A stretch of DNA of 64,000 bases, taken from NCBI RefSeq assembly GCF_964355755.1, contig NC_092670.1, positions 39,233,795 to 39,297,794 on the forward strand, given 5' to 3'. Shown piece by piece: positions 1 to 64,000 of the stretch (within the stretch, counting starts at the first letter, position 1; each line of letters starts with the position of its first letter). Position numbers and translations under genes: made by a program. The stretch is from Antedon mediterranea. Lineage: Eukaryota > Echinodermata > Crinoidea > Comatulida > Antedonidae. Under the pieces are notes generated by a model. It was not told the origin of the DNA. It did not search any database and worked only from the letters and a program-made list of their open reading frames with translations.

Positions 1-280
1 ATTTCAGTGTTTGGTGAATACGGTCACTGTGTCCTATTTTCCACATTACCTGGCGCAGCAGGTTGTTTGCATGAAGTGAGTCATTTTCATTTTCTATTTC
101 AAATTTCGAAACAATTACCATTGTGTTATTGTACGAAGACTAAAGTTAATTTACTGCAAAAAGAAGATTGAGGAGACGGAAGCATACACACCGGGATCGC
201 TCGTGGCTATATCGATAAAACAACAAGTACAGAGATTTAGAAAAGCATCAAATTACCTGATTCACTGGAAATCTTGTAAA

Positions 281-960
281 ATCACCTCTTTACCTGGCAC
301 TGTGTCAATCCGGAACACTACATCATAATTCTGATTCCTTAGAAAGAATTATAAATTATATAGTACATTTAATTTAACCAAAAAATTATATTAAACTGTT
401 ATTGTGCACTGATGGTAAAGATAATATAGGAAAATAATTAATAACATAATAATATAGATCTAGCATAACCACCTCTTTACCTGGCACTGTGTCAATCCGG
501 CAAACTACATCATAATTCCAAATACTTATAAAGAATTATGAAAACATTTCTTCTGGTTTCGATTCGTATAATGATATAAGTAGTTCTTTGATAGTAGACC
601 ATGGTTTAATATCAAAGAACTACTTATATCACTTATAAAGAATTAGAAATTATATAGTACATTTAACAAAAAATAATAATAATACAAGTGTTATTTTGGA
701 CTGATAAAGATAATATAGGATAATATTAATAACTTACATAATAATATAGATTTAGCAGAACCACACCTTTACCTGGTACTGTGTCAATCCGGCACAGTAG
801 GCCTACATATCATGATTCCAATTCATTATAAATAATTATAAATTATATAGAAATCATATAGTTCATTTAATAACAAATAATACAACTGTTATTTTAGACT
901 GATGGTAAAGATAATAAAGGATAATAATAATTAAATAATAATACATAATTTATAATTCCA
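281..960. repeat. Three-copy local repeat with a hairpin in copy 2
   Basis: The block around CACTGTGTCAATCCGG recurs near 285, 470 and 765, each time followed by similar AT-rich sequence (ATCATAATTC, AATTATAAATTATATAG, GATAATATAGGATAAT). The middle copy is longer because it carries a perfect hairpin at 572-631, with 21-base arms around TGATATAAGTAGTTCTTTGA and an 18-base loop. Copies are diverged, so the duplication is not very recent. Function unknown. Confidence 0.6.
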
Positions 961-973
961 GATTTGGATAGGT

Positions 974-1633
974 TTAAGCTCGCCGAATTGGGTTGCGTTT
1001 GCTTATAAGCTTCGTACAGACTGAAGATTGACAAAAGTTCGGAGATGATGATAATAAACAGAAATAAATATCGAAAAATTTAAAATACTAATAATCGTTA
1101 CTCAAGTTAACATGTTTGCTCCAGTAGCGGCATACAAACGTCACAATTACTAACGGTATAAATATTTTAACACACCACGCATAAAAAAGTTTTTATGTTT
1201 ATCCCCATTTAAACGAGTTTGTCTAATGCTATTTGTCAGTTCGTCTGTTATTCCCCCTTATAGTATCACTGACAATTGCAGCGCTGCTGCATTAATGATA
1301 TATTAATTTGTAATTTAAAAGACTAACATTGACAGCTATAATTAAATTCTATAGTCGGTCAGGAAAAAGTAACATAGAAACAGAAAAGTTCATTGTTATC
1401 TACGATTTCTTTCCAGTCGAGTTTAACCGCTTTACGTATTATAACGAATTGCCTCCTGCGATTTAGTAGGTCGGTAGCATTTATAAACGATATGTTTGTG
1501 AAGCAAAGTTCTTGGGTGTTCCCTATTTATTAGAAATGGAACGATCGCCAACGGTGAATTGCCAACTTTTGTCTGATACGAGGCTTATAAGCAAAACGCA
1601 ACCCACTGTTTGTTGAGAATTCAACGAGCTTAA
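974..1633. mobile_element. TTAA-flanked terminal-inverted-repeat element (non-autonomous)
   Basis: The ends are inverted copies: TTAAGCTCG...GGGTTGCGTTT at the left (974-1000) and the reverse complement at 1594-1633, both continuing through GCTTATAAGC into TCGTA. The interior of about 600 bases has no protein signal. TTAA at both outer edges suggests a piggyBac-type target site or a palindromic terminus; the sequence alone does not decide which. Confidence 0.6.
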
Positions 1634-2864
1634 AAACTGTGCCGAGTCTGGCATATTAATTAATCGTAGCTTTATGTGGTTTACAGTCAAAAGCAGTCGA
1701 TTGTCTTTATACTAAGGCGGGTTGAGCTGCAAGTTTTACGACGGGTGTATCCTAGCTTTCCCGTATAACGCCGATTTCAACTTATTAAAAGGATTTCATT
1801 CGTAGGAAGGTAAGTACCATATTCAATCACGGAGACTATATAATTTATCTAGCATCTTAAGTCTAGGTTTCCCGACGTTTACATCAACATTTTTGCTTGC
1901 CGAAACTCAGTCTCGCCGCCCTTAATTGCCACTATATTAATACCTATTTATTTACTTTTACGAAGAATAATATTTTCATACCATTATTCATTTTTGCGCC
2001 TTAAAAAACTAGGTTAATGCCGTGAACTGTCATGTTACATACTGCTAACAATAATAACTCATGGTTTGTAAAAAGAAATAAACATATTATTATAATAAAG
2101 ATATTATAGGTCCTCAAAAATACATAAAAATGATTTGTTAAAAACCATAGGCCTACAATACAGAATTTTGGAACAATATCCTTTTTTTAGATCACAGTTT
2201 ATTTTCTTATATTCGTTTATCCATAAATGTACCTATTTGATTTCAAGCTATGCTAATTTTTAATAAAATTAAAAAGCTAATACAGTAAGAGGCCCATCAA
2301 TCAATTGTAACATTCAGAGACAAGTTCTACGTTTGGATTGTTAATTCTGATGTTTGTGGAATTTTTTATACTGAGAGGAAATGCAATGAATGCTGTAATT
2401 TATATTTTAGAAAGTTTTTTTTCTTATCTTAATAACCGATTCATTTTCTAACACGTGGTTGCAAAAATTAACCCGGTTACCATAGTAACAAAGTCAACCG
2501 TCATTCATATATCCTGTTAGATTACACAGGTAAACAGTCCAAATAATTTAAAACCAGATAAAGATGACGTCACAAGGAACCATGTCGCCGACTAGAGAAC
2601 ATCACACACCTGAATAGTTAGTTATTAGTAATCTGTATTGGACGTTTCATATATTATTTGTTAATGCTTAATTGAAATAACTGTGTTTGTTACCCGATAA
2701 ACTAGGTCTGTTCAGACAAAACCTAACTCTGAATGCATTTGATTTGATACAAATCATCAACATGCTTGTATTTTATCTTGGTCTTACGCCATCTTAACGC
2801 TACATTAATTCATCATTGGAGACACACAAAGTTGACACGCGAACGTGAAATGATTACCCGTATT

Positions 2865-3025
2865 AAGCTTGGTTCCCACTAGTGACGCAACGTAAGGACG
2901 TAACGCAACGTAAGTAATTTGACCAATCATAAGCCATGGATTATTTGAACAGTGGCTTGTTATTGGTCAACTCGCTTGCGTTGGGTGTACGTCCTTGCGT
3001 TGCGTCTCTAGTGGGAATCACGCTT
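2865..3025. mobile_element. Foldback element, family A, copy 1
   Basis: The left end AAGCTTGGTTCCCACTAG and following GACGCAACG...AAGGACGT are repeated as the reverse complement at the right end (ACGTCCTTGCGTTGCGTC...GTGGGAA). The inner part is also self-complementary around TTGACCAATCA and TTGGTCAA, so the whole element can fold into one hairpin. Related copies occur at 18145 and 19069, and a degenerate one at 12108. Confidence 0.8.
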
Positions 3026-4152
3026 TACAGTACGCACGTACGCGTCAACATCACGGTGTCACTGCTGGCGAATTGCACAGTTATTGTAAAGAACAAATCA
3101 GTGCCGGAAAAACTAACAGAAATATAAGTAGTACTTAATTTGATAGAATTGAAACTTAATAACAATACGCCATAACATACATCAGCTAACTTGAAACATG
3201 ACGTCAACGAAATTAGAACACGCTTCAAACTACCGTAATTCAATTGAGGAGATAAAGTATATTAATAATAATTTATTCGGTTAAATTAATCGAAGTATTA
3301 TAATATTGCCTAGATTGCACCACTAATTTCTTCTGTAGTACGTTCACAGTACATGATACTTAATCCTCTAAAAAGCAATATATCAGAGTCCGTTTGTGGT
3401 AAAAGTATAGAAACCAAGTTAAGATTCATTTATACTTGATACATCTATTTACATGTTTCATACATATTTCACACATGAAAATCTAATTGTAGATCGAATG
3501 ATCGAACATGAATAGATAAATAATGAAGACATAAACATCATAGTTTTCAATTATACGTTCCTCCAAATGATCATTTCGAGAAACTTATATTGAAATTATT
3601 TATTGAAAACTATGATTTTTATTACCATGTTATGGTAATAAAGACACGAGTTTAAATTGATACGCCCACGGGGCGAGGAACTTGATACTATTATATAAAA
3701 CAATTAATAAACAATTTTAATAGTTCAAGTTTGACATTTATCATTATCGGTAAAAGCATTCTGCCTGATAATCGTGAAACGTAGGCGGGCGACCTGTTCC
3801 ACAAGGAATTTCACAAAAACTAAAGTTAATGTCATTTTATATATACAATTATTTAAAAAAAAATAAAACAATTTTTTTTTTTATAATTGTTTTAGTAATT
3901 GAACTACGTTGGGAACCTTGTTGTACATAACCTTGTTGTAAATTTAACACTTAAGTTGATAGAGTTACATAGACGATTTACATACTATGCACATATACGA
4001 CTGTTTGATATTTTTTTTTTTGGCGTGTCTCCCACAAGCATTATGCTTTTTTTAAAACATGCATTCTTCAACTGTTTTTTTAAACCATCTTGTCTTTATT
4101 GAAGTAAATAAATGTCACCTTAAATTGAAATGTTTTTTGGGACTACAATTTG

Positions 4153-4266
4153 TAATGACGTTATACTTTAATAATGACGTTATTCTTTAATAATGACGTT
4201 ATACTTTAATAATGACGTTATTCTTTAATAATGACGTTATTCTTTAATAATGACGTTATTCTTTAA
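4153..4266 (+). repeat. 19-bp tandem array with six TGACGT motifs
   Basis: Six head-to-tail copies of TAATGACGTTATTCTTTAA (two copies have ATAC for ATTC). Each unit contains TGACGT, the CRE/ATF core half-site. The array ends about 590 bases before the coding exon of the first bursicon-like gene. A regulatory role is possible, but a plain simple repeat is equally likely. Confidence 0.75.
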
Positions 4267-4852
4267 TAAAACAAATATAATCCTGTTGCTGAATTGTTGG
4301 TTAAACGCATTGTATTCAAGTTGAATGAATATTAGAAATCGTTTTGAAGTTTTTCCTAAAAATAAAATAATATTTGAAATATTTCCAGACTGCTAGTTGT
4401 CAATTTCTATGCCATTAATAAGATCATTTCTGCATTTTGGTTTGACTACGTTCAAACTAATTAAATACGTGTTAGATTATGTGACCGAAATAGCCATTAT
4501 TGACACGAGGTAATTTGTATATGTTTCCGGCAAATAAATCCGGCGGCTTTCCACTTTTCCTATTATAACATCATTAGCAATTCTTCTTATTACTTCATTA
4601 CAAGAAGTAGTAAAGTTTTATTTGGTACGAAATACATGAAAACGGTGGTAGAATTTGGCCTAGTCGTGAAAGCTAAATTGTGATATTAGCAGCTGCAGCA
4701 TGGTAACGCTCAGTTCTCAAAGTATGGAATAATCAGCCCAAAAGTAGGTCTAATATTACACTATTATTTTATATTTTAAAAATCACTTTAATATTGATAA
4801 CTCTGTGATAGCTAAAGTATCTTGTTTCTACATTGTTTATTTTATCTTGCAG

Positions 4853-5245
4853 GTATTTCGAAATATTATAACTATGTCGTCACATCCAGCATTCTCAACC
4901 TTGATGTTTTTAGTTTCTGGCGTAACGATTGTTTCCACTATATGCGTACCAGTAGGGACAATACACACAATATCAGTTCCAGGATGCAGGCCAAAATCCG
5001 TCCCGTCGACAGGCTGCAGGGGCATGTGTTTATCATACACCCGAGTATCATCTACGAACTACTTAGAGTTAGAACGATCTTGCAAATGTTGCAAAGCGGA
5101 TAAATTTATTGTTGCATCAGTGAAGTTGTCTTGTCCAAATCTAGATTCACCAAATTTAAGAGTACCGCTGAAAAAAGCCGAAAGTTGTTCGTGTCGACCA
5201 TGTAATTCCATCACTGTTGAAGACGTTGCAACGCCAGACTTTTAA
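4853..5245 (+). CDS. Bursicon-alpha-like cystine-knot hormone, copy 1
   Basis: Secreted neurohormone subunit of the bursicon/glycoprotein-hormone cystine-knot superfamily. The exon starts after a strong acceptor (TTTATCTTGCAG, AG at 4851-4852). I take ATG 4874 as start, giving 123 aa; an in-frame ATG at 4805 lies before the acceptor and is intronic. Residues about 5-24 form a hydrophobic signal peptide. The mature part has 11 cysteines in the bursicon-alpha order: PGCRPK, GCRG-C-SYTRVS, ERSCKCC, SCP, CSCRPCNS. The stop is followed by AATAAA at 5463-5468. In insects bursicon alpha pairs with a beta subunit and activates the LGR2/rickets-type receptor; that role is inferred here by homology. 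No beta-type gene is seen in the window. A 5'UTR exon upstream is implied. Confidence 0.9.
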   Translation, partial: VFRNIITMSSHPAFSTLMFLVSGVTIVSTICVPVGTIHTISVPGCRPKSVPSTGCRGMCLSYTRVSSTNYLELERSCKCCKADKFIVASVKLSCPNLDSPNLRVPLKKAESCSCRPCNSITVEDVATPDF

Positions 5246-8200
5246 TGTATGCTCTAATCTGATGGCTGACGTCAACATACTGCATACTGCTGGACTGTTA
5301 TACATCTTGCATTGAGAGTTACATGCTATATGTCTTGAATAGACACATTCGCTCAAAATCCAGCTTAATTGTGATAAGCTGACATGCATTGCCGCTTCTT
5401 CACAGAATTCCAACGATGTGTATTTCAGTAACATGAATTTCTGATATATGAAGCTGATCAATAATAAAATGGTATTCTGAATATTAATGATTTACAGATT
5501 AAATTTCATGTACACTGTTTAGCATTCAATCTGAAACGTGCATGGAAGAAAAACTTACTATAGATATTTGCAAAATAGGACAATCTTTACGGTTAAAAAA
5601 AACTAATTAATCAAGAACTTATCTTTCTTAATAATTAGTAATTTTACCGCATTATTGTCTAATGAGGAAATTTATTTGGACTAACACAGGACAGCAGCCA
5701 TGGGAAGGGCGGAGTAACTCTACACATTATCGCTTACGGCACCAGTAAAAAACGTGACTTTTCCAAGAACAAGTAATTTACGCTGTATTCTGTAATTGTT
5801 TTATGTCTAGTATCCAAGTATGATTCTAAAAATGCGACAATTAGCTTTATCTATTTTTAACAGATGTGAAATTAATGATTCTATTTATAAATGCAAAAAG
5901 GAAATTTCAATTCATTGCTAATTTAATAAGATAATTTTAGATAAACGTTTTACAATTAGGTTTTTTTAAATTTTGATTTTAAATATTTTTACAGTATTAA
6001 ATATATTTAATTTTTATTTATTGAAATAAACATAGCTGAATAGTCAATTACATGAGTAACTAAACTCACGCCTAAAATCTATAGTGGTTTATTGTCAAGA
6101 AAAGAACAATTCAAGAAACTAGTCAAAAAGATTTAAAAGGAAAACATGCAGACTTTAGCACCATAACAAACCATCCTGCTAAAAACAGAAAAATATGGAA
6201 GAAAATCGTGGAAAGCGTAAAGTCTGAAAGACGAAAAATAGAGAGATAGAGAATGAGAGTCAAAGTATGATTTGAACCCACGGCAATGGTATTATTATTA
6301 AAAGCAAGTTGACCCAGGCTGGTTGACACTGAGTTTTTCCTAACACAAACTACGTGCTGTTGTATACAAAATTGACATGTACTTTGAAAATTTGCCTTCA
6401 TCAGATTCAATAAAACACTTTTGCCTACACATAAAATGAAACATTATATACAAATTTCACTCAAAGGCTTTTGTGGACAGTGTTTGCTGTTTTACATGTT
6501 ATCAACACAATTGATTAAAATGATTGTCTATAAATGGCTTATGCAGAAATCCGACAGTTCATGAACCTAATTTAAATTATTGTAAATGTATTGTACGTGA
6601 AGCACAGAATATTTTTTTCACGTTTTTAAATTAGTCTTTCTACCGTTTCCCTGATTTCCTTTAGCAATTCCTAATAAAGATTCTTCTGGAAAAAGTTCGT
6701 CTATTCATTTATCAGTGGAAAATTACTTCCATTTATTGTCATTTGCATATAAAATATACATAGGAATTGTTTGCTTTGAGATATACAAAAACATAAACAT
6801 TTAGTTTAAAGTTGTAAGCTATTGTTTTTTTGTTGTTTTTTTGTATAAACATGAAAGTAATGCAAGACTTTGGGATGGATAACGCCCTCTATATCATACG
6901 TACGACTTTTATTTGAGAGAATATTCATATTAAACCTTCCTTGCAAGGTGGATTAAACAGCAAGTGCTTGTTGGATTAAAACAGCAAATGCTGACAATTA
7001 ATTATGTATATACAGTTATTTACTCTACTATGGAAGTGCACGGTCAGCGACAGCTTTTATGTTAAAAAATATACAATATTTTCATATAATTAGTGATTTT
7101 ACTCTTATTAAAATAACTTTAAAGTAATTCGCTGTGAAATACCCATCAACCCATTCATCCGTTTATCTTCGTGTGTATTTTTGTTATTATTCGATTTTAT
7201 TGATTTTACGCCCGACAGTTCTATTGTTAGAAACAAATTACCAGGGTTCATCAGCAGTTCAGCAATAGAAGATTTTAACTAATCACGTGACCATGTTTCT
7301 TCAGCTGGTGTTCTATCAGTACACGTCTGAACGCATCGAATAAGACGTACACACATTAAGATGTCAATTGAGTAGGCCTATTGTAGTTTGCATTGTATTA
7401 AGTGAGAAATATTCATTTTAAGTAAGCCTTACATTGTGTAATGATAAAATAGATCGAAGGAAACGTTGACGTAACGAACTTACAGCGCACAATGACCGTA
7501 TACTACGTGCGTACACGTTAGGATACTCTACTAAAAACGACGTACGTTTGACTCGGTGACTTAACAAACACATTGACATAATTTCTTGAAAAATAAACGT
7601 TAATAACATCATTTATCTAATCACCCCGTAGAGCTTTCGAACGCCTACGTCACAGCGAGTATCGTTACATTATAAGTATAATTTTCAATCTGTCGTCATA
7701 ATGTTATTAGTTGTCAGAAGAAAATCGCAACACGGTGATTGGTCTAGTTTACAGCGCGATATGAATTTTATCCACCCCTGTAAAAAGATGGAACGATCGA
7801 AAGAGACTGTGTATATCCCCGAGATCGTGGTCTAACGGTACGTTTTCTACGGACTCGTTTCTTGTTGCATCAAATGTAAAAGACATTGATTCTGAGAACT
7901 ACGGTATACAAGTGCAAAGGAATAATCATCGACATATCAATGGATTTAGCCTGAACTTTCTCCACTTGCTAGATATTGTCTAGGATATCTTCATATCAAA
8001 ACGTAAGTATAAAGGTAGTTTGTCGCATGTTTTTGTTGGTAACGCGGCAAATAAAAACGGTCGTACAACGGAAGGTCAAAGAGCTTTATAAGACCTACTT
8101 TTGTATACATCCGATTGCCTTTGCATTTCTTTATTTAGTTAGTAAATATGTAAATGCAACGCAAAATGTAATTTTTATTATTTTTGATAGCGTCTTTTGC

Positions 8201-9174
8201 ATTTTATTTTACGAAATTATTTAATGTACCATATACAATGAGTACTACATCATAATAAATAGATTGACGCACGCTCGCGCGCATAACCGGCGATGTCTGC
8301 GGGCGTTCACTCGCTTTTCCCCAGAGATAAAATTAACAATTCACCATTGTTGACGATGCAACAGTTTGTTTTATATTCGTTGGCAAAAGAGGAAATCTTT
8401 TAGTGCGCAACTTAAGAACGCGCGCGGAAATATTATAGTTGCATTTAATTTTTCTCTAAATGTACAATGACCTACAACATGAATTAAGTCGATAAGCCAT
8501 AAGAATCATGAACGTTAAGAAACCGTTTAATCTGCATCACAGTTTAAAAAGTCAAACTCATGAAATAAATCTTGGATTTGTCAGTTGATCAAATTGTGAA
8601 TGAACAAATCGTTAACCGCCCGAAGACTAGCAGTAAATTCAAAGATTAAAAAAACATAAATTGGGTTCTTTTATTAACATATAAAAATGGGTTAATGACA
8701 CGACAAAATGCTGTCACACTTTAGACACACTTGCATTGCACTTTTAACTTTACATAAAAGTCGAAGAACATAATGATATGCAATCGATCAGCTTAAAGGA
8801 AGAATGTTTCATTTTTAGTTCAAAAACATTTGAATACGATACTGCTCAATGTGAATAGAAATAGCTCATTTGCACATAATAAGAATAATGTTCTACCAGT
8901 TTAATAGACCTATTCATATGTTTAATATCGAATGACATTTAATTAAGTTTTTCTTTCTGAATGACTTAAGTTGACCCTATGGCCTTGTAAAATCATAATT
9001 CCAGACGTCATCAATATCACGTGTTCAAAATGTTAACGACAGTTTTACATTAATGTTCCGGCTTTTTATAAGACTTTTCAACGTTTTCAATACGTCACTT
9101 TTGATTGCCCATACTAAACAAATAATAGTATATTTTATCGAGTACAGTATTATGTCACTACTTGATTACTAATT

Positions 9175-9449
9175 AAAGATGTATTGTCCCCCTGAAAAAA
9201 ATAATTATTACAAACATTTTTGTTAAATCTGCCATTTTAATGTCACTTTATAGTTATGTACTTTGAACAAAAATTGGAATGGAAAAAATTGTTTACTGAG
9301 TTTTGGTTGAATTTACTTTGTCATTTACATAAGTGAATTTTTTTTTTCTATGGAAGTGATTAACTTTATTAAAACTGGGAGATGACCTATGCAAAGTCTG
9401 ATTTATTTAATCTTGATTTTTTAATGTTTTTGAGGGACAATACATCTTT
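9175..9449. mobile_element. Inverted-repeat MITE, family C, copy 1
   Basis: The termini AAAGATGTATTGTCCCC and GGGACAATACATCTTT are inverted copies and are flanked by TA. The interior shares ATGCCATTTTAATGTCAC-type sequence and a TTTATTAAAACTG...CAAAGTCTGATTT block with copies at 38027 and 61027. No coding capacity, so it is non-autonomous. Confidence 0.8.
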
Positions 9450-10005
9450 TATAAATCCCATAGACCTACATTTGTATTGATTTTTGAAAGTAGGTACTTG
9501 TTGATTAAGGTAATGTTGTTCTGTACAGTCATCCAAGGTGTATCCAAATAAATGCGAGGGGCTGTATGAAGCGTTTCAACCTACTCTACTTCAATCGATA
9601 AAAAACACAACCAAGGAGAAGAAATGTATACTTAAAGTGTAAAATAAATATTATAATAAGACTATTTTCAGCCTGAACCCGGTAAAGAAGTAAGAACATC
9701 TGAGCCCGGAGGAAATTGTCTGATTTTATTCTGGATACATTGGTGATTAATAAAATAACGATAAGGCATTAATAAAAACACAGTACATATCGAGAGTATG
9801 CTAATCATTACGAAACGGTTTTAGTGACGTATTGTTTTTTTTTTAGTATTATTACTTATACGGTAGGCCCTACAGCATGAAACATCGGATTAAAACAGCA
9901 TAATATTAAGATAAAGTCGTTGTATCTATATATCCTAATCCGCCAAGATCTACTTTAACCAAAAACAATGAGGAGCTATTAAATTTTAATCAAAACTACA
10001 ACTCA

Positions 10006-10100
10006 CAGGATCTGAATCAGATCAATCAGATCAAATCTTATTGTCATGACCTTTAAGGGTCACCCATGGGAACTAAGATCATACGTGGTATGAAAATCAA
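10006..10100 (-). mobile_element. Probable 3' end of a non-LTR retrotransposon
   Basis: On the minus strand the sequence reads CCCATGGGTGACC...ATGACAATAAGATTTGATC followed by short direct repeats of TGATC/TGATT. A terminal CAATAAA-like signal followed by a short microsatellite is the usual 3' end of CR1/L2-type LINEs. No reverse-transcriptase coding sequence is visible next to it. Confidence 0.4.
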
Positions 10101-10668
10101 AACAACGTTCACACCGCGCTTTCCTAAAATTAGAGTTTATGGCAAATTTTAGATGGCTGTAATTAGGTTCCCATGGCTAGGTAACCCTGATTTTCAACAG
10201 GTTCCAATTATCAATAAATATAAAACGTATTGGTTTGAAACCACAGTTTTCAAAAGATCGGAGGATTCATATGTACGTTTGAGAATATTTCATTAAGATA
10301 AGAGCGAAGAATCTATCACTTATCCCTGGTTGTACTGTTCAAGAAACATCTAACATATTTCTTAAAGGGATGTCATAGTCTAAAATAAATTGATAAATTT
10401 TGTGAAATTTAGTTAATCGTTCGATTCCAAAAGTCTGCTGGCACCACATATTATAGTACCAATCATTATCACATTTAACCCATTCCGGCTGACTTATTTA
10501 CCCTGGTAAGTTTGTTCTAACCATTAACGTTAGCGATAATTAGTCAATGAAGCCAAATTAACGGGTACATAACTAAGCCTGAACAGGCCAGTCGTAAAAA
10601 TCATCAATTATGGGTAGGACAATTTTGTAATTATTTAACTTTGAATTTCTTCTCTTTTTTATATATAG

Positions 10669-11058
10669 GCGGACGAAATCGAAATGGTTGATTCTCGTAT
10701 CTTGTTCATATTGGTGATTCAAATCTTAAGTGTGTATTCCGGAAGATCAAATGTTGGATGTTCTAGGCAACAGATACGGCTTTCGATATCAATGGCAGAT
10801 TGTAGACCAAGGAATGTCTACCCCTTTGGTTGTAGAGGACAATGTGCATCTTACACGCGAGTTTCACCAGCAAACTTTTTAGAAATAGATCGACAATGTA
10901 AATGCTGTCAAGTCGGTGAGCAAGTGGACCTTCAAGTTAGACTGGACTGTCCGAAATTAAAGCCTCCAGTTGGCATGGTGACGGTAAAATCAGCCAAAAA
11001 CTGCTCTTGTAGACCGTGTAACTCTGTCGAAGTTCAATCTATTGAACCTTTTGCTTAA
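10669..11058 (+). CDS. Bursicon-alpha-like cystine-knot hormone, copy 2
   Basis: Second secreted cystine-knot hormone subunit, 124 aa from ATG 10684, on the same strand as copy 1 and about 5.4 kb downstream. The exon opens after TTTTTTATATATAG (AG 10667-10668), so it shares copy 1's layout: 5'UTR intron just before the ATG, then one intronless coding exon. Residues about 6-20 are a signal peptide ending near YSG. Eleven cysteines match copy 1: DCRPR, GCRGQCASYTRVSP, RQCKCC, DCPK, CSCRPCNS. Poly(A) signal AATAAA lies at 11161-11166. Both copies have the alpha-type GxCxSY and CRPC segments rather than the beta-type pattern, so this is a tandem paralogue. Whether the two products pair with each other is unknown. 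Confidence 0.9.
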   Translation, partial: ADEIEMVDSRILFILVIQILSVYSGRSNVGCSRQQIRLSISMADCRPRNVYPFGCRGQCASYTRVSPANFLEIDRQCKCCQVGEQVDLQVRLDCPKLKPPVGMVTVKSAKNCSCRPCNSVEVQSIEPFA

Positions 11059-12107
11059 ACTCACCTTATGCACGAGTCAAACACCCCGTAGAGTGCTAAC
11101 CTAAGTCTATACATGCTGTTAATACAGTAATCATATACAGTTTTTACCTGCCAAATGTATAATAAAATATGCCACCACAATTCGTTAATGACACCACGAA
11201 GTGATTCGACGAGCGGCGGGCATTTTAAATCCAATAAGATGTGTTAAACGTTTCCTTTTATGGCGCTAATGATGAATGGTAACGTTTATACAGCGTACTA
11301 TATATAATTCCAATACATTCACATAAGTTTGCTAATTATTTATAAATATTATGTAACAATGTAAATATACTTATTTATTATAACTAAAATGCTTTAAAGG
11401 CATTAGATAAATAATACCTCTTTATTTGTGCTAAAATTCCATTATTTTTACAATATTTTTGCATTATAGTCGCTACTAGTAATGTATATCTAAACAAATT
11501 AATTTTATTTTTTATTTAATTTTGATAATGTACATTTGGAGTAGATTTAAATCTACAATAGTGATTTTGTTATGTAGGCCTACTGCACGACATTTTGCGC
11601 ATATTCATATTAAAACATAATCTCCGTTAGCATAGCTTGTAAGTGCCAGTATATAAATGGGTACAACATTTGTAGTTTATTTCTTGTTAAAATGATGAAA
11701 TATCGATACAATAATAGTTATGATAATTATTGACTACGTACACTTTGCCATTATTTCCTGCAGGTCTTACTTCAATTGAATTAACAACTACTTAGCCTAT
11801 ATTCACTAAAAAAGAACATTTTTTATACAAAAATAAAAAAATGTTTGATTTGATTGAGAAACACTATAAATAAAACATAGGCCTACTATGTTAATGGTAT
11901 TAGTGTGCTTATGTAAATTGTATAACCTTGAAACATAATTATTTTTTAGTATTAAAAAATTAGGCTTAACGATTTGTATTTTTGTGGAACTAACTATTGC
12001 TTTGTTTTAAACACAAAAAATGTATGTATATAAACTAATTTATACACAAAAAACCGAAGTACTTTGCATTGCGCATCACCATAAAATACGCGAGTACGTC
12101 GTCCACA

Positions 12108-12234
12108 GCTTGGGGTTCCCAATAGGAGTACGCAACCCAAGGACGTATACGTAAGTAAGTTTTGACAAATCATAAAGTGATGGATCATCCGAACTGTCAC
12201 TTGGGATTTCGCTTCCGCTTATGTTCTTGAGTTG
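12108..12234. mobile_element. Degenerate foldback element, family A
   Basis: GGGTTCCCAATAGGAGTACGCAACCC...AAGGACGTA, TTGACAAATCA and the closing TCACTTGGGATTTCGCTT...CTTGAGTTG correspond, with many changes, to the family A copies at 2865, 18145 and 19069. The terminal complementarity is partly lost, so this is an older copy. Confidence 0.55.
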
Positions 12235-12237
12235 CCT

Positions 12238-12421
12238 AAAGCTATGTTTACATTATCATATTACATTATAAATAGTTTGACAAAAAAAAGTGTGATTTAC
12301 GTACTCAAATATGGTAGTGATATGCTCAAATATGGTAGTGAAATGACACCATCGTGTCCATATATGGGCACATCACATTTTTTATAGTCGACACTAGTTT
12401 GATGGTGTAGACAGAGCGAGG
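12238..12421. mobile_element. Palindromic MITE, family B, copy at 12.3 kb
   Basis: Left end AAAGCTATGTTTACATTATC and right end AGTTTGATGGTGTAGACAGAGC are a diverged inverted pair. The interior carries the family signature: GTGATATG next to CAAATATGGTA repeats, then GTCCATATATGGGCACATCACATTTTT. Same family as the copies at 23421, 28558, 32656 and further right. Confidence 0.75.
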
Positions 12422-13178
12422 CTTCTTGCTTGCAAATCTGTAGGCCTATAAAATGTATGCGTGCTGCGTTAGTGTAAATATTATGAATATAGGCTAAACG
12501 GTAAACAATATCTAATTCGATTGAATTGTTCAATTTCTAACAAGGTTGTGTGTTCACACTTCCTATTGGTCATCGAACTGCAGGTAAGGTAACACTATGC
12601 AGCGGGAAAGACTTAAGTAAATTTAATTACCAGTCTTAAGGCAGATTAACAAAATGACTCACTAATAATACTAGACAGCAATTAAGTCCAGGGTCTTAAA
12701 ATACTGTATTTAGTTTTTTAATTTTTCAACCTGTCAGAACAACGAGTATTCGCCTTAAATAGCGCTATCAAAAGTAAAGTGCAGCTGACGGAGGTTTAAA
12801 GATGTTTTTGCTCTATTAAAAGGCAAAACTTTCTCAGAATCGGAAGTCATTAAAGGGTAGTTACATTGATATAAAAAAAGTACCGGCGGAAAAATGTGTA
12901 TAAAAGGTTAGAAGTTCAACTAATTTCAGATTATTTCTCGCTAGCTCTTACGTCATGATTTTCCGAGGGTCATCTAGAGTTGTATAGCCTACACGTACAA
13001 TTTAAGTTCCTTAGACCTTGTGCGCAGTAAAGATATGTTCACAAACATTTTGCGCGGAATGTTCCACAGGGAAGACAGAGCAATCAAACGTCCCATGTAT
13101 GTACTCATAGCACCGCTTGTTGTCGCAAATGTGCCGTTTCTAACGGTCATTACACAAACGCGTACAACTTAAAACTAT

Positions 13179-14165
13179 GGGTATGTTCAGACCTACGGAG
13201 TTATGCTTTCGTATCACAGCCAAGGTCATATTTTAATGAGCGTCGTAAGAGCAAAGTGTTCAGATTCATTGCAACGAAGTTGCGTTACAAACGGATATGA
13301 TGTCACTCGCTGGCGATTAACCAAACTCTAACGCACGCATAGACCTACCTTCGTTGTTATTAAAAGTAGTAGTGGTTGGTTTAGGAGTTACAGCATGGAG
13401 TATTACAGGCCTAGACCGAACACTTGGGCTCGGCATTATTGATAGGTTGTTAGGCATACCAACCAGCCGATCGTTTTGGGGTTTGGGTTTATATTTGGTC
13501 TATGATTTAAAATATCATTTATGGCAGAAAAATGTTCAAATCCTGTACTTGCACCGGCTCCAGATTTATTTACTCTGTCTTTCGCTGCTTCAATTTCGTT
13601 TGGATATTAAATCCTTCTTTATGAGGATGGCCCATCTGCTAACGTGTCCGCCATCTCGTTGAACACAGACATCTTGTTGCCGGTGCTTTTACGCCAGTTT
13701 TTCACTTCCAACCGATCTCTAAACTCAGGGCTTCCCCACAATGAAATAAGGTATTTTACTTCGGTTTCTCGCCAATGCACACGCTTCGATGACATTTTAA
13801 ATTAATTAATATAATAATATAATAATACTGTATAGTGTAACAACAAAAGGTATGATTTTTTCGCACGTTCACCGATCACAACAAATGGATCAGCTTGGCT
13901 ATACGATGAGAGGAGCACATGTCAAGATGTGATGTGGTGAATATTGTAATTTGATTGGCTAGATATCTAACCTAGGTCATATTCATTGATGCGTGACTTT
14001 CGTATTGTAAGCGACGTCCACTAAACTCATACCTTGAGCTTTCGTAGCGTACGAAATATCAGTGTCGTACGAGGTGGCTTCCACTAATCTTTTCCTGGTT
14101 CAGACCTATGGACTTGTACGCCGCGTACAATACGAAAGCATAACTCCGTAGGTCTGAACAGGCCC
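13179..14165. mobile_element. PIF/Harbinger-like DNA transposon, non-autonomous, 987 bp
   Basis: Terminal inverted repeats of about 35 bases: GGGTATGTTCAGACCTACGG at the left and its near-complement CCGTAGGTCTGAACAGGCCC at the right, continuing through AGTTATGCTTTCGTAT. The bases just outside are TAT on both sides, a 3-bp target duplication as expected for this superfamily. On the minus strand it keeps a short Myb/SANT-like ORF (13602-13808), typical of the second Harbinger protein, but there is no transposase. Confidence 0.75.
13602..13808 (-). pseudogene. Truncated Myb/SANT-like protein of a Harbinger element
   Basis: From the ATG near 13796 on the minus strand, about 64 codons read MSSKRVHWRETEVKYLI then SLWG, ending at a stop soon after EMADTLADG. 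The W..TEV..LI.LWG spacing fits the Myb/SANT-like DNA-binding domain of transposon-encoded Harbinger proteins. It is far shorter than the usual product and lies inside an element with intact termini, so I read it as a decayed transposon gene, not a host gene. Confidence 0.5.
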
Positions 14166-17100
14166 TATAATGTAGTGCCGATTGTGACCAAAACAAAATA
14201 CATGCGAGTCACAAACAGCAGCAACGCAAATGCGTTTTTCATCAATTTGCAGTGATTCTATACTACAGAAAAACAAAGAAACTTACGGTAACACCCGTGT
14301 CAAAACGCGTCAACTTTCTTAATAAATATTGATCAATGCGTGCAGATAGGATGGACAGACAGACAGACGACAAGCAGACCTCACAACACATACCTCACAC
14401 AGAGAAATATACCATTGTATTAATATTGATTTTTGAGTACGGTACCTATTCTCCAGGGACTACATATATATCCATAATTCGGATATAAATTGGATTACAC
14501 ATGTCGTTGGCAGAATCAATAATTGAGTTCGAGTAAACAGTGCATCTCTCTTTAATAAATCAGAGAATGTACAGTCATCATTGATTTTTTAAAGAATAAT
14601 TTAAAGAGTTTAAGTAGCTGCTCTATGTAAGCTATTTACTCAATTAATATCCGTAAACATTTGAATGGAAAATGTTAAGAAAATTGGTCTACATTATATC
14701 ATATTCTGATATGGTAAAATACCTTACCTATGGTAAAAAATAAGTTGAAAAGTAACACACTGTTCCCCTTTTCCTTCTAACGTTCAAGGTTTAAAATAAT
14801 ATACAAATCATGGTGCCGTTATGTGCGCATAAGACATTTTTATTACACTCGTCTAGCAAGATTTATAGCAAAGATTATAGTTGAATAATGTTATAGGTTA
14901 ACACCTACGTATTAATGTAATGGATCAGTGTACGCATACAACTGACATGTCTTGCAAACAACCTTCTGGGTGTCTAATTTTTGAAAATTAATGTTAAAGA
15001 TGGTTTAGATTTTTTCGACGAAATAAAATATTCACAAATACATGGATAATTATTATTAATTATCTATTATACGCAACTGGGAGAAACTTGGATTTGCTAG
15101 ATTTTCCGTGATGAATTTTCAACATCGAGGTATAATAAAGCCTATTTACTTATATATTATTTATAGACAGAAATTAATAAATGTTGAATTATTATTATTA
15201 TTTAAATATTCGCTTCCATAATTGCTTATTATTGTTGGTTACCGCAACCGCTATCGTTAGTGTGTGAGAACGTTCAAAATGTTACATGATACAAGAAGTC
15301 AATTCATTAGTCAAAGTTATAATAAACATAATTAGTTCGTATGTAAATTTCAATCAGGTATTATCAACTGCCGCTTGCATAGGCATTCGATAACTTCTAA
15401 TCTATACATTCAACAGATTTACGATCAATTGCGCGTGTCTATGCGTACTCTAATTGTTTTAATTGAGTAACACGTCGTCATTCTGTCTTAGATGCGTTGT
15501 CACGAACGAATATAGGTAACACGAATAAAATTAATTGTCAACTGATCGTCGTGTACACAATAAGAATGAATAATTATATGTGGTTTATGTATAAAATGGA
15601 AATAATAAATATGGGACGCACCCACTAAAAAAAACCATTCTAATATTTTGTAAATATCATCGATTGAGTTACATTGTCTTTAAATTAAGAACATAAATTG
15701 TAGACCTACCTGGTTAAAAATTACATAAGATAGTATTTATGGCCTATTAGAGTATCTTTGTCTCTTTATTTTTCGGATCTTTATGAACATCTTTCAATTA
15801 ACTGAAAATTGAGTGCAGATAATTTAGTAAATAATAACGAAAACAAAACAATTTAGTTATATAATTTACAAGATTATACTGATTGATATAAAATTATGCC
15901 TACTATTAAATAAAGTAGGTTAAATAAACTCTTTGTATTAATATTGTATTATTTGTAGCGGGTGATAACTTGAAGTATCTGTAAAATCAAACCATCTCAA
16001 ATGCCAGTTTCCGAACTCGTAACTACTCGCAGTCACAAGCCTCTCGCTACCACCTGGCCATATCTTGATCTATATATAGGGCCGTGTTAATTGCAACTTG
16101 TGGAGTTACTGGCCTCATGGAGTTTTAAACTTTAGAAGACCTCGCAACTGAATCTAGTAAACTAGAAATGTAATTTTTTTTTTTACAGTTCTAAAATGAG
16201 TAGCACATTGACATGTCATCATGTCACACACTCTTAATTTTGGAAAATAAATCGTCCGCAAGATTAAATTATAGGCCTATATTATATAAACTAATAAAAA
16301 TTGTTCTGGATAAAACATGTCTATCGTTCTCTTAGTATTAAGGCTAATTTACAGAGACGAGCTGTGACGTGATGATGACAACGCTGATAAATAACGGCTG
16401 TACGCTCTTTCTTAGCGTAATCTTAAAATCCCATTTTACTCGATATTTTAATTGGCACTTTTCCAATTACATGTAATTTCATTCCAGCAACTAAATCCTC
16501 AGTAACGTTAACATCTTCCTCAATCGAAGTCAACTTAGATTTATAAACTATCTACAATCGCAACTCTCAATGTATTATTAAGTAATCTTTTGCAGAACCA
16601 ATATTTACCGATTACCTCATGGGAGTTGATAATTACTTTGAGGTTTACGCATGCTGACGTTAAATAAGATAGGGAATTAAACATGCGTGGGTATTTCAAT
16701 TCCTTTGACAATCTTCGTCGTAAAAGAGTTTTTTTTTTCTTCTCAGGACGACTTATACTCTATCAAACATCAAGATATATGTCTGCCCCACCTGCCGACT
16801 CCGGTTCATCAAATTTAGTACGTGAGCATGGCTTTACAATGATTAGCACACATAGGCCTACACATTTTTTCGTAGAATGTATAGAAAAGATGCAAGAATA
16901 GAACATTTGACTAGAAGTTTACCTGTTATGTTACACCTACAGACTATTTTATTTTACAGCATAACCGGTAGCACTAGATTACACAAGAGGTCTAGGACCG
17001 ATTGCGACTATACATCTGAGACTGAGTAAATCACATTTTGCACACCCTCAACATTTGAGGATGATATCCAAAATATTTTTTTTGGGGCGGGGTTGTTATG

Positions 17101-17784
17101 AGAAGCTATATTACAACGATTTATCTTGGTGCCTGATCATTGGTGCCACATCGTGTACTACTCGATCTTTATAAATTAACTTAATTCTAAAGTTGTTTAA
17201 AACAATTTAGTTAGATAGGTTAATGGCACTTAACCTAATAGGTGGGTGATTAAACGAATGGTTAGCCACTTTGTGTGGGTTTGTTGGTGGCCTACAATCC
17301 ACATTCCAAATAAACACGTCCCTCTTAATATTTGTTATAAAGTACGGTAGTTTCAAATAAATTATTTTATTATTAAAACTATTACTTTAGTATACGGATT
17401 GACTTCACGTATTTGAAAAAATCTGGAATTGTTTGATAATGCCCTACACGATTTAGTTGTTATCAGTACCTTAATTGAAAGATCTAGGAATTTTGAAATA
17501 CTGTATATTTAAAATCGAACATATAAGAGAACACAATAATTATTTGACGACTTGCAACAAAATGGTTCATAATAATCCCATCCTGAGTAAGAATATATGA
17601 GGGTTTTGAATCGGAAATTACTGGTTTCTCATATAAAAAGAGTATAAATAGTAGGCCTAGTGTAGCTATGGAAATGGAAGGATTACTATAACTCACAAGC
17701 CAATCTAAAATAACACTACAGCATATACTATACAGTAAGAAGTATTAGTTGGTTTATAATTGATTTTATATTAATAACTTTAAT

Positions 17785-18144
17785 GAGCGAGTCATATGGC
17801 CGAGCGGTTAAGACAGGGGCGCCGTTTACCGTACCTAAAGAGCCAACAACAACATCGGCAAGGGTTCGAGGCCGACTCGCTCCTAGTTCTGGTGGTGGAA
17901 CAAGTCTTCTCGGATAAGGACTATAAACCGTAGGTCCAGTGTACACAGTTATAACCTGTGTGTACTTTAAAGAACCCAGTTCATTATTCGAAAAAGAGTA
18001 GGGGGTTACCCCGGTGAACTGGTTCACACAATAGCCCATGTATCAGGGGGATTACCACCTATCTGATAGGACAGTGATTAATTCACTATTGGTAATCCTT
18101 GGCCACATTGCCTAAAGACATAAAATAAAAAATAAAATAAAATA
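17785..18144 (+). mobile_element. tRNA-derived SINE
   Basis: The head (17785-17881) is tRNA-like: GAGCGAG at its start pairs with CTCGCTC at its end, box A is TGGCCGAGCGGTTAAG and box B is GGTTCGAGGC. The long variable part suggests a Leu/Ser-type ancestor, but no proper anticodon stem is present. A tRNA-unrelated body of about 230 bases follows, containing GGTTACCCCGGTGAACTGG, and the element ends in an A-rich (AAAAT)n tail. No clear target duplication was found. A family A foldback abuts the tail directly. Confidence 0.8.
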
Positions 18145-18294
18145 AAGCTTGGTTCTCACTAGGACGCAACGCAAGGACGTAAACGCAACGTAAGTGTGTC
18201 GACCAATGACAAGCGACAGTTCAAATAAGCTATCGCTTGTGATTGGTCAACTCACTTGACTCTACGTCCTTGCGTTGCGTTGGGAACCAACCTT
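18145..18294. mobile_element. Foldback element, family A, copy 2
   Basis: AAGCTTGGTTCTCACTAGGACGCAACGCAAGGACGT at the left is mirrored by ACGTCCTTGCGTTGCGTTGGGAACCAACCTT at the right. The centre pairs CGACCAATGACAAGCGA with TCGCTTGTGATTGGTCAA. Inserted right at the end of the SINE tail. Confidence 0.8.
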
Positions 18295-20721
18295 TAGGGA
18301 CAAATTATTTGTGAAAATAATAATATAATATATTCTACCCTTTTAAATTTGCATAATTACATTCTGACCCTAATCTTGCAGAAACAATCAATAGTCTCTG
18401 TGTTATCATTTCCTAGCTACCCAGGTGTTTGCTATTTTTAACTTTGAATTTCAAAGACCTGTCACACGATTTGATTATTTATAATACAATTATACATTTT
18501 GTCTTACATTTTCAAAAGCATACATGTGTACAGTTAATCTATCTAATGCTATGATTGACCTTTGACCGTTGCGGACGATTTTACCGTCTATCTATATACA
18601 GCAAGAACACACTACGCCATACGCTCTCAGTCTTTTGCTAAAATAATTGACGAAATAAAAATAGGACTTTAATAAAATAGAAGTCACATAGGGTACTGAC
18701 GTCATGGTTAGGGTAATTGGGATTATTATAATAACGTTATAGGTAAATAAAGTGAATTAACGACCAGGTGAGGACACATGTTATCTTATACAGCAAGAGT
18801 TTTTAAAATACAATTACAAAAACAATGACCTGAAAACTATATTTCTAGCGTGAATGACGTCAGAGATTAATTTACAAGAGGAGTTTATTGTAGAGAATAT
18901 AGTTTTGACATTTTCGCCCTCTATCTAATTAACGATTGAAAATAGGCATACTCTGATTGCACAGGTCTATCTACTGTATCTATAATTTGTATAGGTTGTT
19001 GCGTGTATACACAGGGAATGTATACCATAACTTGGCGCACGCGGCATTGTTTTTTATAAAAACCGCCCTAAACCCGGTTCCCACTAGGGACGCAAATGCA
19101 AGGAAGTGTACGCGCAACGCAAGCGAGTTGACCAATGAAAAGCCACTGTTTCAATACTCCATCGCTTGTGAGTGGTCAAATCATTTACGTTGCGTTACGT
19201 TACGTTCTTGCGTCGTTAGTGGGAACCAAGCTTAAGCGTACGATAACTGCATAAAGTTCTTAAAAATCTGTTTTTAAACATTAAGGACTAGAAGTAGGTT
19301 ACGAAAAGTCATGCCTTGTTGACAACAATCGGCGTGGGCGGTTTGTTTATTGCGTTTTTTTCAAAATACAGTACTCAGTAATCAGTAATCGTTATCTTTA
19401 GACTGAAATGTATTTGTTTTTTTGTAAAATAAAAAAATTGTCATTTAATTTTTAATTTAGTGACGAAAAAAGAGTAGGCCTACTGTACTAACAAAATACA
19501 CATTTTGGCCCGACGACAAAAATATCGTTTAATGCCGCGTTATTACGCAAGAAAAAGAAAAAAAGTGTGATTAATGAAACCAGGCCAAAAAAATCACTCG
19601 ATACGTACATGCGAGTAAAGCTCCACTTTCAAAGTGCGACAACGACGAATTTGCTGTAGCGTGAATAAATGATGATCATTATACAATAAATAAAATGTGT
19701 AAATTACGAAGAAAATTTGATAATTTTGCCTCCTACGCAATATCCTTTTCTCATCTGTCGAGTCGGTGGATGGGAGTGACAGGCGACGTAAATGAATTCG
19801 GTTAAGTTCTATATACTACGTGCTGTATACTGTAGTAATATAGCGGTTGTGCCTACTTATTTAATATTTATTCATTTGAAACGGTTGCCGCAACGAGAAT
19901 AGGTAAACAAAAAACTGTAAAACAAGTACGGCGGAAAACTTTAAGAAAATAAATAGTACATAAAAAGTGGGTCTAAATCAGATATTTTCATATGAAAATT
20001 ACATAAACAAAAAATAAAAAAGGAAAAAAAATAGTAGTTAATAATTCGTGACATTGGTACATTTGGTTATAGAGGGCAGCATATATCCGGTTTTACTTTT
20101 GGGTTTTTTTTTGGTTAAGTCAATAGAGGGCAGGCAATCGTCCATCGTCGTCACGTGCACAAATCGTGAATTTATCACACGTGTGCACACAGTGGAAAAT
20201 CCCTGTACTGCGTGACTCGTCGAGTAGAGCTAGTATTTACAGTATTAATTAGTATTATTAATATTATTAATTAAGGGCTATACATTTAAGATTTCTACTG
20301 TAATCTGGGCTGCTACTACTGTACTACTAAGCCAAGCTGTGTAGTGTAGGCAGCCTACTACCTAGCTAGCTAGACATAGAGTTATACCTATTGCTAATAA
20401 TAAGTAAAGGAACTGGCCTACAGTAAAGTAATACCAGCGGGAAGTTTGACAAACCTAACAACTCCCTGCTATAGTACCAACTAATAGAATACTATAATAG
20501 TAGATATTATAGGGCTACTTATAACTACAGTATACCTTTATCGTTTACAACTGAACTACTGCTGAGAATCTAACACCATCGGCATCACACCAGCAATATA
20601 ATATTATGTTTTTTGCTCTCTGTGTGCCTCAGAATGTCACTAGAAGAAATTTGGACATGCACAAGGATCACAAGAAGTCCTAGTAGTTGCACTTTCTAAG
20701 TCTTGTTGATAGATTACAATT
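18295..20721. other. Intergenic region upstream of FBXW2
   Basis: No gene before the FBXW2 start. It contains foldback family A copy 3 (19069-19233). The stretch 20150-20720 is the likely FBXW2 promoter and 5' leader; I see no TATA box at a convincing position and did not place the transcription start. Confidence 0.5.
19069..19233. mobile_element. Foldback element, family A, copy 3
   Basis: AACCCGGTTCCCACTAGGGACGC at the left mirrors GCGTCGTTAGTGGGAACCAAGCTT at the right; internal GTTGACCAATGAAAAGC pairs with the segment around GCTTGTGAGTGGTCAA. About 165 bases, no coding capacity. Confidence 0.8.
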
Positions 20722-23700
20722 ATGGAGAGTGAAGAGTTTGACCGTTGGAAAACAACAATGTTACAATCATTTTCAGGACTGTCCGACAGACAAAAATGCA
20801 CTGCCCTTGAGTTGTTAATTGATATCTGCGGACCTGCCCAACTTACCTACTTATCTGAGCTACAAACTCTGATGCAAAGAGATTTCCTTAAATTGTTACC
20901 CCTAGAAATCTCCTATCATGTCATTAAATGGCTTGATATAGATTCTTTAAAAACATGTTGTCTTGTAAGCAAAAAATGGAATGATGTAGTGAATGGATGT
21001 GCAAAGATTTGGTTGGCTGCCTGTCATAACCTCGGCTTCAACAAGAAATATGCCGCCACTGACAAAAATGCACACTATTGGAAGACCATGTGTCGGAGTC
21101 TCACAGAAAAAATGAAAGCTTTAACAAATAGGTGTTCTTTTAAATGGAATTTGTTGGAAGGGCACACTGGAATAATTACAGCAATCTATTATGCCAATGG
21201 CATTCTAGTGTCTGGTAAATAAAGACTTTAATTTTCTTAACTGTACTTGAACGTGCATCATGCTATGTTGCATTTTCAAATTGTTTATTCCATACATGTG
21301 GAATGTGTAATACACATTGTGTTTTTCAAAATGGAAGCCACAGCAGATTGAATCTGCATTCATTTTTGCTGTAAAATTAGTACTGCAGTAATGTTTTTAA
21401 TCCATTTGCTTATTTTTTATGGACAAACCTAACTACAGGCCTCTGTACTCTTATAAAATCTCTAAACATATTTTAGATTTAAGTAGACTATTTTGGATTA
21501 CTGTGACATTTTATGCTTAGGTAGCTATGACTTGACAGTGCGTATTTGGAACGTCAATAATAATGAATGCAAGAAAGTTATTCAGACACACAGTTGTGCA
21601 GACATCAAATTTGTTGGAAATCAACTTGTAACAGCCTCTTATAATTGTACTGTTGGATTATGGGATATGGAGACTGGCAGTAATGTTAGAATGTACGTTG
21701 GTCACACATCAGCAGGTAATAAATCGGTCATGCATGCTTAATTCGATTCCTTACCATTGAGATTATATTATGGGATATGCAAATCAGTTATGAAAGGTGA
21801 AAACTGTACTACTTAATATTGAATTGAAGCTTACTGTTACTGTACTACAGTATCGTTAAAAACCTAAAATGATGATGATTGTAAAAAGGCAAGAAATGAA
21901 AATGTTGACACTAATGTATTGTTACTTACAGTTTTCTGTGTAGATCTTGATGTCACAGCACAAATAATTGTCAGTGGCTCGGGTGACTGTACAATCAAAG
22001 TTTGGAGTTTGAATTCAAACCAATGTCTTAAAACGTTTGTCTGTGAAGACTGGGTAAAAAATGTAAGTTTTGTTTTAATTATTGTAGTGTATTCCCAAAA
22101 CAAATAAAAGTTTAGTATCAAGATACAAGACAATGTGTTATTCCTTTTGAATGTTCATTTAACGATATATTGTCCCCTGCAATTCTGATGGTCTTTACTG
22201 TAAAATTGAAGTTATTGTTATTAATTAATTTAGGTAATAGTTGAAAGGTGTAAGACCAATTCACTTTATCATCGGCAAGGGGAAGTGGTGATTTTGGGTG
22301 CAGAATGGACTACAAACGTTATCAAGGCAAGTTTATGTTTAACTGGTTACGTTTCAACATTTTCTTCAGCCACATAGAACAACATAGCCATGATAATTGT
22401 TTCACATCCTACATTTTCATATTATACACTAGGCATTACAGTATATTACTTATATAAAGAACTTTTGATTAATTTTCTACATTAATTTAATAAAATGTAA
22501 TAAAATTACTAGAACGTGTACTGTATGAAAAATGTAAAAATAATGGTCACGCATGGTTTTTTTTTAAACTTTATTTTGCATACTATTATTTACCTATACA
22601 ATAATGTACTTCATTTAAAATTTTATTTTACAATGGTTGCACAAAACCATCTTTATATATCATTTTGTGCTTAACCCTTTGAAGACGTGGCCATACGGGG
22701 TAATTTACTGTTCCAGGACGCGAGGCCCGTATACGTACAGGTTGACTCTTTGGTCACTGAATTGCAAAAAAATTATTTATTTATTGGAAGGCCAAAACAT
22801 TTCACATAATAAAATCAACAATTGCAGAAAGTTACAGTCATAAAAATGTATTTATTTTTCCTAAACCTATTAAAAAATACCTTATTTAGCCTCAGTCACT
22901 TGGGTTAGAAACCTCTTCAAAGGGTTAAGCAACTTTTTAAACAAATTGAACCAGACAAATTTGATAAAGCACACAAAACAAAAATGCTTTTTTTTATAGA
23001 TCTGGTCATTATCGAGTGATTATGCACCTCAGCCTGTATCTTTAAAATCGCATACTGGTAGGGATATTACAATGAATAAACCATACCTCAAGATTGATGG
23101 CAACATAGTAATATGTGCATGGGATAAGTGTGTCAATTTCTGGAACTTTGAAACATTGCAAATGATTAACTCGTAAGTATTATATGACTAGCTACATTAC
23201 CTCTATGCTTTGTCCCACTACAGTTAGGACAAAACGTAACCTGCAAATTACTTGGTCAATGTCTAGCTAGTGCTTTACACTATCCTTAAATTTGATGTAC
23301 AGTATATATTTATTTTTCAATTTAAATTAAATTTTTTTAATGATACCAAACAAAAGAATTGCACATTTTGACTGAAAACTTGAATCTGCTGCATCAAGTT
23401 ATTTACGGCTGTTTTAACTTTAAAGCTCTGCACTATCACTATCAAATTTTATGCGAGAAAAAAATGTACCATATTTAGGCACATTTGTAAACTAGTTTGA
23501 TAGTGTAGACATAGCTTAAGAAAAATTAAAAGTTCATTGTTTCAAATACAGTAATGATGCTTAAAATGTGTAATGTTCTTCCAATGACAGATGTGAACTA
23601 CCTTGCCTTCTTGGCTATGGCTCAATGTTTGGCCTTGGAGCTTTTTACAGAGGATTCACTGTACTGTGCCGATTCAACAACCACATAATATCAAAACACA

Positions 23701-23846
23701 TAAATGAACTCCACTTAGGGGTACCCAAAATACTGACTATTGGAGCCGATAAATGGCTCGATGGATGGGATCACAAACCTGAAAGCGGTCTAGTTTTTGC
23801 TGCTGTTGTAAATGTAAACCATTCTATTTTATTGGTTAAATGGTAA
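20722..23846 (+). CDS. FBXW2: F-box/WD40 protein, FBXW2 orthologue (6 exons, 446 aa)
   Basis: Substrate-recognition subunit of an SCF (SKP1-CUL1-F-box) E3 ubiquitin ligase, acting in cytoplasm or nucleus. Coding exons: 20722-21214, 21521-21715, 21932-22062, 22234-22326, 23000-23172, 23591-23846; they sum to 447 codons with all phases matching. The F-box is at residues 54-100 (RDFLKLLPLEISYHVIKWLD, then CCLVSKKWN), very like human FBXW2. WD40 repeats follow from about residue 150 to the end (for example VSGSGDCTIKVW and LTVRIW). The C-terminus HSILLVKW matches the vertebrate protein, which is 454 aa. Intron 4 uses a GC donor (AAG then GCAAGT at 22327). Intron 4 carries a piggyBac-type MITE and intron 5 a family B MITE. 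Poly(A) candidate AATAAA lies at 23975-23980. Confidence 0.95.
22671..22928. mobile_element. piggyBac-type MITE in FBXW2 intron 4
   Basis: TTAA (22671-22674), then CCCTTTGAAGA, about 230 bases of interior, then TCTTCAAAGGG and TTAA (22925-22928). TTAA target sites with a CCC-starting inverted repeat are diagnostic of piggyBac elements. There is no transposase, so it moved in trans. Confidence 0.8.
23421..23519. mobile_element. Palindromic MITE, family B, in FBXW2 intron 5
   Basis: TTAAAGCTCTG...CACTATCAAATTTTATG at the left and AAACTAGTTTGATAGTGTAGACATAGCTTAA at the right. This is a short copy of about 100 bases that has lost part of the interior. Confidence 0.7.
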
Positions 23847-24159
23847 AAATAACAAGCACTACTATTATAATTAGTACCAGTACCAGTTGCCCTTGATCAA
23901 AGTAAATACACTGTTCTAAAATCGATCAACGAACTTTCATACTCCAAACTGGCAAGGTTAATGCTGTATACAAAAATAAATTATTATGCCAATTCTAATT
24001 CAGGAATATAAGACTGGATGTTAGAATGGCAAGTACTGTGCAGTATCCGATTCACAAAACGCTTTATGCAAATTTTCCAGGCGTAAAGATAACTCACATT
24101 TTAAACTTCTTTATTGTCACATGATCTGTGCGTAACTTGGCATTGTTCCAACATTATAC

Positions 24160-27100
24160 CTATTGGGATGTTACATCGTCATTCTTAACTGCGTTTGCTT
24201 TCCATGACAGATAGGTATTCCAAATAACAGCAACAGAGTTTGTTGTTATCGCTCTTTAAGCAAAACAAACAGAATAAATTAAACAGATTTGGCACACTTT
24301 CTGTTTTTTTAATTAATGTGCATGCTTAAACATATTGTTACCATTATTAGAAGTGCACCCTATTTGTAATTTTTTGTTTATCTCTTTTATTCATCTCATT
24401 AAAAAAAAAATAATACACATAACAAAAAAAAGAGTAAAACAAATTTAAAGAAGATGAAATGAAAGGGGCCTTTAGGAAACCCCAAAGTGATAAGAGACCC
24501 ACAAACAGCTATCAAACTCATCTCCTACAATACTAACCTGTGCTGTAGAGGAATGAAGTAGAAGTTACATATTTGTACAAATGGCCAAACCTGGAAAAAA
24601 GGAGAATGTTAAGAATTACTTTTTAAGAATAATTAACTAAATTAAAAAAATAGGAAATCAAACCATCTGTTAAACTGTATATTTAAACTGTATACATCTT
24701 TATTGTGTACCATCTGTTAAACTGTATAGTGTATATTAAATTGAACTTACTTTCCAATTCATTATCATTGTAGATTTGAAATCCTGTAAATTAAATAAAC
24801 ATAATATTATGATCATGACATGTATAAACAGGGTATGTGTATTTGTGTATTCTTTGTTATGAGCCTATAAAATACAGTAAAATATTGATAAATATAAATA
24901 TCACCACATCAATCAGCTGAAGGGAGAGAGGGAGGAAGAGGCTTAATGAAGTAAACCTTTTGCAGTTTTTCTTTAACTTGTGTTGTGTCCATCCCACTTG
25001 TGTATCCAATTACAGCAAAGTACATACAAATATAGGAGGGAGCAAACAAAGTCTGTAGAAAATATGTTAAATGTTAGTTAAGTGATAAGAAATTTGCAGA
25101 ATTATATTGTATATACTGTACTGTACAAGTTTTTAACAATAACTTTAATTATGATACTCTACTGCAATTATGAATAACCACACATATAATTAATAGGAAG
25201 CACAAGCAAATGACTTCAAGATTTATAATAAACTGTAGAAACATGATTTAAATGTGCATCATGGTTTAAAAACATTTCTGGCAAAAAGTTATGATTTTTG
25301 GTTGGTAAAAAACAAGGAGAAAGGGACTAAAAAGTTTTGTGCAGGAGATAAAAACAAATCCAAAGATAACCCAGATTGGCCCTGATACGGCAAATGTCAT
25401 TTTCTTTCAATTTCTCAAAACTTCTGTTGTATTCTTACCTGGTCTATTATCATCTTTTTGATTGGTTGAACCATGACATGACCACCTACGAATTTCTCTA
25501 GTGTTTTATAATACTTGTATATTAGTGGACCCTGAAATGAAAATTAGTTCTTTTTTTTAAGGCCTATTGTTGTATGGAATTACAGCTCATATGCCTGCAC
25601 AAATGCACAATATAATTTTTCTAATATTAATGCTTACCTTAAAGATACCTTCCCTACATTTTTTAGATCTATTTTAAGATCACAAACTATATTTAATGTA
25701 AAAATAATACTATATGGTCCTATTGCGATAACTTTTTTCGTCTTTAAATGGTTAAAAATGTGAAAAATAAGTTGATTCTAATAATTATAGCGGCCCGCTA
25801 TAAATCCCAAAATGCATTGCGCGCGGATTGATATTTCTGTTTTTCTTCTGTAATTCACCCACTTTTCGATCGATCGTGAGGTCAAAACAAATTAAAGACT
25901 CAATTTGTATTAACGGAGTCTGGCAAAAATAGAAAGACAATTAATGCAGCAACTATACAACGTCAGGCTAGGTATATAGCTAGCGTACGATGTTCGTACG
26001 TTACCGATGTTTACCAACTAGGCCTACAAAACTAAGCCTAGCTAGGCTAGGCCTAAAGACCGTCCACGAGAGGTCAGTCGCCGCGAGCTACTTAGGTAGT
26101 GCATTGTTTCTCACTTTTTATCATAATTTACCATAAAACGTACATTTAAGACAAGGAATGACCTGGTTTAATGTTTTTAAAGTAATATATATGTATTATT
26201 TTTACAAAACGTCACAAATTGTAGGGAAGGTGTCTTTCAATGAAATAAGGAGGCAAAGATTATTACTTTGCTGCCTCCTCTCATTAATAGTTGTTATGTG
26301 TGAGTCGTGTTTGTTTTTAAAGTGTTGGGCTTAAAACAATGTGATAAGGTCTATCTGTAATATTATGCATTGTCATAGTTGCTTACTGTGATAATGAATC
26401 CTACTGCTGTTTGCCGCAGTGTACGGATGAAATCATGAGACTTCAGTCCTTTCTTTTCAATTAATTGCTGAGAAATAATGTCTGATATCAAGAAGAGACC
26501 ACCTGTATTTAAATAGAACACAACTAGCATTTAATAAATAGGGCATTGTTAGTTATCATAGAAGTACTAGGCATAGTATAGTACAGTATATGGCAGAAGA
26601 AACCTAACCAGAATGTCATTCAAGTTATGTTTATTATTATTACATTATTTAAAATACAACAAATACAATTTAGACACAAGACATTAGACACAAGACATTA
26701 TTAAAATATTTATATTTAGTTGCAGATCCAGGCTAATGACTGGAAATGCGCTAAATTCAATTCAATTCAATTAAAACTTTATTATCCCCATGGGGAAACT
26801 CTGTTGGCCTTTTCAAAAGTACAATACATACAAATATAAAATGGATACAGTACATAAAATATAAAATACGATAAAAAAAAAAGCCATACAAAATATACAT
26901 ATAAAATCCTAAAAAGTCGATTTAAAATACTACAAAAAATAAAACTAGCGCATAAAATACGATTTTACGATTATATAATGAATGATATTATCATTCATTA
27001 TATAATCGTATAGCGGCAGGGACGAATGAATTTCCATATCTATTTGTTTTAATTTTTCTTTGAAGGAGTCTGTCACAACGTTGACTTTTGTTAAATTTAT

Positions 27101-28871
27101 AGTGCAGAGGATGAGCGTGGTCTTTTAAAATAATTTTCAATGTTTTAATTACTAATTCCTTATATAAAACTTCAGGTTGAATTTGTTCAGAGCCTACTAT
27201 TCTACTGCCTTGTTTAACTATTTTATTAAGTAAAAGTCTATCTTTAAAACGTGAATTACCATTCAGGGATGTCACCAGCTTTTTGGAGTGCCGGTCGGCA
27301 AATTTCCCGGGGGGGGGGGGGGGGGGGACCCGGGGTACCGCCCTCCCCCCCGGGGGTTTGTTGTTATTTCAGCGAAACATAAAGAATTATGAAAATAAAT
27401 AACAACAAATTGCGTCAGGTCTAGGCCTAACCTTGTACCACCGGGGAGTCGCCGTTATTATTCGCGAAAACAAAAAAACGCTCACGAAATGAATAGCAAT
27501 AGCCTAGATCGCGTCAGGCTTAGGCCTAGCCTTGTAGACACTACGACCACTAGGCCTAGCCAAGGCTTATAGATAGATGCCCCAAAACCTGAATTCCACA
27601 AAAACGGGCGCTTCTTTATTTAGGCCTAATCCCTAATCAAATAATGTAGATAAATTATTAGCCTAGACCTTACTACTTGTTGCTCGATATAATGTTCGTG
27701 TTCTTTTGCGCGAGAGTTTTTTAGCGTATTCGCGAATTCCGGATTTTTTGTTTCACAACTGTGCGGCGGCAAGCATGTAGTGCATGGCCGGCAAGAACAG
27801 AGACACGTGTTTATGGGTTAACTGAAGTTCAGCAACCTGAAGTTATCCCAGGGACGTGTAATTATCGTACCATGCTCGGCGATCATAAACGAACGAACTT
27901 GCCCGGTCTCACCATAGAGATATTATGTTCACTATAATATCTCTATGGTCTCACTGAACCATGCGCATGTTTTTTTATTTTTTTTAATAGTTCGTAGAGT
28001 ACAAAAATGTAAAACTAGTAACATAATATAATTAAAGCAGGGTGACAAAACATTCAGCAATTAAAAATGATTTTGTTTGGGTCTATGTAGTTATACATTT
28101 TTAATTACTGCGTACTTGTTTGTATTTTTAATCTGTGCAAAATAAAACGCTTGAATGGTCGCTATGTGAACTTTAAACTTGTACACTATGTGCTGTGTAG
28201 CACGTTGTTCGCCATGACTCACAAGCTGTAACAATGAATACCAGGGCAGGGTAGGCCTGGTATTGTGTTACAAATAAAGTAACGTACGTAACCACGGAAA
28301 CATTTGCTGTAGTCTTTTGTCTTATCTATATGAGGCTAGCTTGTCTGTTATTAATGATGTGCTAGGTAAAATGTTTTAGTACGAATTTTAGTTAGGCCTA
28401 GGCCTAATATAAATATCGTAATGATTAATAAATAATACTTTAATAGTGGTGGTCGGCAGCCTGTAAATCCTGGTCGGAAATGTTGAGTGCTGGTCGGGGC
28501 CGACCAGCGCCGACCAGCGTGGTGACATCCCTGCATAATAACATATTAGGCAAAAACTAAGCTCTGTCTTTACATTATGTGACAAAAAAATGTGACACTT
28601 TTTTTGTCTAACTAGTTTGATAGTGTAGACAGAGCTTTAAACATCATAATTGATATTTTGAACTAATAATATTTCAATTTTTTGTTCCTAAAATTAAGGA
28701 CAAAGTAGACTCAAATCAATAGCTTTTATGTTTTACTGAGGTAAAAAAAAATGTAATATGTGCCAACAGGTCTGTACTGAATGACTATAATTACAACTTA
28801 CCTGTAACAGTTGCCTGTGTTTTGTAAGGATGTGTCTTCAATAAATGTAAATACAGTTGTAATGGTCTCAT
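24160..28871 (-). CDS. MPV17: MPV17 orthologue, mitochondrial inner-membrane protein (7 exons, 184 aa)
   Basis: Member of the MPV17/PMP22 family; the vertebrate protein sits in the mitochondrial inner membrane and is needed to maintain mitochondrial DNA. Coding exons, in order: 28871-28802, 26502-26387, 25531-25439, 25052-24957, 24783-24751, 24590-24538, 24253-24160; 185 codons including stop, all phases consistent. Diagnostic matches: SDIISQQLIEKKGL near residue 30 (human GDIISQQLVERRGL), KKMIIDQ plus FAPS, WPFVQICNFYFIPLQHR, and VAVIWNTYLSWKA near the end. Length is close to the human 176 aa. Four membrane segments are expected from the family. One exon is only 33 bases. Intron 1 (2.3 kb) holds a LINE 3' end, a hAT-like element and a family B MITE. 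Poly(A) signal AATAAA on the minus strand is at 24115-24110, so the gene ends very near the 3' end of convergent FBXW2. Confidence 0.95.
26751..27263 (-). mobile_element. 5'-truncated LINE (CR1/L2-like) 3' end
   Basis: The minus-strand ORF from about 27263 down to 26991 encodes the C-terminal tail of a non-LTR reverse-transcriptase protein: a basic region around RCDRLLQRKIKTNRYG then NSFVPAAIRLYNE and stop, a hallmark end of this protein class. The 3' untranslated part includes TTTCCCCATGGGGATAATAAAG and finishes in a (TTGAA)n microsatellite at 26755-26775, as CR1/L2 elements do. It lies in MPV17 intron 1, in the same orientation as that gene. The rest of the LINE is absent. Confidence 0.75.
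26966..27010. repeat. 45-bp near-perfect palindrome at the LINE stop codon
   Basis: TACGATTATATAATGAATGA reads into its own reverse complement with 22-base arms and a single central base. The right arm is the last codons of the LINE ORF, and the left arm is an inverted copy of them. Confidence 0.85.
27264..28533. mobile_element. hAT-like non-autonomous DNA element in MPV17 intron 1
   Basis: Perfect 14-base terminal inverted repeats: CAGGGATGTCACCA at 27264 and TGGTGACATCCCTG ending at 28533. CAGGG termini are typical of hAT elements. Sub-terminal GGTCGGC/CCGACC motifs occur near both ends. The interior has no transposase; it contains a 19-base G run and a 15-base-arm hairpin (27911-27950). 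The 8-base flanks (TTACCATT and CATAATAA) do not match, so no target duplication supports the call. A rearranged or older insertion is possible. Confidence 0.6.
27305..27356. repeat. G19 run and GC-rich patch
   Basis: TTTCCC followed by 19 G (27309-27327), then ACCCGGGGTACCGCCCT, a run of C and GGGGG. Such a tract can form a G-quadruplex and is also a usual place for assembly or sequencing error. It is strongly atypical for this AT-rich window and lies just inside the hAT-like left end. Confidence 0.85.
28558..28639. mobile_element. Palindromic MITE, family B, short copy
   Basis: TAAGCTCTGTCTTTACATTATGTGACAAAAAAATGTGA at the left, CTAACTAGTTTGATAGTGTAGACAGAGCTTTA at the right. Only about 80 bases: almost just the two arms. 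It lies 25 bases beyond the hAT-like right end in MPV17 intron 1. Confidence 0.8.
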
Positions 28872-30064
28872 TCTGGTTATTGTTCAGTAGGCTTATATTA
28901 TATTAAAGTTAGTAGTTTGTAGACAAAAGATATTCAAAATCATCAGCCACGGTTTACGGTTAATTAGTTAATCAACATTTCTGAAAAAAAAAAAAATAGA
29001 ACAGACTGCCCAGGTTTGGTGGTACAAAATGTCCCTCCGCCACAGTAGTACCCTGATAAAATGTTGCCGCGAATAACAATTTATCTCTGGCCTAAGCCTT
29101 GAAGCTATTAGGCTAGGCCCTAGGCACCTACTTATCCCTTCTAGCCTACTGGCTCTACTTGACTACTAGGCCTAGTAGTAAGTAGGCCCAGTCTAGCTAC
29201 TCCGGCTAATCGAGCTACCTAGCCCTAGCTAGCCTAGACTAGGCCTAGGCCTATACTAGTAGTAGGGCAGAGGCCTCCTCTAGCTAGGTAGAAAGAAGTC
29301 AATTTATTATACAGTATTACTATTTTATTATTAACAGTATTGTACGTATTTGTTTACGTTTAAATATTTATTTCGGCTCTGTCTACTTACCTATATCATA
29401 AACGATTCATATTAGTTTGTATATTAAATGCAATGCGTAAATGAATTGGCCTGGCCTAGGCCTAACACATGTACCACGTGAAGCATGCTGCTGCGCTGCG
29501 GATGTGTAGCTGCTCCTCGGCCTGCTGCATGTAATTTCAATAATGTCACGCATGAGTAAGTACGTCACGTACCACCCACCGCCGGTGAAACAAATTGGGT
29601 ATGGAAGGCCGTAATCGACAAACAAATAATATTTTTTAGTTAACGTCAAATGGCAAGATCAGTGTACAGTACTTCATAATATCAAAAGCATTGCCAATTA
29701 TTACTCTATAAAACATTCCATAACTAAGCACAGCCATATCTAAACGAACATAAAAGGTCAAAAGATGTATTGATTTTTTATTTAACATTGTTACGGAAAA
29801 GATTCGAATATTCAATGCGAAATTTAATTAAAATATTTAATTATTTAATGAATTTGATTATTTTTATAATTGTAAATAAATAAACAATGGGAACGATAAC
29901 TCGCATTGTATAAATCAAATCAAAGAAATGCAAACTTATTAAGTTAGCAATTACTCTCTTGTGTGAAGTACAGCAGTACCTGATATTGGTTACCATCGAC
30001 AGTCGACACCGAAAAGTGTAAACATTTTTAATGTCATTTTGAGAAACAAACACCGAAAAAAGAC
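28872..30064. other. Spacer between divergent MPV17 and Ly6-type genes
   Basis: About 1.2 kb separates the two start codons, which point away from each other, so both promoters must lie here or within upstream 5'UTR exons. The stretch 29090-29280 is dense in GGCCTA/TAGGCC words. No other coding exon is supported; minus-strand ORFs at 29407 and 29841 show no family features. Confidence 0.6.
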
Positions 30065-32172
30065 ATGTCATATTTTGCTATAACATTTGCTGTGTTTGGT
30101 TTATTACGTCAACACGCTGCTCAAGGTAAGACCTTTTCATTTTGGACACACATAAGTACGGATCCCGTGCCGCCGACGACAAAACAAGTAGACCCCTTTC
30201 AACTAGATTCTACAGATCTGCAAGACGGATAGTAGGTAATGTATTAATTCTCAGAAAGATGACGGGACAGGGTACGGTCCGATCGATCGGCTTACTGAGT
30301 ATGTGTTTGTGATAGGAAGGATATCTGCTTTCTATATTTTGTTGCTAAGTGTTCACTTTTCGAAAAGGGATTTGAGTGTAGAACAATTTTAACTTCTGTC
30401 TTTGTCTCTTTACATAGGTGTTTCCTGTTTCGTATGCAACAACAACGCATCAACCAACGAACAATGCAACACCCACAGTGAAACATGCAACATGGTAAAA
30501 TGAGTGCAATTCATTTCTTTTTTTATGAGTCAAACTCATGAACTTCGGCATATTTGACAGGAAAAATAGACGTTTGTTAATCACCAATGTTGTCGCTGTC
30601 GCCGTCGTCATCATCATCATCATCATCATTATTAATATTTAGGTTATTATACCTCAAACGTTCTATTGGTACTTGGTACGCTGAACGTTTACTCAAAAAG
30701 GCAATATTGATCATAAATGATCCCATACCATCCTGGCAACCATCATTTCCAAATTATGTCTCACAGTCACAAATTTAGATTGATACTTGCAAAAACTAAT
30801 AGGTTTTTGTGATTCCCCGAAACCTTGAAATACCGGAATGGTATCCGGCGGGGTTTAGTTTTTAACCAACCTCGAAACCAGTTCTCTAGAAATACTGGGA
30901 TGGTGTCCGGCGCGATTAGTTTTTTACCAACCCCGAAACCTGTTCTAGAAATACCTGGATAGTTTAAGTTCTATTTGTTGTTAGCCGAAACCGTTCAATT
31001 CATATCAATGTAAATTTTTTTGTATATATTTACAAATGACAATAAATGTACTTACTTATCATCATCATCATCATCATCATAATCATCATTATCATCATCA
31101 TTATAATCCGTTTCTTTTTGTTTTTATTTGAAATTATTCTATACTATTCAGCTTTGTCAAACTACTGTTCGTGATGAAAACGGTCAACATACAATAACCA
31201 AATCTTGTTCGAATGGAAATTCGTGTTGGAACGAAGCAAAAAATAACAATGGCCAATGCCACCCACATGAGGAACGTTCGTGGTGCATATACTGTTGTTC
31301 TACCGACTATTGCAATCGAGAAGAACACCCAGCATCAGTCACCACGGATGAGACAATCACAACTACAGAAACAACCACATCACAGAGAGAAACAACCACA
31401 TCACAGAGAGAGACAACCACACAAGAGCAGACGACAACTGCCGAACCAGAAACTACATCACAACCAAAGACAACACATCAGTCAAAGCCGACCACACAAC
31501 CAAAGACAGCTACAGAGCAGACCACAGAACCACAAACTATGGAAGCAGAGACAACACCAGAATCAGACTCAACCCCGACATCAAAGAAGACAACACAATC
31601 AGACTTTATAACTTCACAGCAGGAGCCAACCTCACAATCTAACCTACAACTGGAAACAACCATGAGAGGCCCACATGAACCTGTTCAAGAGCGGAAAATT
31701 ACAAAACAACGGTCATCGGATGAATCACTGAACTTCAACTACATGCAACCTGGAATGAAGCATCAAATAGGTACCTTACATTGCTTGCTCCGCTGCTGTT
31801 TTTATAAAACTCCAGTATCATAACGCTGGGTTGTTTGATACAATAAAATAAATTATACTACCACCAAAGTCCCATGGTATAATGGTTAGGACATCTGCAT
31901 ATCAAGCAGAAGGTTCCGGGTTAGAATCTTGGTTTCTCATTCTCATCACAGATTTCCTCATCGTTATCGTTTCAAATTAATTCCATTTCAGTATATAATC
32001 GGGCGGTTTAGAATTTATTCTGTACCTGTTGTGTCATTATATTGTTACATTGTTAACCAAACCATATATCTTCTTTCCTTGTGTCTTAGTTGCCTCGACC
32101 ATTGCTTCTCTTGGTGTATGTTTGGGTATTGGACCATCGAATGGACGTCGTAAATTTGTGAAATGTAATTAA
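30065..32172 (+). CDS. Secreted or anchored Ly6/uPAR-domain protein with Thr-rich stalk (4 exons, 279 aa)
   Basis: Exons 30065-30125, 30418-30494, 31152-31770 and 32090-32172 join in phase to 280 codons. Exon 1 encodes a signal peptide (MSYFAITFAVFGLLRQHAAQ). The next two exons encode one Ly6/uPAR three-finger domain with 12 cysteines, opening with VSCFVC and closing with CCSTDYCN, the family's end signature. A stalk of about 115 residues follows, made of Thr, Gln, Ser and Glu with repeated ETTTSQR, a likely O-glycosylated mucin-like spacer. If exon 4 is used, the protein ends after a modest hydrophobic stretch (VASTIASLGVCLGIG), which is weak for a GPI signal. Reading through at 31770 instead ends at 31823. 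No specific family name can be assigned. Confidence 0.8.
30607..30630 (+). repeat. (CAT)n microsatellite in Ly6-gene intron 2
   Basis: A short CATCATCAT run. A second (ATC)n tract lies at 31058-31104 in the same intron. Simple repeats only; the ORF running through the first has low-complexity Ser content and is not a gene. Confidence 0.8.
31868..31940 (+). pseudogene. tRNA-like pseudogene in Ly6-gene intron 3
   Basis: TCCCATGGTATAATGGTTAGGACA matches the 5' half and box A of a tRNA-Glu/Asp type. A five-pair stem TCTGC/GCAGA encloses the loop ATATCAA. The T-arm box B is damaged (GGTTAGAATC for GGTTCGAATC) and the acceptor stem does not close. A decayed tRNA copy or an SINE head; no A-rich tail is evident. 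Confidence 0.55.
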
Positions 32173-33842
32173 GTTTTTCAGAGGTAATAGGCTGCTTAAT
32201 ACTTTGCTTGTTGTTTGTAGGCTTTCTGAAAATCCTGGTATGTTTTACAAAAAATAGCCTTTATAATTGTTGACATAAAGGAGGTACACCACGTAGATAT
32301 AGTTCTGATAAAGAACTGTTGCGTTTCTCGACGTCCATTCTCTCTCCTGAGGACGATGAAGTATATTTATCGAAACGTGTACCGCAAACTTTATTATCAA
32401 CATGATTTCACCAGGGAAGAGTCACTCTTCCCTGATTTCGCCATACAAACCTTCAAACAATATATAATCTTTATAGCTGTTACGATAGAGACAATACAGT
32501 TATCAAGATTGCTCCATTGACATTATACAACAAGTATATTTTGCCAACAAAATACTTAATATAACTTTATTTTGTACTATATTTCAATTAATTAAGAACT
32601 TATTATTCTAAAACTAATTTCTAATACAAAGGTCCTGTATTATAAACTTAAAGGGAGCTCTGTCCACACTATTAAACTAGTTTGATATACCCAAATATGG
32701 TAGTGATATGACATCATCATGTCTAATGGGCAGATCACATTTTGTTGTCATATAAAGTTTGATAGTGTAGACAGAGCTTTAGATAGATAGTGTTCCACTA
32801 CAGTAGTTTATGCAGTTTTATACAGAGTCATCAAAACAGAAAATATTCACCTCGTTCATATACGAAAAGTGTCGCCTGAAAATGAGTTTCCTCTGTGTCA
32901 AAGGAGAGGTTATACAGTATTTGTGGAATACTATGCAGTTTTATGATAACAATTTAATCGGAATCCAGTGTATTATTGAGCTCATTGAGAGTGACCTGAC
33001 GAATACCACATTGAGCTCATTGAGAGTGACCGGACGAATACCACATATGTGTGTTACAATAATTACCCCTGTGTTGGAAATACAGTAGGTATTATAATAA
33101 TAATTTAGCTGGAGTAGGTAGGTAGGATTGTTGAATTGTTTTGTTGTAATGTTATTACATTTAGCTGCTTTGAAGAAAAAAATTTTGTCTGCACCATAAT
33201 ACTGTTGTTTTTTTAAACCTCAGAAACAATTCTCTTGCGACTATTTTTAAAGATTCACATTAACATTAAACTACTCCAATCATTATGACGTATTATTAAT
33301 AGAAAATTCATCATGACTCATTCATCATGACTCATACATATGACTTGATTGTGTAATGTAAAAAAATAGGTTTTTACCTTAGCAAAGCATGCAAGTTCAT
33401 GGAGATGTTCTAAATAATTTTTTTCTGTAGTTGTACACTACCATACTGTAGTTACATGATTTCTTATCACTATTATAATATGAATAAATGCTTATATTGT
33501 GTATATATATAAAAAGTAACACATAAAATACCAACAAATATTTAACACAAAAAAAAACAACAAAAAACATGTCCACATACAGAAAGAAGATAATATAAAT
33601 GTTTCTCTTCAATAATTAAATAATAGTACCTTTGTGAAAACCACACTCTTATGTGCCTTATATGCAAATATAACAGCGGTGACGCTGGAGAAAATTTTCG
33701 TGATGGCGGAGAAAATTTATACAGCAATTCAGTTTGCTTCTGTTTAAACCCGTCACAGGTTTTTGTTATGTTTTGTTGAGTTTCTGTCTTGAAATGAATG
33801 AAAATAAATGAAATAACTTTATGTATCATTATCAAACTCTTG
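32173..33842. other. Spacer between the Ly6-type gene and the CYP20A1 3' end
   Basis: No coding exon is supported. It includes a hammerhead-like motif (32283-32383), a perfect small hairpin AGGGAAGAGT/ACTCTTCCCT near 32413-32433, a family B MITE (32656-32781) and a duplicated segment, CATTGAGCTCATTGAGAGTG near 32975-33030. The 3'UTR of CYP20A1 occupies the right end. Confidence 0.5.
32656..32781. mobile_element. Palindromic MITE, family B, copy at 32.7 kb
   Basis: GAGCTCTGTCCACACTATTAAACTAG at the left and AAAGTTTGATAGTGTAGACAGAGCTTTA at the right, with the interior GATATGACATCATCATGTC signature. Confidence 0.8.
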
Positions 33843-36800
33843 CTAACGCTTTTCAACTGTGACCCAGATTTCATCGCTAGGACATGTCACTAACCCATGT
33901 ACTGGTTCAATTACAAGACCTTCAATCAAATTAAATTTAAACTTGCGGATAAGTTGAGACAGAAAGACCGTTAGCTCAACATATGAAAACCGATAGCCTG
34001 GGCAAATACGTTTGCCGGCAAATCCAAATGGAGAAAACGTCAATTTATCACGCAGCTTCGAATTTTCTTCACTGAAACGATCGGGGTTAAACCTGCAAAC
34101 ATAATAAAAACTATTTTTTTCTATTTTTCAACATTTCCATTCCATATCAAATTATGCTACATCGTCTCCCAATATTGTCAAACAACTAAGCCTGGGATCA
34201 AAGTAGGCCAAAAGAATTGTATAACTATAATAATACTATTTTATAGAACACCACAGCACTGATAGCTTAGAGGTGTAACAGTTCGGATAGGCAGTTCATT
34301 AAATTAACACTTTTGAAACACAAGTTCTTTTTTACTTTTTTACAATAAAATACAGTTTTTTAAATAACTTACAGTTTCGGCTCTGACCAATATTTCTCAT
34401 CTTGCTGTACAACCCCGAGAGCATGAATTACTGGAGTCTAAAAATATAATGAAAATATTAATTAATTTCTATTTTAAATTACAATACTATTTTTTATATT
34501 AAAACACAATCCTCTATTAATGAACCGCCACTACCTATCCCTTTTAGTTTAGAAACCATGGGTTTAGCTGTGATGGCAGAAATTAAGTTGCTGAAATGAT
34601 CAATTCTTATTTCCAATACTAACCATTTTAGGAATTAAATGGCCACCGATCTGGACATCCATCTCCTGGTACCGAGCAGAAAACGGAGCAAGTACGGCCG
34701 TTCTCATGGTTTCATCCAAAACTTGTCTTGTATAACTACAAAAAAAAGCAAGTAAAACCATAATAAAAACTGATTTGCAAATTGATATTGTCAGGACCAA
34801 ATAGGGTACTGATATGCCCAAATATGGTACTGATATGCCCAAATCTGGTAGTGATATGGCATCATCATGTCCATATATGGGCACATCACATTTTTTTGTC
34901 ACATAAAGTTTGATAGTGTAAACAGAAGTTAATATGGAAGAAGTCACATAAACATGTTAAACTCACACAAGTTTTCCTATCGTCTCTGAAGTAACCTTAT
35001 CATCACCGAGTACATCTTTCATTTCTTGGTATACCTTTTCCTCAACATCTTTATGGGTTGCCAGGAAATATAGGCACCAAGCAATAGCTGAAAATATATA
35101 TAATTCAATTCATCTTTTTTATTGGTCTAATTTTATATAAAAATTTGAAAACCTTTATTAATATACTGCATGCAGTTTGAAATATATCAAACATGTTTTA
35201 AAAAACTATAAAAAAGTACAGACAATATTTAAAAGTTATCAAATTTGTTTATACAATAAAAAATCGGCAAAATTTATAAAAGTTATATTTCAAATTATGA
35301 TGCAGGAGTGTTCTCTCAATTAGAGGCAAATTATATTATTTATGTTATTATAAGTATTAAACAATAATATATGTCAATTAAATGACAATATTTAACAAAT
35401 GCTAAGCAAGCAACTTATAATTAGATTGTTTTTATTCAGTGCACACGCAGTGCAGTAAGATTACCTAATGCTCTAATAAATGATGAAACACTTGCAGTAC
35501 CAGGAACTAGACCACGATTGAATTTTAAATATTTAATAACGACGGTCTACCCACACAATGCACCAACCAATATAATGATTACAAAAGGCACTGTAAACAA
35601 ACTTTTTCTATAAGCTCAGAATAAAAAAAAAAATTGTTATTAACCATTTCCTGACGTGTGTAAGCCACCGATAACATAGGTCAATGCATCTGCCAGCAGT
35701 TGATCCTCTGGGATGTCGGCTTCGATGAGAACATCTAGGAACACATGCTTGCCCTCCGGCGGCGGGTTGTTTCTGCGTTCAGTGATAAGGGTGCCAATTG
35801 TTTCAAAGAGATATTCTTTAGCTAAAAACAAAAGCACAGTTTTAAAAAAGAACACTATTAAACTCTCTCTACACTATCAAACTAGTTGGACAAAAAATAA
35901 ATGTGTCCAACTATGGTAGTGATATGAAATCATCTTAGATATGGGCACATAACATTTTTTTTGTCACATAAAGTTTGATAGTGTAGTCAGAGATTTACAC
36001 TACATGGTAACTACAGATAAGAGAATTCTAAAAACAGGCAAAACAAATTTATTAAGTAGGAGAGTGATTTGTAATGAGATTGAGACATTTATTTTATGTA
36101 TGGATCTGCTTATGGTGGGTAATATAGTGCTTTATGCTGGTATTACAGTACTCAAATAAATGTAATATCGTGATATAAATATTGATCTATTAAAGTTGCT
36201 GCACTACGGATATAATGTAAGGTATTATTGTTTCCTTAAGTCAAGCAAATATTATTGTATTTATTTAGCATCATATTTCAAGGAAATGAATAAGTTCACA
36301 ATCTACATGATCATTCTACTGTAAATAATGATATGCAGTGTTTGTATACTACAGTGTACATTTTGTTTTGATGTTATGTGTTAGTATTTAGAACTTTGTA
36401 GCTTATTTGTATTTTGTCTGTAAAATGGATACACCATTAACTGATAATGTGTGCCACCAATATAAAGGTGATTCCTATGAATAAATAAAATAAATAAAAT
36501 CCTTTCAATATATCTAAAAGGTTCTTTCATGTACTATGCTTGTATAGTGTACAGTTACATTACTGTATATATGATTAAAACTTCATAAAAATAAGATAAA
36601 CTTATATACAGTACTGTCTTGCCCCACAGTTGTCAGAGGGGTATTATAATGAACAGCATTTATACATGCATGTGGTCATGAGTGCTGCTGCGATATAATA
36701 ATACCAGTTTATATATTAAGTCTACTGTATCTCAACATTTATTTAGTTTATGTTTAAATAACATAGTCTGCTTCTGGTTTAGGCACTCTGACCATCAGAA

Positions 36801-39800
36801 AAAAGAGTTTAAAGTAACGTAACAATATTTTAAAATTATTATAAAGTCAGTTTGGAATGGCTGAAAAAATGAAAAATACATTTATCAAACTTCTTTTGGC
36901 GGTCACTCTTCGGGTCAGGTAGGTCACCAGACATGCGAGATTCCAGATCTTGCCAACACTGAAAGAAAAATGCGTATACATGTATAATTCATTTTTGTAT
37001 ATATAAATACAAAGCCAAATTATTGTAAATGACCATGCTGTGGGTATCCGTGGTTGAATCTCAATGGAGATACAAAAATGACCATGCTGTGGGTATCAGT
37101 GGTGGGATCTCAATGGAGATACAAAAATGACCATGCTGTGGGTATCAGTGGTTGAATCTCAATGCAGATACAAAAATGACCATGCTGTGGGTATCAGTGG
37201 TTGGATCTCAATGGAGATACAAAAATGACCATGCTGTGGGTATCAGTGGTTGGATCTCAATGGAGATACAAAAATGACCATGCTGTGGGTATCAGTGGTT
37301 AGATCTCAATGGAGATACAAACATGACCATGCTGTGGGTATCAGTGGTTGAATCTCAATGCAGATACAAAAATGACCATGCTGTGGGTATCAGTGGTTGG
37401 ATCTCAATGGAGATACAAAAATAACCATGCTGTGGGTATCAGTGGTTGGATCTCAATGGAGATACAAAATAAACAAAATAAAAACGACTTTTGTATATAT
37501 GTATATGTTCATTTTGTGTTCATTTCAAGTACTGTAACTTGTACACAACAGAGTGTGTCTTACATTTGTAGGCTTAATCTCTGTTTACATTATCAAATGT
37601 TACGGGACAAAAAAATGTGATGTGCCCATATATGGAAATGATGATGTCATATCACTACCATATTTGGGCATATCGCTACCATTTTTGGGCACATCACACC
37701 TTTTTTGTCAAACATGAACTAAATGTATGTGAAGAAAGCTTACAAGGTCATAGTGTTTCTTGAATTCAAAAGCTCTTTTGTCATCTTTAAAATAGTCTCC
37801 AAAAGATGTTTGTGTGATTCCTTTTAGAGACAGAGCCATCATATATTGATGAATTGGTATATGTTCATTCTTTGGCAGGCTTGATATCTTTTGGCACAAC
37901 TGATCTACAACCTAGAAAAGAAAAAAATTTAAATTTCTATCAATACAGATAAACTTTATTTCATCCTTCACAGGGAATTTACATGGTCACAGTTCAGGAA
38001 TACAATAATGATGAAAAATATATATATATTGTCCCCTTGAAACAAATTTTTTTTTTTTATTTTGTTGAATATGCCATTTTAATGTCACCTAATAGTTATC
38101 CACTTTGACCAAATTGGATCGGCCAAAAAGTTATTTACCTGAAAAATAAATTGTCTGTCAGACAATGAGTTTTTGGTTAAATCTAACTATTTATTTTTGT
38201 CTTTTCAAAAGTGCAATCAATTTGTTTTTTCGTTTTTTCTTATGGAATTGAATAACTTAATTAAAACTGCAAAATAGCATATTAAAAGTCTGATTTTATA
38301 AATTAGTCTACTGCTCCGTTGTGAATTTACACCTGTCTACATTATAATAATACTCATATACACATTTGTCTGTCACTATTTTCAAACTTACTTCATGAAA
38401 AACACCATAAAAATTTTCCAGCATGTGATGTCCAAAGGCGTGGTCTGTTAACTTGCGTCTTTTACGACCTTCCTCCTTATTTGCATACTGAACGCTTTGC
38501 TGTGTGATAAGTGGTAGGAATAATGCATATAGGTCATCTGATAGAAGATACAAAAGAAATATGTTATCGTCAACAGCAAAATACTGGTACAAAAATTTAG
38601 TTACTATAACCTTCGTCGAATTTTGCTAATGTATTTAAATCTGTCCACTTGTATAACAAACAAAACCTTGAACATAACCTTCCATGATACAGACAGCACA
38701 CGTAATACACATGATGCTGTATTATGGCATTTGCCTATGTTACTGGACAAATATCATTATATGTGGGAATCAGGTGCTTTTTTTTAATTGTTTTTTCTTG
38801 TGTATGATGACTATGATGTTGCTATACAGAAACCAACGACAAATCAACTTACTTGGTCTATCAAACACTTTCATGTGAGCTTTCCAAAGGTCTGGACTAG
38901 CAAGGCTCACATACATCTGTCGCCCTAACCACAGGGAGACTATTTCGCCATGTTCATCATGCAGTTTTTTCAGGTATTGGTGCAAACTGCCTGCAGCACC
39001 AACATCAGCTAAATTGCCATCTCTATAGAAAAAGCAACATTTTAAAGTTCAGAACTCCTTAAATAATAGTGATAAAGAGTAGTGATGAGTAGGTATTAAT
39101 GTTATGGACAAGTAATACTGTATTAACCTTAAGGTGGTGTCGTGAGGCTAGGCTGGAAGTTTCTTGTGTTGGTTAAGCTCTGTCTACACTATCATTCAAT
39201 CAATCTTTATGTGACAAAAAAAATGTAATGTGCCCATACATAGACATGATGATGTCATATCACTACCATATTTGGGCATATCACATTATTTTTTGTCAAA
39301 CTAGTTTGGTAGTGTACACAGAGCTTAAGGCTTGTTTTTTTTTGTTCTGCACCCATTCAATTGTTTGAAATGAAATGGCGATATTTACTTAAATGGTAAA
39401 AGAGTACTTACTTTGGATCTGATGGGCTTGGTCCGGGAATTGTTGTCGATCTTGTAGACCCCTGTAAATAAATATATTTACCATATATCATCATCATTAT
39501 TACCTCTGTCTGCCTAGAAGGCAGGTTATAATATATTTTTGTCTGAAATAGTTGTGTGCGTGTGTTTTTCTGTTAGTAGGATAATGTCAAAACTAAAAGA
39601 CAAATCTTGACCAAATTTAAACCATAGATTTGTGGTCACAGAAGACAATTTTTTTAGGCAATATTTTTACTGATTTTAGGTCATAAGTCAAAACTACAGT
39701 ACAAGACGGATATTTAAAAAGGCCTTTTCTTTGGTAGAATTTTGATTGATTGCAAAAGAACATAAGTATGAACTAATTTGGACAATCAAAATACAAGGCC

Positions 39801-40408
39801 GTGAAGTGTTATGAATTATTAATATGCATGATTTGCACTGAAATCAATAAACATATTTATATTATTTAATACTAGCAATGAATTAATTATGCAATATATA
39901 TCGTGGTGGTATCTGTTTGCGCTTTTAGTTTTAGCATGGAGTAAAGAATATTCTTTATTCTTTACTCCATGGTTTTAGGCCTAGGTCTACATATTTTATA
40001 AATAGATACTGACACTGTCTGCCTAGCTAGGCCTACCTGAATGAATGCAACACTAACAGCTCTAAAAGTCAGGAGGAGGCCTATAATGCCTTAGGCCTAA
40101 GAAGGAAGCTAGTCCAAGAAATGGGATGGGCTCGATCGTCTCTACTACCACAGTACTGGAGACTCTAGGCTAGGCCTACTAGGCCTAGACCTAGATGTTA
40201 TGATTGATGGTCTAGGCTAGGCCTAGCCTACTAGCCGAGGCCTAGCCGGATCCCGCCTAGCCTACTACTAGCCTAGGCCTAGTCTACTAATTAACTGGTT
40301 TAGTTTAGTTTATTTATTATGATGTCTTAAACTTACTGGATAGAAATAAAAAACCGCTATAAGTAAACCAATTGTAAAAGTGACAGCAAATATAACAAAT
40401 GACAACAT
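33843..40408 (-). CDS. CYP20A1: Cytochrome P450 CYP20A1 orthologue (11 exons, 469 aa)
   Basis: Microsomal orphan P450; substrate unknown in any animal as far as I know. Exons: 40408-40337, 39461-39412, 39022-38853, 38537-38392, 37911-37744, 36958-36880, 35821-35645, 35087-34967, 34735-34624, 34437-34373, 34092-33843; 470 codons with stop, phases all consistent. The N-terminus MLSFVIFAVTF is the membrane anchor and matches human MLDFAIFAVTF. Other matches: KDGNLADVGAAGSLHQYL (residues about 40-60), an I-helix with GGLHTS at 280-285, ExxR as ETMR at 336-339, and the heme loop FGFAGKRICPG with the axial Cys at about 417. The heme loop is fully canonical here, while the I-helix acid is His. Length is close to the human 462 aa. 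Introns carry a 49-bp minisatellite and several MITEs. Confidence 0.95.
34785..34930. mobile_element. Palindromic MITE, family B, in CYP20A1 intron 8
   Basis: Interior repeats TACTGATATGCCCAAAT, then CATCATCATGTCCATATATGGGC and the right arm AAAGTTTGATAGTGTAAACAGA. The left arm is lost. It lies 50 bases from the exon 9 acceptor. Confidence 0.7.
35858..35996. mobile_element. Palindromic MITE, family B, in CYP20A1 intron 6
   Basis: TTAAACTCTCTCTACACTATCAAACTAG at the left and AAAGTTTGATAGTGTAGTCAGAGATTTA at the right, with the GGGCACATAACATTTTTTTTGTCAC interior. Confidence 0.75.
36421..36502 (+). mobile_element. Possible LINE 3' end in CYP20A1 intron 6
   Basis: ATGTGTGCCACCAATATAAAGGTG...CTATGAATAAATAAAATAAATAAAAT ends in an A-rich (AAAT)n tail. 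It looks like a retrotransposon 3' terminus on the plus strand. No coding part is seen. Confidence 0.3.
37031..37468. repeat. 49-bp minisatellite, about nine copies, in CYP20A1 intron 5
   Basis: Unit: CCATGCTGTGGGTATCAGTG then GTTGGATCTCAATGGAGATACAAAAATGA. Copies differ at a few bases (TTGAATCTC or TTAGATCTC; GCAGATAC or GGAGATAC). It lies between exons 6 and 5 of CYP20A1, close to the exon 6 acceptor at 36958. An ORF starting at 37348 runs through the repeat and is not a gene. Confidence 0.95.
37574..37712. mobile_element. Palindromic MITE, family B, in CYP20A1 intron 5
   Basis: TAATCTCTGTTTACATTATCAAATG at the left, then GTGATGTGCCCATATATGG and TCATATCACTACCATATTTGGGC. The right arm is truncated after CACACCTTTTTTGTCAAAC. 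Confidence 0.75.
38027..38300. mobile_element. Inverted-repeat MITE, family C, in CYP20A1 intron 4
   Basis: ATATATTGTCCCCTTGAAAC, then ATGCCATTTTAATGTCACCTAATAGTTAT and TTAATTAAAACTGCAAAATAGC...AAAGTCTGATTTT. The right terminus is missing compared with the copies at 9175 and 61027. Confidence 0.75.
39173..39329. mobile_element. Palindromic MITE, family B, full copy in CYP20A1 intron 2
   Basis: TTAAGCTCTGTCTACACTATC at the left and AACTAGTTTGGTAGTGTACACAGAGCTTAA at the right. Both ends show TTAA. The interior is the typical ATGTGCCCATACATAGACATGATGATGTCATATC. Confidence 0.85.
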
Positions 40409-42250
40409 ATTTTATCTTTTCGAAGACTGCTGACTTGACTGTGTTTACATACCCGTCTCGTGTCACCGCCGCCGTGTGTGTGTGTGATATTATTCTTTGG
40501 TGATAATAATATCAGGCTTATTGACACATCACGATATGCACCAGCAGGAGTTTACAACTCCTGGTGCAATATCGAGGTCGGGATAATAATGTGTGTCAAT
40601 AGCTACACGTATGAAACGCCAACAACTTTATCATCACGCTCTGGCAACTTTAATTGTACACATTTTCCTACTACACGTCGTATTTTTTCTTTAAATATTA
40701 ATATTCAAAACAAAATTATTATTAATAATTTGGTATATAAATGTTGGTTTTGATTCCCACATCTATAATAGTGTGCTGTTTAAAGATTTTTTGTCCCCTA
40801 AACATGAATATTAAAATGAATAGAATCAAGCAGCAGCAATAACCAATGCACTGATTATATTTAAATAACATACGATACCATAACACTGACTCCAAAAGCA
40901 AACAAACAGCAATAAGTGGAGATTAATAGAAGATTATATTTAATAACTCAATTTGATACGGTTTCTCGAGAAAATGACTTACTTTTGTGTATTATTATTA
41001 TTACGCTTGCTCTTTATTATTGTATTGAATTAAAATGTAAACCAGAAATTATTATTTGCACTTGTTAGATATTTTTAATTATTTATTATAGGCCTACTAT
41101 TAGTTCCTTGGTTACAATACAGATAAATTAAAAATATATATATGTATTATTTTAAAGAAACAAAAATGGTTATGTTGTTAAATGTAGTTATCTGATTTTA
41201 ATTAATACAATTATATTATAGTTCCTTGGTTATAGTACAGATTAAGATATATTTGTGTGTATGTGTGTGTATGTATATGAGTATTATTTATTATTACTAT
41301 GTAAAGACAAAAAAAAAAATTAATATGTTAGTAAATGTATATCTCTGGCTAATTTGATTAATACAATTATATTTAGTTAGATTAGTTACATAATTGTGGA
41401 AAACACAGCATTTACCAAGTTAATTAATTATTTACTTTAAAAAAAAATGGAATTTATAGTTTTTAATATTGTTTGATCAAAGTTACTTTATTTAAACGTT
41501 CATATCATTTTGATACCTATTACTTTATACTTAAGTGAGTTTGTGTTATGGTGGTATTTTTTGAAATGAATAAAAAAAAATAAATAAATAAATAAATAAA
41601 AACAAAAAAATCAAAAAAACAAACAGCAATATGTTTGTAGTTTCAATAATGTTATTCACTTCCACAGAAGGAAAACAGTAATTTCAAAAGCAGTATAGGC
41701 CTACGCTATCTGATGATCATCGCAAGTTAATTTTCTCAAACATCGACTGATTGGTGATCAGCCTAGCATCGATTTTCTTGTCGCTGGTATATTACATTTT
41801 GATAACTATCTATATCAGACATTTCTATCTTCGTTTTGTATATTTCATTCTCATCTAAAAGTAATTTGCAGTTAGTCGTCTTATTATCGTGTAGTGTGAC
41901 GATAGAACATTGAGAATACATGAAATACAATATTTAAGAAAGTAGGCCTAGGCTTAATTGCATTGAACAACTGAATTATATACAATAACTACAATTACTC
42001 GATTCACTAGTAGTATGTGTGAGGTGGATGATGGTGACGGTTTGGCATTTATTTTCCTGTCAAATGTAGCAAAAGAACAGTGTCCGTAGCTTTAATTGTA
42101 CGCAACCTCTGCTTTTGTTTTGGCAATAATGTACAATCCATGTAATTAAAACTTATGTGAATGAAAATGTAGTGCATGCAGTAATCGCTATACATCAATA
42201 ATATTTACAACCAAAATAAAGTGATGAGAAGGTAGTTAGAAAACGTCGTG
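40409..42250. other. Spacer between CYP20A1 start and the adhesion-GPCR 3' end
   Basis: No supported exon. It holds the CYP20A1 upstream region, AT-rich sequence and an A-rich (AAAT)n tract near 41569-41605 that may be a retrotransposon tail. The ORF at 40460-40753 lacks any family feature. The 3'UTR of the adhesion GPCR occupies the right end. Confidence 0.55.
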
Positions 42251-45200
42251 TTAGAACTTTGACTCAGTAGTTGATCGTGCCGTCATTTCCGTCATGCTAT
42301 GAACATAATTCTTCCGTTTAAAACGTTTTTTAAAACAATCTCGTATCTGTGGATAAAATAATAAAAATATTATCCAAAATGTCAATATAATATGAATTAT
42401 TACATTAATTTAATGTCATGTCACGCCACGTAAAAAATGTTTTCTACTTCTTAACGAAACTCAACTCATCCACTTGCCTCATTCTCCAAAACACAATATA
42501 TAATAAATATGAATATTCCTTGACAGCCATTCAGAAAATTGAATAGATAGTCGACAGGAATTCCAGCAGAACCAATAGCAAACGGTCCAATAAGCCACGT
42601 GGTCCCCATCAGCGGCAGCAGCATGACTGCTCCTCTGGCCGCTTTCCTAACAAAGAACAACATTAAATATCGTTATTTTTATTTATTTATTTCATAGGTA
42701 TCCAACAGCGAGGACAAACTCGCCAATTAAATGATGGGATAAACTATTTTATAATTTATCGTGCTTATAAACTAAGTCTCATTTGAGGCTTATGGAGTGG
42801 AGTTGAAAAACTCACTAGTGAGTGGCACTATACAAGATTGAACCCCGGACATTGGGATTGGCACGTTAACCACAAATACCGCTTCACTTTAGGTCTATAG
42901 ACCTATTCGTTTGCGAAAAAGATTGTTATTTCGTTCAGATACATCATATATACAATACATTATAGAACCAAGGAAACGTAAAATTTACTCTTCTCTGATG
43001 AAACCAATGCTCATTTTAAGGAATAATAGGCTATGAGCTACGTATATCGACAAAACTAACCTCAGCTGTTTAAATGTATTTTTCTCTTTGACAGACTTTC
43101 CAACCATTTGTCCTGATCGCTTGTAGATTGTGTTGACTACAACATACATTATACCGGTATTTATCTACGTAAAATTACATTATAATTATTAATGTCTAAC
43201 ATAATAAGGAACTATAACTGGTACAACTTCTGCAAGCTAGCTGCTAACTACCATAACAGCGTGTGCCATTCAGCAAGTACCTTACTAACAATAAAGCTTT
43301 ATATTATAAGTTACTATAACTGGGCAAAATAAATAGAAATAGTTGATACTTCAAAGAGACACAAAGTTGACGCGCGCGCGCATACAAAAACCGTTCCACT
43401 TCACGCGCGCATCTAATTGATTGCATTCAATTAATAGTTTTAAAATGACAATAAAACAATTGTCAAAACTGTATAGACAAACTATGCTATACATTACCAA
43501 CACAATAACAGTTACTGGTGCAACAAAAGTCCATATCATTCCCGTTTCTTGACTTAGCCAACATCTATACAATAAAACAGTATAAAGCTCTGTCTACACT
43601 ATCAAACTTTATATGACACAAAAATGTGATGTGCCCATGCATGGACATGATGATGTCATATCACTACTATAGTTTGGTTTATCACTACCATATTTTGGCA
43701 CATCACACTTTTTTGGTCAAACTAGTTTGATAGTGTAGGGAGAGCTTAAAATAGTATACAGTAGTAGTGAATGGATATATTAGTATCTTTTTTAAATGAG
43801 AACTAAATCATCTTAATGTATCATTATGTAAATCAAGCAGATGTTTGTAACGTGGGCTACTTTGATAAAGCATGAACAACCGGGAAAATCTGAACATACT
43901 TGTAAGCCTAACTTACAGGTTATCGACGTTGTAATCACCCGAAAATGCAGCAGAAGAAACAGCAACGATGAGAATAGGAATTCCGTAACACATCATCATG
44001 TAGTATAGAAGTCGGTTGTATTTGTGAGAGATTGATGTAGAAATTTTAAAATACAAGAATACTGCTTCAGCACACATCCATGTGAATACATTGAGAGAAG
44101 TAAGATGGAGAATAACGCTAATGATTCTACAAGTTGTCTATAATATTAAATATCATTGTTATTATCTACGGAAGATCTCAATAATGAATGTGATTGAAAT
44201 TGGTAGTAAACCTTAAGAGACAAGTTGTCTATAAAATAAATCACTAATTGTTACTCTATTGCTATTTTTAAATTTCAAAAGGGTGTTACTATACTATTTT
44301 ATCTTATCTTTTTATAAAGATGCATTGATATTAAAATGTTCGGGTGGCTTCCATGCATGCGGCTTTTGGCCTTAATGGAAGTCTCCCTGGTCCTTTTGTA
44401 TATTTTTTGCTTTGTATTTTTTTCTTTCTTTTGGATCAAATAAACTGATTTGTGACTTGTGACTTGTATTATAAAATGAAATTATTACAAAAATTAGAAG
44501 CAGGTTAAAGATTTTCAATAATATTTTAAGATATAATAACAAAAAGAAAAAAAAATTCCAATGAGATAGATTCTGAAAATATTATAACATTCATCACTTT
44601 ACACTTACAGCCTTTACACATTTATCTCATTTCAATTTAGAGTGGAAAGGTTTAAGCTCTGTCTACATTATCAAATAAAACCAAATTATTATACAAAGTT
44701 TGATAGTGTAGACAGAGCTTTATGCCGTTTGTACGCATGCGTTGTGTGTTTATGACGTCACTGGTGACTTACTTGGTTGCCCGTCTTATCAATTGCAAAG
44801 AGAAACAGTGATTGCATCAGTATCATATTCAGAACCAAGTTCTTGTGAATTGAAATACGCAAAGATTTCCAGAGTTCCCTTGATAAGAAAACATATATAT
44901 TCTAAAAATGTTCGTAATGGTGCATTAGATGAAATACAGTAGATAAATTTTGATTATGGAATAAAATGATACTTACATATAAGAAAGGTAAATCACAAGA
45001 GAAGTGGATAGCGCTATGAGTGACAATGACACACAAATTGATGACATCTGACTCAACGTTTTACTTTCCTCTTCAGAAATCTGAAAGTAACATTTTAAGG
45101 TTGTACTATATATAAACTTTTTTATACTTGATTTTTTGCTTTCAGACCTATGGCCTACGAATGCACACAAACATTTGAAAATGTCATAAACAATTTTTTA

Positions 45201-47244
45201 TCACTATCAATTACTATTTGGACTAGAAAATATGTAAGAGAGGTTTAACATACCTCTACATGTGTAACTTTCATAAGAACACTAAAACTAGTAAGATGTT
45301 CCGAATTACAAATCACTTGGTTCGTAGAGTTCAACGTAGCTGTTAAACCTCTGTCATTCCAAATGCTTCAATTTCCAAAAAACAAAAATAACATTATTTT
45401 GTTTTATTAACTTTTGTATGCAACGCATTGATACTTTATGGTTATACTTCGTATCTTCCACTATAAAGTGGAAATTACTTCAACTACTGTACAACATATA
45501 TGAGTTTAGATACTGTAATTAAAAGTAGTTCAGAGTGAACAGATTTTTTTTAAATCATTGTACTATTAACGTTAAACAATACCTTTCTATTTCATCATAG
45601 TAAAGACATACTGGGCCAACGATTTTTTCTGTTTTGTCCGTGACGTTCTATAATAAAAGTTTCGGTGAGATTATTTTGTGTTGAAATTAAACACGAGTGC
45701 AGATTATCACAAACATTTATTAAAAATGATTTTCGTCAACCAATAGTGAATTTACATTGATTTTAATTTCTTTCTTCCATGATGGATGGATTTGTTTAAG
45801 CTCATGAAATCATTACAACGGCTTAACTGAAAATTGAATCTCCTATCTGTATGCGAAATTACCTGTGTGCCATAATTGTAGAGACACGTCGTAACTTTAT
45901 TTAAACAATTTTCTCGTTAACAAATCTGTCACACATATTTTTTTTAACATAGAATAGGAACTGCTACTCAGAATATGCAGATGTCCCTTCAATCTTGAAA
46001 GCCTTTTGGGCACACGATGGTCTTGGTAACTGATCATTATAGTATGACAATGAAGAATGACTTACAAAATCATCTGATACGGTAAAATTAATATTAGCGT
46101 TAAGGCTGCTATTGTCTTCTACGTTGTATACGCTGCACGAGAATATCTTGTCACTAAACAAGCGAAATTCACCTTCCACATTATCCCTAAAAAATAGCAT
46201 AATTATGATTTTTATCCTAATGTTATATTTTTAGAAAGGTAAGTAACTGAACTCATTAGTAATTTACATTAATTTATTGATTGTTTAGCCAGTGAAATCA
46301 TACTTAGTGTTGAACTGTAAAAATGATTTCAACGTTTAAAATTATAACACTATTACTCACTGATCTTTAACATCTACTATCGCGTAATCGTTTGGAGTTT
46401 GTGTATTATTACTGAACCCCGCAATAATCAGCACAGTAACTGGAATTAAAATGAGCAAAACAAAGTTTATCCATTTAGTTATTAATATACAAAATTAATT
46501 AAGTGTACCCATATTCTCCACAAATTCCGGACAGACAGACATACAGAGATTTTCTTTTTAAACATTTATTTAACTTTTAAGTAAGTAAATCAAATATTTA
46601 CTTATTATTACAGTTTCGAAATAAGTACTATTAAACGATCGTTTAATAGTGCGTACTATTGCACGCCAAGTGACCCACAATCGTCCAATCAAATGACAGG
46701 AATTTATTTAGGTGTTATATAATATAATATAAGTTACATTTAGATAATATATAGGATTTTACGTGTTTTCTTGTTACTAGTAAAGGACTATGTTCAAAAT
46801 AGAAATGTCATTTTAAAATAACCAACCTTCTAAATCAGTTTTAATTCCAAGGGTAAATTCCACCATGCTCCCCATAAGTTGCAGGCTGTTGTGAATTGAG
46901 CTATTCTTATGAACACTCTCTTTCACTGCTAATCCAACTATATAATAAATGAAATAGTTACATAGTGTTTTAAAGTACATCAATACGTTAACAACATGCG
47001 AATAAACTATACGCTTTTATGGCGACATTGTTGATGACAAAACCGTATTAATAGTAGTAGCTGTTGTAGCCTAACTCTTTAAAAAAGTAATAGAAATTAC
47101 AACTACAGTATCTACAGTTTGATATGAAAAGTTACCAAAATTGTCCTCGCTGTATGATTTCTCTTCATTTATTCCCAAGTTCGAATATTCTGTAAGAACG
47201 TTTTCTTCAAAGTTTTCGAATTCTGTTATAATGGCATTCTGTAC
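42251..47244 (-). CDS. GAIN, GPS and seven-transmembrane exons of the adhesion GPCR
   Basis: Exons: 47244-47136, 46937-46827, 46439-46361, 46186-46066, 45647-45583, 45365-45254, 45080-44977, 44878-44773, 44137-43917, 43564-43498, 43164-43061, 42646-42478, 42346-42251. The first four are GAIN-like (many Asn/Ser, SCSVYN). GPS: VCLYYDE, then IWNDRG, then ICNSEHLTSFSVLM, with predicted self-cleavage between L and T at about 1963/1964. TM1 is in 45080-44977. TM2 starts after LRISIHKNL, an adhesion-GPCR hallmark. TM3 has FTWMCAEAVFLY, TM4 YGIPILIVAV, and ECL2 CWLS with IWTFVAP leads TM5. TM6 reads LLPLMGTTWLIG and TM7 LFNFLNGCQGIFIFIIYC. The tail after ENE is 31 residues, basic then Ser/Thr-rich. 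The last intron uses a GC donor (GAG then GCAAGT). Confidence 0.9.
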
Positions 47245-50200
47245 CTATGAGATAATGTAAAAGCTGATTTCAATTAGATATTATTTTCCGTCATGTTCTT
47301 CTTAGAAACTAACTCGAACATTAAGTATAATCGCTCCTTTTATTTGCAGTTAAGCACATGACCAATAAACACTGTAACGAAGAAAAAATGGAAGAAACGA
47401 ACCTTTTCTGGAGTAAAATGATTTCCGTCCAATTGCAAATTGTAGCATTAGATAAATAAAACATAATATACAAATTACGATTCTTAAGCCCTGTCTACAC
47501 TATCAAGTAGTTTGACCAAAAAAAGTGTGATGTGCCCAAATATGGTAGTGATGTTCCAAAATATGGTAGTGATATGACATTATCATGTCCATATATGGGC
47601 ACATCACATTTTTTTGGTACATTATTTAAAAATGTTTAAATTAATAATACAAAGCAAAATGCACTAACCTTTAACAGTAACAGTGAAAATGCAAACATTC
47701 TTATTCCTAGATGAATCTATAGCTTCAAAGGTAAATACATTTATGCCGAGGTTGACACGTGCCGGGAACGTTGCAAGTGGATCCGGTGAAATGATAACGC
47801 CGTCTCCTGAATTATCAGTTGCAGTTATAGTGTGTGAATAAAACAAGTGTTTGATTGGAAATTCCACATACAGAACACTCCCATTAGTTGGACACATGAT
47901 TGTGGGCTTTTCAGAATCTGAATATGTAAAAATATTTCTAAGAAAAAAGTAATTACATTTACACACGCATGAATATCATTTGAAACCGTTTGCATGCCCG
48001 CGCTTATCCTGTTACTTGTGCTAATTAAAGTACTAGGACTGGTGCTCTCAAACAGCAGAGGAATGAGGGAAAGGATATATTGAAATATATTTTTATCTAG
48101 TGCTTAAATTATACAGCTAGGTTGTGGTTCACCAAGACGATAAATAAAATAACATTTTCACCTTTTCCTTAAAGGTTTCCAAACTACTTTAGACCTAATA
48201 CAAAATAGTAATAATTAACACGGTAATAAATAATCTATAAAGAAGGAAAAATAAAATGAGAAAAAAGGAAAGTGAAAAGAAAACGAAAAAAGAAAAAGAA
48301 ACGAAAAAATGAAAGAAAACGGAAAAAGAAAAAAAGGAAAGAGTCTGTTTGAATCACCATTCGAAAACCATTTTCAATATTTTCTAAAAACATACATACA
48401 TTCCGAAAAAATACAAACCTTTAACTATCACCGTAAAGGTACAATTAGCAGTATTATAAGATGAATCGATCACGGTAAAAGTATATGAATGCTCTCCGAT
48501 TCCAATATCTGTTGGATACATTTCATGTGGATCAGGAACAATGCGTGTCTGACCAGAATTGTCGCTTACTATAATCAGCTTAATATAATCAGTAGAAGCT
48601 GTTGCCAAACTAACGTTAGTTTTCACCGTTTCACTATGTGGACATAAAATCAAAGGGCTTTCATTATCTGAAATGAAAACATAAATACTGTCGTTTATGA
48701 ATATTATTCGAATTATCTGGGGTTAACAAAAATAGGGATACAGAAAACTAGTATCACAAGTAAGCATACAGTTACTAACATTCAACCGTCACTGTAAATG
48801 TACAGTTTCCAGTATTGTGAGACGAATCTGTAGCAGTAAATGTAAATGAGTTCTCTCCAATTCCAATAACGGTTGGAAATGCTTCATATGGATCAGGAGA
48901 GATGCGAACCTCCTCTCTAGAATTATCGCTTGCCTTGATCGAGCTGGTAAAACCCACAGACACGGTGGCTAATCCAGTGTCAGTATTCTTATAAGCATCA
49001 AGCGGGCATGATACCAAAGGCTTTTCGTCGTCTAAAAAGGTTAACAATTTACAAATTCGATATCAGGAGATTTTTATTCTTTTCTAGGAGTATTAAAAGT
49101 AAGCACACAACTAACCTTTAACTGTCACCGTAAACGTACAGTTTCCAGTATTGTTAGACGAATCTGTAGCAGTGAATGTAAATACATGCTGTCCAATTCC
49201 GACATCAGCTGGATATACTTCATATGGATCAGGATAGATGTGTAGATCCTCACCAGAATTATCACTTACGCTGATCAATTCACGGTAATCAACAAAAGCT
49301 GTAGCCAAGTTTTCTTCAGTATTCTCATAAGTATCATTTGGACATGACAATACAGGGTTTTGGTTATCTATGAAATGAATATTGCACATTATAATTTTAA
49401 AAATATCATCTGGCTATATGTTGGGGAACTTGTTGGTTACATTTAATGTATAAACCACAACATAAACAATAAAGAGAAGTATAGCTACTAACCTTTAACT
49501 GTCACCGTAAACGTACAGTTTCCAGTATTGTTAGACGAATCTGTAGCAATGAATGTAAATACATTCTTTCCAATTACGACATCAGCTGGATATACTTTAT
49601 ATGGATCAGGATAGATGTGTAGATCCTCACCAGAGTTATCACTTACGCTGATCAATTCACGGTAATCAACAAAAGCTGTAGCCAAGTGTGCTTCAGTATT
49701 CTCATTCATATTATTTGGACATGACACTACAGGTTTCTGGTTATCTATGAAATGAAAAACACACAATAGTGTTAATTTTGTTTGATTTAAATTTATAATC
49801 TGTCCAAATGTTTTGGTGGATTGTCTTGTTTCCTACATACTGTACAACCCAGATAATCGTGGTTTTACTTGATGAAACATTAGCAATAAAAGTACGGCCA
49901 CTAACCTTCAACCATCACTGTAAATGTACAGTTACCAGTGTTGTCTGTTGAGTCTGTAGCAGTAAAAACAAATGAATGCTTTCCTATTCCGACATCAGCT
50001 GGATATGTTTCATTTGGATCAGGATAGATGTATAGATCCTCACCAGAATTATCACTTACACTGATCAATTCACGGTAATCAACAAAAGCTGTAGCCAAGT
50101 TTTCTTCAGTAATCTCATTCATATCATTTGGACATGACACTACAGGGTTTTGGTTATCTATGAAATGAATATTGCACATTATAATTTTAAAAATATCATC

Positions 50201-53200
50201 TGGCTATATGTTGGAAAACTTTTTGGTTACATTGAATGTATAAACTACAACATGAACAATAAAGAGAAGTATAGCTACTAACCTTTAACTGTCACAGTAA
50301 ACGTACAGTTTCCAGTATTGTTAGACGAATCTGTAGCAGTGAATGTAAATACATTCTTTCCAATTCCTACATCAGCTGGATATACTTCATATGGATCAGG
50401 ATAGATGTGTAGATCCTCACCAGAGTTATCACTTACGCTGATCAATTCACGGTAATCAACATAAGCTATAGCCAAGTGTGCTTCAGTATTCTCATAAGTA
50501 TCATTTGGACATAACACTACAGGGTTTTGGTTATCTATGAAATAAATATTGCACATTATAATTTTGAAAAAATTATCTGGCTATATTTTTTGGGGATATT
50601 TTTGGTTACATTTAATGTATAAAATACAACATGAACAATAAAGAGAAGTATAGCTACTAACCTTTAACTGTCACAGTAAACGTACAGTTTCCAGTATTGT
50701 TAGACGAATCTGTAGCAGTGAATGTAAATACATTCTTTCCAATTCCGACATCAGCTGGATATACTTCATATCGATCAGGATAGATGTGTAGATCTTCACC
50801 AGAGTTATCACTTACGCTGATCAACTCAATGTAATCAACAAAAGCTATAGCCAAGTCTGATTCAGTATTCACACTCATGTTATTTGGACATGACACTACA
50901 GGGTTTTGGTTATCTATGAAATGAATATTGCACATTATAATTTTGAAAATATCATCTGGCTATATTTTTGGGGGATATTTTTGGTTACATTGAATGTATA
51001 AAATACAACATGAACAATAAAGAGAAGTATAGCAACTAACCTTTAACTGTCACAGTAAACGTACAGTTTCCAGTATTGTTAGACAAATCTGTAGCAGTGA
51101 ATGTAAATACATTCTTTCCAATTCCTACATCAGCTGGATATACTTCATATGGATCAGGATAGATGTGTAGAACCTCACCAGAGTTATCACTTACGCTGAT
51201 CAATTCACGGTAATCAACAAAAGCTGTAGCCAAGTGTGCTTCAGTATTCTCATTCATATTATTTGGACATGACACTACAGGTTTCTGGTTATCTATGAAA
51301 TGAAAAACACACAATAGTGTTAATTTTGTTTGATTTAAATTTATAATCTGTCCAAATGTTTTGGTGGATTGTCTTGTTTCCTACATACTGTACAACCCAG
51401 ATAATCGTGGTTTTACTTGATGAAACATTAGCAATAAAAGTACGGCCACTAACCTTCAACCATCACTGTAAATGTACAGTTACCAGTGTTGTCTGTTGAG
51501 TCTGTAGCAGTAAAAACAAATGAATGCTTTCCTATTCCGACATCAGCTGGATATGTTTCATTTGGATCAGGATAGATGTATAGATCCTCACCAGAATTAT
51601 CACTTACACTGATCAATTCACGGTAATCAACAAAAGCTGTAGCCAAGTTTTCTTCAGTAATCTCATTCATATCATTTGGACATGACACTACAGGGTTTTG
51701 GTTATCTATGAAATGAATATTGCACATTATAATTTTAAAAATATCATCTGGCTATATGTTGGAAAACTTTTTGGTTACATTGAATGTATAAACTACAACA
51801 TGAACAATAAAGAGAAGTATAGCTACTAACCTTTAACTGTCACAGTAAACGTACAGTTTCCAGTATTGTTAGACGAATCTGTAGCAGTGAATGTAAATAC
51901 ATTCTTTCCAATTCCTACATCAGCTGGATATACTTCATATGGATCAGGATAGATGTGTAGATCCTCACCAGAGTTATCACTTACGCTGATCAATTCACGG
52001 TAATCAACATAAGCTATAGCCAAGTGTGCTTCAGTATTCTCATAAGTATCATTTGGACATAACACTACAGGGTTTTGGTTATCTATGAAATAAATATTGC
52101 ACATTATAATTTTGAAAAAATTATCTGGCTATATTTTTTGGGGATATTTTTGGTTACATTTAATGTATAAAATACAACATGAACAATAAAGAGAAGTATA
52201 GCTACTAACCTTTAACTGTCACAGTAAACGTACAGTTTCCAGTATTGTTAGACGAATCTGTAGCAGTGAATGTAAATACATTCTTTCCAATTCCGACATC
52301 AGCTGGATATACTTCATATCGATCAGGATAGATGTGTAGATCTTCACCAGAGTTATCACTTACGCTGATCAACTCAATGTAATCAACAAAAGCTATAGCC
52401 AAGTCTGATTCAGTATTCACACTCATGTTATTTGGACATGACACTACAGGGTTTTGGTTATCTATGAAATGAATATTGCACATTATAATTTTGAAAATAT
52501 CATCTGGCTATATTTTTGGGGGATATTTTTGGTTACATTGAATGTATAAAATACAACATGAACAATAAAGAGAAGTATAGCAACTAACCTTTAACTGTCA
52601 CAGTAAACGTACAGTTTCCAGTATTGTTAGACAAATCTGTAGCAGTGAATGTAAATACATTCTTTCCAATTCCTACATCAGCTGGATATACTTCATATGG
52701 ATCAGGATAGATGTGTAGAACCTCACCAGAGTTATCACTTACGCTGATCAATTCACGGTAATCAACAAAAGCTGTAGCCAAGTTTGCTTCAGTATTCTCA
52801 TTCTTATCATTTGGACATGACACTACAGGGTTTTGGTTATCTAAGAATAATGTTAATTTTTTTTAAATTTATAATCTGTCCAAATGTTTTGGTGGATTGT
52901 CTTGTTTCCTACATACTGTACAACCCAGATAATCGTGGTTTTACTTGATGAAACATTAGCAATAAAAGTACGGCCACTAACCTTCAACCATTAGAGTAAA
53001 TGTACAATTACCAGTGTTCTCTGATGAATCTGTAGCAGAAAAAGTAAATGAATGCTTTCCAATTCCGACATCAGCTGGATATACTTCATATGGATCAGGA
53101 TAGATGTGTAGATCCTCACCAGAGTTATCACTTACGCTGATCAATTCACGGTAATCAACACAAGCTATAGCCAAGTGTGCTTCAGTATTCTCATAGGTAT

Positions 53201-56200
53201 CATTTGGACATACCACTACAGGGTTTTGGTTATCTTGAAATAAAATATTGAACATTTAAATTTTTTAAATATCATACGGCTATATGAATATTTTTGGTTA
53301 CTGTACATTGAATGTACAAAATACAACATTAACGTTAATAACTATAAAAAAACACTATTCTCATTCGTATTATTCGGACATGACACTACCGGGTTTTGGT
53401 TATCTATGAATAATGTTCATTTTGTTTGATTTAAATGTATAATCTGTCCAAATATTTTGGTGGATTTTCTTGTTTCCTACATACTGTAGAAATCAGATAA
53501 TGGCGATAATGGTGGTTTTACTTGATGAAACATTAGCAATAAAAGTACAGTCACTAACCTTTAACCATCACTGTAAATGTACAGTTACCAGTGTTCGCTG
53601 ATGAATCTGTAGCAGTAAAAACAAATGAATGCTGTCCAATTCCGACATCAGCTGGATATATTTCATATGGATCAGGATAGATGTGTAGATCCTCACCCGA
53701 ATTATCACTTACGCTGATCAATTCACGGTAATCAACAAAAGTTGTAGCCAAGTTTGCTTCAGTATTCTCATTCATATTATTTGGACATGACACTACAGGA
53801 TTTTGGTTATCTATGAAATGAAAAACACACAATAGTGTTAATTTTGTTTGATTTAAATTTATAATCTGTCCAAATGTTTTGGTGGATTGTCTTGTTTCCT
53901 ACATACTGTACAACCCAGATAATCGTGGTTTTACTTGATGAAACATTAGCAATAAAAGTACGGCCACTAACCTTTAACCATCACTGTAAATGTACAGTTA
54001 CCAGTGTTGTCTGATGAGTCTGTAGCAGTAAAAACAAATGAATGCTTTCCTATTCCGACATCAGCTGGATATGTTTTATGTGGATCAGGATAGATGTGTA
54101 GATCCTCACCAGAGTTATCACTTACGCTGATCAATTCACGGTAATCAACAAAAGCTGTAGCCAAGTTTTCTTCAGTATTCTCATTCATATCATTTGGACA
54201 TGACACTACAGGGTTTTGGTTATCTATGAAATGAATATTGCACATTATAATTTTAAAAATATCATCTGGCTATATGTTGGAAAACTTTTTGGTTACATTG
54301 AATGTATAAACTACAACATAAACAATAAAGAGAAGTATAGTTACTAACCTTCAACTGTCACCATAAACGTACAGTTTCCAGTATTGTTAGACGAATCTAT
54401 AGCAGTGAATGTAAATATATGCTGTCCAATTCCGACATCAGCTGGATATATTTCATATGGATCAGGATAGATGTGTAGATCCTCACCAGAGTTATCACTT
54501 ACGCTGATCAAATCATGATAATCAACAAAAGCTATAGCCAAGTCTGCTTCAGTATTCTCATAGGTATCATTTGGACATAACACTACAGGGTTTTGGTTAT
54601 CTTGAAATAAAATATTGAACATTTAAATTTTTAAAATATCATACGGCTATATGAATATTTTTGGTTACTGTACATTGAATGTACAAATTACAACATGAAC
54701 GTTAAAAACTACACTGTAAAAATAGTGTTTAGATCTTAAACATGTATTTTGTACCCACTTTTTCCACACATTTAGCCTTAAACATGTTTAGATGTGAAAC
54801 ATGTTTAGGTTCTAAACACATTCTAAACATGTAGTCTGTATCCAACTCTACACATCAGTGACGTATTGATTGTTAAACATGTGGCGCAATATGAAGACAA
54901 GTTTAGGTTTTAAACGTGTTTAATTTGCCATGTGTGGAGCTCATGTGTGGAGCTTTTTTCCGCCACAGTAAAATCGTATGCACGCAACTCTAAACACATA
55001 CCTAAACATTTTGACTGCTAAACATGTGGAGTAATTGAACATAATATTGACATTAGTCAAGTGGAGGAAAACAACATGTAGCTATAAACACGTTTAGCTT
55101 TTAAACACGCTAAACATGTAACTCGTGTCTAAAAGCTAAACGTGTGGAAAAAGTGGGTACAAAATAGGTGTTTAAGATCTAAACACTATTTTTACAGTGT
55201 ATAAAAAAAAACAGTATTCTCATTCGTATTATTCGGACATAACACTACAGGTTTTTCATAGTCTGAAAATTAGTAGGCAATAATGTCAATTTGACTTTAT
55301 CAAAAAACATCGTCTGTTCAAATGATTTAAAATGACCGAATGTTATATAGCCACAGGAGACAAAGCCTAGAAATAACTTATAGTATATTCTACTTTTAAA
55401 GTAACTTACAAAGTAACACATACTGTACCTATAACTGTTATTGTAAATTTACATTCTGCAGTGTTTCCAGACAAATCTGTAGCCTTAAATCCAAACAATA
55501 CTGTTCCAATTCCAAAATTACTAGGAAATACATGATAAGGACAAGGAGATATGTTGACAAGGCCTATATTGTCCACAGCTGAAATCGACTGTGAATAGTC
55601 AAATTTTTTCGTAGATAAACCAATGTTAGTTGTTCCATACGTGTCGAGAGGACACGTCAATGTTGGTGGTTCTAAATCTGGAAATTAACAAGGTTACCTT
55701 AGACAGCCGCTCATAGAAAAGCTAACATTTTTATTTGTATTGGTTATTTCTTTGTTTACCGACTATTTGTTCGGAATAAATTAAAAGTAAACATGCGCAT
55801 GCTATTGAACCGGAAGATAAGCCTCTTTTTGTATGTTTGCAAAATTTTGCCAAAATAAAGTGAATGTTAGAAAAGAAAATCTTCAATCGTAACTTGAATT
55901 GAAGTAAATTATTACTTAAAATAATTTATACTGACCTCTCTCATAATAGTCGTAACGATGATAATCTGTGGTTAATCCGCCTGTGACCATAGATATATTG
56001 TGATCACTTAAATCACATTCTCTATTGTTGTACTTATAATAATCAAACGACAGACAATAAAACTCAGTAGTGTGAACACATTGTTCAGCACATACATCTG
56101 TTGGTACTGGCAACAGTTTCCTGGTATTGTACCCTAGTAATGCTGCGTCTTCATACTTCTTAAAATTCGAATCAAGGTAACCTAAATAAAAAGTGAGAGT

Positions 56201-59200
56201 GACTCCTCCTTAACTATGCGTACGGTCCCCTCTTTAACTATGCGTACGGTATGATGTCTATCGATAATAAACAGCCTGTGTGTCAAGTAGACCCATCATA
56301 ATGCCTAATATAAAATCACACTTAAAAAAAAAAACATCGATGAGGTTCGTGATCTACGTCTATATGTGGCAGCAGACATACGACGTAAGTATGTGTATTT
56401 GTTGAACCATAACGTATTCTACTTTCAGATTTTGTTAACAATGTACAGTATATCAAATAAAGTCTTAATTTAACAAATTCAAATTAGTTGAGAAGCACTG
56501 TATAAATTTATAGAAACAGTGTTTATTTTGTATTTTTTTTAGTGACATTTATGTACAAGGTTAGTAAAACAAAAACACAAATTGATCGCATTCTTAAAAC
56601 AGTTTATGCACGTACGCCGCGCACGCACGTGGCAAACTTAGTTGTGACACACTGTCATTAATCGTATTTTGCTTATGCTGTGATTATAAAAAAAAAACTC
56701 GAAGGTATTACTCACTTACAACCGTGATTGTAAAAGAACAACTAGCAACGTTCTGAAACGAATCCATTGCCATGAATTCAAATACATGTACACCAATAGT
56801 GATATCATTTGGAAATGTACTTGGATCTGGATATATTGTAACAGATTCTTTGGAGTTATCCGTTGCTTCAATTAAACCCGGATCAACATACGCCATATCA
56901 GTCACATAGTCTGCAGCATATGCCTGGTCACATGGGCAAACCAAGTTAGGAGCTTCAAGATCTAGAAAACACTTGGCAAAGGTTAGTAAAAACAAAAACA
57001 CAAAAGTAACGCATTACAATTTTGTATTGTACTGCATTGTATTGTGTATTGTGTGACCAACCGATTTGTGATGCCGCTGTCGTTTATCTAATTTTGCTTC
57101 AATTATTTGTTTTTGTGGTAACTTAGAGGATGTACTCTACTTAACTGTGATTTACATTAATTTTACATATTTGTTGATATTTCATATCTCCACGTGGCTA
57201 ATCGAATACGGCTTTACCACGTTAAAAATTGGTTCTCGTCAGACCACTAATGTTAAGCAACATTGAACCTGATTAGAGCTTGGGTGGGAGACCATCTGGG
57301 AATATCGGGTGCTGTATATAGAGCTGGGGTCCCAGACATTTGAAATCAGCACTGGTGACTCTTATGGCAGCCCCTGCATCTAGTATCTGCCTCAGACGTA
57401 CATCTTTTCCTCTGGTCAAGCTGGACGAAACCCTTGATCAAAGTTAGGAGCAATCAAGATGCTTTAAACAGTCCTGGCTTAGTTTCATCCATCATTAATT
57501 CAGATGAATGTAAAACTAATTGACATTGTTGTTTATGACAGACGTCGGCCATAAACAAAAACAAACAAACATGACTAATCATGTTGCGAACAGTACCAAT
57601 GTTTATTAAAGGCATAATATATATACATAATATTCCCCATAATATTTTATAACAATAAGTTGTATTTCTTACCTTGGACCGTGATTGTGAATGAGCATCG
57701 CTCAACCTCAACTCCGTCAGCATTTTGAGCAACAAATTGAAAATATGTTTCTCCAATAACTACATCAGTTGGAAATATATCGGATGGATCAGGATGTATC
57801 GTAAAACGATCAGAATTGACACTGATAGAATAGCGATAATCAATAGTTCTTGTAGACGATCTTCTGTCAGTATTTACTGTAGCATCATCAGGGCAAATTA
57901 TGTGTTGGTTAACTGTAATGGAGTTAGTATTCGAACGTTGAGCTAACGAAATATCATGAAGGTATCAGTATAATAAAATAAAAAGACACGAAAGAACAAA
58001 GGTACAAATTTCCCACACCTGTGCGTAATTACACACGATTCTGATACGGAATTTGACGCCCAGAAACTGATAAATATGTCAGAGAATTTTCACTCTTCCT
58101 ACGTTATGTCAACGCTTTTTGGAAGATCAGCCTTTTTTGATGATATTTGAACTAGATTGATGTCGTTTTGTTTTTAACAAGCACGAATGTGCAATACTCG
58201 GGGTACAGCGAAAGAAGCTGTATACAGACGTATACAGTTAGAATGTAAAGAAAATAGGTTTCGCCAGGGCTCGAACCGGGACCTTCTGCGTGTTAAGCAG
58301 ACTTGACAACCACTACACTACGAAACCTCTTACATTAAAAATGTGGGTTACAGAAAGTTTTTTAATCCATTTAAATTACAAATAAATGGTAATAAGCACA
58401 AAGCAAAATAAACATGTGTAAAAGTGATAATTACCGATTACACAAAATAAGTATTTTAAAAAAGAATAAAAATAAGATATACTCTGTATAATTATCATAT
58501 TGCGTATACAGTACTTTTCACCATAAATTAAAAAAAAAAAGGTTTCGTCCGGGCTCGAACCAGGTACCTTCTGCGTGTTAAGCAAACGTGATAACCACTA
58601 CGCCAAGAATCCGCATATAACCATATAACTACATAACGCTGTGGTGTGTGTCACACATTGTGGCTTCTTAATTAAACAAATTAATTAACAAAAAATTAAA
58701 AATCCGGCTCTATAGCTTTGAGGACATGTCCCTGTAGTATGTTCATGCCAAATCCCAGCTCAATACTATAACGAATAAGGGAGGAGTAGTACTTTAAAAA
58801 TCGCACTTTTTACTCAATAGTGTCCAGATGGAGGAAGAGAAGGAGAAAATGAGTAAGTACTAGACTCGGGTACCCCGAGTAAAAATTGAGATATATTATT
58901 TAGGATTAGGTTCATTTAACATTGACAGCCGTGTGTTATTGTCGTTGGGACAGTGCGGTTTATTGTCGCTAGCCGAAAATAATAACAAAATCATTATACC
59001 TACTGAACTAATTTAAAGAGACTGTTATGCAATTACTACACAATCGTAGATGATAGGATACAAAAGTTGAAACTGCACAAAGGCCCGTTAAAATAATGGT
59101 GAATAAACAGATTGACCCAAACTTCCATCATATTGGCATAATGTTGAACAAAAGTTCGACTTACTTAGTGTGTCATAATGTACCTTTAAAACTACTAAAA

Positions 59201-59304
59201 GTATAAGGAAGTTGAAATAAAAATAATTAAAAGTTACCAGTGGCATCATAGTATTGGAACATAGTAGATGCAGATATGAATACAAATGGTATTAGTTGAA
59301 ACAT
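42251..59304 (-). CDS. Giant adhesion GPCR with HYR and PAN ectodomain (about 2,264 aa)
   Basis: Predicted plasma-membrane adhesion GPCR (class B2). Order: signal exon 59304-59238 (MFQLIPFVFISASTM); HYR exons 57912-57673 and 56961-56716; PAN/apple exon 56181-55936; HYR exon 55677-55429; 17 HYR exons between 54600 and 47669; GAIN/GPS and 7TM exons from 47244 to the stop at 42251. All joins are phase-consistent (2,265 codons) if a 5-base exon at 47407-47403 links the HYR array to the GAIN region; that link is the one weak point. The ectodomain would give a very long rod. The HYR fold is immunoglobulin-like and was first named in sea urchin hyalin. Ligand unknown. An alternative is that the HYR array and the receptor are two genes, but no stop with poly(A) signal or new signal peptide is seen between them. 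Confidence 0.8.
42786..42896 (-). mobile_element. tRNA-derived SINE fragment in the last-but-two receptor intron
   Basis: On the minus strand: TGTGGTTAACGTGCC (box A-like) then CCGGGGTTCAATCTTG (box B-like), followed by TATAGTGCCACTCACTAGTGAG. The spacing is like tRNA-derived SINE heads, but no complete tRNA fold or A-rich tail was found. Confidence 0.35.
43583..43749. mobile_element. Palindromic MITE, family B, full copy in the receptor gene
   Basis: AAAGCTCTGTCTACACTATC and the matching right arm AAACTAGTTTGATAGTGTAGG...AGAGCTTAAA. It lies about 20 bases upstream of the TM5 exon acceptor, in the intron. Confidence 0.85.
44340..44470 (+). mobile_element. LINE 3' end in the receptor gene
   Basis: GGCTTTTGGCCTTAATGGAAG, a T-rich stretch, then GGATCAAATAAACTGATTTGTGACTTGTGACTTG. 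The AATAAA followed by tandem GTGACTT copies is the usual microsatellite-like 3' terminus of CR1/L2-type elements. It is opposite to the gene's orientation. Confidence 0.5.
44652..44724. mobile_element. Palindromic MITE, family B, minimal copy
   Basis: TTTAAGCTCTGTCTACATTATCAAA and AAAGTTTGATAGTGTAGACAGAGCTTTA with almost no interior. It is about 50 bases beyond the donor of the TM2 exon (44878-44773), inside the following intron. Confidence 0.85.
47484..47630. mobile_element. Palindromic MITE, family B, between HYR array and GAIN exons
   Basis: TTAAGCCCTGTCTACACTATCAAGTAG, then AAAAAGTGTGATGTGCCCAAATATGG, GACATTATCATGTCCATATATGGGC and CATCACATTTTTTTGG. The right arm is eroded. It sits in the one intron whose exon structure I could not settle. 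Confidence 0.75.
49628..52782 (-). repeat. 1,548-bp tandem duplication covering four HYR exons
   Basis: Sequence from about 49628 to 51234 recurs from 51176 to 52782 at a constant offset of 1,548 bases, introns included. Exons 49906/51454, 50283/51831 and 50662/52210 encode identical proteins. The unit boundary falls inside an HYR exon: the left copies differ at GTGTAGA(T/A)CC, the right at AAGT(G/T)TGCTT. Such identity in introns means the duplication is recent, or the assembly has placed two haplotypes in tandem. Confidence 0.9.
53350..53403 (-). pseudogene. Truncated HYR exon relic 1
   Basis: After an acceptor (TTCATAG) the sequence reads (D)NQNPVVSCPNNTNENS and then runs into T-rich non-coding sequence with a stop; the remaining 65 codons and the donor are missing. 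The acceptor looks usable, but inclusion would end the protein, so it should be skipped. Confidence 0.8.
54712..55199. mobile_element. 488-bp inverted-repeat element, TA-flanked, beside an HYR relic
   Basis: CACTGTAAAAATAGTG at the left and CACTATTTTTACAGTG at the right begin inverted repeats of about 64 bases that differ at only a few positions (TTAAACA, TATTTTGTACCCAC, TTTTTCCACAC). TA lies at both edges (54710-54711, 55200-55201). The interior is rich in AAACATGTTTA words. The relic at 53350 shows the same flanks without the insert. TA duplication suggests a Tc1/mariner-type MITE. Confidence 0.85.
55210..55262 (-). pseudogene. Truncated HYR exon relic 2
   Basis: After TTTTCAG: (D)YEKPVVLCPNNTNENT and then a T run and stop. 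It breaks off at the same point as relic 1 and shares its T-rich flank, so one relic was copied from the other. The 488-bp inverted-repeat element lies immediately beyond the break. Confidence 0.8.
55936..56181 (-). other. PAN/apple-domain exon of the adhesion GPCR
   Basis: Phase 1-1 exon of 246 bases encoding about 82 residues: KYEDAALLGYN, then VCAEQCVHTTEFYCLSFDYY, then NNRECDLSDHNISMV. The C...C......F.C.SF.Y......C.LS spacing is the PAN/apple signature, a fold used for protein or glycan binding in plasminogen, HGF and coagulation factors. It sits between the second and third HYR domains. The preceding HYR exon must use donor A/GTGAGT (56716) to keep frame. Confidence 0.8.
57203..57447 (+). 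mobile_element. 5S rRNA-derived SINE or 5S pseudogene
   Basis: 57207-57322 follows 5S rRNA: TACGGCTTTACCACG, TCTCGTCAGACCAC, GTTAAGCAACATTGAACC, GCTTGGGTGGGAGACC, CTGGGAATATCGGGTGCTGTA. The internal promoter region (box A/box C) is well kept. About 120 bases of unrelated sequence (AGCTGGGGTCCCAGACATTT...) follow, as in SINE3-type elements. It lies in the second intron of the receptor gene, opposite strand. The 5S part is diverged, so it is not a functional rRNA gene. Confidence 0.75.
58256..58327 (-). tRNA. tRNA-Val (AAC)
   Basis: Minus strand: GGTTTCGTAGTGTAGTGG opens the gene. The acceptor stem GGTTTCG/CGAAACC pairs fully. The anticodon arm is TCTGC-TTAACAC-GCAGA, giving anticodon AAC. Boxes A and B (GGTTCGAGC) are intact, and length is 72. 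One mismatch (C-T) is seen in the T stem. A T run is not immediately downstream. It lies in the first intron of the adhesion GPCR, on the same strand. Probably functional, but a recent pseudogene cannot be excluded. Confidence 0.75.
58540..58612 (-). pseudogene. Second tRNA-Val (AAC)-like copy, probably decaying
   Basis: GGATTCTTGGCGTAGTGG, anticodon loop TTAACAC, box B GGTTCGAGC and terminal CGAAACC. The acceptor stem has two mismatches and the T stem one, so folding is weaker than in its neighbour 210 bases away. A T-rich run follows the 3' end, as for a Pol III terminator. Confidence 0.65.
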
Positions 59305-60640
59305 TATAATTCCAGCAATGATTTTTTATACTAGCAAACAATGCAGCCAGCAGCAGGCAGTATAATGACCTTTGACCTCGTGCATACGGCTTCCAACGTT
59401 AACTTCCGCTACACCAGTCTAAGTCAGATCACTTTTTCAAACATATACATATATTATTAAGTATTTTGTCGTCTTTTCATTCGATCTCAGTCGTGAACAA
59501 CAAATAATTATCAGCAAAATTCAAAATTTGTTACGGTATCCTACCAGTCCAAGAGGACTGATGCATCCACCTGCATCCACCTGCATGCATATATATGGAA
59601 ATACACGAGAAGAGTGATGCATCCACCTGCATATGGAAATACACGAGAAGAGTGCCAGTTTGTGAACTCCCACATGTTCTCATCTTTTATCATTTTAAAT
59701 TGTGTTCTGTATTGACTTAAAATATCACAATGAGTCAATAAGAACTATATAATTACGACATGTTGTTCATCAAGGTTATTTAATTAAGAGGAAATATCTT
59801 TCAATATTATTAAATTATTAGAACAGTCTTTTTTACGTGAATTATTCGTCTTTCAACTTTTGTTATTTATACTTACAATGATTTCAAGAAAACAAAGAAT
59901 ATAATATAATAGTGAATACATATTAAATCATATATAAAACATCGTCAGCAAAGTCAGTCAAGGTCAGTCAATTAGAAACAAAATTAATTTACTCTGTTCA
60001 ATATTATTAAATTATAGGAAGATTCTGTTTTCATTTATTTTGAATTATTTATATTTGTATACATTATACTCTTTTCTTTAATTACAACAAAGAATTTTAT
60101 CTAAAAATGGAAAATTAAATTGAAATTAGTTCTGACTTATCAGAGTCAAACACAAATATGTCAAGTATTATTGAATTGTTGTAAGTCTGTTTTCATTTAG
60201 ATGTCTATACTGTTTTAGTTTGGTTTTTCTATAAATATTGGCATACTAAAACAACAAAAAATCTATCAAAATTTATCATATATAATGTATTATTATTTAA
60301 ACACGAAATTAGTTTAGATTAAATAAACTGACTTTAAACATATTATTGAAACAGTCAAATGTTTTTTTTATACGGGTTAAATTAGTTTACTTTGTTTTAA
60401 AACAAATAATATTTCACGATCAACAGATTCAATTGTCTGAATTTAATGAAATTAGATATATTAAATTATTTTGTCTGTTGTTTTTTTATATAATATAATT
60501 TAATTTCTACACTTTAGGGGGCTAGAGAGTTACTCGATAGTGACTCTGATAATCCCGTCTACCTCCTAAAGTGGAGGCCTACTTTGTGACCCTTTAATCT
60601 TTTATTATTTGATAAAAAGATAAAATGAAAGTGTACTTAC

Positions 60641-60915
60641 TTTCTGATAATTCCTAATGCTTTCCCAAGACAGCTGAAGATGATTGTATAACAGAAGTAA
60701 TTTATACCAATCTTATGTTGTCTGCATGGTTCTATAGTAACTAATAAAACATTACTCAGATCATGCATGTGCATAAGATAGATATACTGTAAGAAGGCGT
60801 GTATTATTATTATTTTATTGACAAGCAACAATCAAAAGATGAATATAATCAGCTGTATACTTACATCATCATAATTAGATAATATGGTTAGGTTTTTTAA
60901 CAAATTCAACGCCAT
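60641..60915 (-). CDS. Possible 5' fragment of an unrecognised gene (two exons)
   Basis: Exon 60915-60865 reads MALNLLKNLTILSNYDD and ends at GTAAGT in phase 0. Exon 60786-60641 follows a CTTCTTACAG acceptor, is open for 48 codons (YIYLMHMHDLSNVLLV..., then YFCYTIIFSCLGKALGIIRK) and ends at GTAAGT in phase 2. The second exon is hydrophobic and could span a membrane. I could not find a third exon before the receptor gene begins, nor a family match. It may be a gene nested with the receptor's upstream region, a dead fragment, or chance. Confidence 0.3.
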
Positions 60916-61026
60916 GCTCTCTCCTATTTATTAGCGCCTACGGCCTTAATTTATACTTTTAAATACAGTGTGGATGAATTTTTATTGAGTTAATATATCG
61001 ACGCACAAATGTTAATTATTAGAGAT

Positions 61027-61355
61027 ATAAGATATAGTGTCCCCTTAAAAAAATGTGTGTTTTTTTTTAAATATGCCATTTTAATGTCACATAATAGTTA
61101 TTCCCTTTCACCAAAACTGGATCCAAAAAATATTTTTTCCCTGAAAAAAATGTAATTTAAAGCAAAATATACCTAAATTATCTATCAGACAATGGTTTTT
61201 GGTTTAAATTAACCATTTCTTTTGTCTTTCTATAAGTGAAATAATTTTTTTTTCTCCAGAAGTGAATAACTTTATTAAAACTGCAAAATGACCTATTCAA
61301 AGTCTGATTTTATTATTCTTAATTGTTCATGTTTTTGGGGGACAATACATCTTTA
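61027..61355. mobile_element. Inverted-repeat MITE, family C, copy 3
   Basis: TAAGATATAGTGTCCCCTTAAAA at the left, GGGGGACAATACATCTTTA at the right. The interior ATGCCATTTTAATGTCACATAATAGTTAT and ACTTTATTAAAACTGCAAAATGACC...CAAAGTCTGATTTTAT match the copies at 9175 and 38027. Confidence 0.8.
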
Positions 61356-62896
61356 AGTTGTTGATATAAGTTGAATTAATCATCACACTAACTATTCATG
61401 TTATTTGAAATTAGTTACTAATTTAGTATATAAAATACTTATTGTGATTAGGTAACGTATTTGACGATTGCTTTGAATTGACAATATATCTTTTATTAAT
61501 TTATTCCTTTTTTAAGGCTCGCCCACCACAACATATTCTGTTTTCATCTTCCAGGGCATCTGCCTTCAAACTCTGACCTCATATCTAAGTATATTTTTTT
61601 TGTTGCTTTGTACGATATTATGTTTTATGTCAGAGAGTATGGAAATAAATGTTTTTGAATTTTTTTTGAATGAAAACTATACTATGTAAATGACTACTCC
61701 GTGTTTGATTCATTGATTTATTTATATGCCTTGCTAAGCTAAATGTTTAGAGATCTTACCACCATTATGGTTGGCCTATAGTAGGCATTTAGTGACTCTG
61801 TGCGGTGGTCACTACGCGTTTTCACCGGAATGAAGAAATAAAGACCAATGTATGGTGAGAGAGAGCTTTAATTATAAACATAACCATTATATACAAATTG
61901 TCTTACGCAGCAAACAAATGTCAAAAAGGAACTAATTAATTATTTATAAAAGAAATATCAGATTGTGCATATAAAAATTAATATAAGGCTTCACTTCTTT
62001 AACAGAACATAGTTTAGGTCACTACAAGCATATTCTAGTGTATCATGAGGAAATATTAACAACACATGGGGTTAGCATTTATTTTTCTCAATTTGTATAA
62101 TTTCAATCCGTCAAAGCAACTCCAATTATACCTCAATCGATAAACACATTTTCATCATTCTCTTAATTTTGTCTTTAATTTCTAACTAATAAGACTATCG
62201 ATTATTACACTTTAATTTCAAAAATTTGGAATTCCAATCGATGTATAATTTTTATTTTCTTACAACTTGCATCGAGTAATAACTGAAATTTTATAATTAC
62301 GTATATCTAAAATAATATGTTGTTACAAACTTTGTATTGAGGCTATTGCTAGACGAGAGTTAGACTTACCCCAAGTATGTGCCAAAATATTTATCTTTTA
62401 CTAATATTAAGTGAAAACTTCGTCTGGAGCCGAACTAGACCAGAGTATTATTACATGTTATCATTGAATTTCTTTAAAAAAAATTATTATTTCTTGTTTA
62501 ACCTGGATTTGATGTCGTTTACTTATGTTGCCCCTGCCCAGCATTTGTTCACCTATTATTTTTTTTAATTATTGTATTGATTTTATGCTGGTCAAATAAA
62601 TAAAAGAAACGAAAGTGTTATCCTTTTGTGCCCATGATACGGAGTAAAAAAATAGAACTTACCTAAGTAGTAAATAAGTTGTGCTTCAAATACAGGCCTA
62701 CTGTAAACATTAACTAACAATAAAGTGATTGATTATAACATTTACTTTTTGTACATTTTACATTAAATAATTTTTCTTGGAAGGAGGGGTATGAATACAT
62801 TGTTTGCATCAAATTGAAAAAGAGTGTTTGGACGTGACAAGATGGCGGATGTAATATCAGTTGTCCAAGCTCTATTCTTTAGCGTGACGTAATACT

Positions 62897-64000
62897 CTAT
62901 GAAGATGTATTTAAAAACTTTAACTTTTGCTTTTCAAATATTTTAACAGCTTTTAAATATATTTGATAATCTGCAGATAAGGCTTCATTAACAAGTTTGT
63001 CAGCTTTCAGTCTTTCAATCATTACACTGTTAACTCTCGTTCTTGATGCATCTTTGAAGGTAGTGTTGACAACTATATTTGTGTAAGCTCCACTGAAGTT
63101 ATCATGCATTCCACGACATTCATTTTGAAATGGTACATCAAACACCGCCCCCATTAGTTGTAAGGACAAATCATACTCGCTAGTCAAACCAACAAAAGCG
63201 AACCACTTTTCAAAATGTTCCAGTACAAACTGCGTAAGAGCGTTATATTCATCTTTTGATAGCAAATGTAATAAAATAACTTTTTCTCTAAACCAGAAAG
63301 GTGTTTGCAGATACATGTCATTTTTAACAACATTTCTTTTATAGTACTCTTTAAAGCCATTACAGAATTTAGGATTAAAAAGCAGTTGTCGAAAAAAGAA
63401 ACTACCTTGATGTACTGCCCATTCATTTATGGATACTTTCCATGGATCCAGGGCTCTGCATAGCTGATCCGTTCTTGCACGGCGGCAGTAAGAATAGCTT
63501 GAAACCGTTCGTTCATAAGGGTCTCTTAAAAACGTAAAATAAGAACAAGGTCTAGATAAATCATCGCATACGCCAAACGAATAATCTCCCATCAACGCGT
63601 CAAACACGTAGTGCTTCTTTAAGGATACGCGTACGCAATCCGTTAGCACATGCCAGACGCGTTTATGAAATTTAGGCAAGGTTTTCAACATACAATTTTT
63701 TGTTGTAGTTCCCGCCGCTTTGTTATAATGCACGTATACTGAAACAGCATCACGATAAGAGTTGGTTGATACATTTGCTGACATTGTGAAAAAGTTTGGT
63801 AAAAAGTTACGTAACCTGATCCATGGCAATTTATCTAGTGCCGAGGTCAAAGGATCTTTGTTAAGGTCTGTAACTTGTGGTCGTGGTGTATCAGTATCCT
63901 GTTCAATCATGTCGGTAACATTATTTAAGCCCACCGGGGTTACGATTGGTACTGTGTTGCCAAGTTGTGATAGTGGTTCCGATGTTCCATTCCTCCTTGA
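62897..64000 (-). CDS. Carbohydrate sulfotransferase-like protein, 3' part (runs off the right edge)
   Basis: The reading frame is open from the window edge to a TAA at 62897, 367 residues visible. A GTG at 63934 is not a start: the frame continues upstream without a stop, so the N-terminus (probably a type II signal anchor and stem) lies outside. PAPS-binding motifs are clear: the 5'-phosphosulfate loop VHYNKAAGTTTK (near 63730-63695) and the 3'-phosphate segment FTFLRDPYERTVSSYSYC (near 63538-63485). These place it in the Golgi sulfotransferase group (Pfam Sulfotransfer_2 type). Cysteines and Asn-linked sites (NFSG, NTTF) fit a lumenal domain. Acceptor sugar cannot be told. The visible catalytic part is a single exon. 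Confidence 0.8.
   Translation of the reverse strand, partial: SRRNGTSEPLSQLGNTVPIVTPVGLNNVTDMIEQDTDTPRPQVTDLNKDPLTSALDKLPWIRLRNFLPNFFTMSANVSTNSYRDAVSVYVHYNKAAGTTTKNCMLKTLPKFHKRVWHVLTDCVRVSLKKHYVFDALMGDYSFGVCDDLSRPCSYFTFLRDPYERTVSSYSYCRRARTDQLCRALDPWKVSINEWAVHQGSFFFRQLLFNPKFCNGFKEYYKRNVVKNDMYLQTPFWFREKVILLHLLSKDEYNALTQFVLEHFEKWFAFVGLTSEYDLSLQLMGAVFDVPFQNECRGMHDNFSGAYTNIVVNTTFKDASRTRVNSVMIERLKADKLVNEALSADYQIYLKAVKIFEKQKLKFLNTSS

Follow-up and report, generated by a model that had tools for sequence, protein, structure and literature searches.

The minus strand of the 64,000-nucleotide Antedon mediterranea window analyzed here probably encodes one crinoid adhesion GPCR, in which a rod of about 20 HYR domains, with a PAN domain near its outer end, is joined directly to a short GAIN-like domain. 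Thirty-five candidate exons join in phase from an ATG at 59304 to a TAA at 42251 to give one stop-free frame of 2,265 codons. From the N to the C terminus, this frame encodes a leader, HYR-HYR-PAN-HYR, 17 HYR, a GPS with a short GAIN-like stretch, a 7tm_2 domain, and a short tail. The ends agree exactly with those given in a preliminary description of the locus, and the phase-consistent joining and architecture proposed there were reproduced. The frame has no internal stops versus ~157 expected from base composition, and the other two frames of the spliced sequence have 142 and 305. All 34 introns of the model end in AG and 33 begin with GT, the remaining one with GC (GAG|gcaagt after 42478), and phase 1-1 is shared by the PAN exon and all 20 HYR exons. 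Besides G1 (see below), splice sites with poor scores include the acceptors of G6, HYR1, and T6 and the donor of HYR3.

Two parts of the model are less secure. The leader exon is uncertain, as the alternative to E1 (Table 1) is more hydrophobic and has a better donor, and the NCBI model for this locus, P0025, starts at a third option within a minus-strand open reading frame at 59541-59744. Exon G1 is doubtful and was rejected as a secure exon: its poor acceptor ranks only 7th among the AGs of the gap between HYR20 and G2, and G2 fits better.

Table 1. Features of the candidate receptor gene (positions within the window)
Feature	Position	Strand	Basis or remark
E1, candidate first exon, weak signal peptide MFQLIPFVFISAST	59238..59304	-	Open frame and phase-1 donor; alternative leader exon at 59249/59246-59165
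HYR1 exon	57673..57942	-	Spliced model and Pfam; partly in P0025
HYR2 exon	56716..56961	-	Spliced model and Pfam; P0025 splices alike
PAN/apple exon, phase 1-1, between HYR2 and HYR3	55936..56181	-	PAN_1 when scanned alone; P0025 join identical
HYR3 exon	55429..55677	-	Spliced model and Pfam
HYR4-HYR17, 14 exons of 252 bp	49116..54600	-	84-100% DNA identity among them
HYR18 exon, donor T|gttagt	48780..49031	-	Spliced model
HYR19 exon	48419..48667	-	Spliced model
HYR20 exon, donor phase 1	47669..47917	-	Spliced model
G1, 87-bp linker exon, doubtful	47136..47222	-	Frame kept when skipped
GAIN-like stretch (~150 residues) and GPS, exons G2-G6	45254..46937	-	GPS score; Anneissia P0001 homology
Seven 7TM exons and short cytoplasmic tail, TAA at 42251	42251..45080	-	7tm_2 score; ADGRD1 likeness

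Pfam scans of the full model matched tandem HYR (411 bits; 18 stretches pass by themselves), 7tm_2 (147 bits, spanning profile positions 3-250 of 250; 147-151 bits across scans), and GPS (31.5 bits; 31.5-34.1 across scans, cutoff 22.5), each above its cutoff. The count of 20 HYR copies comes from a profile built from the same exons and is to that extent circular. PAN_1 scored 34.8 bits against a cutoff of 21.4 when its exon was scanned alone, but was not listed in the 527-residue and full-length scans, perhaps as an effect of HMMER's filters. EGF, Ig, and SEA were not listed in Pfam scans of the model, nor did the Pfam GAIN model match; the label GAIN is used here because of the GPS and the homology to Anneissia P0001. 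Of the profiles named for checking in the preliminary description, HYR, GPS, and 7tm_2 matched the full model and PAN_1 matched its single exon. The full-model scan listed 12 further families, e.g., Spindle_Spc25, from summed weak repeat matches; no single stretch passed for any of them, and they were dismissed as chance. Neither two HYR copies nor the PAN exon had a sequence match among solved structures.

As had been described, the HYR array of this echinoderm gene is followed by the GPS and 7TM of an adhesion GPCR. The cleavage motif HL|T lies in SEHLTSFSVLM upstream of TM1. A GPS usually has four cysteines, as most of the aligned relatives do; this one has two, and two are also missing from the Octopus ADGRL4 row. 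In length, the GAIN-like stretch reaches about half that of a typical GAIN. From the G2 boundary on, 110 of 235 residues of the GAIN-like/GPS/TM1-2 region are identical to Anneissia P0001, and the GAIN-B-like stretch is conserved between the two, although it has no Pfam GAIN match. The 7TM is of the secretin/adhesion type (class B2), with ADGRD1 the best phmmer match among solved relatives (E = 2.5e-53), followed by ADGRL3 (E = 6.2e-46). In a 7TM tree that omitted Antedon loci L001-L008, P0022, and P0024, where the GPS pattern found no GPS, the receptor groups in a clade with Anneissia and lies outside an 11-row group (100/99) that contains the echinoderm HYR-EGF-Ig-SEA (ADGRG2-like) receptors.

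Frame and phase are continuous from the HYR exons into the GAIN/7TM exons, whereas P0025 lacks a 7TM. Among acceptors in the HYR20-G2 gap, that of G2 scores highest (9.1, against 5.1 for the runner-up), and it agrees in phase, for which the chance is one in three; the score is partly circular, because the splice-site profile was trained on the model itself, 14 of whose exons are near-copies. The alignment with Anneissia P0001 begins exactly at the G2 boundary, after an EGF module of P0001. A fused model of this gene was absent among the five protein matches of 784 to 2,494 amino acids and among the best 120 of 749 protein matches of 1,245 to 3,964 amino acids.

It is distinctly unlikely that the locus is instead divided between a gene for a secreted hyalin-like HYR/PAN protein, which would finish no later than HYR20, and, close behind it, one for an unrelated adhesion GPCR that starts near G2. 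Such a division would fit the separate hyalin-like P0025, which covers HYR1-14 and ends after HYR14, and also three neighboring HYR arrays in the same megabase (C1:39.04, 39.14, and 39.38 Mb). In each of these the repeats are followed by EGF modules, and the 10 kb beyond the array showed no match to GAIN or 7TM. HYR genes that may be nonreceptors thus lie nearby, and these arrays were rejected as close paralogues on the same grounds. However, P0025 is identical to the receptor model throughout 1,220 residues, from within HYR1 via PAN to HYR14, and its end is a read-through of the HYR14 donor. Over this exon and a further 60 bases the sequence matches HYR10 exactly, and at HYR10 P0025 itself splices the identical donor; six in-frame HYR exons lie beyond the P0025 end. 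We therefore did not accept its stop as the true gene end, and P0025 seems to be a truncated model of this receptor gene. What the preliminary description had set against a single gene, an HYR array with its own end, exists in part but in annotation only, and the sequence lends that end no separate support. Furthermore, the 731-bp HYR20-G2 gap contains no leader-like first exon (0.185 expected by shuffle, so the absence is weak alone), and neither do the three upstream introns tested; with looser limits, the gap showed two open starts of weak hydrophobicity. It also contains two AATAAA motifs that could mark a gene end, but ~1.6 AATAAA/ATTAAA would be expected there from the density of 2.1 per kb in the model introns. 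Across this genome, HYR listed near receptors lies upstream on the same strand. When 139 listed GPS exons were compared with 150 listed HYR matches, 15 had HYR within 40 kb, all 15 upstream on the same strand and none downstream or opposite, and 10 of 111 7tm_2 clusters likewise have HYR nearby (10 of 10 upstream on the same strand).

A single gene with alternative starts or ends could also produce a soluble HYR/PAN protein alongside a receptor whose rod is full or shorter, which we regard as rather unlikely. This reading overlaps with that of a single receptor gene, and the two are not mutually exclusive. P0025 could mirror a real short transcript, as reading past the HYR donors AAAG|gttag meets an immediate stop (VKG*), and Antedon P0011, a hyalin-like model of the receptor family without a 7TM, stands alongside the models P0006, P0007, P0008, and P0010, which have one. 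Against this, the duplicated block that contains the P0025 end is 99% identical to its copy, and reads would map ambiguously there. The duplication also bears on whether the gene is a decaying or misassembled copy with an HYR count inflated by the assembly of identical blocks. Two 1.55-kb blocks, one of HYR9-12 and one of HYR13-16, share 99.0% identity over 1,541 bp, and an additional HYR exon at 55262 is interrupted and shortened by an insertion. Yet the 35 exons are free of stops, and HYR4-17 pairs with dS above 0.05 have a median dN/dS of 0.42, although 12 of the 91 pairs have dN above dS. HYR9-12 and HYR13-14 also occur in P0025, which comes from a same-species assembly and so is not independent. 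Decay or misassembly is therefore most improbable, and the open frame and dN/dS likewise counter a chance or pseudogene origin of the array.

For a single receptor gene, a mechanism can be proposed from what is read in the sequence, i.e., the exon chain, the domains, the HL|T motif, an intact class B 7TM, and neighboring rod receptors. The leader would direct secretion, and the GAIN-like domain is predicted to cleave itself at HL|T, leaving an N-terminal fragment of ~1,960 residues attached noncovalently. By analogy with HYR proteins in the echinoderm hyaline layer, the outer HYR/PAN domains may bind matrix or cell-surface partners. Pull on the N-terminal fragment, or its loss, would then expose the putative tethered agonist TSFSVLMKVTHVE and switch on G-protein signaling. 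A mechanosensing role is plausible. Tandem duplication of blocks of HYR exons, nearly identical and all phase 1-1, may alter rod length rapidly, so that rod length is a natural variable for asking how the size of the lever influences release of the tethered agonist. Should the join be confirmed, the echinoderm hyalin repeat would also be the ligand side of an adhesion GPCR family and would provide a direct, testable link from matrix to G-protein signaling. In public data, such a family goes under names like "uncharacterized," "hyalin-like," and "versican core protein-like," and with the model at this locus apparently shortened, it is easily missed.

The closest relative of the GAIN/GPS/TM1-2 region is Anneissia japonica P0001, "versican core protein-like," which shares the two-cysteine GPS but carries EGF rather than HYR ahead of GAIN in its NCBI model. 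That model looks chimeric and breaks off after TM2. ADGRD1 and ADGRL3 are homologous to the receptor from GPS through 7TM, and their ectodomains are of the pentraxin type or lectin/olfactomedin and are not known to contain HYR or PAN. Echinoderm hyalin and hyalin-like proteins (e.g., P0080 and P0091) have similarly long HYR arrays, with GPS and 7TM unlisted by Pfam; these are secreted matrix proteins.

Single predicted proteins that combine HYR arrays, GPS, and 7tm_2 are found in Antedon (P0006, P0007, P0010, and P0052 on a C1-like contig; P0008 on a C8-like contig) and in the sea star Patiria miniata (LOC119726452, P0043; 3,871 amino acids). Because these unnamed HYR-rod receptors are already predicted, the receptor seems to belong to a broader echinoderm type, and the earlier view that such a receptor is new to science finds no support in that form, even though an open-access literature search of limited coverage found no description of HYR-rod adhesion GPCRs. 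Nor is the size of the rod distinctive, since P0052 (21-22 HYR) and P0043 (23 HYR by this receptor's profile, with 15 stretches passing alone in Pfam) have rods of about equal size. The predicted occurrence of such receptors in other echinoderms suggests a receptor type that senses the surrounding matrix. Tentatively, and with the prospects close to balanced, echinoderms may have joined HYR rods to adhesion GPCRs repeatedly, at least twice and perhaps three times, producing tandem-expanded clusters with rods of a few to >40 HYR that would act as length-tunable tethers reading the tension or identity of a hyalin-type coat; this locus would then represent a version of its own, marked by an apple domain and a minimal GAIN. 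A single ancient joining followed by losses is the plainer alternative, and it is compatible with the tree. Unlike the receptor described here, the Antedon proteins have EGF, Ig, and SEA between HYR and GAIN, a four-cysteine GPS, and a 7TM that groups with ADGRG2-like receptors, while P0043 has an N-terminal Reeler, many EGF before GAIN, and a 7TM outside this receptor's clade. Pfam lists no PAN in the Antedon proteins, a weak difference given that it also missed PAN in long scans here. The PAN exon inside the HYR rod, which the preliminary description had singled out, still looks particular to this gene, as do the 7TM clade that the gene shares with Anneissia and its direct HYR-to-GAIN junction without an EGF/Ig/SEA collar.

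The minus-strand gene placed by the preliminary description was recovered at the same position, in a crinoid echinoderm, Antedon mediterranea, in agreement with the echinoderm origin supposed there. Its 35 candidate exons join into one spliced, open frame of 2,265 codons, in the domain order given in the table. All acceptors are AG and all donors are GT, with a single GC exception, and every HYR (hyalin-repeat) exon, like the PAN exon, has phase 1-1. From base composition, about 157 stops would be expected in this frame; reading the spliced sequence in its two alternative frames gives 142 and 305. On the 5' side, the gene is bounded by the sulfotransferase-like open frame, which lies on the same strand.

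Features of the window and of related receptor loci in the Antedon genome
Feature	Sequence	Position	Strand	Remarks
DAN/cystine-knot open frame	window	4754-5242	+	domain match
DAN/cystine-knot open frame	window	10669-11055	+	domain match
F-box open frame	window	20713-21219	+	domain match; by eye, end resembles a beginning WD40 repeat
Candidate receptor gene	window	59304-42251	-	leader, HYR1, HYR2, PAN, HYR3, HYR4-20, GAIN-like stretch + GPS, 7TM, short tail
G2 acceptor	window	46937	-	start of GAIN-like stretch
G1 acceptor	window	47222	-	doubtful linker exon
Extra HYR exon	window	55262-54740	-	about 50 bases left, then inserted element
Two tRNA-Val(aac) genes or tRNA-derived elements	window	58255-58612	-	first intron of receptor model
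Sulfotransferase-family open frame, 367 aa	window	62900-64000	-	24.8 bits, cut-off 22; runs off window end
L017-L021	C1	6550735-6591020	+	greatly extended HYR array, built of repeating blocks, ahead of receptor GPS
GPS exon cluster	C7	2285068-2320980	-	eleven GPS exons within about 36 kb, ten with equal score
L032	C7	24774501-24784500 (24.78 Mb)	-	HYR exons, divergent GPS (HTTFGIFT), 7TM exon

In a Pfam scan of the whole model, HYR (411 bits, 18 stretches passing alone), 7tm_2 (147 bits) and GPS (31.5 bits) each exceeded the cut-off. PAN_1 passed (34.8 bits, cut-off 21.4) only when the PAN exon was scanned by itself and was not found in longer scans, the whole model included. The whole-model scan also returned 12 unrelated families, each from weak matches added up over the repeats and none with a stretch that passes by itself. 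Among solved structures, ADGRD1 and ADGRL3 are the best relatives of the C-terminal part, and the 7TM has cysteines in TM3 (TTCRIIS) and ECL2 (NLCWLS). By its predicted GPS and 7TM, the gene is an adhesion GPCR.

Between G2 and HLT, the GAIN-like stretch measures about 150 residues; the usual GAIN domain is about twice as long. In the GPS the first and last cysteines are present and the two between them are missing, a pattern shared with Anneissia japonica P0001 and the Octopus ADGRL4 row. The putative cleavage site lies between L and T of HLT and is followed by SFSVLMKVTHVE. In the established mechanism, as parts of two articles describe it, the GAIN domain cleaves itself, the N-terminal fragment is retained, and the freed tethered agonist activates the receptor (PMC13197933, PMC12716839). 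By analogy, the GAIN of this receptor would cleave itself, the N-terminal fragment would stay attached, and the tethered agonist, once freed, would activate the receptor; self-cleavage by so short, two-cysteine a GAIN-like/GPS region is putative. An Ig-like repeat is about 4 nm long, and twenty HYR at about 4 nm each would form a rod of the order of 80 nm, with the PAN domain near its tip a plausible ligand site.

That the HYR rod and the GAIN/7TM part form a single gene seems to us quite probable. The NCBI model at this locus, P0025 ("hyalin-like"), spans part of HYR1 through HYR14, PAN included, with 1,220 residues identical to the present splicing, and the 7TM is not joined to it. P0025 may be a genuine short isoform. 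Its final residues, VKG, are a read-through of the HYR14 donor; HYR14 plus 60 bases beyond it is identical to HYR10, the donor of which is spliced in P0025 itself, and HYR15-20 continue in frame, so that nothing in the sequence sets this end apart, and we read P0025 as a truncated prediction. P0025 was the top match in a search with the whole model (proteins of 1,245-3,964 aa), and a fused model was absent among the best 120 of 749 matches. A GAIN/7TM search of proteins of 784-2,494 aa gave five matches, none identical to the receptor gene, the best being Anneissia P0001. A leader-like first exon, sought within fixed limits, was found neither in the HYR20-G2 gap nor in three upstream introns tested; for the gap this is weak evidence, since shuffling predicts just 0.185 there. 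Upstream of HYR1 there were six (1.48 expected by shuffle), and looser limits gave two weakly hydrophobic open starts in the gap.

Within the 731-bp gap after HYR20, the G2 acceptor scores highest of all AGs (9.1, next 5.1; 7.3 with its own site left out) and is in phase, while the G1 acceptor ranks seventh (-3.2 with its own site left out); these scores are partly circular, because the profile was trained on the receptor model, with 14 acceptors being near-copies. The alignment to Anneissia P0001 begins exactly at the G2 boundary (KVG[LI]A; 110/235 identical), where P0001 has a preceding EGF module. These features lead us to prefer a predicted splice straight from HYR20 to G2, giving 2,236 aa, and make exon G1 doubtful.

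The exons of HYR4-17 are 252 bp long and 84-100% identical in DNA, and HYR13-16 match the block HYR9-12 at 99.0% over 1,541 bp, introns included. The median dN/dS is 0.42 (HYR4-17 pairs with dS above 0.05), and dN exceeds dS in 12 of the full set of 91 pairs. P0025 skips the extra HYR exon, whose inserted element has ends that look inverted by eye. Elsewhere in the window, the two DAN/cystine-knot frames, which look bursicon-like, are perhaps a tandem pair.

In the Antedon genome, the 7tm_2 matches listed (150 of 160) form 111 clusters, and ten of these lie no more than 40 kb from an HYR match, in every case one that is upstream and on the same strand. Compared with the 150 HYR matches listed, the 139 GPS exons listed include 15 with HYR at most 40 kb away; in all 15 the HYR is upstream on the same strand, and in none is it downstream or on the opposite strand; the gene studied here is not in this count, as its HYR copies fall outside those listed. 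Tandem copies are related rather than independent, so the counts are given without a probability. Three HYR arrays near the receptor gene are a counter-example: they lead to EGF modules, with no GAIN/7TM match within the next 10 kb. On contig C1, the 39.57 Mb locus has 46 open frames with HYR, counted unspliced over the 40 kb preceding its GPS, and the spliced C-terminal part at 6.59 Mb reads HYR-EGF-Ig-SEA-GPR128_N-like-GPS-7TM (Ig slightly below the Pfam cut-off). A model built from another locus of this genome equals P0006, a protein labelled Antedon mediterranea, over all 937 residues searched. P0006 begins with residues that close an HYR exon of the L017-L021 array, so this NCBI model is probably incomplete at its 5' end. 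L032 is possibly a third HYR receptor lineage. Given the equal scores of ten, the eleven C7 GPS exons are probably a recent tandem array.

In a tree of 20 GPS-7TM segments, with long branches in several rows, the closest partner of the receptor gene is Anneissia P0001, a partial model (100/100). Patiria and the remaining HYR receptors of Antedon belong to a separate group of 11 rows (100/99), which also holds vertebrate rows of ADGRG2-like type and an Octopus ADGRL4. On this tree, the HYR label has to change four times (shuffled mean 6.0; as low in 35/500 shuffles). This fits HYR having been joined to adhesion GPCRs two or more times, and a single old joining with later losses may also account for it.

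In the open-access literature covered, we found no account of an adhesion GPCR with an HYR rod. The sole match there for "HYR domain" with "adhesion GPCR", and likewise for HYR with 7tm_2 and GPS, was a study of choanoflagellate GPCRs whose main text contains neither HYR nor hyalin (PMC12716839). Hyalin and PAN domain were not found in 300,000 of the 412,533 characters of a 2026 review (PMC13197933), and the matches in PMC6626334 were to the word "hyrax."

Public predictions from Antedon and from other echinoderms have related architectures. Patiria miniata P0043 (3,871 aa) combines Reeler, HYR, EGF, GPS and 7tm_2 in one predicted protein, and Antedon P0052 (3,449 aa) combines HYR, EGF, Ldl_recept_b, Ig, SEA, GPS and 7tm_2. 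In the P0050 model of Amphiura filiformis, HYR, EGF, Ig and GPS are present, and the model breaks off where the 7TM begins. Scored with a profile made from the repeats of the window, P0043, P0052 and P0050 contain 23, 22 and 17 HYR, respectively; in Pfam, 15, 21 and 17 stretches pass by themselves. Anneissia P0001 ("versican core protein-like") looks chimaeric, with >600 residues of degenerate repeat ahead of EGF, GPS and a broken-off 7TM. The preliminary description had suggested that this may be an echinoderm-specific receptor type; the HYR-rod type is unnamed yet already among public protein predictions (P0043, P0052), and the present receptor is most likely a distinct variant of it, with a PAN domain, a direct HYR-GAIN junction and a separate 7TM clade.
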